Assembly: GCA_945910005.1 (NCBI GenBank)
Contig: OX246740.1
Location: forward strand, 56,103,221 to 56,167,220
Direction of reading: 5' to 3'
DNA length: 64,000 bases
From: Isoperla grammatica
Lineage: Eukaryota > Arthropoda > Insecta > Plecoptera > Perlodidae
Shown here: positions 1 to 64,000 of the stretch, one piece after another
How positions within the stretch are numbered: position 1 is the stretch's first letter
Layout: every line of letters starts with the position of its first letter
Made by a program: the position numbers and the translations under genes
Notes under the pieces: model-generated
Told to the model about the DNA's origin: nothing
Database searches by the model: none
What the model saw: the letters and a program-made list of their open reading frames with translations, nothing else

Positions 1-517
1 TGCGAGAGTGCAGCGCGCTGGGCATTAAGATGACAGACACACTGGCCTCGTACGTGGTGAGTAGATTAGACCCACCCTGCTACATTAGACATACAGCCTT
101 GAGACAGACAATGTCATCAAGAACATTATACGAGAGATACTGCGAGAGTGCAGCGCGCTGGGCATTAAGATGACAGACACACTGGCCTCGTACGTGGTGA
201 GTACATTAGACACACCCTTCTACATTAGACATACAGCCTTGAGACAGACAATGTCATCAAGAACATCATACGAGAGATACTGCGAGAGTGCAGCGCGCTG
301 GGCATTAAGATGACAGACACACTGGCCTCGTACGTGGTGAGTACATTAGACACACCCTGCTACATTAGACATACAGCCTTGAGACAGACAATGTCATCAA
401 GAACATCATACGAGAGATACTGCGAGAGTGCAGCGCGCTGGGCATTAAGATGACAGACACACTGGCCTCGTTCGTGGTGAGTACATTAGACACACCCCTC
501 TACATTAGACATACAGC
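1..517 (+). repeat. 140-bp tandem array of a whole CFAP206 exon plus mini-intron
   Basis: The 140-bp unit is an 89-nt exon plus a 51-nt intron (gtgagt...gagacag). Complete exon copies lie at 108-196, 248-336 and 388-476; a truncated copy runs off the left edge (1-56). Each copy keeps its own acceptor and donor. All encode the same peptide, with near-identical sequence (Y to F in the last copy). The exon is 89 nt, so splicing two copies together shifts frame and meets a TGA near the end of the second copy. Only one copy can be used productively; the last is taken here. The array probably continues upstream. Confidence 0.93.
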
Positions 518-3500
518 CCGCTGCGGGGGGGGGGGGGGATGTGCCATGTCCTCCCCCCACCACGGTCATCACGTGTGTTTCAGATCCGGCTCCTCGTGGC
601 GAACCCCGACTACGGCTTCATCGAGGACAAAGACAAACCGCTACAACGAGAGGATGTCGAGAAGTTGGTAGCCTTGTGCGTGAGCAAACTCTCTGAGCGC
701 AACTCTCCGTCTCTCTCTACCATCAAGATGCAGGTAGGCTTATGTCTCTCTAGGTTTCTAGGTAGGTTTCGTTAGCCTTAATCCCGCCTTTCAATCAATC
801 TCGCTCCCTCTCTCTGTCACTCACTCTACCAGGTCATACTTGGCCTAAAACAACCTTACATATGCTGAGTTAGTGATTCGTGCCCAGCCAGCGACCCCTC
901 ATTTCTAATATCGATCGCTGATTGGCCAAGTTCTTCCCGCGCGAGGTGCAGAGTGTATGGTTAGAGTGTTTGTTACACTTGCACCAGGTGTACTTCGGGA
1001 GCAGCTTCTGCCCGCGCGAGGTGCAGATCACCGCATGGCTAGAGTGTTTGTTGTACTTGCACCCTGCAGGTGTACTTCGGGAGCAGCTTCCGCCCGCGCG
1101 AGGTGCAGATCACCGCATGGTTAGAGTGTTTGTTGTACTTGCACCCTGCAGGTGTACTTCGGGAGCAGCTTCCCCCCGCGCGAGGTGCAGAGTGTATGGT
1201 TAGAGTGTTTGTTGTACTTGCACCAGGTGTACTTCGGGAGCAGCTTCCCCCCGCGCGAGGTGCAGAGTGCATGGCTAGAGTGTTTGTTGTACTTGCACCA
1301 GGTGTACTTCGGGAGCAGCTTCCCCCCGCGCGAGGTGCAGAGTGCATGGCTAGAGTGTTTGTTGTACTTGCACCAGGTGTACTTCGGGAGCAGCTTCCCC
1401 CCGCGCGAGGTGCAGAGTGCATGGCTAGAGTGTTTGTTGTACTTGCACCAGGTGTACTTCGGGAGCAGCTTCCGCCCGCGCGAGGTGCAGAGTGCATGGC
1501 TAGAGTGTTTGTTGTACTTGCACCCTGCAGGTGTACTTCGGGAGCAGCTTCCCCCGCGCGAGGTGCAGAGTGCATGGCTAGAGTGTTTGTTGTACTTGCA
1601 CCAGGTGTACTTCGGGAGCAGCTTCCCCCCGCGCGAGGTGCAGAGTGCATGGCTAGAGTGTTTGTTGTACTTGCAACAGGTGTACTTCGGGAGCAGCTTC
1701 CCCCCGCGCGAGGTGCAGAGTGCATGGCTAGAGTGTTTGTTGTACTTGCACCAGGTGTACTTCGGGAGCAGCTTCCCCCCACGCGAGGTGCAGATCGCAG
1801 AGAACCGAGAGGGCATTCAGACGCGCGTCTTCCCGCTCATCAAGGAGATAGTCGAGACCAACAGTAAGACCCAGGAGGACCTTGAGAAACTCTACAGGAA
1901 GATGATCGTCGCGATTATCCTCTCGTCGGGGCTGGGCAACCCCACTATCTACCCGGTGCTGAGGGAAGCCACAGGTGGGTGCACGATAAATAAAATAAAT
2001 AAATAAATTCACATTTAGAGTCTACCCACTCAGTAATTGATTTGCAGTGGAGGACTTTAATTTAAAGTGACTAAACCAACCCTGTAGGCTTCGAACACCA
2101 TCGACGAGTGAGCGATACCCAAATCAAAGATCGATATTTCAAATACGAAACATATGAATCAGTGATTGGACAGTGCGAACACCTGCGGACAAATGCCAGA
2201 ATCAACAAGGCAGATTCAAGACAACTTTGAATTTATTGAGTGCTTCGTTGCTAGGACGGCTCCAAAGTCACCGTTTACTTATTTCTAAGTCAAGAAGTAA
2301 TGGAATTGAATCCACATTAGAAGTTAAAAAAACTTCTGCCTGCAGCGGGATTTGAACCCGGGACCTTCTGCATTGGAAGCAGGGATGCTAACCACTGGAC
2401 CAACGAGCCACTATCAGCAACCCCACTCTCTAAATAAATAAAAAATAAATAATAAAACATAATAAATAGCTTTCGTGCACATCATTTGCTATGCCTTCAT
2501 TCTTCTCATACGGTCTTCATCACCTTTCCTTTTCAAACCAACTATCACATTCCCCTTCTATACCCTTGCCGGCTCTCCTTGCGATCTGAACGCCTCCCCC
2601 TCCCCTGATATATGATGATATGATGATATGATGATATGATATATGACCTAGCTGTCGAGTAGCTACCTCCTAAAACACCAAATACTAACTAGGTACTAAC
2701 TAATTATCCTCTTCATCTGAGCCTCTCTAGCTGGTCTTATGCCCGACTGGTTCATCCATTGGCCCCCTTGTTACAGTGGCCCCCAGTTCCTAAGAGCTGA
2801 GACAGTCCATGTCCCTCACCCTTGTATGTCTCACCCCTTATTACAGTGGCCCTGCAGAGTGTGTTCCCGGCCTCGGAACTGGGACAGTTCATGTCCCTCA
2901 CCCTTGTATGTCTCACCTCATGTTACAGTGGCCCTGCAGAGTGTGTTCCCGGCCTCGGAACTGGGACAGTTCATGTCCCTCACCCTTGTATGTCTCACCT
3001 CATGTTACAGTGGCCCTGCAGAGTGTGTTCCCGGCCTCGGAACTGGGACAGTTCATGTCCCTGACGAAGCGAGAGAAGGAGCAGCAGATGGTCGAACTGA
3101 CGCAGATTGTCACCGGTATCAGACTGTTCAACCGGGACTGTCAGAAGGGAGGGGAGGGGATAGACGACCGTAAGTCTGCGTTAATAAACGAGCAACTCAG
3201 AGTTTAGTAGCACACTTTTATGTGCGTTTCAAATAATTTTGTAATTTAAATTTAAATTTAATTTTAATTTAAATATAAAAATAATCTTCAATTTACAAAT
3301 ATATTCCCAGCCAGAAAGTGTTTGTATATAATTAAACCAAACAAATGGACTCTATATCCGTGTCGGCATTGTGTAAATTGACCCTTTCAAAATAATATCT
3401 CAGATCGCTTATTAGGCTATATCGAGGGTAATAATACCGCCAAAAAATGTTTGCCTCCGGCGTCTACCCCTTACTGGCCACGCAGGCTACGCAGAATACT

Positions 3501-6500
3501 TGGGCATCCCCCCCTCTGCCAAGCCGTCAATTCGCACCCTACTTACAATACTATTATCAATACATGGAATTACACATTTAAATGTTACAAAACACCTATG
3601 ATAGTTCCTTATAGAGTAAGAGAGTGAAATGTCTTTAACTTACTCTGTGTGAGTTATCCATTGTGAAGCACGTAGCACCTGTTGACATTGAACTGCACCG
3701 ACCAAAACACTACTGCATAGTTAGTTGCACTGCGAGCGACCACGTAGGTTCATGGCGAGCCGATACACTAATACTAATACAACTCAGTCTGTCTTGTTTA
3801 CGTGAGTGACGCTGACGTAGCTGACAACGGGGCGAGGTCTTATCTCCACATAAGTGGAGACGATTGTGTGAGAATGAGAAGTGCAGGGGTTTCCAAAACA
3901 AAAAAGTAAACACAATTTCCCTGACCATTCAACGCTCGGCGTTCCGACTCTTAAAATAAATTAGCACATAATTTTAGAAACTTAAAAGTGAAATCTAACA
4001 TTTTTATTATTATAATATATAGATAGATTTAACATTATAAATAGATTATGATTTTTTTTAAATGGTCTCTACAGGATTCTTCGAATACTGCCGCTTTGTG
4101 GCACAACAAAATTTCACAAAAAAAGGGGGGGGGGGGGCGGTCGAGGGACTTCTTGCGGTTTACTTACGTAAAACAACAGTTTATTTCTCTACGCTTTGGT
4201 ACAAACAGAAACGAAGTATGTAGATTTTTGTGCATGTAGTTTGAGTTTATTACAAAAGTACTGCACGCCGGACATTCAGTGTGGTTTTCTGACCTGCACA
4301 TGTATAATAATAATTTTTGTAGGAATACCCGTTCTAGGGGCACACCAGCTTTCCTGATGTGCCCCTCTTCAGGCGACTAACTAGGTTATTAGGGTGTTTG
4401 GATAGTTGGGAAGGATTGTCCGAGGGCTGATAGTATGACTCAATCCCAGCATTCGCTTTTACGACTGAGGAACACCTCGGAAAAAACCTTCAGTCAGGAC
4501 TGCCGGTGGCCGGAATCGAACCGGCGACTTCCCGAATTAGAGTCTCGCGTCTTACCGCTGAGCCATATCGATCGGTAACATGTATATGTACCATATCAGT
4601 CCCCCAGACTCTGCAAATGGCGTTGACGGCGACCCAGGACACTCTACAGAGCGGCCTAAAGAAGTTGATGGGGAGGACGGACATCCTCTCAGCGGCCGCT
4701 GACGCCATCGTCAGCAAGCTGATGGGGTGGACGACGCGCGAGGGGACGGAAGAGGGCGACGAGGAACCAGGAGAGGCGGTGCAAGATGAAGAGAAGGACG
4801 AGGAGGCGAAGCAGCGAGAAGAGATATACGTGAACCTTGTCAAGGGAGAACTGATCTTGGCGAGACAAATGGAGGTGTACATCAGGTAAACCTTTGGGAC
4901 ACTTGTACAGTACAGAACCCGGCTTTATCAACACCCCTTCTCCGGGCGCATCGTTCGTCAGTTATGTGAAGACAGCAATGACGAGATTGCAGGTCTAACT
5001 TTTAAAAACTTAGTCCTTGGTGGACATTGACATTCTAAGCTTAACGTATTATTATTATTTACTTCGCCGAACACGCTCTAAGCCTCTAACTTTAGCGCAG
5101 GATTATTTCAAGACTTGAACAGAAAACTCTATAAAGTAGATGGGAGGAGAAGAAAGCAACACAATTGAAAGGGCGTAGGTCTACGTACGCAAGTCCTGGG
5201 CTCTTTATAGGCAAACCACTTACCTTGGTTGCTTTGCTGATGGCCTTAACTTAGAGGATTAGCGAAGTAGCCTGAAGTGGTGTTGATATAAAATACATCT
5301 ATATTTATTCTTTACTACGTATATAGGCCTACGTCCTGATTTACTTATATCGTAGCTCGTGGGGTGACCACGCGTCAACCGTATACTCGTGTTCCAGGAA
5401 GTTGCTGGCGTCTGTGGTTGTGTCGCGGACCCGAAGAAGTGTCGATACAACAGAATATATCTTTACTACTTGTGTCGCAGGGTGTCGTGTAGATATCATG
5501 TGACCTCACTTCTGTCGTGTTCCAGAAAGTTGCTGGCGTCTGTGGTTGTCTCCCAGGACAGCGTGACAGAGTTGCTGGAGCGTCTTCAGACGAGGCTGCT
5601 GCAGATACACGACACTGTCAGGTTCCGAACCGCGATACCGACAGTCCAGGTCTACGTACGTATCCCCCCCCCCCCCCCCCCCACCCTTCAAACACCCCTC
5701 GACGTGCACAACAAAACGTCAACACTTCGTTCTATGTCCTCAAGTCTTGCGAAAAGTAGTCACACATAGTAGCAGTAACTTGTGCCTTTATTGTTGTTAA
5801 ACATTATTTATTAGTCATTGTTGTTGCTTAAAGTAGTAGTTAGTAAACTTGACAAGAATGCATCTATCATGATCATTTTGTTATTATTAAAATGACATAT
5901 AGAATTATGAAAGGTGTTGGTATACCATCAGAATGGAGACAGAAGAAATGTTGTAATTAACAACCATACAATTAAAATAAGTTGATCAATTAAGAGTAAA
6001 TTATTTTCAAACATTAACAAGTGGATACAAAAAAAATATAATGTATTTTTCAAATTTCAGCCACAATTCATTGATCTGTCTGATATCTGGACGAACCTTC
6101 AGGACGAGATGGTCCTGCTGAGCATTATCAACAACACCGCGTGGACCCTGCAGACCTTCAGCACGGTGAGTGGACCAACACGTGAGATCCACCCCTAGTT
6201 AAGGGAGTGACTTGAGCACCCAACGCGTAACATATAAGAGATCCACCCCTATAATCAAACCCTAGTTAACTACACGTGATCATCGTACCATGCAGGTAAG
6301 TTGTCGCCAAGTAGAGCCGTGTTCATCAACCAATGCATCAAACTATGTTTCAAGTGCTGGACTATGTTTCAGGTGCTGGACTATGTCCCGATGAGCGTGT
6401 TGAAGGATCTGGACTATGTTTCAGGTGCTGGACTATGTCCCGATGAGCGTGTTGAAGGACCTGGACTATGTTTCAGGTGCTGGACTATGTCCCGATGAGC

Positions 6501-9190
6501 GTGTTGAAGGATCTGGACTATGTTTCAGGTGCTGGACTATGTCCCGATGAGCGTGTTGAAGGATCTGGACTATGTTTCAGGTGCTGGACTATGTCCCGAT
6601 GAGCGTGTTGAAGGATCTGGACTATGTTTCAGGTGCTGGACTATGTCCCGATGAGCGTGTTGAAGGATCTGGACTATGTTTCAGGTGCTGGACTATGTCC
6701 CGATGAGCGTGTTGAAGGATCTGGACTATGTTTCAGGTGCTGGACTATGTTTCAGGTGCTGGACTATGTCCCGATGAGCGTGTTGAAGGATCTGGACTAT
6801 GTTTCAGGTGCTGGACTATGTCCCGATGAGCGTGTTGAAGGACCTGGACTATGTTTCAGGTGCTGGACTATGTCCCGATGAGAGTGTTGAAGGATCTGGA
6901 CTATGTTTCAGGTGCTGGACTATGTCCCGATGAGCGTGTTGAAGGACCTGGACTATGTTTCAGGTGCTGGACTATGTCCCTATGAGCGTGTTGAAGGATC
7001 TGGACTATGTTTCATGTACTAGACTATGTTTAAGGTGCTGGACTATGTCCCGATGAGCGTGTTGAAGGATCTGGACTATGTTTCAGGTGCTGGACTATGT
7101 CCCGATGAGCGTGTTGAAGGATCTGGACTATGTTTCATGTACTGGACTATGTTTCAGGTGCTGGACTATGTCACGATGAGCGTGTTGAAGGATCTGGACT
7201 ATGTTTCAGGTGCTGGACTATGTCCCGATGAGCGTGCTGCACGACCTGGTCGGGAAAACCCCCATAATGACAGACGAAGAACGCATCGAGGCTACGACGG
7301 GCTACGAGCTTTGTGTCACCGAGGATATGGATCCAGCGTTGGAGATAATCGAGCCGCAACAGATTACCAGCCTCGAAGACTTCCCGCTGCAGGTACGTAC
7401 TTTACGACGTACTTTACGACTTACGAAGCTTCTCTGAGCATTACTATACACTGTTGCGGAATCCACAATTTGTCTTAATCTTTCTTAATGTAGCCATGAA
7501 TGTATTAACATAGTCACAATTTGGAAACTAAAAAACATTTCCAATCAATAACAAAGTTATTCTGTTGTGTTTGCCAGTACCTGGGTTTCTGCCCGTGGAT
7601 AATAGTGCACGGCACCAGCACCCTCATCCCCGCCAACCCCAACATGGGCATCTGTCGCTGGAAGGACAAGTTCTATGCGTTCTCGTCCGTGCAAGCTGGC
7701 ACCGAGTTCTGCCTGAATCCCGACTGGTAGGCTACTGTACATTGCTCGTCCAAAACAGTTTGTACCACATTATGTACCGACCGTTCACCGAGTGGCTTCA
7801 CCCGTTCTCACCCCAGTCTTGTCACCTCCGTCCACTCTTGTTTTAGAAGAGTCAATCTCCAAATTGATATGCCCGATCATACAGTACCCTATCTTCTCTA
7901 AGTCGCATAGCACTCTCTCTATAACCAGCTGCCGAGCAATTTTAAAATAAAAAATGTCTCCCTCCAATTCATCCTTCAAGCCTAATGTCAAATCCTACCT
8001 TAATTCTGAAACCTTCTCTGCCCGACCTGATAACAGATCAAGGGTTTATAATATGAACAGACTCCCTTTCTCCTGGTGAACAACCGAGTTCTAAATTATT
8101 TAACTTCAATGTACCATTTATATTTTATATTTCATACTAATTTCATTAATTAATACTGCTGCTATTCACATTTTCTCAAACAACGTACGTGTAAGTCAAG
8201 ACGAATTGACGATGACGCTAGCGCTACATATTCCGCAGGTACATATCCAAAGCGCTGACGATCGCAAGGAAGGAGCCAGAGCTGATCCAACTGTTGCAGC
8301 TTCAGGAGCAAGTCGACGAAGTCAAGTTGCACGGAGAGTAAGTACAGTGCCTGACGGTTCTCGTCGCATCGCTCGGATCAGATCAAACAATCATGTGTTG
8401 CTTTCTTCCGTCGACAGCGCGCGCGCAAAGGAACTGGAAACAGTGGCGACCAGCGAGATAGACATCCAGACCGAAACTCATCCGATAGAGACCTACATAG
8501 ACCCCGAGTATACGTGGAACATTTGGGAGCTTAAACGACGAGCCCTGCAGTTGGTACGGTCACAATCATTGTTTACGCTTTATTGACTGCTATTTTCCAA
8601 TAAGTGTACAGTACTATGTTTTATTTTAATGGTAGTTGATTCCATCTTAACAATAATCCATACATTGTGTGAACCAACACTAATATGGTAAAAAAAGTTC
8701 TAAATTAATGGTGAGTATAATTAAATCTGCACTGACATTTTGCCAACTGTATTGCACAATGCAGAGGCTATAGAATGGTCAGAGCATAGGTAAATCTGGA
8801 ATACAACTTTAAACCATATCAATGCATTTCTGTGTCGAATGTACCGCATAACCTACACTGAAAATAATAATAATACAATTCCAAATTGAGCTGAATTTTT
8901 ACAAAATAATCTTGTGTCAAAAAAATGATGAAAACCAATTGTATAAACACGTTTCAATGTTAACCCAGGCGAACATCAGCAAGTGTAAGACGCACAGCAC
9001 CCAAACCGTGCGCAGCAACTTCCGCAGGGGGGTTTACATCCAAGCGGCACCCGATAAGACTAAGGGAACTCAGACCAAGAAAGATGCCGCGACCAACGTC
9101 CCGACGCTGATTAACTACATCTACGGTCTGCGTGGACGAACAGACGACAAGCAGCGAGTCATCACTCTCACCAGGCCGGTTCACGAGTGA
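388..9190 (+). CDS. CFAP206: CFAP206, cilia- and flagella-associated protein 206, 12 exons, N-terminus cut by window edge
   Basis: Exons: 388-476, 584-733, 1755-1974, 3011-3169, 4600-4885, 5526-5655, 6061-6165, 7210-7392, 7578-7726, 8239-8337, 8418-8553, 8969-9190 (TGA at 9188). Every junction is AG/GT and all phases join, giving 641 residues against about 622 in the human protein. Conserved stretches are seen in order: REILRECSALG (exon 1), NSPSLSTIKMQ (2), LEKLYRKM and SSGLGNPT (3), TGIRLFNRDCQKGGEGIDD (4), DLPQTLQMALTATQ across the exon 4/5 join, AIPTVQVYPQFIDLSDIW across 6/7, the PANPNMGICRWKDKFYAF block (9), EPELIQLLQL (10), WELKRRALQL (11), and THSTQT, GTQT and YIYGLRG (12). Known for the family: an axonemal protein at the base of radial spoke 2 that helps dock spoke and dynein c, so ciliary motility is the likely role. 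The initiator Met is not in the window. Exon 5 has an acidic lysine-rich insert (about 4740-4820) absent from the human protein as I remember it. Confidence 0.95.
869..931. repeat. Diverged CCAAT-core foldback element
   Basis: Sequence resembles the foldback family best seen at 35369-35466: gtgattcgtg...ccagcga, a tatttctaat-like centre, then cgctgattggcca. It lies in CFAP206 intron 2 just upstream of the exon 3 array. Confidence 0.5.
940..1793 (+). repeat. 75-82-bp minisatellite spanning the exon 3 acceptor of CFAP206
   Basis: The unit is the first 39 nt of exon 3 (encoding VYFGSSFPPREVQ) followed by about 36 nt ending in the acceptor ttgcaccag. Exon-start copies begin at 988, 1070, 1152, 1227, 1302, 1377, 1452, 1531, 1605, 1680 and 1755; only the last continues into the conserved remainder of exon 3. 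Spacings are 82, 82, 75, 75, 75, 75, 79, 74, 75, 75. The +1 and -1 irregular units at 1452 and 1531 cancel, so the frame from 1152 to the exon stays open. Some units carry an extra ccctgcag before the junction. Confidence 0.93.
1983..2412 (-). mobile_element. SINE family 1, full length, tRNA-derived head
   Basis: On the minus strand the head starts near 2412 (ggctcgttggtccagtgg), with an A-box-like TGGTCCAGTGGTTAGC and B box GGTTCAAATCC. The anticodon arm is CTGC-TTCCAAT-GCAG; parentage is Gly- or Trp-like and unresolved. A body of about 340 bp follows, then a TTTATT-rich tail at about 1985-2007. The body is shared with 16590-16850 and the head with 53755-53897. It sits in CFAP206 intron 3. 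Confidence 0.85.
2597..2645. repeat. ATGATGAT/ATATGATG short tandem repeat
   Basis: A run of tatgatga units in CFAP206 intron 3. No other signal seen. Confidence 0.8.
2772..3062 (+). repeat. 82-bp minisatellite spanning the exon 4 acceptor of CFAP206
   Basis: Acceptor tgttacag plus the first ~54 nt of exon 4 (VALQSVFPASELGQFMSLT) is repeated with starts at 2847, 2929 and 3011, and a diverged copy at 2777. The period is 82, not a multiple of three. Use of any but the last acceptor would therefore shift the frame. Only the copy at 3011 continues into conserved KREKEQQ sequence. Confidence 0.9.
4303..4574 (-). mobile_element. SINE family 2, tRNA-Lys-derived, full length
   Basis: Minus-strand head near 4574: tggctcagcggtaagacg (A box), gactctaattcggg (cf. 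GACTCTTAATC of tRNA-Lys), B box GGTTCGATTCC. The body contains the ctgaaggttttttccgagg-like segment, the aatgctgggattgagtc segment and ggggcacatcaggaaagctg; the tail is ATTATTATT. Sister copies: 49683-49985 and 52781-53043 (+). The insertion ends only about 25 nt before the exon 5 acceptor of CFAP206. Confidence 0.87.
5388..5421 (+). repeat. Single duplicated copy of the exon 6 acceptor and exon start
   Basis: A 34-nt stretch from cgtgttccag onward matches the true junction at 5516-5549 with one mismatch. It includes the acceptor and the start of the exon (KLLASVVV). The two are 128 bp apart, with unrelated sequence between. Splicing here would read into an in-frame TGA before the real exon, so it is a decoy acceptor. 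Confidence 0.85.
6345..7250 (+). repeat. 52-bp minisatellite spanning the exon 8 acceptor of CFAP206
   Basis: The unit is the first ~35 nt of exon 8 (VLDYVPMSVL) plus a short tail ending ctatgtttcag. Copies begin at 6373, 6425, 6477 and so on every 52 bp to the true exon start at 7210, about 16-17 units. One internal 17-bp partial unit lies near 6737-6754, and there are scattered changes (for example ttcatgtact near 7010 and 7135). Every unit presents CAG next to GTG. The period is not a multiple of three, and upstream units read into CGA-TGA stops, so only the last acceptor yields CFAP206. Confidence 0.93.
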
Positions 9191-11276
9191 CGAACAACAC
9201 CAACACTTTCTACTTCACTTTAGAACTACTTTGATAAATTATTTAAATTGTATTCATTAAAAATGACTTACCACTCTTGAAACAATTCTGGAATTTATTG
9301 TTTAGTAGTCCACGCCCTCTTCTGCCAAAACATGAAACCTGTCTGCATTCATACCCATACTATGGCTGCAAAACACACTGCAAGGTTGAAAATCGGGAGC
9401 TTTCAGCCAGCTTATAAATAATTTATGACAAATACCGTAGATATCCGATTATATTGAGATGCTTTTTCCCATCTTTGAAAGTTTTAAAACGCATCTCGCA
9501 CTATATTCGCAACGGTATTTTTTATATGAAATTTGAATCTCCCGGGTGGAGACACCAGAAACGCTACTACAAACCTGATACAAATTACATCGGTAATTAA
9601 TTACCAGTACGTACACTAGTTTGTCATTTACCAATTACAGGATAGAGAGTAACCCAAGCCTGGATGCAACCCTAGAATGCTGGAACCATGACTGAAAGCC
9701 CAATTGCCCACACTCAATTACATCTAATATAGAAGGAAGAATCGCTCACTTGGGTTTTGTTGTGTTTGGGGAAAGAAGAAAAAAGAAATGAGACCAACAG
9801 CTCGCCTGAGCCGTTGTAGGAGGGGCGGCCGCACACTAAAGTAGAACACATTACATGAAAGTGAAACGTTACATGTGATGTTCGTGTGATGTTTTCTACT
9901 TCTCTTGCATCCGCCTACCGTGTTTCAAGTAAGCTGTTAGTCCGACACTACCCAGCGGGCTGGTCACTTAAGCCCTTATGCCGGCATGAGGCGTGAAGTT
10001 GTTGAAATTAACTTACCAAATTATTTTTCATCAACTTTTATTTATTACAAGTTGCACGATGATACTTAAGAGATTCAAAATTTTACATTCACCATGATTG
10101 AATAGTTGCCATTCTAGAGTTACTTACTATACAAACAACACAAAGGTAAATAATATGGAGCTAGTCGGTACATAGATACACATAATATGAAAATACTTCC
10201 ATTAATTGTTCTAGTGATTAAAAGATGTCTATGGTCATTGCGAGTGTAAACATATTCCAACTTAAAAGGTGGTGAAACCTTGATAATTTATGTCGGTAGG
10301 TTGAACTAAACAATGCCAATGAAACTTAGTTATTACCAACGCAACCGACGGCAAGCTTAAAATATTGGTACTACTCTTACTAATATTTTGCCTAAATTCT
10401 TTAAACTGCCCTTCCATACAATGAATGACTAATTAACTTTCGTACCAGTACTCGTCACACATCAAACATGAGAAAATTACAACTGATCATAATGGTGTAA
10501 CGTAGTATGCAATACACGTAATATAAATTATAGGCCTACATGGTTCAGTGTAACCTTTTAAATCCATTCTCTTCGTATTTGTTGCAAGTATACCTATCTA
10601 CAATTTAGTCACGAACAAAATTCCAAAATCAAGATGTTCTGACATTTATTTAAAAACACATTACAAGACAAGTTGTACATTGTTGTTTGATTAAAATAAG
10701 TGTGCCAAATATAATCAGGCTAATGCTCTCAATGAATGCCTGATAAGTCTTTTATGTTGACTTCTTAAATTGAAGTTGTCTAAACACATCACACACATTT
10801 ACATAACAAAAATTAGTACATTTTGTACGTCATGTTCATATCTACGTAGTAGGTACAGTTAACTTTGCAACAACAAATTAATCGGCTTGTTTGCCGCCTA
10901 AAATGTGATGTGTAAAATCTTATCGAATAAGTTTACAAGGTCTTCACAAGATGCACTAGAAATCATTGTTTTTATGCATCTAGTTCAAGCACACAGATTA
11001 GACGAAATAAACAGTATTACAACCAAAACTTTTCCGAAAAAGTAATGTTAAATTGGAACTCTATTTTTTTTAAACCTAAAACATATAAACTATTGTTAGT
11101 CGTTGACCAAATAAAGCGTCGCTCACATCTAAACTACTTTGCACAATATACGTAGTTTTTGTATTACATTACAAAATAAGAAAAGTTAACTGCTTCCAGT
11201 CCAACTGCCAAGAGGTTTGACACAGAATGTGGAATAAGATGCTAAAGAAACCGTTCTTATACCGTCTCAGTTCTTT
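9191..11276. other. AT-rich convergent intergenic region / 3' UTRs
   Basis: This is the gap between the stop codons of two convergent genes. A possible CFAP206 polyadenylation signal is ATTAAA at 9256. For the minus-strand gene, TTTATT on the plus strand at about 10030 (AATAAA on its own strand) is a candidate. No coding signal, RNA gene or mobile element recognised. Confidence 0.45.
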
Positions 11277-13927
11277 TTAGTCGATGAAGTGATTTTTCAG
11301 GTACTTCATCATTCCAAATGTGCGGAAACGTTTTACACCTTAAAACACAGAAGAAAACACCAATTAAAACTTTAACAGGTAAAACACACAACACACAGTA
11401 CCAACTAACAAGTTTATTCCAAGAATACAACTACATACTACTACTCTACTATTACAAGTCAATCGTTCAACCAAAAACGGTGATGGGACTGCAAAGACAG
11501 AACATATTTCACATTCATACAGGTCTAATTTCAAAGGAAGCGCAACGTATACGTACCGAAGACTTTGAGTAGCTCGTCGTCGCAGATGGCAAACTGTTTG
11601 TTCTTGGGGTCGTAGAGGTTTCGCTCCTTGATGATGGCCCAGACCTTCCTGACGACCTCGTGGCGCGCCATGGAGTCCTGTCCCACCACCGCAGCCAGCT
11701 CGGGGGTGAGGGTGTAGGCTTTCGTGTACCCGCCCGCCTTCTTGGGCTGCAAACAATACACCCTCTTAGCACGCGCATCAAACTTTGATAAATTGTAAAT
11801 AAACTGTCACGAAAAGTTCGAGCAGAGATTTTCTCTCGACTCTTGCTGCTAGATTTTGTCTAGAAAATTGTGAATTAATTCAAGATTTACGGAGTAATTT
11901 ACAATTTATCCTGTGATTAGAACACTTTAATTAAAGCAACATTTATGTTGTAGGTTTAAAATGAACAAAGTTGACAAAGCTAGTTGTTATCATGATCCAT
12001 CTAAAAATTCTAGAATCACATCGGCTAATAAAGCGAAGGCGGTCTTACCCCACCGGACTTCTTGGTAGCGCTGCCGCCGCCCCCTCCACCCCCGCTCTTT
12101 CTCTTGGACTTGTTCCAGTCCTCGTCACTGTCTCCGTCGCTCCCCTTCCCCTTCTTCTTGCCTGGCTTCCCCTTCTTGGGCGACCCCCCCTTCGCCTTCT
12201 TCGCCGGGCTGTAGTCGTCGTCACTCGCATCCTAGACAGAACACACGTTGTAGATACGCATCACATCGGACAGGCCTAGCAGTGGGACATTCCAACGCAG
12301 CATTCGTCCTCCAGTTTTGGAAGGAAAAAAACGTGTTTATTTAGACCTAAGACAAACAATTAGGGGCATTGAAATAGATGTAAATGATTTTTTTAAACCA
12401 AATTTTGCAGAATGCAATGAAAACAATATTTGAAACAAAGGCACCACTAGGGACAATTAAATCATGCAGTTACATTCATGACTGATTTTAATTTTAAAGG
12501 TAAGTTAAACAAAACTTATTTTTCTGGTAGGCTAGGTAAATTTGAAGACAATCACAAGTTTTAAATTTATATATTTAAGTCCTATAAATATTAAGTGTAA
12601 GAACTATTTTTATGAATTATTCAAATTGTTGCGAACTTTACTTTTCCTACCTCATCGGACCCTTCTTCGCTGTCGCTGTTGGCTTTCTTGGCACGTTTAT
12701 TCGAAGCCGCCGGCTTCTTGGCTCCTCGCTTGGCCTTGGGTTTCTCCTCTTCTTCGTCGTCTTCCTCCTCCTCCTCATCTTCTTCCTCCTCAGGTTCATC
12801 ATCGTCCTCTTCCTTCTTGAGCTTCTTCTTTGTTCCGTTGTCCTTGGAACCCTTGGTCTCCTTCTCCTGTTGCTCCTGCAGACACTTCATGACGAGGTCG
12901 TCCACCTCTTTCTTGCGGTCTGTCAGGTCAATCTCGAGCTGCTCCTCCAGCAGCGTTCTCACCCGTTTGGCGGACATTGTGTTGAGGTCGGCATCCTGCA
13001 GGATCCCTGGGGAGCAACAACGTTGGCATCACAACCACGTAGCCTAACCACACTTTTGAAGTGAAAAATGTAGCATACAAAATATTTCCACTTAGCCCAC
13101 ACGACAAGTTACATTCAAGTAGGCTAGGCATAAGAAAATTAATTAAGCTCATGATTGCTATTTTATAAGCCTTATGTCAGTCCCAAGGTACTAGGCCTTA
13201 CCCTTTCAGCTAGTAGGCTGTGTAACTATGTGAACTTCAATGCCTAGGGCCTAGCTAAGCCTAGCAATATTTTCATTTTTCCATACTGAAATATTATTGA
13301 CTAGGCCTCCAAATTTAATAATTTAATTATAAAGGACTGAAGTCTAGCATCGTTTTATGGTAGGTGTACTTTTCAGATTTGGTCCTAGGTAAACAAAGGT
13401 TCAAGCCTAGACCTAGCATTCAAGGTAAGCGGGTTTGGACGGCTCTGGTGACATCATTGACATGTACACTCCTAGGCCACACTAGGGCCTTGGGTCCTCT
13501 CCGACACCAGTCAACAATACACCTATATTCTCCGTCCTTGGAATTTTCCAGGTAGAAAACAATATGAGAATACATAAATAATACGTTTAGAAGTCTGCTA
13601 CTTCTAACGGTATCGATAGAAATGGTGTATTTTCAGAGGTATTTGAATTCAAATACAGGTTTGACGGGACTGAATCCCGTTTGGCGTCATGAAGCTGTGA
13701 GTAGCCATTTAGAATGTATCAAAACAAGCAACGAAATTTTCCAAAGTACAAGAGTAAAATAAAAGAATTCCCTATTAGACCCATGCTATTTTTTGGTACT
13801 AAAAGATTCCTTAATTTTTTTCTAGTCGGATTCAATCAAAAGTTGAAGTTAGGATGCAGCTAATAAAAAGATTTATCAAATTACCGGTAATTTCCTTTCG
13901 GAGCTCTTCCTTGGAGATATCTGCCAT
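11277..13927 (-). CDS. DEK_C and SWIB domain protein (UAF30/TRI1/spp27-like), 277 aa, five exons
   Basis: Exons in transcript order: 13927-13885, 13006-12651, 12231-12049, 11746-11557, 11338-11277 (stop 11277-11279). Total 834 nt with all phases joining. The start MADISKEELRKEIT begins a DEK_C fold (about residues 3-58, ILQDADLNTMSAKRVRTLLE). A Glu/Asp run follows (80-102), then Lys-rich tracts, an Asp-Ser-rich acidic segment and seven consecutive glycines in exon 3. The C-terminal SWIB/MDM2 domain (about 198-277) shows YTLTPELAAVVG, MARHEVVRKVWAIIKE, NLYDPKNKQ and KVFGVKRFRTFGMMKYL. Family knowledge: such proteins act in nuclear chromatin and transcription; yeast UAF30 helps RNA polymerase I initiation at rDNA. 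The animal function is inferred only. It runs convergent to CFAP206 and has no exon-boundary arrays. Confidence 0.92.
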
Positions 13928-16580
13928 TTTGCAAGTAGAATAGGTATTGCCAACCTTTACAGAATGGTTGATAATTTCAATGTTTGAGCTACTAATTTCA
14001 AACAAAAATCGTGAAATGTTTCACCTTTAATCTATTTTTGAGTTAACAACACGACAAAATGATTTACGATCTATAACAATTTAAAACAAAGAAACTGTAA
14101 AACTGAACTAACGCAGTATATTTTCAGGATAGAAAATAAATATTGTTCCCGCTTCTTCTATTCTTTTGTCTATACGACTTTATCAGGGCCAACAACTTAA
14201 TATAGTGAAATGATTATTTTGTAACTGGGTTTTAATTTTTAAATGCATAAAATGTCACCAGAAAGCACTTAAATTACTTAAATATATTAGCAATATTTTT
14301 GTAATGTTAGTTTCTATCAAATTGTTCTTAGGAGATATTAAAGTATGTAAATTATGTAGCCAAGGCCTTTCTGAACTTTCCGACACTACCGAAACTACCA
14401 TTTCTTGACATTATAATGTAGAATTAACAATTCTATTTGGGAGGAAAAGTCAGCTAAATATTTATCGATAATTCTTTTTATAAAAATAGGTATCCAGTAA
14501 AGTAACGATAAACATAGTCCACAGACAGATAAGATTTGTGCTTTGTATCTTTGTATAAAACGTTTCTGACAGAAACCCACTGCTTGAGAATATTTCAGTT
14601 CAGTGCTTCACTCTGTTGGGAAAATTTACATTTGCAGTCACTTGAGCAGTAACCGGTTTTATCGACCGACTTAGCGCGCAGTACATACGCTACCACCAGA
14701 TAGCGCTGCAGTAGATGTTCTAAGTTCAGAAACTTGTTTTGATGGTTTGTTCGGAACTACTTTTTCGCACATGCAATGGCTTATTGGCAATTATTTTGTC
14801 GCTGCACACCACCATGACCCGCTTTTCGTCAAGTACGTTGCAATGTACTAACCATTTTGTAAACATTCTTCTCATGTTCTGTCATCACCAACTTGCGTCT
14901 TGTTCAAAACTTCATCACTCAAACAACGCATCTAATGCATCTAATTAGGTCACTAGTTAATCTCATTAAACCGCAAATTAATCATTGTGTGCACACACAT
15001 ATTAAGTAAAACTGTCATCAGTGGTGTGAGTCTTCAGTACTTAATGTTTGTGGATTGGCTATAACAAGACTTGTTACGTATGAAAGTCACACTTGAAATA
15101 ATTTTTACACCTAGTTTTATATTTATGGTTCTCAGATTCAGATAATACATGATGCCAGAGTCACGAATGTATGTTTGTACATAATATGTGTTTCATCATA
15201 TTGTAGACGTTTTGGCTTTTGGCGATATTAAATTACGATAAACAGTGCAATTGCAGTTGCAATCTCAGATTATAATTGCACAACAACAAATATTAAGGCC
15301 TTGAGAACGTTTGAACATTTTTATTTGTCCTATATTCGTGTGTGTATGTTTATGTGTGTATAAGTAACGTTTGTTTGCAGTTGGCAGAAATGAATCACAC
15401 TCCACTCCCAAGTAATGGGAGGCTGAAACCCACCATGGCAAGATAAACCCATTGGGATTTTAACGTTTTTGATAGTAATTTTAAAAGCTATAATAAATAA
15501 AAATTTTGGAAAAGAAGCCTTCGAATGTGTTACTAGAACTTACATAATTAATTACAAATGGCACCGGTGTATTTCGATAAAACTAATACGTGCAAGGAAT
15601 TATCAAAATGCAACAATTCTAAGTTGTCAACCCTTAGCATAGTTAGTAGATACGGAAGTTATTGATTCTGTCCATTTAGCACAGTTAACGTTAATAAATC
15701 AAGCGGAAGGTAATTTAATCAATCAATCAATCAATCATTTATAACGAAGTATAATTCTAGTCATAACAGTACATAGAAAAACAAATGTTTTTATTTAAAT
15801 GAAATGTACTGACAAGGTCGACCCCTTGGTTGAATGCTGTGACTAGTGCTAACTAGTAACACATCTAGTACTAGTATTAGTAACACGATAGTGACTAGTC
15901 ACTACGGTGACTGTGCAACAACACCTTCGCATTTTGTAAAAGTGTGACTATCTCCAACGACAACGACAACGATTTATATTCATTTACTTTGTCTAATTGT
16001 AGATTAATGAGTACAGCACGTTTCAGATTAATGCAAGGGTGCTCGACTCGCTATCTGTCTACTTACTATGACTGCATGTTTTATTTGAAGCTCAAATTAA
16101 ATAATAAAAATACACAATTGTCGAACCTTTAGATTCGCACATGCGTACAATAGTTCGCAACCAAGAACTCAATGAGTGGTGGTTGGCCCCTAATTGAATT
16201 CTGTTTATCACATTTATGACTGAAAATCTTTTCTAAAATATGAAATTTTGTATTCAAAACATATATCTATTTTAGTAGGGTGAAAAACAAAAACAATTAA
16301 GTCTCCCTGTTATATTTAACACTTGATATAACCGGCGAAGGCGCAGACGTGGCTAGAATATACAGTGAACATGACTTCCCCGCGGGACTCATTGCTAATA
16401 GCCATCTCGCCATCTCGCCATCTCGCCGTTGGCGCTATACAAACATAATGTTGATAGTGATAGAGGTAGTTTAGAGTTCTACTCGAAGTCGAAGATAATC
16501 TAAGAGAGGTCCTAGAAGTTAATTTAAAAAACTAATAAAAAAAAGAAACTGTGTATAGCCCAAATAATTGTTAAAACATC
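13928..16580. other. Upstream region of the SWIB gene and gene-free DNA
   Basis: AT-rich with no recognisable exon. The SWIB promoter should lie in the first few hundred bases, but no TATA or clear initiator could be assigned. A short AATC repeat occurs at about 15717-15737. Nothing else supported. Confidence 0.4.
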
Positions 16581-16589
16581 AATCCTCTG

Positions 16590-16850
16590 TTAAATAAAAT
16601 AAAATAAATTCACATTCAGAGTCTACCCACTCAGTAACGAAACTGATTTGCAGTGGGGGACTTTAATTTAAAGTGACTAAACCAACCCTGTAGGCTCCAA
16701 ACACCATTGACGAGTGAGCGATAACCAATCAAAGATCGATATTTCTAATACGAAACAAATGAATCAGTGATCGGACAGGAGGAACACCTGCGGACAAATG
16801 CCAGAATCAACAAGGCTGATTCAGAACAACTTTGAATTTATTGAGTGCTA
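16590..16850 (-). mobile_element. SINE family 1, 5'-truncated copy (body and tail only)
   Basis: Closely matches 1985-2255, including ttcacatt-agagtctaccc, gactttaatttaaagtgac and gaacacctgcggacaaatg. The tRNA head is missing: the match stops at tttattgagtgct. Tail taaataaaataaaataaa at the plus-strand left end. Confidence 0.85.
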
Positions 16851-17278
16851 TTTAGTTTTATGTTTTTAAATAAACGAATTACGAACTGTCACCGAGATCG
16901 CGTAGAATCTGCGTCAAGCACGCGCGTTGTCTTGCCTCGAACATGATACAGATATGACAACGATACGAGATAAGACATAAATTATCTTTATTGTCAACTC
17001 AACCGTTTACAACAACCGTCGTTTTTATCCGATACATTTTTAAAAACGTTTTCCCGCGCTTGTATGGAGTCGTACCCTGATGTTTACATCCGTATTAACA
17101 TATTGAAGTGACCACTTTCATCAGCTCGGTTTCTGAAGTTGTGACTACCCGGGGTAACCAGGGCGCAAGAGCGCTTCTCATTGTGTCCGTTCTTAATTGT
17201 TGTACGCCCACAAAACCTACTATTTTATCTCAAACGTGCTATCTATAGCCCAATTGTCACAGATTATGTTATCAATTC

Positions 17279-17372
17279 AATAAAAAAAAAAACGAACTGA
17301 ACTGGGAATTGAATCCGAATTTTCCGATTGCCGGACTGGCGCCTTGACCGCTAGATCACTGCCTCTATATAT
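17279..17372 (-). mobile_element. tRNA-like SINE fragment
   Basis: The minus strand reads gatctagcggtcaaggcg (A-box-like) and GGATTCAATTCC (B box), then an A/T homopolymer. It does not share the SINE 1 or SINE 2 body. Probably a tRNA-derived short element; parent unknown. Confidence 0.55.
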
Positions 17373-17399
17373 AAAGCAGAGAGCACGATGCAATACTGT

Positions 17400-18815
17400 A
17401 ACACTGTAACGATGCTATACTGTACTGTACACAATACAACACAATACAACAACTTACGCTGGTTATGGCAGAGATCTCCACGTTCATATAGCTACAATTA
17501 GAGGTGTGCACACATTTCGCGAATCACGGCAACACCGAAATATGTGGGAAATCTTATTTCACAATATGAGCATGAATTGATCAATATTAGACGAGGAAAT
17601 TAAAAAATTGAATCATCGCGAAACAACAAATTGGTATAAATTGGTGAGTAACGCCGAAATTCATATTAGTCATGTTTACAATGACGAAACGCACGACAAA
17701 TGGGAAATGTGTTTTACTAAGCCATTTTTATTTCTAATTGTCCAGTGTATACACATTATAACAGACAGATAACTAATTATACACTCATGGTGCTTTCAAG
17801 TGATTCAATCCAAAAACTGAATACATAAATAAAAAACTTTGTGTACACATTACATAACTAAAACTTCGTTACTCGAAAAGTAGAAGAACACCTAGTTCAA
17901 TGTTGGATCACGCATATTAATATATTATTTCTTCCTGTTAATTGATGTACATGTTGTTGAATTTGTGGTTTGCATTAATATTATTTATATTCTTGAACTT
18001 TAAATTGTGAAAAAAAATCAATTTGCGCACTTATCACAGATAATATCTAGGTAAAGATTTTTGCACGTGACCATAAAAAAACTACAATAAAATGAGTAGT
18101 ATCGAGTATTAACTCGTACGATTCGCGTATTTCGTAAACAAATCTTTAATGTACCTAGTTAATGTTTTACAGTTCCAGCTCAACCACTTCCTAAAATAAG
18201 ATATAAACTAAACTGCACAGAATTTCAGACATTCATTCACCAATTCACCAATGATGGTTGGTTATTCATAAATTTTAGAAATGGTTGAGTAGTACCCAAA
18301 TATTTCCGTTTTGTGCAGTTTCAAATGTGTCCTTGTGTATTTATTTGTCCCCACACAATCTCTTCAGCTGTTGTTGCGGAACTGGCCGACAACGAAACTA
18401 TATCCGACATCTGTGAATGCAGACATAACCTCGTCAACAGTCGTGAAATTTCCCCTTTAACAGAGCGAGGCTCAAAATAAAACCCGACCCATAAAATGCG
18501 TCCAGCGAATATTGAACGAGCAAGCGCTCCATGCACACAGACTACAAAGCTGCAAACATCATGTAAGCACTAATACAAAAACGTAGAAATACAGGGGAAA
18601 ACTCTTTGAAAACATGAATTCATACCCGTAACGAGAGAAAACATGGGTCTTCGTGTACTCAATATAAAAATAATCGAGAGAAAAATCTTATTCAGAATGT
18701 AAAACAAGAAATAACCATGTATTCAATACTTTGTAATCAATAAATCCATGTTATTTTTATTTGTTATGTTTTTTTTTTTTTAAATCAGACCGATCTCTGT
18801 TTGGCAGATTTAAAT
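17400..18815. other. Gene-free AT-rich stretch
   Basis: No exon, RNA gene or repeat I can support. Short open frames here have no recognisable motif. Confidence 0.4.
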
Positions 18816-18821
18816 TTCGCG

Positions 18822-18912
18822 GTATTCCCACATGGCGCCTTCTGAGCTCCTGATCCATAGAGATACCATACGTCCTGATTCCCACGTGGCGCCTTCTGAG
18901 CTCCTGATCCTA
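18822..18912. repeat. Tandem duplication, about 57-bp unit
   Basis: ggcgccttctgagctcctg occurs twice about 57 bp apart with similar flanks (attcccac[a/g]tggcgcc). Two copies only. Confidence 0.8.
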
Positions 18913-19805
18913 CCCTGATACGATGAGGATATCCGCAGCAGAGCAACGCGCGCTGTTTAATCACATGTTTATCTAGCAAATCAATTTGAGCGATTGAAAG
19001 TTCTGTCGACTGAGCCAACACAACAATCATAATCTTTATTACACGCGAAGACGAGAAAGGGTCGTAGAATCACTGTAACGCTATAAACACCCGCTTTAAT
19101 GGTGGTTTCGCCTTTCGTCATTCGTCTTGTGTTTGAATGTAATGCATAATAAATGTCTATCAATCAGCTTGAGGGTATTAACCCAACATGGAGCTGAGTG
19201 ATTATTAGGTAGGCTGGCGTCTCCGTTCTCCTAGCGAGAGGGTCGATGGTTTTGGCGTGGCTAGTACAATTCGCGTCTGCCACCGGGCCGGGTTTAACTC
19301 TAGACACATAAAGAGAGGTCAGTAACCGAAAGTAAGCAACACTAAACGAAAGAAAGGAAATAAAAATACAAAAAATGCAGCCGAGTATGAAAAAGAAGTT
19401 GAAAAGTAACCAGTATGGAAAACAGGTGCGGGCTGACTGGCTTGGCTTGCATGCCTAGCCCGAACAAATGCAGTTCTTTATTCTTTTCAAGATAAGGAGA
19501 AAAAACAAGAAATGAAAATGGCGCCTTCGCAAACGACTGGTGTAGGCAGGATATAACGAAATCTGACATTTATACTTCGATAGTCGAAACGCGACTTGAA
19601 ACGACACGTCAAACTTCGAGTTGATGACTTGACAACGTAAAGCCACTCGCCTTATCGTAAATAATGCAACAATTAAAAGATAATCAGCCGCCGATTGTCG
19701 GCGTGCTAGGAGACCGACTGATGCGCGAATGGCGGGGGGGGCGGGAAAGGGGGCGAGCGCCCACTGGGGAGGTAGGTAGATGGATGGTAGAAGTAGATCT
19801 AACGA

Positions 19806-19928
<123 letters not shown>

Positions 19929-19929
19929 A

Positions 19930-21420
19930 TCCATCGCGCTTCAAACGTGTACGTGACTGCGGATTTTTTATGAATCACTGATGTAATAGAGATGATTAAT
20001 GAAGCGAAAACTACTACAAGAAAATGTAAATTCTTTTAAAGTAAATCAGATAACTGATTGATAATCAATCACTATCGTTGTATAGGATTACATCAATAGG
20101 TTATTTCGGTCAAAGCCACAGTGCAATCTTATTACATTTAAAACTAATTACATCGGTTTTAATTCGTCCATTTATTAGCGTATACAAACACAATGCCCAC
20201 GGGTAGTTTTCTGGAAAATTTGTTTGCTCCACGACAACAGCCAATAAAATGTCTGAAATTATCGTAATTGGCAATGCTATTTACTAATTATAGTTTCTAT
20301 ACACTTTCATTTACAAAACGCCTCCCGCTACAAATTTAGATGATTTCCTAAAAAATATACCCACAAGTTTTAAGATTTTATGTCAACAAAACCGTATAGT
20401 GTATACCGCGAATCTAGCCGCCACACCAAGGGTAGTCTATACTCTAGTCCCAGTCCTGTCGAGACGAAACCTCTGAAAATGATGTTCGAAATATCAGCGA
20501 AACAGTTGGATTGACGTTATTTTCAGGACCTCTAAGGAAATAAAGGATATTATCTAAAAACAATTATTTGCAGGTTTGAAGGTAGGTGACTGTCTCAAAT
20601 GAGTACATCAACAATCGGCAAGAAGTACATTGAATAACAGTCAGCCGAGCTTTGCTGAGGAATAAACGTACAAACACTTGTCATTCCCATAGATAGAGCT
20701 AGGGTACACTTGTCAGGCATAATATTCATCGAAAACCGGAAGAGACATTATTCAAAACATACAGTTTTCTAACAAATGTTATGAAAATAGCATGTGAATT
20801 TATTAAAATGTATCATTAATCGTAGAAATGTGTCATGTGTGCAATGATCTATGTGTTGTCAATATATGATTGATTGATTTGGGACCTTATAATACGTTTC
20901 ATACAAGAATTGGCTTTTATTAGCAGACATGCACAATATTTATAGCACGACCTCGTTGTTAATACAGGCGTGTTATGTTTCTGAGCTACCGGACCACCGT
21001 TATATCTCATTCTATTGGTCGGATTCGTATTGTTGTGTTGTGTCATAACAATACATCAAACAAACTTCGTTGGCATGACAACTCTTAATATTATGTTGGT
21101 CTCAATCCAACCACACACGGAACTACAATCAGCAGCCTTATTAGAAGGGTCTACATAACTTGTTAGGGTAAAGAAGGGTAGGTTTATCTTGTCTTTGGCA
21201 AGAGTCTGATTCGGTATGTACAGGATCAAGGGGTCTGAGTTCGAGGCCCAGTTCGGGGCCAACGTGTATTTTAATTTCAATTACACCATATCATATTCCA
21301 AAGCACGTACACATACACAATATGCATATATTTCCAATCATACTGCTCGATAAATCCATGATACATGACATCAGTTGTTGGACAATACAAACAATAACAA
21401 ACCACAAACACCGAGACTAT
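19930..21420. other. Gene-free AT-rich stretch
   Basis: Nothing supported. A tctgaaaatgatgttcgaaat...gcgaaacagttgg string at about 20475-20515 resembles retroelement-end sequence, too weakly to call. Confidence 0.35.
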
Positions 21421-21424
21421 GCGT

Positions 21425-21518
21425 TCGTCATAGACCAGTGACTCGTGACCAACCAGCGATCGGTATTTGAAATTGGGGCTCGCTGATTGGTCAGATGACT
21501 CGTCTGTGAGGTTGTTTG
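21425..21518. mobile_element. CCAAT-core foldback element (MITE-like)
   Basis: Left arm cgttcgtcatagaccagtg...cgtgaccaaccagcgatcgg; right arm cgctgattggtcagatgac...gtctgtgag. The arms are imperfect inverted repeats, and it matches the element at 35369-35466. Confidence 0.7.
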
Positions 21519-21720
21519 AGCCACACCGCACCAATGACACGGGACATGGCTCGTCGGTAACTCAAGAACCTAGATTGAATCTAGAACGGCTCAAACTTGT
21601 GGCTTCTGTTTCACAGATGTAATTGAGTATGTAAATAAAAAGTCACGCATGGTTGTTGTGTTTACCACGGCATCATTACTAATTAACTAAGTTGGCTGCT
21701 ATGTAGTTTAGCCAGGGTCG

Positions 21721-22140
21721 TTGTCCTCAGGATTGACTAATTACCTTTCTCACGTGTTGTGCTGTACTTCAGCCGTAGGCCTACCCACTAATCATAATGT
21801 GAAATTCTACCCACACAAATGGGAAATTGATGACGAGACATTTTTCAGTTTCTCATCTGAGCCGAGGAGGAGTTGGCACTTGAGAGTCAGGGGAGATTTG
21901 GCCTTGTATTGCTTCGAGGCACACGGCAAATTTTTTTCATACAAGTTTTTCTCTGCACTTATTACAACCCGTAACGAAAACATTGATTTCGGTGTGAACA
22001 CGGTTGGGAGTGCGTCTGAAATGTTTCAGTTAGCGTTCTTCTCGGGGATATGTTGTATAAGTCACATGCGCAGTCTAAATGCGCAGGATATCGGTGCACG
22101 CGTTCATGCTTACAATCAAATTAAACACTTTCCGCGTTAA
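21721..22140 (+). other. Unassigned 139-codon open frame
   Basis: The longest non-repetitive open frame between 14 kb and 30 kb with ordinary composition. I recognise no domain. It has no homologous neighbour, no clear splice context and abuts the hammerhead-like element. It may be chance. Confidence 0.12.
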
Positions 22141-22157
22141 TCACCACTTTGATCAAA

Positions 22158-22215
22158 CTCATATATGTTGACGCGTTTCGGGACCGCTCTGCGTCCCCTC
22201 GTCAGAACTACATCG
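22158..22215 (-). ncRNA. Hammerhead-ribozyme-like core
   Basis: The minus strand contains CTGACGAG (CUGANGA core), a stem II from GGGAC and GUCCC around GCAGAGCG, then CGAAAC and a cleavage-type GUC as GAAACGCGTC. Stem III is the short self-complementary ACGCGU; stem I begins GTT/AAC. The architecture (very short stem III) is known from Penelope-like retroelements. No reverse transcriptase is visible nearby. Confidence 0.5.
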
Positions 22216-23612
22216 TCAGCCCCCGAATTTGCTGAGCAACATGCTGTCATTCCTGTAATGAACAATTTTAGTGACAAACCCAAGGGGGACGATTTTGGGC
22301 TAATGCCCTCAGAAGATGTTAAAATTGACGTTATATGGTGAATCAATTGTCCTACTGGTTTCAATACTGGCACATCAAATTCTCCTTAGCGCAAATATAA
22401 TCTCTTAATTTTCCTGGCAAATGCCAAGACAATTCTGCGTAATTTTCCACCTATAGCGGTTAGACGTCTCAATCCTAAACCCTTATCTTTTCTAGATAAG
22501 TATCTATCTATGCACCTGGCAAAGCCCTGAGTGCGCCACATATAATGTAGTTGTGTTTTGTGTGTTATTATATTCCAAAAGTGATATTCATTCATGCTCT
22601 ACTTCAAGAATGAATAGACCGAGGATGTATCTGGGCGCCCAGTCTATCACACCGCTACAATTACAGCAATTAAAGCGCAGTAGCTGCAGCGGTAGCGGTA
22701 GCGGTAGCGGACAGCTACCTGTCTGGTCCACGCGTACATTAGCATATCAATCTGTGGTCGGTCGGTAAGCGGCCGAGCAGTAGACGGAGCCGCTACCTAT
22801 TTCGTCGGAGTCTCCCATCGAAACGTCGAGATACGATCAGCTCGACGGTTACATAAGGAGGAGGATCGGGTATAAATCATCTTCGTTTCGGAGATCGAGG
22901 GTTCGATTACCGCCCCAAGCAATGATTCGTGCGCGCGCAGGTTTACTCCGTCTTGGGTCGTGTTTACATTGTAAATTAGTGCACGCTTGGATAACACCCA
23001 TTTTATGTACCCGGTACTCGAGTGTCATTTTAATTATTGGTTTATCGGGTTTTAATGTGGGGGTGTGTCCCTATTATGCCGGCCGTCCCATCAGCGATAA
23101 TATTATTCAATTTACTTGCTCAATTATGCCATTGTAATGATATATCTTGCACACAAAACAATAAATAAATATGATATAAAATGTGTGGCAACTGTGGACG
23201 TAATAATTATTATCGGTTTGAATTATATCAGCTAGATAGAACGTTTACCATATAAAATGTTGTACATCCCAAGGGAGGATGTGGCGATGTGGTAGGGACA
23301 TTATGCGAGCCAGCTGGGACTCGAACCCATTTCTTCTGCTTTTTAGGTAGATGTGTCAATCAATTCGACCTGAAAGTTGAGCATTTTTTCTTATCCGACT
23401 ACCCTGTTGACATTCCTACCAACATAATCAACGAATCAACATTGAGCCAAGGCTATAGTTTAGGATATGGTTCTTGCAGTGGTCAGAGGTCGAATTGGAA
23501 ATTTGTCTTTTTGGGGGAAATGGTCAAAATTTCTGGTACAAACAAACAGCAAATATCTGGATACTACTATATATATATATGTTATTCTGTAGGTTTTCGC
23601 GGACTGAAGAAG

Positions 23613-23832
23613 ATGTAGTAATAGGTTCTCGGGTTGCTGTCCACGTTACTTGCTCTTTAGAGACTGGTTCTCAGCCGGTTCTCAGCCTCTGAAACCAACG
23701 GATCATCCTGAAGATGGCAAATGCGATTTTGTCGAAACGTCGAGACATTGACAATGGCCCAATTTCTGGGCCAGCAACCAGTCTCTAAAGAGCAAGTAAC
23801 GTGGACAGCAACCCGAGAACCTATTACTACAT
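23613..23832. mobile_element. Foldback element with 57-bp perfect terminal inverted repeats
   Basis: Arms 23613-23669 and 23776-23832 are exact reverse complements over 57 bp, separated by 106 bp. Both sides are flanked by AT dinucleotide runs (about 23568-23580 and 23830-23851). The spacer holds cctgaagatggcaaatgcg...gtcgaaacgtcgagac, a degenerate hammerhead-like string (CUGAAGA...GAAAC-GUC). No coding capacity. Confidence 0.85.
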
Positions 23833-24084
23833 ATATATATATATATATATAGTACATGATTTGATTATTTGTTGTTTAATGACGTACTCTACAGCTAGAT
23901 CACACGACGTCGGGGGGGGGGGGGGGTGATTGAAGGAAAGGGACAAGTAGGAGAATGGGGAGGATCTCATTTCATCGCTTCTTACGATTGGCAGAGTCAC
24001 CCTGGCCCAAATTCTACCCCTGGCCCGACGGGTAAAAGATTGATAGTTTTTAAAACGGTCCCTTCTCCTCGCCCAGTGGCGGCG

Positions 24085-24192
24085 CTCCGTCCTCCACTGA
24101 CTCCGTCCTCCACTGGCTTCGTCCTCCGTCCTCCACTGGCTCCGTCCTCCACTGGCTCCGCCCTCCACTGGCTCCGTCCTCCGTCCTCCTGG
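24085..24192. repeat. GC-rich minisatellite (ctccactggctccgtc units)
   Basis: Repeats of cctccactggctccgtc with variants. It produces the Gly/Arg/Glu-rich minus-strand open frame at 23827-24336, which is not a gene. Confidence 0.85.
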
Positions 24193-24904
24193 CCGGGGTG
24201 CATCCGGCGCGGCCATGCACAGCGCACGCGCGGTCACGTGACTGCCCAGGTGACAGATGCAGCGACCGGAAGTGCAACAGCAGCCCCGACTTAGTATTGT
24301 CGTCTCGTCACATCCAGTCCCGCTCTCCTCCTCCAAACCGTTTCACTTTCAATTCGATATCGAAATCGAATTGATCAATCGAAATGGAATCGGTATATAT
24401 CGAAACGGTTCAGAATTTCTGCCATAATAATATGTTTCGTAGGAAACAGCCTGTCCATATGACCAACTAGTATAATAAGAATAACTGGATGGATAACTGT
24501 TTGGATACTTGTGAAGGAATGTCCGAGGGCTGGATTTGAACCAATTTCCTTATACTGAGGACAACGACGAAGCCATAGGAGGGCAAGTGCCCCCTCACCA
24601 CGATGCACCATCAAAGATATATTGCTTTGCGAGAATCGATTGTTGTGTGTCAAACGATCCACAATCGATCTATATCTTCGACCCCCATACCACCAACCAC
24701 TCCCCACAAAAAGTTTAAAATTAATAATTATACAAATACGTAACAGGATTTATAGTAACTACATATAATCGTAATCACCAGACACAGGTTTTTTCCCTAG
24801 CATCAAACACAATGCACTTAAAAATGTTCCGTTCCATCAACTAGTAATGTCCATCAACTATAAAGGACTCAATACTGTCAATGAAATGTATTCATACTGT
24901 TACA

Positions 24905-24980
24905 GTTAGCGGGTGTCGAACCCGTAACCTCCCCAGTAACAGTCGCGTGTGCTACCCCACAGCAATGAGGCACCTCCCTG
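24905..24980 (-). mobile_element. tRNA-like SINE head
   Basis: The minus strand carries tgtggggtagcacacgcg and B box GGTTCGACACCC with an intervening arm. No conserved body found, so a tRNA pseudogene is also possible. Confidence 0.5.
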
Positions 24981-25027
24981 TGACAAGAGAACAATTAATG
25001 TCAAGTGCGAAACTGTGTCACCCATAC

Positions 25028-25067
<40 letters not shown>
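25028..25067. repeat. (GACA)n microsatellite, short
   Basis: About ten tandem GACA units. Confidence 0.97.
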
Positions 25068-25068
<1 letters not shown>

Positions 25069-25936
25069 CACACTACTACCGCTTCCCGTCATGAAATAAC
25101 TGACCTATTACTTGTATGGTGTTAGTGTGCTATACAATTTGCATCGGATTAAAACCAACTAAAGAATTCATTAGGCGTGAAAACCAGGCGGTGAGTTTTA
25201 GTCGGGGTGCAACTGCAACGATGTAGGCCAATCGATCCCACTGCCGCCTCGCTTCTTGCGCTTCGTCGCCGTCGTGCGCTTCAGTCCAATCCGTCAGTCC
25301 AAGATCGCATTTCTCATTCTTTACTCTATACATTTTTTGACTAATTTTTCTCATTTCTTGCTACTTTTTTCTATTGTGTGTTGTATTTGTACTTTGCATT
25401 TTGTATTGCAGTGTTGAATGTCTGTGGTATGTGTTATACTTATGGGTAGCAATAATAATTAATGATTTGTGTACGTTATTAATTATTGTCGTTCTGCTAG
25501 GATGTGCGCCTTTCGTGTCTGGTTTGTTTTTAGAGTGGATATACTATTTTGAATTTGGATTTGTGAACGCTGAGTGCTGCAAATCTTTGTTGTCAAAAAA
25601 CGAAGAGAAATACAAAATAATCACGTGCATGTTGTAAGCATTTCAATATCCGACCAGTGTTCTATTGCAGCAAGTCGCTAGATTTACCTTAGCTTGGTTG
25701 CATTGTATTTACGGGGACATGTACATCCTCCATGGGGCAAGTCTGGGGGGGGGGGGGGGGGGTGAGAACATCTGTTGAACAAGGTGATGTCAGGGGGTAT
25801 CCAAGCACGGGGGCTCGTTTTAACAAGACGCGAGCGTAACCTCAAGTAATAGGGACGAAATTTTAATCAATACCAGGAAGTTTAAATCCAGCCCCATTGA
25901 CGGCGAAACTAGAGCCGACCCTCTAAGTGACCTGAT

Positions 25937-28533
25937 AAGAGACGGCGCCCTACTTTCACCCTCGTCGTCCCGCTTAGCCTCGTTGCATGAAGACAGCGCC
26001 CTACTTTCCACCCTCGTCGTCCCGCTTAGCCTCGTTGCATGAAGACAGCGCCCTACTTTCCACCCTCGTCGTCCCGCTTAGCCTCGTTGCATGAAGACAG
26101 CGCCCTACTTTCCACCCTCGTCGTCCCGCTTAGCCTCGTTGCATGAAGACAGCGCCCTACTTTCCACCCTCGTCATCCCGCTTAGCCTCGTTGCATGAAG
26201 ACAGCGCCCTACTTTCCACCCTCGTCATCCCGCTTAGCCTCGTTGCATGAAGACAGCGCCCTACTTTCCACCCTCGTCGTCCCGCTTAGCCTCGTTGCAT
26301 GAAGACAGCGCCCTACTTCCACCCTCGTCGTCTCGCTTAGCCTCGTTGCATGAAGACAGCGCCCTACTTTCCACCCTCGTCGTCTCGCTTAGCCTCGTTG
26401 CATGAAGACAGCGCCCTACTTTCCACCCTCGTCGTCCCGCTTAGCCTCGTTGCATGAAGACAGCGCCCTACTTTCCACCCTCGTCATCCCGCTTAGCCTC
26501 GTTGCATGAAGACAGCGCCTTACTTTCCACCCTCGTCGTCCCGCTTAGCCTCGTTGCATGAAGACAGCGCCCTACTTTCACCCTTGCCGTCTCGCTTAGC
26601 CTCGTTGCATGAAGACAGCGCCCTACTTTCCACCCTCGTCGTCCCGCTTAGCCTCGTTGCATGAAGACAGCGCCCTACTTTCCACCCTCGTCATCCCGCT
26701 TAGCCTCGTTGCATGAAGACAGCGCCTTACTTTCCACCCTCGTCGTCCCGCTTAGCCTCGTTGCATGAAGACAGCGCCCTACTTTCCACCCTCGTCGTCC
26801 CGCTTAGCCTCGTTGCATGAAGACAGCGCCCTACTTTCCACCCTCGTCGTCCCGCTTAGCCTCGTTGCATGAAGACAGCGCCCTACTTTCCACCCTCGTC
26901 GTCCCGCTTAGCCTCGTTGCATGAAGACAGCGCCCTACTTTCCACCCTCGTCGTCCCGCTTAGCCTCGTTGCATGAAGACAGCGCCCTACTTTCCACCCT
27001 CGTCGTCCCGCTTAGCCTCGTTGCATGAAGACAGCGCCCTACTTTCCACCCTCGTCGTCCCGCTTAGCCTCGTTGCATGAAGACAGCGCCCTACTTTCCA
27101 CCCTCGTCGTCCCGCTTAGCCTCGTTGCATGAAGACAGCGCCCTACTTTCCACCCTCGTCGTCCCGCTTAGCCTCGTTGCATGAAGACAGCGCCCTACTT
27201 TCCACCCTCGTCGTCCCGCTTAGCCTCGTTGCATGAAGACAGCGCCCTACTTTACACCCTCGTCGTCCCGCTTAGCCTCGTTGCATGAAGACAGCGCCCT
27301 ACTTTCCACCCTTGCCGTCTCGCTTAGCCTCGTTGCATGAAGACAGCGCCCTACTTTCCACCCTCGTCGTCCCGCTTAGCCTCGTTGCATGAAGACAGCG
27401 CCCTACTTTCCACCCTCGTCGTCCCGCTTAGCCTCGTTGCATGAAGACAGCGCCCTACTTTCCACCCTCGTCGTCCCGCTTAGCCTCGTTGCATGAAGAC
27501 AGCGCCCTACTTTCCACCCTCGTCGTCCCGCTTAGCCTCGTTGCATGAAGACAGCGCCCTACTTTACACCCTCGTCGTCCCGCTTAGCCTCGTTGCATGA
27601 AGACAGCGCCCTACTTTCCACCCTCGTCGTCCCGCTTAGCCTCGTTGCATGAAGACAGCGCCCTACTTTCCACCCTCGTCATCCCGCTTAGCCTCGTTGC
27701 ATGAAGACAGCGCCCTACTTTCCACCCTCGTCGTCCCGCTTAGCCTCGTTGCATGAAGACAGCGCCCTACTTTCCACCCTCGTCGTCCCGCTTAGCCTCG
27801 TTGCATGAAGACAGCGCCCTACTTTCCACCCTCGTCGTCCCGCTTAGCCTCGTTGCATGAAGACAGCGCCCTACTTTCCACCCTCGTCATCCCGCTTAGC
27901 CTCGTTGCATGAAGACAGCGCCCTACTTTCCACCCTCGTCGTCCCGCTTAGCCTCGTTGCATGAAGAAAGCGCCCTACTTTCCACCCTCGTCGTCCCGCT
28001 TAGCCTCGTTGCATGAAGACAGCGCCCTACTTTCCACCCTCGTCGTCCCGCTTAGCCTCGTTGCATGAAGACAGCGCCCTACTTTCCACCCTCGTCGTCC
28101 CGCTTAGCCTCGTTGCATGAAGACAGCGCCCTACTTTCCACCCTCGTCGTCCCGCTTAGCCTCGTTGCATGAAGACAGCGCCCTACTTTCCACCCTCGTC
28201 GTCCCGCTTAGCCTCGTTGCATGAAGACAGCGCCCTACTTTCCACCCTCGTCGTCCCGCTTAGCCTCGTTGCATGGAGACAGCGCCCTACTTTCCACCCT
28301 CGTCGTCCCGCTTAGCCTCGTTGCATGAAGACAGCGCCCTACTTTCCACCCTCGTCGTCCCGCTTAGCCTCGTTGCATGAAGACAGCGCCCTACTTTCCA
28401 CCCTCGTCGTCCCGCTTAGCCTCGTTGCATGAAGACAGCGCCCTACTTTCCACCCTCGTCGTCCCGCTTAGCCTCGTTGCATGAAGACAGCGCCCTACTT
28501 TCCACCCTCGTCGTCCCGCTTAGCCTCGTTGCA
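25937..28533. repeat. 52-bp satellite array, about 50 copies
   Basis: The unit reads cgttgcatgaagacagcg, then ccctactttccaccctcg, then tcgtcccgcttagcct. The period is exactly 52, with very low divergence. Recurrent variants are cgtcatcccg, gccttac, cttgccgtctcg, tttacaccc and gcatggag. The first unit is degraded (gataagagacggcg). No long open frame and no gene inside. Confidence 0.98.
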
Positions 28534-28674
28534 AATCAACTTACTATCGGAGTTAAGAAGTGTCTCTCGATTTAGAAAACAGTCAATAAAATAAAAAATA
28601 ATCGTGCAATGTACAATACAATCACAAGTTCTAAAATGATTGTATTATATTCGTAAAAATATCCCTAAATTGAA

Positions 28675-28738
28675 TTCACAGCCTTCTCGAACGTCGGTTC
28701 AATCCGCGCGGATTGACCCGTCGAGAAGGCTGTGATTG
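28675..28738. other. Strong hairpin / foldback
   Basis: tcacagccttctcga pairs perfectly with tcgagaaggctgtga, and the inner ggttcaatcc pairs with ggattgaccc around a CGCG centre. Near-palindromic over about 60 bp, it lies 142 bp beyond the end of the 52-bp satellite. Could be a MITE end or a structured element. Confidence 0.8.
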
Positions 28739-28739
28739 A

Positions 28740-31115
28740 ATTATTGATGTCTAGCTATTTTGTAATTGTTACAACAATAGTACAAAAGTGCGGTGCGCAC
28801 TTTTAAAAATAAAGCCATGTTCTAACAATATCTTTCCTTGCTGCAGCAACCCCTCGTAACATGATAAATATTATGTATTAATGTCTAACACAAACTAAAT
28901 ACTTCTCCTAAGACAATCAAGACTACCGTATTTTGCACAGATACCAATAAACTAGTTTTTTAAATTGCAGCGCTCGTCGAAACGCGACTACAATGACTAC
29001 AAAACGAACAAACTCTTGTCTCTATCAGATTTACACATTTACTGACGCGAGAAAACTCGTTAAGTATTGGTAATTGACAATAATTAGGACTGGCGATGGC
29101 AGTTTCAATCACGTACACGATACAATAGAGGGGGTGTTGGGGGGGGGGCGTCTTAGAATAGGTTAGTTGCCATGAGAAGTACAAACATGGGGCAAACGCA
29201 CTCAATCCAAATAGGTAATCATTTAGCTAAAAACCTGTGTAATCCATATAATTTTTATTATAATTTGAAACTTTTCTTAATATTAAGGGTACAATGACGT
29301 AGATCCTCTGGTTTGGTTTGGTCTGGTGCTGGGTTTGCTTGTCAGACCAGGGCGGGCCCTGGTAAAGTTTGAGTAATATCATATTTTTTTATACAGTTCA
29401 TAGATAACAAGATAACAAGCTAAATATTGTATTAATTATATAATTATTGTAACATCTTAACTGTGTATAATGTAGGCTGATAGATACAATGTATGTGATT
29501 ATTTAAACTGAAAATTAACTTTGTAACATTTTATACACGTTTCCACTTTCTAACCCACGTAGATTTTCCACTCATTCGTAATCAAAGACACTGACTACCC
29601 TCCTCCTCCCCCCTCCCCTAATCTTTAATCAATTTTTAATTTTTTTGAGAAGTAACGTGTTGGTGGGTTAGCCGAGGAGATCGGTTGTAACTTGTAATAA
29701 TAATCAAGAGGGGTAAAAATGTATGAATAAATTATGATAATGTATGAACAGACGCGCTAGTCTGGGGAGTGGGAGTGCGTCAGGATAGGAGGACTCATTC
29801 GCCATGTGACCATACTTGATGTGTCTTGATGTCGCACATAATAATAATAAAACAATAATGATAATGATTACGATCATACCGACTGTAATCACGATTACAC
29901 AAGACCTATACAGGTATGTCAGCAGAGAGTCCTCGACAGTCGACATGTTCGTATCATGACAGACAGCAGCGACCGTGTCCACACATGTATACGCTGTGCC
30001 CAAGCTGAACCGAACGCACAGTTGGGCCTAATGTATTCGAAACAGACAGTACAACCCACGGCCATGATTTTTAATGTAACTGACCATAGGGCAATGAATT
30101 CTAGCTTGTCTTCGGTTGGGTATTTTAGAGTTTATGACCCCGACGAAACCAGACATGTCCCCCGTACCCCGGCCCCCGCTTCCCGTCCCCCCACCTCGCG
30201 TACACGTCTCGTTTCGTTTGGCGCAGTTACTTAGCAACTCTTTCGCATTACCTGACACGAAAAAAGCGACAGCCAAGAAGTAAGTCTGTACCATCTGTTT
30301 GAGACGAGGCACAATGGCTCTCGTACGTTGACCCACTATTGCTGTACTAAAACATGTCGCCCTATTGATTGCTCGCATTGGTCCCGACGTACAACACACA
30401 CAATGCGAGCTGCTGGGTTTATGACACATGAAGCCGCAATAAACTGCATTGAAATTAAACTGCTTCGCACTGCTTTGCTTGCGTTGGTAACTCAAAGCCA
30501 TACATGATAAATAAAAGTGTAATGAAATAATAGAAAATCAACATTTCGTGAGGATGTATATGGTTAGCAGAAACAATTAAAATTGTTAGACAAAATATTA
30601 GCTCGGAAACATGAAACCAACCGGGGAAGAACTCGAGAAATGCGATCACTAATTACCTTGGCGAAAAATAAAACATGTACTCGGCAAAGAGAAAAACAAG
30701 AAGAGTTCTTCACAACCCACGTGTTTAGAGAGTTGGCTTGGGTGACGCTGACAGCTCCCTTGAACCCACTCGCAGTGGCGTAGACGCCTTGCACGCCACT
30801 GTCAGCCTGGCTGATGAAGCTGACAACATATATATGCTACATATACATATATATACAACATATATATGCCCTTTCCACTCAAATCAAATTGGACATTGCA
30901 TTAATGACATAAATTATATAATAATATCTAGCTAAAATCCATCCAACTAAAATCCAGTGAGTTTATTCCTTCTTCCAATGCAGAACATAGTCTACATCTT
31001 CAGCTATCACCCCTCATCGTCTCGAATAGACAATAAATAGGAATGTTTTTTAGCCTGAAAAATATGACAAATAACAAAAAATAATTTAACAAATTTTGAT
31101 TAGTGACTGAACCTT
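28740..31115. other. Gene-free AT-rich stretch
   Basis: Contains a G-run (about 29134-29148) and ATATAT-rich DNA (30826-30868). A plus-strand tail of SINE family 3 (ctatcacccctcatcgtctc) lies at 31004-31023. A 157-codon minus frame (30028-30501) has no recognisable motif. Confidence 0.4.
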
Positions 31116-31120
31116 TGATA

Positions 31121-31358
31121 CGTATTATTTGAAGGCCGGGTATGTTTTTAGGCAATGTGGCGACAGGGTTTTTATTGTGTATGACGTATTATTTGAAGAC
31201 CCCAAGAAGCGCGTATGTTTTCAGGGTTGTTATTGTGTATGACGTATTATTTGAAGGCCCCAAAAAGCGGGTATGTTTTCAGGGTTGTTATTGTGTATGA
31301 CGTATTATTTGAAGACCCCAAGAAGCGCGTATGTTTTCAGGGTTGTTATTGTGTATGA
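31121..31358. repeat. 58-bp tandem repeat, four copies
   Basis: cgtattatttgaag...gttattgtgtatga repeats at 31121 (diverged), 31185, 31243 and 31301. The last three copies are nearly identical; the 31185 and 31301 copies share the ccccaagaagcgc variant. Confidence 0.93.
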
Positions 31359-32129
31359 TGAGTCGAGGATCGCGTGGGCTGATATATTAACGTATCGACC
31401 TAGACTCGCGGTTCAATGGCCCAGCAGACGCCTAATGGCGGTTCGGGGTAGTTTACCCGCTGCCCAATCTACATGACCCGCCACCACGCGACGATTGGCG
31501 GGTACTCGCTGCTTCGGTCGCTGTCATTGGAACTCCCGCACGGCACAATATACACTTTGTATGGTGTAATTGTGATTTTTTTTAAATTTTTTAAATTTGA
31601 AATTATGATACAAAGTAGATTGATTGATATTTGGGATTTACGTCTTATATTTTTGCAACTTGGCTAATGAAGACGATGAGTGGGTGATAATGCAGATGAA
31701 ATTGGGGGCTCTTTGGAGGAAAGGGGCAAGTAGGAGGGCGCGTGAGGAAAGGGAAAAGCGGAGGAAATGACACAAATAGGAAGGATAAGGTAATAGGGCG
31801 AGTTATTATTATGTTTACCATGTCTTTGTGGTTGTCGCTTATAATTTAATCAGAATGTTTCAGATGGTGGTGATGAATGCGGTTTAAGATATGGTTATTG
31901 TCTAAAAGTTCGTTGATGTCTTCATTTTTGGTCCAGGGAGGTTTTCATGCAATTCTTCGAAAAATTCGCCCTGCATTTCAATTTTATTGTAAATTTTCCT
32001 GCCCCATGACAGGAGAGCAAGGATTATATTGTGAATTTTCCTGCCACATGACAGGGCAGGTTGGCAAGTGTTTGCGCTCTTCATCCGCTTGTTGGGGGTG
32101 TTGCATGTTCTTAGCATCCCCTTACAGTT

Positions 32130-32690
32130 ATACAGCGGCTCCATCACCCGACAGTGCGCCTTACTTGTAGCGGTCAGGCAACCCCAATACACCTTGTCAG
32201 CGCGCCACACGGGACTAGCCTCGTACTTGTAGCGGTCAGGCAACCCTCAATACACCTTGTCAGCGCGCCACACGGGACTAGCCTCAACCCTGCTACCCCG
32301 TACTTGTAGCGGTCAGGCAACCCTCAATACACCTTCTCAGCGCGCCACACGGGACTAGCCTCAACCCTGCTACCCCGTACTTGTAGCGGTCAGGCAACCC
32401 TCTATACACCTTCTCAGCGCGCCACACGGGACTAGCCTCAACCCTGCTACCCCGTACTTGTAGCGGTCAGGCAACCCTCAATACACCTTGTCAGCGCGCC
32501 ACACGGGACTTGCCTCAACCCTGCTACCCCGTACTTAGAGCGCGTAGGCAACCCTCGATACACCTTCTCAGCGCTCCGCACGGCAGCCGCCTCAACCCTG
32601 CTACCCCTTACTTAGAGCGCGTAGGCAACCCTCGATACACCTTCTCAGCGCTCCGCACGGGAATTTGCTCAACTCTACTACTACCCCTTA
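32130..32690. repeat. 77-bp tandem array, about seven units
   Basis: The unit has gcctcaaccctgctacccc, gtacttgtagcggtcaggc, aaccctcaatacacc and cagcgcgccacacggg. The first two copies lack the ctcaaccctgctacccc part. The last two belong to a variant subtype (ttagagcgcgtaggcaac, cgctccgcacgg). Confidence 0.95.
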
Positions 32691-33932
32691 CTTGTTATTA
32701 TTATTATTCATTGATATTTGCTCGCCCGGAGGCGAGAAGGCCCTCTGCTTAATCTATTTGTACTGCCCCTGCAAGCCGTGTAACACAAACCCGCCATACA
32801 CGCCATGACCTGCCTCGCTAGTTTCTTTATTAAGCCCCTAATCTATTCCATCAATTCAATGTTAATGGTTTTTTCATATATAAATAATTCGCAGAGTTGA
32901 ATGCAATGCATTATAATATTTAAGTAGCTAAAAGTAATTAACGAGTTTTTAAGTAGTTTTTTTTTCCACCGCCTTGTGTCGCTGACTCTGAGTGGCCGGT
33001 TGGTTCGCCTTGAGGAGTGTGTTCACCTTTCAAAAGTAGTGCGTGACCGTGAGCGGGCTCAACGTACCTGGCATTGGCGTAGGTCCGGGCTATGTACCGA
33101 CCTTGGCGCAGGCCGTTGCCCCCTCTACTGTCTAAACCCGCAAGCGCACATTTCAACGAGCTACTGACGAAAGCCCAGTGCAGCCTGCCTGCCTGCCTGC
33201 CTGCCAGACTAGCCCGCCCAAACATGGATCGGCGCGGGGAGGAATTAAACATTCATTCATGCCGCCGCTGTGTGTGTGTATGTGTGAGGTTTCCCGGGGA
33301 AAACTCGGGGAAAGCGGGGAAATGGTCCTCATTGACAATAACATGAGAACACACAGAAGTTGAAGGGCTTGGACTGACAGATTGGAATGAATAGGTGCGC
33401 GAAATGAGGAGACTATCTTAGACTAGAAGTAAGCAAGTTGTTATTATACCGGAAAAAACATGAAATTAATGTACTATAGATTAGATTGTTGTTGCAATAA
33501 TTTTGCGTATACATAATACGTTAGAAAAATTGTATTCCGGAACGCTGCAAGTTGGAGTTTGCACAAATTAAAAGGAAGTCTTAGTTTTAGCTATAGGCCT
33601 AATGTCGCTAGATGTAACCAAAGCATGTTAAAATTTTAAAGGAATAAATAAAAATTTGTCCTATACGACGAAAATGTTGACTTTTCTACCACTTCAACCC
33701 AGAACTTTCAATAAATTTTAATTTTCCCACTTTTAGCCTCACATCAATATAGGTGACATTATAATTAAAGCAATAGTTACGATACTTTTATGAAGACAAT
33801 GTAGACAGACAATATAATCTTTAGGAACCAAATTCGAGGTTCTGTGATTAGCATGGTACGGCTATTTGCAGGTCTGTGTACAAGAAGTACATCCAAGTGC
33901 GCATGCGTGGTGGCTGTCATTGTTCGGTTGCT

Positions 33933-33963
<31 letters not shown>

Positions 33964-33973
33964 CCGTCTGTCG
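33933..33973. repeat. (TGTC)n microsatellite with TCCG interruptions
   Basis: tctg repeats ending in two tccgtctg variants. Confidence 0.95.
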
Positions 33974-34587
33974 AAAGATAATTTTAAGCTTCTTATTTCG
34001 CTGCCAAGGACAGTTCAAATTTTAACCTTGGACATGTGAATGCTGCTGTGTTTGTTAATTTCAGTCCTGGCGAGTGAAATTACACCTAGCCAGCGAGCTG
34101 GCCAACGATTTTCAAAACTTATCTTATTTTCAATTTAAATGCCTAGTTTGTGGTTTAATTTTATACGTACGCAACGATGATGTTATCAGAAACTCTTTCT
34201 TTTGTTTTTGAGACAACGCGCCTGAAAAATAAGAAAATTATGTTTTTCTAGTCGGCATCTCGTTTTTATGAATCAAAAGTAACACGAATGCACTAAAGCT
34301 CCCATAATAACTATCAACATAGAAGAGTTGACATTTACTGGTCAGATCCTGTAACGCAACACCGTGATAAGTATACGAAGAAATATTTTACAAACACAAG
34401 TATTTTTGTGCAAGTTCAAGAAAGCATTTTACAACCATGGAGCACTTTTTAAAAACTTTAGAACTAGAAGTTCCTCTTATGGCTGTGTCAATTTATCCCG
34501 CGGAAACATTTAAAATTGTAAAAAAAAAAAAAAAAAATGCCATCCCTTAGAGAGAGATTAGTATAGTTGTCGTACAGCAACTACGGG

Positions 34588-34698
34588 AACGCTTTCGTCA
34601 TCAATCAATGACGTGTTTACGGTCTCGGCCAACCCGAGCAGGTATTTGAATTAGCCATGGCCGCTGGTTGGCTGCCGCTCACGCACCCGTGACGGAAG
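34588..34698. mobile_element. CCAAT-type foldback element, diverged
   Basis: acgctttcgtcatca at the left and tgacggaagcatt at the right are inverted. The centre keeps ggtatttgaatt flanked by gccaac and ggttggc. Related in layout to 35369-35466. Confidence 0.6.
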
Positions 34699-35368
34699 CA
34701 TTACCGAAGTTGTTGTACGATGACTATAGTGATATTTATGAATATATATTTGTCTCAATAAACATATCCCTTTATGTGGTGAGAGATGGGGGTTGTTGGC
34801 CACGCAGCCTCGTGTGTCTTGACAACGGAACACGGTAGCAACATGATCGTTGCAGCAGATCTCTAACTGACGATCCACTCAGCATTGTCCGTAATTACAG
34901 GTGTTCGTACTGATTAGGATGTTATTACACAACCAGCGGTGATCGTGGAGATCGTGTACAACGTTCAGCTAACCTAATTGGATTTCAATCATTTCGCGTT
35001 TCAAAACGTTGCCACAGGACATTCATTGCTCGACTCGAAATAAACCAGAACTCTTTTGTTCTGAATCTCTCAAACCCTGATAAACTTTTCAGTCGGAGAT
35101 TCAATAATGTTTGTCCTTTATCTCATTTATGCCACTTTGTCGTCTGTATAGCAAACTTGCTTCCGTGTGATAACTTCAATAGGAAACAAAAAAACAAGTT
35201 TACATCTGCGACGAAAGTTCAGTAATTTATTTTTGTAGACATGTTTGAAAATGTCGATTATTGAGGTAAAGATATTAGGCCTATAAATACTTTAATATAA
35301 TAGGCCTATAATATTTTCAATCTAATATCTTTGCCTTTCGATACTTGCCCCGAAACAACAATACCAAC

Positions 35369-35466
35369 GCTTTCGTTACAGACGAGTGGTTCGTGACCAA
35401 TCAGCGATCAGTATTTGTAATGGGGCCTCACTGATTGGCCACGAATCACTTATCTGTGACGAAAGC
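35369..35466. mobile_element. CCAAT-core foldback element (MITE-like), best copy
   Basis: Terminal inverted repeats of about 38 bp with a few mismatches: gctttcgttacagacgagtg...gaccaatcag, and ctgattggccacgaatcac...gtgacgaaagc. Total 98 bp. No clear target-site duplication. Both arms carry CCAATCAG in opposite orientation. Confidence 0.85.
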
Positions 35467-35469
35467 ATC

Positions 35470-37600
35470 TGTAAGGTAGATTTGGGACAAGTATACATAC
35501 CTTCACTTTATAAATTCTTGGAAGGGTCCAAGGTGGGGGGGAAGTTCTTTGCAGCAATATGGAATTGAGTGAGAATTTGAGATAATCGCTTTTATGGGAT
35601 AGTATCGTATAGTTATAGTACCAACTTTTAATTGCGCAAATTGTAAAATACTACTGTGTAGAAGTATAGACTATAGAGTATGTGATGGAATGACTGTGCT
35701 AGCATGGAATGGCAACTCCCGATGTCATATTATGTAGCTCTTCTCTAAAACACGGAGTAGAGTTATTCACGACCGCTGCAAAACTGGGACGCTTGCAAAA
35801 CGAACCACGAACATTTCTCTCTGCACGAAATACAAATGTGCGCTTGTTTTGTTTGGACATGAACCGAAAGTTCTATCTTTGGCCACAAGCAAATATACTC
35901 TAAGCCAAACTAAACAATATTTACAAACGATTGACGGTATGCATACGATTAAATGTTTTTTGGAGACTTAGATGAAACTAAAGAATATTACAATAATTTG
36001 AGGGCAAATATGTAGGAAATATAAGATCACACAAGTATGTTGAAATGAGAATAAGCAATCCATGAAATATGGACGTGTAGATGAAAGGAATGATGCTAAG
36101 ATGATGACTGGAGGGCAGTTTACGATGCTAACAAGACACACATAGGTGTTACGTTGGGTGTAATAATTTACATAAGCGATCTCAAACATCTTCGCGGTTT
36201 CATGAAGAAACATAAATTACTGATTTACATATTATGAAAGTATGATAAGGTTTTAATCCGAACGAACTATTAAAATCTATTAAAACCCGTTTTCTCAACG
36301 TTAAAGAATCAAAGCTTCGGCACTTGTCCAAGCGTTTACAGAGTGGCGTAGCTTGAATGGGCTTGTAAGTTAGTGACGAGTGGCAACAGCGCTCGCTCAT
36401 GATGGTGAGTGGTGACTGTGTTGTTACATCTACAAATGGATCCTTCATCAATAGCATAAGGGGACACTAGACAACAGCCGAGTGTGATTATGAGTCCAGT
36501 ACACACATTAATTGAAACTAAGAATAAGGGTGACTTTTATTTGGATGCAAAAAATAAGTATAATTTTAACATTGGTTGATTTTCAAGGCTTCAGCCTCAG
36601 CGAATAATGTAATAAGATACAGTTAACAATATGACAAAGTGAAAGATTGTTTATAAAACGATATAGGAAATATATTGCAGATAATCAAGAAAATGTTATG
36701 AAAACTGTAAACTACTGTATACAAGTGCAAAATAATATATATCTATATGTATCTGCATGTATATAGGGAGAGTAGTATTGTAAGCCAAGTAAATATATTC
36801 TACTGCCAGTACTACATATAACATTGCAGCCACCTGTTGGCTCCATTTAGGCCCGAATACACAGATGTCCTCTCATGAGATATAACAACGTATCCACATA
36901 GCAACCACCGTCCTAGGCCTTGGCTTGTTGTAGTAGTACGTGTATAGCGTAGCCTACTCCACGTAAGATATAATAATCAACAACAGAATCATACTCGCAT
37001 TAGTTATAGAAAGTAATCGCAGCACATTCTTGCTATCTAGCGTTTTAAAGGGGTTGAATTACAGTTGGTACGTGACGTAGGTAGCAATGTACTATCAACA
37101 GGTTGGCGCTCTACTCTGTATCGCAGGGAAACTGAGGAGAGCGAGGGGAAGAGGTAGGTTGAGATGAGAGGAAAACTAACGTTGAACGGACACTCACACT
37201 GATTTTACGAGAGGGGAAATTTTAATTTCAAAACTTAAAAAAAAATGTGTAACATTAGTTTTGGTAACAAGTTTTGAATTTTTTTGAAGACTTTTTAATA
37301 TACAGTAGTAGTCTCGTAGTATCTCGAAGCTACATTACCAGCGATCGATATAATGTACTATATATTTTACTACGCATCATTACTGTATATACTAACACTA
37401 AACAGCCACGTGGATTGGATGCAACTACGACTTTATCCCGTTCCAGCTCCACGACATTCCTACCTTAGTCTGTCTCTCCCTCAACACTCCAGTATGTCAG
37501 ACTCGGGTCTCCTGCCCACAACCCCTTACAACTTCACAAGCAAGATTTTTTCATGAGGAGGATATCATCGGCTGCAGAGAGGTTTATCTTATGGGTCCAA
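35470..37600. other. Gene-free AT-rich stretch
   Basis: No exon, RNA gene or repeat supported. Confidence 0.4.
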
Positions 37601-37620
37601 CATCGAGTGTCCTTAGATCT

Positions 37621-37735
37621 ACTCAATCCCAGCATTGGCTTCATGACTGAAGAAGACCCTCGGAAAACCCTTCAGCCAGGATTGCCGGCGGCCGGAATCG
37701 AGCCTGTAACCTCTGAGGCAATCTTACTGATGAGG
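37621..37735 (-). mobile_element. SINE family 2, partial diverged copy
   Basis: Shares ctcaatcccagcatt, gactgaagaagaccctcgga, aacccttcagccaggattgc and cggccggaatcgagcc with the copy at 4303-4574. The tail part is missing and the tRNA head is scrambled. Confidence 0.75.
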
Positions 37736-38229
37736 CGTAGAATAAAAGAGTTAAAATAGAAAACCGTATTGGGTCTTACTATATCAATAATATAGTACCG
37801 TGAAAACAATACAGATTCCTTGTGAGGCTCGGCCCCACTTGCCTCATAGACGAGCCGCCGCTGCCTTGCACCCCCCTCGCGTGTTTCCTCTAGAGCTGCG
37901 TGGCGGTCCCACTGTAACCGCCACTGCGACAGTCATTACCCGAAAGTCGATACTTCGATTCCGTGTCGGTTATTTTCTTGACCCAAACCTAACCTAGGCT
38001 AACATTATTCTTCCTGGTATGGTTTTTGTCCCGTCCCGCCAAGCATCGACCTCAATGTGTCCGTCGAGACCAGACAGGCTATATTGATTCACTTCATTCC
38101 ATTCAACCTCTCGACTCGATACATTTATTATTCATGCTGGCGTTATGATTAATTGACACGTGTGGTTTATGTTTCCGCATCGAAAAGACGAGAGATTTGA
38201 CACCAAACATCACAATGTACGGTGTTGCC

Positions 38230-38330
38230 GCTCCGTTGTGGCACGTGCAACACTGTATGGAGACGCCTGGGTTCGAATCCCGTCACCATTCGTTATGACT
38301 GAAGGTTTCCTCAGTCATAGCGTGAACGTT
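38230..38330 (+). mobile_element. tRNA-like SINE with family 2-like body
   Basis: ggttcgaatcc B box inside gcctgggttcgaatcccgtc, followed by gactgaaggtttcctcagtc, which is the family 2 body segment. The head differs from tRNA-Lys. Confidence 0.55.
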
Positions 38331-38689
38331 GTGACGGGACATGCGGCTAGAAGTGCGCGCACACACAAGAACACATGCTGGACAATAGGGTGTTACTACT
38401 GAGCCACGCTTGTTATGTCTTACATGGCTCTGCATTGTCTTCTAGTGTGTTCACACACCCTGCAACAACGATGCTAATCGAGACGATGAGCGGGACATGA
38501 AACGAAGCTATACTCAACCACGGCTACTAAGATTTGAGTGTAAGACTCGCGCTAGTGAATAGTAATTTATCCAAGTCAACCGTAGGAAAATCAAGGGTTC
38601 ACGTCCAACGGTCCAATGATTTGCGAATTCAATGATGATGATGATGATTCTTGTTGCGTTACGTCTCTATTATTGCAATCACGATATTG

Positions 38690-38800
38690 GAGACGATGAG
38701 GGGTGATAGATGAAGATGAAGAACTACAAAAACTATGTATTATGCGGTATTCGAACCCACGTCCATACGAGGGGTACGATCAGGACCTGCGGCTGCGCCT
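38690..38800 (-). mobile_element. SINE family 3, partial copy
   Basis: Minus strand: gggttcgaataccgc (B box) followed by gtttttgtagttcttcatc and ctatcacccctcatcgtctc. The same 3' part is seen at 53940-54080 and 31004-31023. Confidence 0.65.
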
Positions 38801-39284
38801 CAAATTTGGAAAGAACTGAAAAAACAGTTCTAAACAATTCGCAAATACATGTGGCAGCCCGTCCCCCGATAGTTCCCGCAAGTGTCAACAGCGCTGGTTG
38901 TCCGTCAGACAGCGAAAGAGTGCGCGGAGTTATTTTAGGCAGTTTGTAATTCGGTAGTAGACGCGCGAAGCCCGTCAGTTAGCTAGCCCAGCCCAGCCGA
39001 AAGCAGCGTGCTGGTTGGTTCGACTAGTCCCCTCCATTACCCAACCTCCCATTCGTCGATTCGGCCGACTATGAAATGCAATTTTTCAAGACTTGATTTA
39101 CACTTTAGAAAAATCTTTACCTTGAAGAATTTTTTAAATTTTTTCCCCGAGTTTCGCTTTGTTAAATTGGTCTTTGAGTTGAAGAGAGGCGAGCGTTGGT
39201 TCTTTCCTCGGCGAGACAAATCTTTGTCTTGCTTGCGTTTGTCCCGCTCCCATCTGTGGACGCGGAGAGCGTTGAGGATTGATT

Positions 39285-42200
39285 TGCACGGTCACTTACA
39301 TTCAGTCACGTGGGCCCGTGGTGGTTGGGGTAGGTCGTGAGCGAGCGAGAGCATTCATGCTACTGCGCCACGTTACATTCAGTCACGTGGGCCCGTGGTT
39401 GTTGGGGTAGGTCGTGAGCGAGCAAAGGCATTCATGCAACTGCGCCACGTTACATTCAGTCACGTGGGCCCGTGGTTGTTGGGGTAGGTCGTGAGCGAGC
39501 GAGGGCATTCATGCTACTGCGCCACGTTACATTCAGTCACGTGGGCCCGTGGTTGTTGGGGTAGGTCGTGAGCGAGCGCAGGCATTCATGCTACTGCGCC
39601 ACGTTACATTCAGTCACGTGGGCCCGTGGTTGTTGGGGTAGGTCGTGAGCGAGCGCAGGCATTCATGCTACTGCGCCACGTTACATTCAGTCACGTGGGC
39701 CCGTGGTTGTTGGGGTAGGTCGTGAGCGAGCAAGGCATTCATGCTACTGCGCCACGTTACATTCAGTCACGTGGGCCCGTGGTTGTTGGGGTAGGTCGTG
39801 AGCGAGCGAGGGCATTCATGCTACTGCGCCACGTTACATTCAGTCACGTGGGCCCGTGGTTGTTGGGGTAGGTCGTGAGCGAGCGAGGGCATTCATGCTA
39901 CTGCGCCACGTTACATTCAGTCACGTGGGCCCGTGGTTGTTGGGGTAGGTCGTGAGCGAGCGAGGGCATTCATGCTACTGCGCCACGTTACATTCAGTCA
40001 CGTGGGCCCGTGGTTGTTGGGGTAGGTCGTGAGCGAGCGGGGGCATTCATGCTACTGCGCCACGTTACATTCAGTCACGTGGGCCCGTGGTTGTTGGGGT
40101 AGGTCGTGAGCGAGCGAGGGCATTCATGCTACTGCGCCACGTTACATTCAGTCACGTGGGCCCGTGGTTGTTGGGGTAGGTCGTGAGCGAGCGAGGGCAT
40201 TCATGCTACTGCGCCACGTTACATTCAGTCACGTGGGCCCGTGGTTGTTGGGGTAGGTCGTGAGCGAGCGAGGGCATTCATGCTACTGCGCCACGTTACA
40301 TTCAGTCACGTGGGCCCGTGGTTGTTGGGGTAGGTCGTGAGCGAGCGAGGGCATTCATGCTACTGCGCCACGTTACATTCAGTCACGTGGGCCCGTGGTT
40401 GTTGGGGTAGGTCGTGAGCGAGCGAGGGCATTCATGCTACTGCGCCACGTTACATTCAGTCACGTGGGCCCGTGGTTGTTGGGGTAGGTCGTGAGCGAGC
40501 GAGGGCATTCATGCTACTGCGCCACGTTACATTCAGTCACGTGGGCCCGTGGTTGTTGGGGTAGGTCGTGAGCGAGCGAGGGCATTCATGCTACTGCGCC
40601 ACGTTACATTCAGTCACGTGGGCCCGTGGTTGTTGGGGTAGGTCGTGAGCGAGCGAGGGCATTCATGCTACTGCGCCACGTTACATTCAGTCACGTGGGC
40701 CCGTGGTTGTTGGGGTAGGTCGTGAGCGAGCGAGGGCATTCATGCTACTGCGCCACGTTACATTCAGTCACGTGGGCCCGTGGTTGTTGGGGTAGGTCGT
40801 GAGCGAGCGAGGGCATTCATGCTACTGCGCCACGTTACATTCAGTCACGTGGGCCCGTGGTTGTTGGGGTAGGTCGTGAGCGAGCGCAGGCATTCATGCT
40901 ACTGCGCCACGTTACATTCAGTCACGTGGGCCCGTGGTTGTTGGGGTAGGTCATGAGCGAGCGAGGGCATTCATGCTACTGCGCCACGTTACATTCAGTC
41001 ACGTGGGCCCGTGGTTGTTGGGGTAGGTCGTGAGCGAGCAAAGGCATTCATGCAACTGCGCCACGTTACATTCAGTCACGTGGGCCCGTGGTTGTTGGGG
41101 TAGGTCGTGAGCGAGCGAGGGCATTCATGCAACTGCGCCACGTTACATTCAGTCACGTGGGCCCGTGGTTGTTGGGGTAGGTCGTGAGCGAGCGAGGGCA
41201 TTCATGCTACTGCGCCACGTTACATTCAGTCACGTGGGCCCGTGGTTGTTGGGGTAGGTCGTGAGCGAGCAAGGCATTCATGCTACTGCGCCACGTTACA
41301 TTCAGTCACGTGGGCCCGTGGTTGTTGGGGTAGGTCGACAGCGAGCGAGGGCATTCATGCTACTGCGCCACGTTACATTCAGTCACGTGGGCCCGTGGTT
41401 GTTGGGGTAGGTCGTGAGCGAGCGAGGGCATTCATGCTACTGCGCCACGTTACATTCAGTCACGTGGGCCCGTGGTTGTTGGGGTAGGTCGTGAGCGAGC
41501 GAGGGCATTCATGCTACTGCGCCACGTTACATTCAGTCACGTGGGCCCGTGGTTGTTGGGGTAGGTCGTGAGCGAGCGAGGGCATTCATGCTACTGCGCC
41601 ACGTTACATTCAGTCACGTGGGCCCGTGGTTGTTGGGGTAGGTCGTGAGCGAGCGAGGGCATTCATGCTACTGCGCCACGTTACATTCAGTCACGTGGGC
41701 CCGTGGTTGTTGGGGTAGGTCGTGAGCGAGCGAGGGCATTCATGCTACTGCGCCACGTTACATTCAGTCACGTGGCCCCGTGGTTGTTGGGGTAGGTCGT
41801 GAGCGAGCGAGGGCATTCATGCAACTGCGCCACGTTACATTCAGTCACGTGGGCCCGTGGTTGTTGGGGTAGGTCGTGAGCGAGCGAGGGCATTCATGCT
41901 ACTGCGCCACGTTACATTCAGTCACGTGGGCCCGTGGTTGTTGGGGTAGGTCGAGCGAGCGAGCGAGGGCATTCATGCAACTGCGCCACGTTACATTCAG
42001 TCACGTGGGCCCGTGGTTGTTGGGGTAGGTCGTGAGCGAGCGAGGGCATTCATGCTACTGCGCCACGTTACATTCAGTCACGTGGGCCCGTGGTTGTTGG
42101 GGTAGGTCGACAGCGAGCGAGGACATTCATGCTACTGCGCCACGTTACATTCAGTCACGTGGGCCCGTGGTTGTTGGGGTAGGTCGTGAGCGAGCGAGGG

Positions 42201-44914
42201 CATTTATGCTACTGCGCCACGTTACATTCAGTCACGTGGGCCCGTGGTTGTTGGGGTAGGTCGTGAGCGAGCGAGGGCATTCATGCTACTGCGCCACGTT
42301 ACATTCAGTCACGTGGCCCCGTGGTTGTTGGGGTAGGTTGTGAGCGAGCAAAGGCATTCACGCTACTGCGCCACGTTACATTCAGTCACGTGGGCCCATG
42401 GTTGTTGGGGTAGGTCGTGAGCGAGCGAGAGCATTCATGCTACTGCGCCACGTTACATTCAGTCACGTGGGCCCGTGGTTGTTGGGGTAGGTCGTGAGCG
42501 AGCGAGAGCATTCATGCTACTGCGCCACGTTACATTCAGTCACGTGGGCCCGTGGTTGTTGGGGTAGGTCGTGAGCGAGCGAGGGCATTCATGCTACTGC
42601 GCCACGTTACATTCAGTCACGTGGGCCCGTGGTTGTTGGGGTAGGTCGTGAGCGAGCGAGGGCATTCATGCTACTGCGCCACGTTACATTCAGTCACGTG
42701 GGCCCGTGGTTGTTGGGGTAGGTCGTGAGCGAGCGAGGCCATTCACGCTACTGCGCCACGTTACATTCAGTCACGTGGGCCCGTGGTTGTTGGGGTAAAT
42801 CGTGAGCGAGCGAGGGCATTCATGCTACTGCGCCACGTTACATTCAGTCACGTGGGCCCGTGGTTGTTGGGGTAGGTCGTGCGAGCGAGGGCATTCATGC
42901 TACTGCGCCACGTTACATTCAGTCACGTGGGCCCGTGGTTGTTGGGGTAGGTCGTGAGCGAGCGAGGCCATTCATGCTACTGCGCCACGTTACATTCAGT
43001 CACGTGGGCCCGTGGTTGTTGGGGGAGGTCGTGAGCGAGCGAGGGCATTCATGCTACTGCGCCACGTTACATTCAGTCACGTGGGCCCGTGGTTGTTGGG
43101 GTAGGTCGTGAGCGAGCGAGGGCATTCATGCTACTGCGCCACGTTACATTCAGTCACGTGGGCCCGTGGTTTTTTGGGGTAGGTCGTGAGCGAGCGAGGG
43201 CATTCATGCTACTGCGCCACGTTACATTCAGTCACGTGGGCCCGTGGTTGTTGGGGTAGGTCGTGAGCGAGCGAGGGCATTCATGCTACTGCGCCACGTT
43301 ACATTCAGTCACGTGGGCCCGTGGTTGTTGGGGTAGGTCGTGAGCGAGCGAGGGCATTCATGCTACTGCGCCACGTTACATTCAGTCACGTGGGCCCGTG
43401 GTTGTTGGGGTAGGTCGTGAGCGAGCGAGGGCATTCATGCTACTGCGCCACGTTACATTCAGTCACGTGGGCCCGTGGTTGTTGGGGTAGGTCGTGAGCG
43501 AGCGCAGGCATTCATGCTACTGCGCCACGTTACATTCAGTCACGTGGGCCCGTGGTTGTTGGGGTAGGTCGTGAGCGAGCGAGGGCATTCATGCTACTGC
43601 GCCACGTTACATTCAGTCACGTGGGCCCGTGGTTGTTGGGGTAGGTCGTGAGCGAGCAAAGGCATTCATGCTACTGCGCCACGTTACATTCAGTCACGTG
43701 GGCCCGTGGTTGTTGGGGTAGGTCGTGAGCGAGCAAAGGCATTCATGCTACTGCGCCACGTTACATTCAGTCACGTGGGCCCGTGGTTGTTGGGGTAGGT
43801 CGTGAGCGAGCGCAGGCATTCATGCTACTGCGCCACGTTACATTCAGTCACGTGGGCCCGTGGTTGTTGGGGTAGGTCGTGAGCGAGCGAGGGCATTCAT
43901 GCTACTGCGCCACGTTACATTCAGTCACGTGGGCCCGTGGTTGTTGGGGTAGGTCGTGAGCGAGCAAAGGCATTCATGCTACTGCGCCACGTTACATTCA
44001 GTCACGTGGGCCCGTGGTTGTTGGGGTAGGTCGTGAGCGAGCAAAGGCATTCATGCTACTGCGCCACGTTACATTCAGTCACGTGGGCCCGTGGTTGTTG
44101 GGGTAGGTCGTGAGCGAGCGCAGGCATTCATGCTACTGCGCCACGTTACATTCAGTCACGTGGGCCCGTGGTTGTTGGGGTAGGTCGTGAGCGAGCGAGG
44201 GCATTCATGCTACTGCGCCACGTTACATTCAGTCACGTGGGCCCGTGGTTGTTGGGGTAGGTCGTGAGCGAGCGAGGGCATTCATGCTACTGTGCCACGT
44301 TACATTCAGTCACGTGGGCCCGTGGTTGTTGGGGTAGGTCGTGAGCGAGCGAGGGCATTCATGCTACTGCGCCACGTTACATTCAGTCACGTGGGCCCGT
44401 GGTTGTTGGGGTAGGTCGTGAGCGAGCGAGGGCATTCATGCTACTGCGCCACGTTACATTCAGTCACGTGGGCCCGTGGTTGTTGGGGTAGGTCGTGAGC
44501 GAGCGAGGGCATTCATGCAACTGCGCCACGTTACATTCAGTCACGTGGGCCCGTGGTTGTTGGGGTAGGTCGTGAGCGAGCGAGGGCATTCATGCTACTG
44601 CGCCACGTTACATTCAGTCACGTGGGCCCGTGGTTGTTGGGGTAGGTCGTGAGCGAGCAAAGGCATTCACGCTACTGCGCCACGTTACATTCAGTCACGT
44701 GGGCCCGTGGTTGTTGGGGTAGGTCGTGAGCGAGCGAGGGCATTCACGCTACTGCGCCACGTTACATTCAGTCACGTGGGCCCGTGGTTGTTGGGGTAGG
44801 TCGTGAGCGAGCAAAGGCATTCACGCTACTGCGCCACGTTACATTCAGTCACGTGGGCCCGTGGTTGTTGGGGTAGGTCGTGAGCAAGCGAGGGCATTCA
44901 TGCTACTGCGCCAC
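39285..44914. repeat. 77-bp satellite array with an E-box in every unit, about 73 copies
   Basis: The unit reads cacgttacattcagtcacgt, gggcccgtggttgttggggt, aggtcgtgagcgagcgaggg, cattcatgctactgcgc. The period is 77 and divergence is very low. Nearly every unit has CACGTG followed by GGGCCC. The main variable site is gcgaggg / gcgcagg / gcaaagg. From about 43501 to 44194 these variants run in a repeated four-unit order. Short open frames (VVGVGRERARH...) are repeat artefacts. Confidence 0.98.
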
Positions 44915-45300
44915 CTTTCAGCCTACTTTATATACGTCACCAGTTGACCACCCCATGTCGTCAAGACTGGGGACATTATTTCATTGAACGACAAGTACAC
45001 TGCGGTATTACCAATCAATTAGAAAGTGTTACCTAAAAACCAACGTTTCAACCTTCAGATTCTCTCATCCTGACCATGACCTTACAATTATAACGCATCC
45101 TGACCCTCATCCCTCTCTTCCCCGACACTCATACCTGTCTTTACTCTCTGCGGGTCACCTGTCCACCTGCTGGCCTCCTACGATACACCTGTTTGTACAG
45201 TAGTCCTTAGGCAGTCACTCTTCAATCATCAAGCACATCATCGCAATCAACTATATGATCGCATTATACACTATAGCCATGCGGATTGTACTTCTATTCA

Positions 45301-45564
<264 letters not shown>

Positions 45565-46551
45565 GGTATTTTATTTTGTTTTTACTGTTACTACATTGAT
45601 TATGAAACAAGATGCATCGCCTGTTGGAGCCCGTATACTTCTATTACTGACCTATCCCAATACTCCTGCTATTGAGAGCCCATCATCCATACACATAACA
45701 TTGAGCGGTCGCGTGCCCAGAGAAACCACAGCAATTATAGAACGTCTACTATGAAGATGTTCTCGAACAAGTGGCCGAGATTATGAGATACGCTCGATCC
45801 AAGAAGAACAAGGGAGGTTTTATGAGTTTACCATCATACATCGATCAGGGGGATGGTGATACGCTTGGGTGGTAATAATGTTCATAACATGTGTATTGTC
45901 TTGGAAAATGTCGCATCCACTTGGACAAATCGCGAAAATGCAAATTAAAGTCAACGAAATACCGAATTGACAATGCATACTACTGTGCAAAATAATATAA
46001 CAACGCCACAGTATAGCGATCGTCTTTGTAATAAAAGTATTGCAGTATGGAACGTTTTACTGTTGCACTCCAGCCATTGGGTTTGAACGTAGTTAATTAG
46101 TTATCTGTGGTTTGAACTATATTTCAAATCCAATGCTGCAGCCTACCGGAATAAGTAAACAATCCTTTGGTGTATGCTCATACATTTATTGTGGTCCTTA
46201 TCTTGGATGTAGTGTACTACCTAGAACATGTTAACTAGAAAACAACGGAATGAAAATACCATTTTCAATAAATATTCTATCGATTTGCGACCAATTCCGG
46301 AAAGCAATAACTTTAATCGAATTATTCGCGATAGTTCGGTTGACCAGAAAAGACTTCGATCGATAGATGGATTGCGGTCGCCAAACCACAATTATTTCGT
46401 GACTCTGGCAACCACAGTCCGTGCCTCGCATGTTTCAAAATATAGCCGTAATGGATTGCCCCAGCTGCGTGCAAACAAGACACAAGTACACTCGCAAGCT
46501 GGGGGCCCCGCGCTGTGCATATAGTGACTACAATATCCCGCGTCTTCTAAC

Positions 46552-46886
46552 AAATCAAGAGTTTACGTGTAAATGCGGAGTCTTCGAAGTCTATAGACAG
46601 AGACATATAAACGCAAATATCTCGAAAAAGCCGGAGTTTCTTGCACTCTTGTTTATACCAGCTAATAAAGAGCCCAATGCCAATTAGGATGGAGTGTTTC
46701 ACTAAATTAAACACCTATGTCCTCTATCAAATCTAAAGTTTACGTTTAAGTGCGTAGTCTTCGAAGTCTATGGTCAAGGATATTTAATTGCAATTATCTG
46801 GAAAAAGGCGGACATTCTTGCAGTTTTGTTTGTACCTGCTAATAGAAGGATTAATGCTTATTAGCATGGAGTGTTCAACTCATTTA
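46552..46886. repeat. Imperfect tandem duplication, about 177-bp unit
   Basis: gtttacgt[g/t]taa[a/g]tgcg[g/t]agtcttcgaagtctat occurs at 46560 and 46737. Similar order continues through the ggagtgtt[c/t] ends. Old and diverged. Confidence 0.85.
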
Positions 46887-47125
46887 AACGTTCCCAGCTA
46901 CAAATACACCAACACTAAACCAAGCCGAGGGCCCCTCGCTGCGTGGATATGGTGCCCACAAGTACACTAAGAACACAAGCCGTGAGCCGAGGCCGTGATG
47001 TACCTAGCTCAGACAGCCTAATGAATATGCTGCAATGCTTCATATTTTTTCGTTGCGTTTAATTACAATGCATTATTTTTATGACTAATTGCATCCTGAG
47101 CCGAGTATGTATTTCGAATACCCCC

Positions 47126-47605
47126 GCCTTAACGGTTGGCGAGGCGACTAATTGACCGACGCTAGTTGAGGAAGGTCAAGATAGAGTTGCCTCAGTCCTT
47201 AGCTTAGAAGGAGCTGTCCTTAGCCTGGGGAGCTGTCCTTAGCCTGGGGGAGCTGTCCTTAGCCTGGGGGAGCTGTCATTAGCCTGGGGAGCTGTCCTTA
47301 GCGCGCCTTAACGGTTGGCGAGGCGTCTAATTGAGCGACGCTAGTTGAGGAAGGTCAAGATTGAGTTGCCTCAGTCCTTAACTTAGAAGGAGCTGTCCTT
47401 AGCCTGGAGAGCTGTCCTTAGCCTGGGGAGCTGTCCTTAACCTGGGGGAGCTGTCATTAGCCTGGGGAGCTGTCCTTAACCTGGGGGAGCTGTCATTAGC
47501 CAGGAGGAGCTGTCATTAAGCTGGAGGAGTTGTCTTTAGCGTAAAGGCAGCTGTCCTTAGCTCAGAGGGAGCTGTCTAATAACCTGGGGAGCTGTCCATA
47601 ACTTA
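47126..47605. repeat. Nested repeat: ~19-bp agctgtccttagcctgggg units inside a ~174-bp duplication
   Basis: A block beginning cgccttaacggttggcgagg occurs at about 47131 and 47305, each followed by runs of the 19-20-bp unit. The second run is longer and more diverged. Confidence 0.92.
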
Positions 47606-48494
47606 AAGAGAGGGGTCCTTATATTTGTGTTCAGTGGGAGCCGCTCTTTGTTACCAATATTGGTAATTGAGTATCACAAATAAATAGATACACTCATCAG
47701 GGGAAAAAAATTGTAAATACAACCCTCCCTCTATAGTATTTTTCCTTCCCCGCACAAAATGACGTAAGTTTTCACTTTGTCAGTGTTAAATTCTGCACAA
47801 ACAATGGGTAATTGTTATATTTGTACAGCAGCTCATATCGTCTTTATGAATGTATAATGCGGGAGTTGAGATGCTTCATCTTTCTAAGATCGGTTTACTA
47901 TCGTGGTCTAAAGAGAAGGAACTGGTTGTCAGGAGACAGCATGATCCTCTCAATTAGCCTCGTTGCGTTAAGGGCATACACACCATGCGGCCCCCCCCCC
48001 CCCCCGCCTTCATTTCCTTCGACAATCCTTCCCTCCCTCCCTCCGACCCCCTATTGCACACATAACAGTACAGGACTGCGCATTTCAACATTACAAACAC
48101 ACTTTAAATTATTACTAGAAGGTAACTTATACATACTTAGAACTGTTGAGTCCTGCATCACAACCCCATACAATAAAACACAACACGCAAGAGCTGCGTA
48201 GTAACCTATAAACTCTATTACGATCTAGTAATACGTGCGAAGGGCCGGGCCACCTGCAACAGCTTGGATAGAACACACACAGCTTCCCAGTCTCAGACAG
48301 GCAAGCAATGTCTGGTGGACGGTTAGAAATATATGCGAGCAACAGTGATATGATAATAAGCACTAACTTGTTAATGATATGTATCTTTTTTGGCATCACT
48401 TGCCAATTTGGTGAACATTTGTTGCGTTACGAGTGGCCTACAAGCATAAGATCTATCAGGCCCGGAATTACGACGACCCGCTAAATATTCAGTT

Positions 48495-48569
48495 CGGGAC
48501 TAACGTGTTTTCTCGATGGAAACAACGCTTCTGATTGGTGGTTGCCATGGAGAGAACATGTTGGTCCCG
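48495..48569. mobile_element. Small foldback element, 75 bp
   Basis: Arms cgggactaacgtgttttctc and gagaacatgttggtcccg are inverted (about 30 bp with mismatches) around cttctgattggtgg. The central inverted CCAAT box resembles that of the other foldbacks, though the termini differ. Confidence 0.75.
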
Positions 48570-48904
48570 GGCCTCAATCTTTTTGTACCACTGGGACAAC
48601 ATCATAAAATAAATCGTGTAAATTTGGTGTTTTCCTTCTTCTAGCATTCTACAATCTTCCTTCTCTCTCACACTGTGTTTAGGGCATGGGGATACGCCAC
48701 TGTGTCAGACAACCCCTTATCGGGAGCGCCACTGGAAGAAAGCGCCTGTGACGCGAGTGCAATGCGTCGATATAAGATGAAAGAATATCGTGAGAGTTGG
48801 GCCTGCATGCATTGCCTATATCCACCATGCGGACAATAGCGGCCCCAGACTGGCCAACGGTATTTTAACGATACTGCTTGAGCGATAACCCCGCCACCCA
48901 CACC

Positions 48905-49572
48905 CACATGCACGCATAACCTGACACAATAGCCGGGCTAGCTGATAACAGCAAGCAAGAGTCCTGTCACATACGGTGCCGCTACTTGCTGGCATGACCG
49001 CTCTTTAGGCACCGTTCACATGCACGCATAACCTGACACAATAGCTGGGCTAGCTGATAACAGCAAGCAAGAGTCCTGTCACACACGGTGCCGCTACTTG
49101 CTGGCATGACCGCTCTTTAGGCACCGTTCACATGCACGCATAACCTGACACAATAGCCGGGCTAGCTGATAACAGCAAGCAAGAGTCCTGTCACACACGG
49201 TGCCGCTACTTGCTGGCATGACCGCTCTTTAGGCACCGTTCACATGCACGCATAACCTGACACAATAGCCGGGCTGATAACAGCAAGCAAGAGTCCTGTA
49301 CACACGGTGCCGCTACTTGCTGGCATGACCGCTCTTTAGGCACCGTTCACATGCACGCATAACCTGACACAATAGCCGGGCTGATAACAGCAAGCAAGAG
49401 TCCTGTACACACGGTGCCGCTACTTGCTGGCATGACCGCTCTTTAGGCACCGTTCACATGCACGCATAACCTGACACAATAGCCGGGCTGATAACAGCAA
49501 GCAAGAGTCCTGTACACACGGTGCCGCTACTTGCTGGCATGACCGCTCTTTAGGCACCGTTAACATGCACTT
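48905..49572. repeat. 112/107-bp tandem array, six units
   Basis: Units begin cacatgcacgcataacctg at 48905, 49017, 49129, 49241, 49348 and 49455. The first three spacings are 112 bp (apart from point changes); the last three are 107 bp, with agct lost after ccgggct and a c lost in gtcctgt-cac. Each unit contains a possible GGTGCC...GGCACC hairpin. Confidence 0.97.
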
Positions 49573-49682
49573 TGTTGTGGCTATACTACTATACTATACG
49601 TCTAAAGCAACACATACATTTTGGCTGCAAGATTGTGCACGATTTTGTGATTTATAGGAGGATCGTAAGTCTTTTGTATCTT

Positions 49683-49985
49683 CCGATAGATATGGGTAGC
49701 TCTGCGTCAAGGCAAGACGTCAGACTCTTAATTCGGGAGGTCGCCGGTTTGATTCCAGCCACCGGCAATCCTGGCTGAAGTTATCCACCGAGGTTTTCCT
49801 CAGTCGTAAAGGCGAATGCTGGGATCGAGTCCTGCTAACATACCTCGGATATTCCTTCTCAACTCAACTATATCCAAACACCCCAACATACCTATAGTTT
49901 GTCACCTGTGGAGGGGCACATCAGGTAAAGCTGTTGTTGTGCACCCTGTAACAAGTATTCCTACGGCCAATTATTATTTACCACT
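49683..49985 (+). mobile_element. SINE family 2, full-length copy
   Basis: Head ggtagctctgcg...cagactcttaattcgggagg (close to tRNA-Lys anticodon arm), B box GGTTTGATTCC, body with gtaaaggcgaatgctgggatc, gaggggcacatcaggtaaag and gtgcaccctgtaac, tail aattattattta. Confidence 0.88.
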
Positions 49986-51334
49986 TGGAGTCATTCGAGT
50001 GCGTTTTGTCGAATACTACGTCACATCTCACACATTGATGTACTCAGTGTCCTTAGCCCAGTGTCTGAATGACCCACCAACCAACACACTTCCTGTTGGC
50101 CAATCTTTCACCGTCAGTTGTACAATTACGTTTTACTACTGTGCACGATACTTCCTCCACCCTCGCGATATTCACTTGAGATGTTTGTTCGGTTAACGCT
50201 TCAATTAGCGCCACCGTGTGAACGCAATACAATAGACGCCACTTTACATTTGATGCATCTCTACAAGGTTGTGTATGTTGTTGTACACACCACACAAAAT
50301 ACAGGAATACGCAAGAACCATCACTGTTTCACTTGTACGCAATGTGTTACATAACGTTTAAAGTTACGTTGCAATTAGCTAATACGATAGACATACTAGT
50401 TCCAACGTAAATAACTTAACGTCTCTTTCATGCACGCTGTTTTAATGAAAACATACAGATTCCCGGAGAATTTCCAGGTATCCAAACAAGGGCGTAAATT
50501 ATTCCTAATTACCTGTTTCAAGTAGATGGTAGGAACTTAAGAGAAGTAGAAAATTAACTTGGTTCTATTAGATTCGGCTACTTCGTGAGCACGGGAGCAG
50601 TTACGTTGGGGGTTGGGGTAGGGGGTTTATCATGTCTATCGTAATGGAAGTCAGCCCTCCTTGCAGAGCGCGGTCACCCTCCGAGGCAAGGACGCCGGAA
50701 GACACTAGTACACTACATGTATTGCATCCTGTCTCTCATCTGTATGCAGATCCCGCGCGTCTCTATCGTTGTAGTAAACGTGATAGCGTAGTTTCAACCG
50801 CTAATAATAGTGTTAGGACGGTATAGTCTTGCTCTTACGTAGGTGTAGCTACTTGGATTTTATTTTTCCAGTTAGATAATTTACGTATTACGATACTGGA
50901 CACAACATGGAATGAAAAAAGACTAACAACGTAACAAAAGAAGAAAAGCATAACGGAGTAAAAAAAACATATCAATAAGAAAATTCCTAAGAAGTTTATA
51001 TTTAAAACTTTTTACATTCAGAAATCATCTTCAATACTGTCTTTATTTATTCGTTTTACATACACAACTCTAAGGCCAGACATAAACAAACAGGACAAAT
51101 CAATTAGGAAAAAAGGGCGAATTTACGTATGCAAATACTTTCCCACATAAAAAAACTATGAAAGTTGGCCATAGATAAGAAAAAGATCACAAAATTTACC
51201 AATTGAAACCACTGATTGAAATGATATTTTTATAACGGCACTCGAACCTTTCTTCCTCCACAGTATCCTACTATATAGTCACTAAAGAAGAGGGGCGCAC
51301 ATGTGAAGGTTCGCGGGCTGAAGGCATATTCAGC

Positions 51335-51482
51335 ATCAAGGTGTTACACGTGTGTTACACTAGTCCTTGATGTTACACGTGTCCTTGGTGTAACACGTGT
51401 GCTACAGTAGTCCTTGTGTTACACGTGTCCTTGGTGTTACACGTGTGTTACACTTGTCCTTGTGTTACACGTGTTACAGTGG
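51335..51482. repeat. Short tandem repeat of gtgttacacgtgtccttg type
   Basis: Irregular units around TTACACGTGT, giving at least six ACACGTG sites in about 145 bp. Confidence 0.85.
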
Positions 51483-52325
51483 TCTCGGTTCTCGAGCCTG
51501 CCAGCCAGACAGCACACGGGCTAAAGGCTATCACATCAAATTCAGCACCAAGGCCAAATTTCGGCAACAATCTCTGTCTGGGTTGGGCAGACTCGTCGGC
51601 TCGACGGAATTCTCAGACCTCCGAGTCGCTAAAGATAATAAACAAACGAGGTTGTGTCTAGAGGCGGCGATATTTAGGCTAGACGGTGCATTGCGCGTGT
51701 GGTGCACATTGCACAGCACAGGCGTTCCATTCATCGGCCAGGTTTCGGCGGTTATGCCCCTTTTATTGTATCAATGACGAGACTGTTCGACGCCGCACTG
51801 CATAAGTCGTGCTTTGGCATCGGCTCTTTGCCAGCCTGCACTAAATGTGCTACAGTGCAGATATTATAGCCTAAAAGCTCCACCACCTAGCTATGTGACC
51901 ACCGCCCAACATAGCAAATATGACATGAGTAAGTATGATGTGATTGTCGGGTTGTCACGGGGGTAAGGGGTGGTCACAGCAATAAAGGGGAGCAGCAGGA
52001 GAGCGTCGAACTAAGAAAATCTCAAGTCTATATGACCTGGGTTCACAACAGATCGTAAGTCAGTCTTTTTCAAAGTTTGAATCTCTCATAAATCCAGGCC
52101 CAAGTTACTATTCCTGGTTGGAACAGAGACACAATCAACTTTCCAATGTTTTGTTTTAAAAATTGGTTCTGAGATTGAAACCGGATTTACATTTGGGTCT
52201 AAAGTTAGGCTGGTCTTAAACAGACTTATTTGTAACTTTTGTGAAACAAGACCCATGAGTTTTATTTAGTACCCAGGAAATTGGTTTAGGGGGAGGAATC
52301 ACATTCATGCTAAGTGGTTCCACAG

Positions 52326-52432
52326 TAATGCCGACGTCATAGATGGGCAGGTCGAAGCCAATCAGAGGGTTGGCTTTTTAAAATACTTACTTTTGGTTGG
52401 CCAAGCCTTACTCATGTATGACGCCAGCATTC
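52326..52432. mobile_element. Foldback element with TGACGTC-type ends
   Basis: Left tgccgacgtcatagatgggc, inner gaagccaatcagagggttgg; right ggttggccaagccttactca and gtatgacgccagca. The arms are imperfect inverted repeats over about 40 bp. It also carries CCAATCAG. Confidence 0.7.
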
Positions 52433-52780
52433 ACAAGGATCCTGTGGAACGACTGTATGTTTGTTACAACATTTAGCTAAGACCCACCAGTGAGGTGGGA
52501 GGGAAGAGACCCCCCCCCCCCCTCCACTCTCAAGGGTCTGCCACTGAGTCAGGTTTAGACAAGAAGGTTAGCTTCCACCATGAGTTCAATTATTGATATA
52601 ACCGACAGTCAAAACCGAAAGAAGTAAGTGTGGCTTTCCCAAGTTTTCCTTGAATAATTTACAGAATTAATTCTAAAACAGTTCTCGTGCATGATGCATC
52701 AACCACCCTAAGCTAATTGTTTTCCCAGCTGTGAATTCGGTATTAAATATTAATACAATGCGATGCAACATTGGAGACCG

Positions 52781-53043
52781 ATCCATGTGGCCCAGCGGTA
52801 GCACGAGAGACTCAATTCGTGAGGTCGTCGGTTCGATGCCGGCCAACGGCAATCCAGACTGAAGGTTTTAGGAGGTCTCCTCAAGTCACAAGGTGAATGC
52901 TGTGATAGAGTTCTACTTACAGCCCTTGGACATTCCTCCCCATCTATTCCAAATTTTACACACACAGTCGCCTGAAGAGGGACACCCAAGTAAAGCTGGT
53001 GGGCACCCCACATCAGAGATTCCTTAAACATTATTATTTTATT
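52781..53043 (+). mobile_element. SINE family 2, full-length copy
   Basis: Head tggcccagcggtagcacg (A box), agactcaattcgtgagg, B box GGTTCGATGCC, body with actgaaggtttt, gtgaatgctgtgatagag and gaagagggacacccaagtaa, tail attattttatt. Confidence 0.87.
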
Positions 53044-53754
53044 GAATGTATGATACATAATCTCGGTCAAAACCGGCGTTAACATGTTATACGGACGTAA
53101 TACCAAGTATTTCCATATGTTTACCTTATTTAGCGCCACTTAGTATAATAATAATGACAATTACAATTGTTATTATTGTTATTACGAGACGAATAGTGGA
53201 TGATATGTGAGTGTGGAGGATAATTAGGCTCGCATCTGTTCCCTAACAGTATCCGCGGCTTGAGTCAAAGAGAAACAGATTGCTGCATGATTGTCTATGT
53301 AATCAATGCAGCGGTATCCTGCAAAAGAGTGCAGAGTGCAGCCCAAGTGTACTCTTGGTGTATATATTATGGGATGGGTTGTTCCCATGCCGGCCGGCTA
53401 CACTGTTTACACTCGACACCATTAGAACATGTCTGGAGAACAGAGTTAAATATGTATGCGCGTCGCTTCCTCCAGGACAAAATATGGCTGCAGGGGAAAA
53501 ATATATTTCACTTCGTTCTAGCTTAATATATTCTTCATGTGAGGGATGGGACGAAGAAATACGTAAATAGTTATAAAACCCGGCATAACAGTGAAAAGAA
53601 AAGAACCCACGGAGAACCCATCATATCAACCGACTCGTTTTAGTCATAGCTCGTAGTGTAATAAATACATGAAATATAATATACAAATGTATTTATTGCA
53701 TACCCTCTCAGTTAAAAGAACCGACTATCAATGGGGGACAAGATACAATGTATT

Positions 53755-53897
53755 ATGTGATTCGTTACTATGACGGCTCCAAAGTTACTGTTATAGATTC
53801 AAGTCAATGTCCACAATAGAACACACAAGGCGGGAATCAAAACCTGATCCTTCTAATTTGGAAGCAGAAATAAACCCACAAGATCAACGAGCCACAC
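53755..53897 (-). mobile_element. SINE family 1, diverged head-end copy
   Basis: Matches 2245-2412: gattcgtta...gacggctccaaagt, caagtcaatg, cctgatccttctaatttgga and caacgagccac. The body and tail are absent. Confidence 0.75.
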
Positions 53898-53939
53898 AAA
53901 AAATATTGTCTACCTCCTTTTTAGTTTTTGTGACGTACT

Positions 53940-54120
53940 TCTCCTCATACTTTGGCATCCATACTACTGGAGATGATGAGTATGTTTTGTATGAAGATCG
54001 ACAACTACAAGACATTCATGCCCAAGCCAGGAGTCGAACCAGGAGCTCTGGGACAATGGTTTACAAGACCAACAACTGATCGACCACGGACACTGGGCCG
54101 GACAACCGACCGAATCAGAG
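53940..54120 (-). mobile_element. SINE family 3 copy
   Basis: The minus strand reads through GGTTCGACTCC (B box), then ggcttgggcatgaatgtctt, gtagttgtcgatcttc and actcatcatctcc. The 3' part is shared with 38690-38800. Confidence 0.65.
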
Positions 54121-54129
54121 ATTTCGACT

Positions 54130-57100
54130 CGCAGACTCTCCTTCCTCCGACCTTGGTTAGTTTCGGGATGCATTTGGATCTGCGCCAACCAAAGAGGCGT
54201 CTGGTTTTGCAGACATTTGAGGTTGCAAATTAAGTTGGCTGCAATAAATATTATAAACAAACTGAATAACCACTCTGGCTTGAGGAGTGTGGCTGTGCAT
54301 CTGCCTGCATAGAAATAAAACACTTTGAACCATGCGCGCTGTACGGGGTACTCAAGGAAGGCCGACAAAGCGGGAGATGGACTAAACTGGTAACGCAAGA
54401 TTCAGACATTAAAACCGCCAGGAATGAACGTTTGCCAGTAATTTGTATGAAGGACGCACGGGAAATTAACTTGTGAAACCAAGGTTCAACAAGTATGCAA
54501 TACTACAATCAAGACGATTGTTATTTGGTACTGATGACAATATTTTCATCTTGTAATTCGGCTCGATGCTGTCTAATAATTGTGCATAACTTTTTTTGTG
54601 TGACCAGTCACATCACAAGTAACAATTTAGTCTACTTTTAATGATCATCTCAGTTATATGAGCACCTATAAACTCATTTTGTCTCTAATACCTATAATTA
54701 ATTTTGCAGTTTAAATTAATAATGATATCAAATTATTCGTTTCGTGTAATCGGTAACAATTGTATAATAGATGAGTGTCAAATTCAATCGCAAACAACGT
54801 TCTTAAAATAACATGGACGTCACAAGACCTTTCGAGGGGATATTAAAACAGTAAAACGTTGTATAACAGTTCAATTGAAGTGCTTCCCTACGCATTACAA
54901 GTAAAACATCCTCTGCAAATGTGGGTAAGCGTGTCATCTATCGATTGCCGGTAACTGGTAGCGTACACACAATATATCAAGAGACCTTGCCCTATTCACT
55001 AACGTGTGTGTTTCCACCAGGGTCGCTCGCTCATATTGCCAATAAATAATAACGCACTGAATTCAACAACAGGTAGTTTTTTATTTTTATATATCTATTT
55101 TCTCGTTTGATGAAAACACTTTACTACATTTCCGGATGTTCAATATGCAATGGAATGAAATGAATACTCATTTCTCGTACACGTGATTCCAAGTTGGCGT
55201 CATTCAACCTTGAACCGCGTCATAGAGAAGGGATCCCCTAAAAACATTGACTCCGACTGAAACTTGAGAAGTTGCTATTTATATTTCCACGATGATTAGG
55301 ATTGTCGTTGTTTTATGACGCATGACTGAGGTGTCATAGCGTTGGCTCTGTTATAGCCTCGTACGACAGGCTGAGCTACGCAATAGAATGTGTATATTAT
55401 GCTTGAAAGATGAATGTAGTGTGAGTGTGTGCTTGAAATAATGGAGGTATTGAAACAAGTGCACCAATTACGGCTGTTTGTTGTTCGCTAGTTGTGTGTG
55501 CTCGAGTTGGTCACACTATTGAAAGGTTTGCCATCACCTAGCTTGAAACCAAGTGTAGAGCAAACGTGTGTTCGAATCTTATCGCCGGCAACGGCAACAT
55601 AGGGTCGATACATCGAGACCTTAATTTCACACCAGCCCAACCTCGAACACGGTTCGTCCATTGCGCAGGTCAGGAGTTAGTTACTAATTCATGCTCCGGC
55701 TTTACCATCAGATAAACTATTTTTTCTAATGGCCTCATTTCTCCCCGACCTCGTGTTAAGGGGTTCAACGTGTGCCTGATAGGCACCTCTCGTGTTACGT
55801 GCTATTAATATTATATTATACGTATTGACTATGAAATGTTTTTGTGTTTGGACTTATTGTCGCACTTTGTGCATCCGATATTCACATACAGGAAATGCAC
55901 TGCATGAGTAACCTTGGAATTATAATATCAAAAATGCAACGTTTTTGTAAACTCAATTATTTCCTACTCCCCGCAATAGATTGTGTGTGCACCGGGCATT
56001 GAATTGTGAATAGAATAGATTGTATCTATGCCGTATACAGCTGTAAATAGTGGGCGTGTCTTACGAGAGCCACCTGGTGGATAGAGTTGGAGTTACAACC
56101 ATGTGAGAGATGCAAACTAGCCTAATTATTCAAGAACTAAGCTCGCTTTGTCTTAATTAGCTTCGTTGCTACGTTATTTGCGTCCCTATTAAAACCTAGT
56201 TTAAAGGGTTAAATGTGATACCATTGCGTTTCAGCGTTTGTTTAGTGTTTTAAAACCTCCTCCCCCTAAAAAACTGTCCACGGGAACGTTTGATAACAGA
56301 AGCAGAGTCTACTTTGATTGCTCGAGAAACAGCGGAGGTGCTGTGGGGTCAGATGCCATTACCAAATGAGCCCTATTGATCCATGCCAAATTAATTAGTA
56401 ACAACTTGTACTGTTGATCATGGTCACGAATATAATTCGTTACACAGACAGAGAGAGGAGTGATACATTAACACGAAAGATATCAGGCGTCGCAGTTTGG
56501 GCTTGCATGAGTTTTCTTTCTAATCAGTCAGGCAGCTTTCAATCAAAATATTGCAACAAGTTTGTTCCGGTTTATGTTTGAGACAAGTAATGGTTATTAT
56601 ACAACTGCAGCCCCCCATACGTTGTTCCCACAACACAGGTACAGCTGTTCAAACATGCTCCACTTCTTAACCTGCGGCAATATGAGCCATTCCTTGAAAC
56701 ATTATATAAAGTAGCCAATAACAACTGATAAAGTAGCGATGAAAGTGATTATCTGTAGCTAAATTGATTAATCGCTTTCATGTATGAAGCATAATTAATA
56801 AATTTAATTTATTATTTATTAGTTGTAGGCTCGAAGTGTGTATAATATTGCCGCGCCTAAGATATACACCGTAATTCGCATTAAAACATAAACTATAGAA
56901 ACGGGCGTTAAATAATTATTCTGCAGCATAAAACAGTAACTCAAAGTGTAGCTGAGCTGTCATGTGTCGATATACTCATTGCTTAATTAGTACAAAGAAA
57001 AAGAAAACATATTTTCCGATACTTTTGAAAGTTGTGTGTGAGCAGATGCTTTTTGTTCTGTAAACTGAAAACCGCAAAAAAGACCAACGCATAGGTTAGT

Positions 57101-58680
57101 TGGAAAATAAACCCCAAACAGAAAACTGAATGGACTTACATTGAAACAAAGATGTATCCCCTGCTTTTTTGTACCTTTCGAGGGGTCACAGACAATAAAC
57201 CATGCGTTTGTAAAATTTATTGTTTTATTTGCGAGTTGCACCATTCTAATTTATAAATAAATCGTAAATAATTAATTTCTGCTTCAAATTATAGTGAAAC
57301 GGCGACGATAAAAACAAGCAATGGAAACATGTAACTTTGAATGAAATGGGGACCGGAATACCCACATATCGTTGCATGACTTGTATAGAAAACGTAAAAG
57401 GAAAATTACAAAGTAGAAAAAAAGTTCACACTATTATGCTTTGAGAATGGTCATGGTTGTAGTTTTATGTGCGGAAAACCTTTTTTACATATTATATCTA
57501 ATGCAGTTGTAAATTTCACAATGTAAAGTGAAAAACATTCATCCACAATATGAACATTTCCAGAAGTATGGCAGGACTTAAGATCTTCAATCTAACGTTG
57601 TTCACCTGTAACGTGAGTCGTTATGTCTCAAATACTGTCTCATTTCATTACGTTATAAACTAAAGGAGCGATTTCTTGACGATTAGATACAAAATGCAGG
57701 GTGTCTTCTACTAAGTTAGTCACTAAATAAGTTCGGAGCAAATCACCGATTAAGGACTAAGTTTGGTGCAACCGGGTTTTAAGTAAGGAATACGTTTTGT
57801 ATCTTGAAGTATAAAGTTCAATAATTCTAGTTTTTTTTTTTTTAATATTATGATACAAGATAAACACAAAGAAAAGGACACTATGGAATGACTCCAAGAG
57901 CCCACAAAGTCAAAACATGGCTTAACTGTGGGAATTGTATTGATAGATAAAGATGAAGGCATTTTTATGCATTGAAACACATTTTAAAATAGAAGACAGA
58001 ATATATTAAAATGATCTGACTCATTTTCAATATCTCTGCCTACCGCAATGTTTCACAACTAGCACGGGTTGCACATTCTAGGTCGCGGGTCGGTGCCCAG
58101 CACACGCGTGTATGGGTGGGTATACCCACTACCGACCGGACCTGCCCCAATTCCCCGGCCTGCTATGTTGTGTCCTATCACAACCAACCACACACGAGAC
58201 CCAGTTCATTTCCGGCCTTATCAATATCCTGAGCAAGTGCACTGAAAAACTTCACACAAGGTTTGGCCTCATGCATTTCCCACTTCCGGATGTGCGAGTG
58301 TGTGTGTGTTTGTGCAGCGAAATAAAGGGCGCGTGTTGATGAAAAAAAAATAACAACAGAGATTAGCGCGGTAGGCCTATATCCGATGCAGTTGTATGTG
58401 TGATGCAGTGCAAGGCAACGACACAACATGCTCAACACATGTGTTGCGTCATGCGGTGTCACAGTCCACGGAGCAATCAAAGATACTGATTCAAACAAAT
58501 ATTTGGATATATTGGACAAATTTGAACGATCATAAACTAAAAACACTAAGAATTGCTCGAACTGAGATAAAATATGTATTTGTGAGCAGCAGAGCCTCGA
58601 GGAATGATGTTCCACAAATACCTAATAATGTAAACACATTACAAAGAGAGCATAAACGGTCATATCAATGTGATAAGAAG
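54130..58680. other. Gene-free AT-rich stretch
   Basis: No exon recognised. Sequence at about 57690-57780 shares a short stretch (gtgtcttct...gttcgga) with 61550-61600, suggesting a dispersed element. Nothing else supported. Confidence 0.4.
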
Positions 58681-58689
58681 AAAACAAAA

Positions 58690-59045
58690 TATAAGAATCA
58701 ACCTTAAAAAATGATGATAGAAAAAATAAAAATTCGGTCATCTATAACAAAATAAATCAGTTTATATCATTATGTCTTTGAAATTTAAAATTTGAGCAAT
58801 GCACATAGGCTCTACTCTTTCCGAAGTAATTGGCAAAAAAATTAAGGAGGTCTCTCTAGATTGGATTCTAAAAAATTCAGTTGAATGAGGCTAACAAAAA
58901 TCAGAATCAACCTTCAAAAAAAATGATAGAAGGAAGTTAAAAAAAAAATCGGCCGATGTATAGCAATATGAAACAGTTTATACAATTATGACTTTAAAAT
59001 TTGAGCTATACAAACCGGATCTTCTCTTCCCGACGTTATAAGTTT
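58690..59045. repeat. Imperfect tandem duplication, about 215-bp unit
   Basis: agaatcaacctt[a/c]aaaa...tgatagaa, then cggt/cgg..atgtata, then tttgagc and cttctc.t.ccgac/gaagt, occur in both halves (58692 and 58902 onward). AT-rich, diverged. Confidence 0.75.
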
Positions 59046-60187
59046 TAGGTAGGGATGAGGATGTAATAATGTACATATCTTGTGTAATGAGTTGTTTACT
59101 AGTTAACCTATATAAGTGCAGCGACCACGAGCTGAGTGGTGATTGGTCCACCAAGTGACGGGAAGACGTGTGGTACTCTGGGAAGTGGTGGCTGGGGTTG
59201 GACTGATGTTAGGTGACAACAACACGACGAGGGTTTTGTGAAATCATCTCTAATCAAAAGTTTTCAACGTACGAATTTTTTCAACGAGATAGATATTGCC
59301 CCGACGTATGTATGAAAACATTCGTAACGGCGAAGCTTTACACAACACACAGAAACATTCAACATTCATACTTTTATTTCTCTTCCGGAATGAACCAGAG
59401 TTTAACTTCGGTTCATTGCACCATATTTATCCGCTTGCCACTATTTCAAAAAAACGTTATTTTATCATTTGATAAGACCAAGTTTACCTACCACTCGATA
59501 ACTATATTTTGATTTACTGAACGATGGAATGGAATCTTAGCTAGTAATAGCCGAATGGAAATATCAATTACATAAACGCTGTCTCTTTTGTTTGTACATT
59601 TAAAAATTTAAACTATGATTTAGCATATTTTTATACTTTTTCTAAGTATTCCAATGAATATTTATCAAGAGAGTTGTTTCTATTCATATTCAACCATTGA
59701 ATTACAAATGACGTAATTACATTAGGTTGTCTATTAGAATTATCATTAATATTAGCAAAGAAGTCAGTCACAAATTATTATGATCGTGGGCAGACATTAA
59801 AGCAGCATTCTTTAACAACCTGTAAGTCAATGTTAATGAGTCCAGGCTGGTCTGGCTCTGGCAGGTGAAGCACTAGGGCACTGTTTGGTAGGGTTGCTCG
59901 TTATCGCAAGAATAGAACACTGAGGTGAAGACAGTTCTTCCGTCGCAATGGTCTTGTCTTTCAGTGGCTCTCAGCTGTAGCCTATACTGATAATTAGAGC
60001 TTAAGATAAACATTTTGTATTACACATATAACTAACATATGTACAGTTCAGTGTTCATATATTTTTAGTTTACTTTATGTTTTTCTTTTTTAAAGTTGTG
60101 GTTAGTTTTTCACACGGCATCTCCCTTCTCCACATTTCTAGTTATGTATTTGTTTGTACCTTACGTTTGAGATCCAAGGGCTGCATG

Positions 60188-60393
60188 AATGTCTTCGGCT
60201 TCCTCTCACAGTTGTGAACTGCTCGACATCACAAGCGGGCAAGCCACTACTCTGTCACCTATAGGATGTTCCCTATAGCTAGCTAATGTCTAGCTAGAAT
60301 GTCTTCAGATCCCTCTCACAGTTGTAAACTGCTCGACGTCACAAGCGGGTAGGCCACTACTCTGCCACCTGAGGGATGTTCCCTATAGCTCTC
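60188..60393. repeat. Tandem duplication, about 110-bp unit
   Basis: atgtcttc[g/a]g...cctctcacagttgt[g/a]aactgctcgac[a/g]tcacaagcggg, then ggatgttccctatagct, is present twice (60188 and 60298). Confidence 0.9.
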
Positions 60394-60394
60394 A

Positions 60395-62320
60395 CCTTCT
60401 TGGGGTTAATCGAGTGGGGCAAGTCTTGCTTCATTAGGTGGTGTAGAGACACAACTGTACAAGTAGGCGATAAAGCGCAGAGAGATGGACGGCGAATTAG
60501 TGACCGCCTGCAGGATATCAAGGTTTGAGCTAATGGTAAAGCCGGAGTGATACTACGATATTCACTTTTCCGGATAATCATGTTCTTACTTATTTTTTAC
60601 AATCCCATTGTTCGTATCTTATTTCACTTCCTAATGTATCTCACATATCTAATTAGTATTTTATTTAAATTATGTTCTTAGAAATCTTACAATAATTATT
60701 ATAATTGTTTTTTAATGTAGACATTGTGTTTTGTAGCTTGTACCACAGATCGTTGGAGTTGTTAATGTTTTTTTGTCCAGTTGTGTTCATTGTTCACATT
60801 TATATATTTATCAATTGCACATTACACTAAGTTATACAATGTTTATTGCGGGTCACTGTTCATCGTTTGCATAATATAATGTCAGTTCAATTCAACATTT
60901 TGCCCACTAATATATTTTCAACAGCTGGGTCTCTTGAAACCATGTTTCACTAACATAACATGCGATGTGAAAACAGATAACTAAACGAGATGTCCCGATA
61001 GCCCTCGTTGCGTGCAGCAGTGCGACGTCACGCTTTAACAAACACGTCACTGGGTTTGTTTACCTTAGCTACGATTCTCGGTAGCCAATTCTCCGAGCCT
61101 CATGTCATTGTCGTGTCAAGCGCCGCGAGGAAGGCGGAAGTGCATCTCTATATGACGTCACATCCTACCTAAAACACAATGTTTGTTGCACTCAAGATAA
61201 TTGCCTGGTCGGTGTGCGATGACCCGACCCGTCTCTTGCAGACCCGCCTGGGTCGTTGAAGACTGAGCCCCCCCCCCCCCCACCACCAGGGCTAGTCGAA
61301 CTACTGAGGCGCCCCCCTTGTTTGTAATCAATTAGGTGATTATACTCCCGGCTCGAGCCTCGCGCAAGGCAGGCTTCTTAGACAACGCAGGACCAGGGCT
61401 AGTCGAACTACCAACTCAGGTTAAATATCACATAAAGTTATTCAAATGCAAGAATCATTCATTATAAGGTCCGAATTCACCAAACTTCGTTTAATCTCTG
61501 ATTAAATAATCTCTTATTGATAGCCATTTTCAACAACTACATTCAAAATACACAGTGTCTTCTATTAGTCGCCGAGTATGTTCGGAGTAAATCTTCAATT
61601 AACGGCTGATCCAACACCAACCAATACCATATTGACCAATATTAAAACAAAAATAAAAATATGTTTGAAATCAAACATTTTACACTGTAAAATTGACCAG
61701 TTTCTGCAGTGGGCACGAGAATGGGATTGACGGAGGTGCTGCTGGCGGGGATTTAATGCACCTTGCTAGTCTGTGATGTTATAATAGCTGGCTGTGATTT
61801 TGTGTTCCGATTTGACACGATTAAAGTTATTGAACGCGGCGCAATGCCCCGAGTATAATATATTATTATGTTTTAATTTATTGAACGGAATTGCAAACCC
61901 ATTATGTTTTGTTAACTGTAATGATACGATCTTGTTCTTGTTTCATAACCAGGTTTATTGAACCGTCGAGACAATATTGATGCATGCACACGGGGGGGGG
62001 GGGGGGTGAAGGGGGGGGGGGTGATGGTGACGTAGACTGTCAGTCACGCGTGCGTCCCTTATTGAGGCATAATTATGATTGATTGCACCAGACTTCCATC
62101 AGCCTAAAGTAGAAATTAGACCATTACGTGACAAAGACAACGGATGGTGGCTCCGGGGTCTGAATGGAGATTTTCTAATTTTTTTCTGAACGCAAAATAA
62201 AAACATACTCTAAAAGTAGTAGTTATACTTACTACACTTCAAAGAGTTTATCCTTATAAAACACTTTCCCCCTATAAAGAGTCAAGAGATGTTGATATTT
62301 TGGAAACGGTTCTAATTAAG
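60395..62320. other. Gene-free stretch with homopolymer tracts
   Basis: Poly-C at 61268-61281 and poly-G at 61991-62020. The string caccagggctagtcgaacta occurs near 61285 and in part near 61390, a small duplication. No exon recognised. Confidence 0.4.
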
Positions 62321-62324
62321 ACGA

Positions 62325-62420
62325 AGCGTGGATGATAATGAAGATGCCATCCAGGATTCGAACCCGAACGCAGGACTGTGGTTCACTAGATGATCTACCA
62401 CTGCCAACTACGCCGGCATG
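62325..62420 (-). mobile_element. tRNA-like SINE (possibly family 3)
   Basis: Minus strand: gtagttggcagtggtagatc (A-box-like), GGTTCGAATCC (B box), then tggatggcatcttcattatc, resembling the family 3 3' region. Confidence 0.6.
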
Positions 62421-62424
62421 ACAG

Positions 62425-64000
62425 AGTTGCATCACTACTTGTTCACTTGGGCAGTGAGATGACCAGACCAGGCACGTGTGCAGTACACTAGCTCAATGCA
62501 ATAATTCGTGTTTAGTGTGACCTCGTTACGCAAGAGATAAGGGGGGTCGCGACCCCCCAATATTGTAGCCGTGCCAAGGAACCATGCTACATCTTCGTCA
62601 TGGGTTTATATTTTAAGTCTGTCGAAAACAGTTATGGGTTTAGCCCATGGGTTTAGCCCGAGATATCCATCACGATAGCTGCACAATTCTTTTGAGAACG
62701 GTTTCACAATATCAAATAACTAACACTATAGAATGAAGGTCCGAAGATGATTAGCGAAAATATTATAGTCAGATGCTTAGAATCGTTGTCTACTGTACAA
62801 GAGGTAATATGTTGTGTTGTGTTATTAACGTAATATAATATGTTATGTATTTTTATTCGTTGACGTAACAATGGTGTATAGCTCAGTCTCAGTGGTTCCC
62901 AATCTTGTATTTCCCAAAACACTTACAAATCTAAAATGGTATCATAGTTCGGGTGTATATAATGATTGGATGCTACATTGTAGAGGGAGCCTTATAAAAA
63001 ATGATTTATTCCACTCATATTTGTAAACAGGAATTATTTTCACTAGCAACCACATCCAGAATTTCAAGCTATTTTTGACTTTTTCACACGAACATTTTTA
63101 ATGCCACAAAATTTCCACTCTCAACTGTTTCAAAAACCTCATTTCTTCAGAGTTTATTTCATAAACTCTGAACCCATTCACCTGTGTCGCCCGCACAAAA
63201 CACACAAACAAACCCCTGTCCCGAATATATCAACAAACAAAACACTGTACTACAACTGCCACATTGTCCATCCTACCTAAACAACAACATCTCCATTCAT
63301 TGAGCAGAGAGAAAGTACAGAAGTGTAACTCATGTGCGGTGACATTAGTCTTAAACGCGCGTTCATAATAATGGACAATTAGTGGTCTCAGTCCCGGCAA
63401 ATAAGAGGTAATCAACAATCAGCCAGATAATTAAAGTCTGCGCACATTGTTTTAAATAGTACTTACCCTTCATAGCGGTCCATAATTCAGATCTATTCGC
63501 ACCATATAAGGAGTGGGACAGACACGCACATAAATAGTGCATCCCTTTCTTCGCGCCCATAAAGCAACGTGTTTGTTGTCAACAGAGATATAAAAGTAAC
63601 CCCTGGACACACTATTTATAAGTGATTGAAAAGATGGACGAGTGTATTTTTTTTTTACAAGAATGTTCAAACCCCTGAAACGTCATTAAGTGTAAATTCC
63701 CGAAAGTGTCCCATGCACAGTTAAAACAATAAATTGTTACCAATTATCTTTTTAAATTTTGTACAAGAAATTAAAAACTTGCTTGCTTCAAAATTGAGCA
63801 ATTTAAATTGATTTAAACGTTTTCGTATTGCAAACAACACAGTTATGTTTACATTAAAAGATAAGACTAATACAGCACATGTGTTGGCAGGACATCAAAA
63901 TAATGTAATCAACGAAATCGTATAAATAAATGAGTGCGACATGTAAACAAATACATGGTATGTTCTGGTGGTCGTGGGAAGCGCAATGCAACCTGTATTC
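62425..64000. other. Gene-free AT-rich stretch to window end
   Basis: No exon, RNA gene or repeat recognised. Confidence 0.4.

Follow-up and report, generated by a model that had tools for sequence, protein, structure and literature searches.

The CFAP206 gene of Isoperla grammatica carries five tandem arrays, and each of the five covers an exon edge: one array lies at a donor (exon 1) and four lie at acceptors (exons 3, 4, 6 and 8). These arrays are probably minisatellites of the kind known in amphioxus as 'mirages', present here in an insect and tolerated where they are least harmful.

Tandem arrays along CFAP206

The window, a stretch of 64,000 nucleotides, holds exons 2 to 12 of a gene whose protein has 649 residues (Table 1). 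The existence, periods and coordinates of the arrays given in the initial annotation were confirmed by Tandem Repeats Finder and by a repeat scan, and the units at separate junctions of this one gene proved to be unrelated, as had been stated. In the scan, which was filtered for low complexity, the five arrays were the sole local-repeat blocks of CFAP206. Tandem Repeats Finder added short or AT-rich repeats in the introns (2431-2468, 2606-2646 and 3231-3301) and a 12-bp unit present 2.5 times at 7395-7424, barely inside intron 8.

Table 1. Features of the CFAP206 locus and of the neighbouring gene (coordinates refer to the window, except for exon 1)
Feature	Position	Strand	Remarks
CFAP206 exon 1	L009:7434-7544, 5' of the window		Begins with ATG; found in 10 kb of upstream sequence
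Exon 1 donor array	1..518	+	140-bp unit; last 3.7 units inside the window
CFAP206 exon 2	584..733	+	No array
Dispersed element copy	836..928	+	Further copies at 35394-35494 and 21446-21493
Exon 3 acceptor array	936..1794	+	11 acceptor copies
CFAP206 exon 3	1755..1974	+	Final copy of its array
Exon 4 acceptor array	2764..3062	+	Three good 82-bp copies (2801-3062)
CFAP206 exon 4	3011..3169	+	
CFAP206 exon 5	4600..4885	+	No array
Exon 6 acceptor junction, extra copy	5387..5424	+	35-38 bp, 94.7% identity
CFAP206 exon 6	5526..5655	+	
CFAP206 exon 7	6061..6165	+	No array
Exon 8 acceptor array	6342..7249	+	15 intact acceptor copies
CFAP206 exon 8	7210..7392	+	Final copy of its array
CFAP206 exon 9	7578-7726	+	No array
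CFAP206 exon 10	8239-8337	+	No array
CFAP206 exon 11	8418-8553	+	No array
CFAP206 exon 12	8969-9190	+	Includes stop; no array
SWIB/DEK-C gene (Non2/spp27-like)	11277..13927	-	5 exons; internal negative control

Exon 1 had been described as preceded by an acceptor array, and was initially read as the final copy in it. This reading was dropped, as the true ATG exon sits upstream of the window. The array behind it is a donor array of 22 copies (about 3.07 kb, starting at L009:7447), each unit running from the 3' ~100 nt of the exon through a GTGAGT donor into ~40 nt of intronic sequence, with the true exon at the 5' end and 21 further donor copies following. At exons 3, 4, 6 and 8 the acceptor arrays were confirmed, and each includes an intron tail, the AG and the exon start. 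The exon 3 unit of 75 bp (variants of 82, 79 and 74 bp) joins ~40 nt of exon to ~35 nt of intron. Upstream of the good copies at exon 4 lies one degenerate, older copy (about 2764-2846), and the extra junction copy of exon 6 precedes the genuine junction by 128 bp (5387 vs 5515). The 52-bp unit of exon 8 consists of 12 nt of intron and 40 nt of exon and contains 19-bp sub-units; the 7-bp word ACTATGT starts 12 bp before the junction and recurs at exon base 8. A 28-base pattern from this unit had 13 exact matches in the one assembly searched, all at the CFAP206 locus. The exon 3 array starts a few bases past a copy of a dispersed element, which may have landed in or beside the array.

Elsewhere in the window, the SWIB gene had zero arrays in the low-complexity-filtered scan, in agreement with the initial annotation, and 13 more repeat blocks or pairs were present outside CFAP206. 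Large arrays also occurred where no gene was found, and inspection of the edges of five such non-genic arrays revealed no clear exon. Among 40 open frames of the window compared with Pfam (30 of the 113 frames of at least 80 aa plus 10 chosen by codon score), the sole hit above cut-off was the DEK-C domain encoded by the SWIB gene, and an Rfam search of the window gave nothing at the gathering threshold.

Reading frame and differences between copies

In exon 1 the frame was open from only the first of the 22 donor copies, and open acceptors numbered 1 of 3 at exon 4, 1 of 2 at exon 6 and 1 of 15 at exon 8; in these four exons the frame is kept only by the donor or acceptor adjoining the full exon. 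Exon 3 is the exception, with 8 of its 11 acceptors open, seven of them adding extra repeats. The last 25 intron bases of the acceptor presumed to be used were shared by 5 of 10 upstream copies at exon 3, 1 of 2 at exon 4, 8 of 14 at exon 8 and 0 of 1 at exon 6. Because many unused acceptors share these bases, either the site would have to be chosen through exon definition or wrong products would have to be cleared by mRNA surveillance. Normal splicing of the array-bearing exons is predicted from frame arguments.

Differences between exons and their array units were concentrated away from the junctions: 15 of the 16 fell in the distal half of the exon part (p = 3e-5), the differences having been listed by hand and the exon parts delimited by hand where similarity to the exon stops. 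It should be considered that this pattern may partly reflect where each duplication ended. Protein-level acceleration beneath the arrays was looked for and was absent, the array-covered coding stretches showing no extra divergence relative to the rest of CFAP206 (p = 0.2-1.0), so that no trace of homogenisation is visible in the protein. CFAP206 was 40% identical to its Branchiostoma counterpart and 51-54% identical to those of cockroaches, and a tree placed it among insects, near Polyneoptera, with support of 100/100; an amphioxus origin was rejected on these grounds. Identities, tree and divergence test were obtained with a 641-residue version starting in an exon 1 array copy, which lacks the first eight residues and carries one change (F for Y); the conclusions are unaffected.

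Junction arrays in dynein, myosin and kinesin genes

For a wider comparison of junctions, the best 30 of 56 dynein matches were cut out, with 3 intronless loci dropped, together with the best 30 of 85 myosin matches; once overlaps had been joined, these loci made up 32 stretches. Subtraction of 9 array-copy clusters from 112 tblastn clusters left 103 exons, hence 206 junctions (two ends per exon), with alignment edges good to ~10-20 nt. The sample contained 19 arrays, of which 6 on strict counting (L019, L030, L050, L052, L025 and L034) span junctions; lenient counting gives 9, adding L018 (whose unit includes just ~6 nt of exon), L013 (weak) and L039 (degenerate). Five lay at acceptors (L052, L050, L030, L019 and the degenerate L039) and four at donors, namely an 8-copy dynein array (L025) and three marginal ones (L018, L034 and L013). 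The other 10 arrays were wholly intronic. Inspection showed the array of L015, which stops 18 nt short of the AG, and both L024 arrays to be intronic although close to exons. Classification was visual, from the sequence itself, for most arrays; coordinates alone were used for both L049 arrays, the 51-bp array of L025, that of L061 and the longer array of L038. A 17-bp-unit block of L024 (2592-2638), where no exon was recognised, was excluded, the 19-bp-unit array of L034 was kept, and overlapping blocks of L018 and L038 were counted once. Array units in genes other than CFAP206 measured 19-161 bp, and mean GC was 0.494 in arrays, 0.395 in the sample as a whole and 0.501 in exons.

Two myosin genes carry arrays at nearly the same junction, both at acceptors, and two kinesin genes carry acceptor arrays at homologous motor-domain positions. 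The kinesin arrays were taken from match rows, in which reading by eye revealed no donor array, and they stand outside the sample statistics. Beyond the dyneins, every junction array found in a further gene sits at an acceptor (two myosins and two kinesins).

The chance of placing the four CFAP206 acceptor arrays at random with all four acceptor-only was P = 3e-5 under uniform placement, 8e-5 when wholly exonic positions were barred, 2.4e-4 at GC of at least 0.48 and 0.002 under both limits; given that each spans some junction, it was 0.075. These tests are post hoc, concern one gene in collapsed form and leave out the exon 1 donor array. In the sample, 2.4-2.7 junction-spanning arrays were expected by chance without GC matching, against 6-9 of 19 observed. 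Matching GC and barring wholly exonic positions raised the expectation to 4.4 of 19, and the excess ranged from p = 0.26 (strict) to 0.013 (lenient). Array-bearing junctions were more frequent in CFAP206 (5 of 22) than in the sample (9 of 206; p = 0.006).

Proposed origin of the arrays and known counterparts

The arrays would have arisen when a segment of some 20-160 bp was duplicated locally, in a genome prone to GC-rich tandem repeats, probably through slippage or through repair involving short matches such as the ACTATGT word of exon 8. Duplications wholly within an exon would mostly be lost; those straddling an acceptor or a donor could be tolerated, because the complete exon would survive, as the final copy at an acceptor and as the first at a donor. 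As the array grew, its copies would homogenise with the adjoining coding bases, a step seen as a pattern here, since junction-side coding bases are identical to the units and differences lie in the exonic bases farthest from the junction. The spliceosome would then pick the splice site that adjoins the full exon. We consider this account, with mirage-type minisatellites surviving where they do least damage, likely to be correct. Against it count the position of all four CFAP206 arrays of this kind at acceptors, which is unlikely even when GC is matched (P = 0.002), and the higher frequency of array-bearing junctions in this gene than in the sample (p = 0.006), which a purely random process would not predict, as do the lenient sample count above the GC-matched expectation (p = 0.013), the myosin and kinesin arrays at matching junctions and the lack of extra divergence in array-covered coding stretches.

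A rival explanation is junction-targeted birth, in which local duplication linked to transcription or splicing (through R-loops or stalled repair, for example) favours junctions at both exon ends. All five CFAP206 arrays span junctions, the sample exceeds the expectation obtained without GC matching, and independent arrays sit at near-homologous junctions in paralogous myosin genes and in paralogous kinesin genes. However, the excess shrinks once GC is matched, 10 of the 19 arrays in the sample lie wholly within introns, and there are large arrays in regions where no gene was found; we therefore regard this explanation as rather unlikely, a junction-specific process being possible but not needed. 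Equally doubtful is its broader form, an insect-lineage process that prefers junctions and recurs at homologous junctions of paralogues, junction arrays having arisen independently in two phyla and the coding ends of exons being drawn to evolve in concert with intronic repeats.

The initial annotation had favoured a process specific to acceptors, or strongly biased towards them, which seems improbable. The four CFAP206 acceptor arrays, the lack of any at the donors of exons 2-11 and the acceptor position of the two myosin and two kinesin arrays speak for it, and the strict total including kinesins was 10:3 (p = 0.09). Nevertheless, the 22-copy array of exon 1 and the 8-copy dynein array are clearly at donors, and acceptor-to-donor counts were 9:5 (p = 0.42; strict 8:3, p = 0.23) for CFAP206 plus the sample and 11:5 (p = 0.21) with the kinesins. 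An acceptor bias is possible, and acceptor specificity is not supported; the wider comparison upheld the presence of junction arrays elsewhere in the genome, but donors were hit too and the excess was reduced by GC matching. Functional alternative splicing, with copies serving as alternative acceptors or mini-exons that vary the protein, would fit the frame-preserving 75-bp unit and the open acceptors of exon 3, but any other choice breaks the frame in exons 1, 4, 6 and 8, and we give it very little credence. An assembly artefact is least credible of all, given the scattered private and shared variants among copies, the degenerate edge copies and the recurrence, on several contigs, of similar arrays with unrelated units in genes for dyneins, myosins and kinesins.

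The closest known thing to the insect arrays is the amphioxus mirage, a likeness already suspected in the initial annotation. Amphioxus mirages occur in Adh3, the globins BflGb6 and BflGb9, PGBD5 and troponin C. Their tandem units, of minisatellite size, take in some exon and some intron sequence at one or other exon boundary and often keep the AG/GT, and edge copies escape homogenisation (PMC3087553, PMC3902484); normal splicing and length polymorphism are reported. The insect arrays share the minisatellite-size units joining exon and intron parts at acceptors and donors, the degenerate first copy (exon 4) and the distal-edge differences between exon and unit. They differ in their host, in reaching 22 copies, in occupying five junctions of one gene, and in extending to dynein, myosin and kinesin genes. 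In the papers examined, mirages are described from lancelets only, and no arthropod case of junction-repeat arrays appeared among the open-access papers listed in literature searches. As the genome is that of an insect, identity with the amphioxus phenomenon would mean its occurrence in a second phylum, and mirages across several gene families with up to 22 copies suggest that such structures commonly result when minisatellites are born close to exons.

Nature thus supplies, in such arrays, a way to test how a single site is selected by the spliceosome from a dozen almost identical copies, and the arrays are candidates for intermediate stages in the gain or sliding of introns. Mirages were proposed as raw material for new introns in the globin paper (PMC3087553), and the Rogers model derives introns from an AG/GT proto-splice site that is duplicated in tandem, with cases in Drosophila (PMC2891723). 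That model likewise involves local tandem duplication carrying splice-like motifs in an insect, although there a within-exon duplication makes a new intron, whereas here existing junctions are repeated. In unit size and GC the junction arrays are similar to most other arrays of the window and those of the sampled introns, and so resemble ordinary GC-rich minisatellites; unlike these, their units include coding sequence and a splice site, and part of each unit is therefore under selection.

Tandem copies of splice junctions in CFAP206

A local-repeat scan of the window, with blocks defined after low-complexity filtering, returned five repeat blocks in CFAP206, each overlapping an exon edge, and no block in the neighbouring SWIB gene, in agreement with the initial annotation, which had described this neighbour as free of arrays. 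Thirteen further blocks or pairs, among them a 2.6-kb and a 5.6-kb array, lay in the remainder of the window, where no gene was recognised. Tandem Repeats Finder added a few repeats in the CFAP206 introns, and these were short or AT-rich.

The arrays at exons 1, 3, 4, 6 and 8 had all been taken for copies of acceptor junctions, a reading that was sustained at exons 3, 4, 6 and 8 but not at exon 1. The genome (874,298,753 bases in 603 contigs) was searched and the 10 kb upstream of the window (L009) were read. The 140-bp array at window positions 1-518, formerly described as copies preceding exon 1, runs upstream as far as L009:7447. The true exon 1 (ATG TTG AAG GCC ATT GAG ACA GAC ... GTG, then gtgagt) forms the first copy of the array; with it, CFAP206 comprises 649 residues from ATG to stop. 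This exon is followed by 21 more copies of a unit that takes in its last ~100 nt, ~40 nt of intron and the donor between them; the units thus repeat the exon 1 donor junction, ruling out an acceptor array at this position. Since the true exon 1 stands at the 5' end of the 140-bp array, CFAP206 carries acceptor arrays at four exons (3, 4, 6 and 8) and a single donor array, at exon 1. Another array (117 bp x 5, L009:4776-5360), whose unit holds splice-acceptor-like sequence, lies about 2 kb 5' of exon 1, and a 12-bp x 2.5 repeat lacking exon sequence (window 7395-7424) begins a few bases into intron 8, beside the exon 8 donor.

Genes and junction arrays in the window and in loci (L-numbers) cut from the same genome
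Feature	Window position	Strand	Unit and copies
CFAP206 exons 2-12	584-9190	+	
SWIB/DEK-C gene	13927-11277	-	
CFAP206 exon 3 acceptor array			~40 nt exon + ~35 nt intron, 11 copies
CFAP206 exon 4 acceptor array			three copies and one older degenerate copy
CFAP206 exon 6 acceptor array			single extra copy 128 bp upstream
CFAP206 exon 8 acceptor array	6342-7249		12 nt intron + 40 nt exon, 19-bp sub-units; 15 intact acceptor copies
L019 acceptor array			118 bp, 6 copies
L030 acceptor array			136 bp, 3 copies
L050 acceptor array (myosin)			58 bp, 3 copies
L052 acceptor array (myosin)			155 bp, 3 copies
L039 acceptor array			degenerate
L025 donor array			92 bp, 8 copies
L034 donor array			19-bp units, ~10 nt exon
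L018 donor array			141 bp, 2 copies, exon part only ~6 nt
L013 donor array			71 bp, weak

The last 25 intron bases of the used acceptor were shared by 5 of 10 upstream copies at exon 3, 1 of 2 at exon 4, 8 of 14 at exon 8 and 0 of 1 at exon 6, so that in three arrays those bases cannot single out the last copy. Because the exon 8 unit includes only 12 nt of intron, a branch point near its last acceptor would fall in exon-derived sequence. The frame stayed open for one acceptor choice of three at exon 4, one of two at exon 6 and one of 15 at exon 8, all copies but the last breaking it, and from donor 1 only among the 22 donors of exon 1; at exon 3, 8 of 11 choices kept it open. Duplicated-splice-site experiments are classic work bearing on exon definition. 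Selection of the full exon may be due to exon definition, a mechanism outlined in PMC3488318.

Junction arrays in motor protein genes and their origin

Dynein heavy chain (PF12774) and myosin head (PF00063) genes were picked without knowledge of arrays in them, the myosins once the dynein arrays were already known. The 30 best of 56 dynein matches and the 30 best of 85 myosin matches were cut and merged into 32 stretches (137,965 bp, 103 exons with approximate edges) containing 19 arrays, 10 of them wholly intronic. In kinesins, match rows pointed to two further genes with repeated exon starts, and their acceptor arrays were confirmed on DNA (152 bp, 7 copies; 161 bp, 2 copies). Unrelated arrays occupy nearly the same junction (FGNAKTVRNDN) in two myosin genes (L050 and L052). 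In the two kinesin genes (L076 and L077) they likewise sit at homologous positions, at the start of the P-loop exon, and the exon parts of the units stop at almost the same residue.

Random placement within the same stretches predicted that 2.44 of the 19 arrays would span a junction (1.17 acceptor, 1.18 donor), with probabilities of 1e-4 for at least nine, 8e-4 for at least eight and 0.021 for at least six (strict set). The arrays have an exon-like GC of 0.494 versus 0.395 for the sample, and GC-matched placement excluding wholly exonic positions raised the expectation to 4.4 (p = 0.013, 0.044 and 0.26 for nine, eight and six). Under the GC-matched non-exonic null, the four acceptor arrays of CFAP206 would all land at acceptors with a probability of 0.002, and all at junctions of either kind with one of about 0.03; array-bearing junctions numbered 5 of 22 in CFAP206 versus 9 of 206 in the sample (p = 0.006). 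All these statistics come from small samples, and some tests are post hoc. Birth of GC-rich minisatellites followed by a selective filter probably explains most of the junction association; a process targeted to junctions is possible as the maker of the arrays, though not required. The initial annotation had proposed a process acting on acceptor junctions, which, if specific to acceptors, is contradicted by two clear donor arrays. A bias towards acceptors is possible, the acceptor to donor ratio being 9:5 (p = 0.42; strict 8:3, p = 0.23) for CFAP206 with the dynein and myosin sample, and 11:5 (p = 0.21; strict 10:3, p = 0.09) with kinesins added.

Probable homogenisation and likeness to amphioxus mirages

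Positions of the 16 differences between exons and units, listed by hand over five arrays, fell in the half distal to the junction in 15 cases (p = 3e-5, mean distance); the real exons agree with the units beside the junction, and most mismatches lie at the end of the exon part farthest from it. At exon 1 the donor array shows the mirror image, its five coding differences all lying within the 5' 37 of 100 nt. Such a pattern is consistent with homogenisation that extends into the coding bases next to the junction and weakens towards the edge of the array. It could partly reflect the endpoint of each duplication instead; at exons 1 and 8 the differences sit within clearly homologous sequence. Exon 8 has CAC (histidine) where 14 of 14 units have AAG (lysine), and lysine occurs at this site in 6 of 10 other insects, which suggests that the units retain the older state. 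No sign of faster evolution was seen in the array-covered CFAP206 residues. Homogenisation of this kind, similarly fading toward the array edge, is described for amphioxus globins in PMC3087553.

Mirages are amphioxus minisatellites made of part exon and part intron at an exon boundary. The likeness to them raised in the initial annotation was borne out by anatomy, the insect arrays matching their tested defining features, and on this ground they would belong to the same kind, in a new phylum. No arthropod case appeared among the papers listed by searches of the open-access literature, which is weak evidence of absence.

Relatives and other repeats

CFAP206 shared 51-54% identity with cockroaches, 50% with Anabrus (Orthoptera) and 40% with Branchiostoma, and a tree of 22 rows placed it among insects (support 100/100); the nearest SWIB relatives were from termite (64%), cricket (68%) and locust (63%). 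Judged by these proteins, the genome is that of an insect, near Polyneoptera.

The large arrays at window 25940-28533 (52 bp x 50) and 39296-44914 (77 bp x 73) have a GC of 0.59, and no exon was recognised at their edges on inspection. A dispersed element of ~270 bp (window 4303-4576; copies at 37621-37704, 49711-49978 and 52777-53041) has an end resembling a tRNA and appears SINE-like by eye; another has two copies 90% identical, at 1987-2244 (in CFAP206 intron 3) and 16591-16849. Elsewhere in the genome, three dynein heavy chain copies (L040-L045; C9:10.17 Mb, C5:110.79 Mb and C5:59.01 Mb) have uninterrupted frames of 3945, 4498 and 2287 codons, in contrast to their multi-exon paralogues, and are possibly retrocopies. 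A kinesin-motor fragment (HMM 1-94 or 1-147) occurs in dozens of dispersed copies, mostly on contig C15 and several as inverted pairs ~2 kb apart, and resembles a piece of a gene that has been amplified or transposed.
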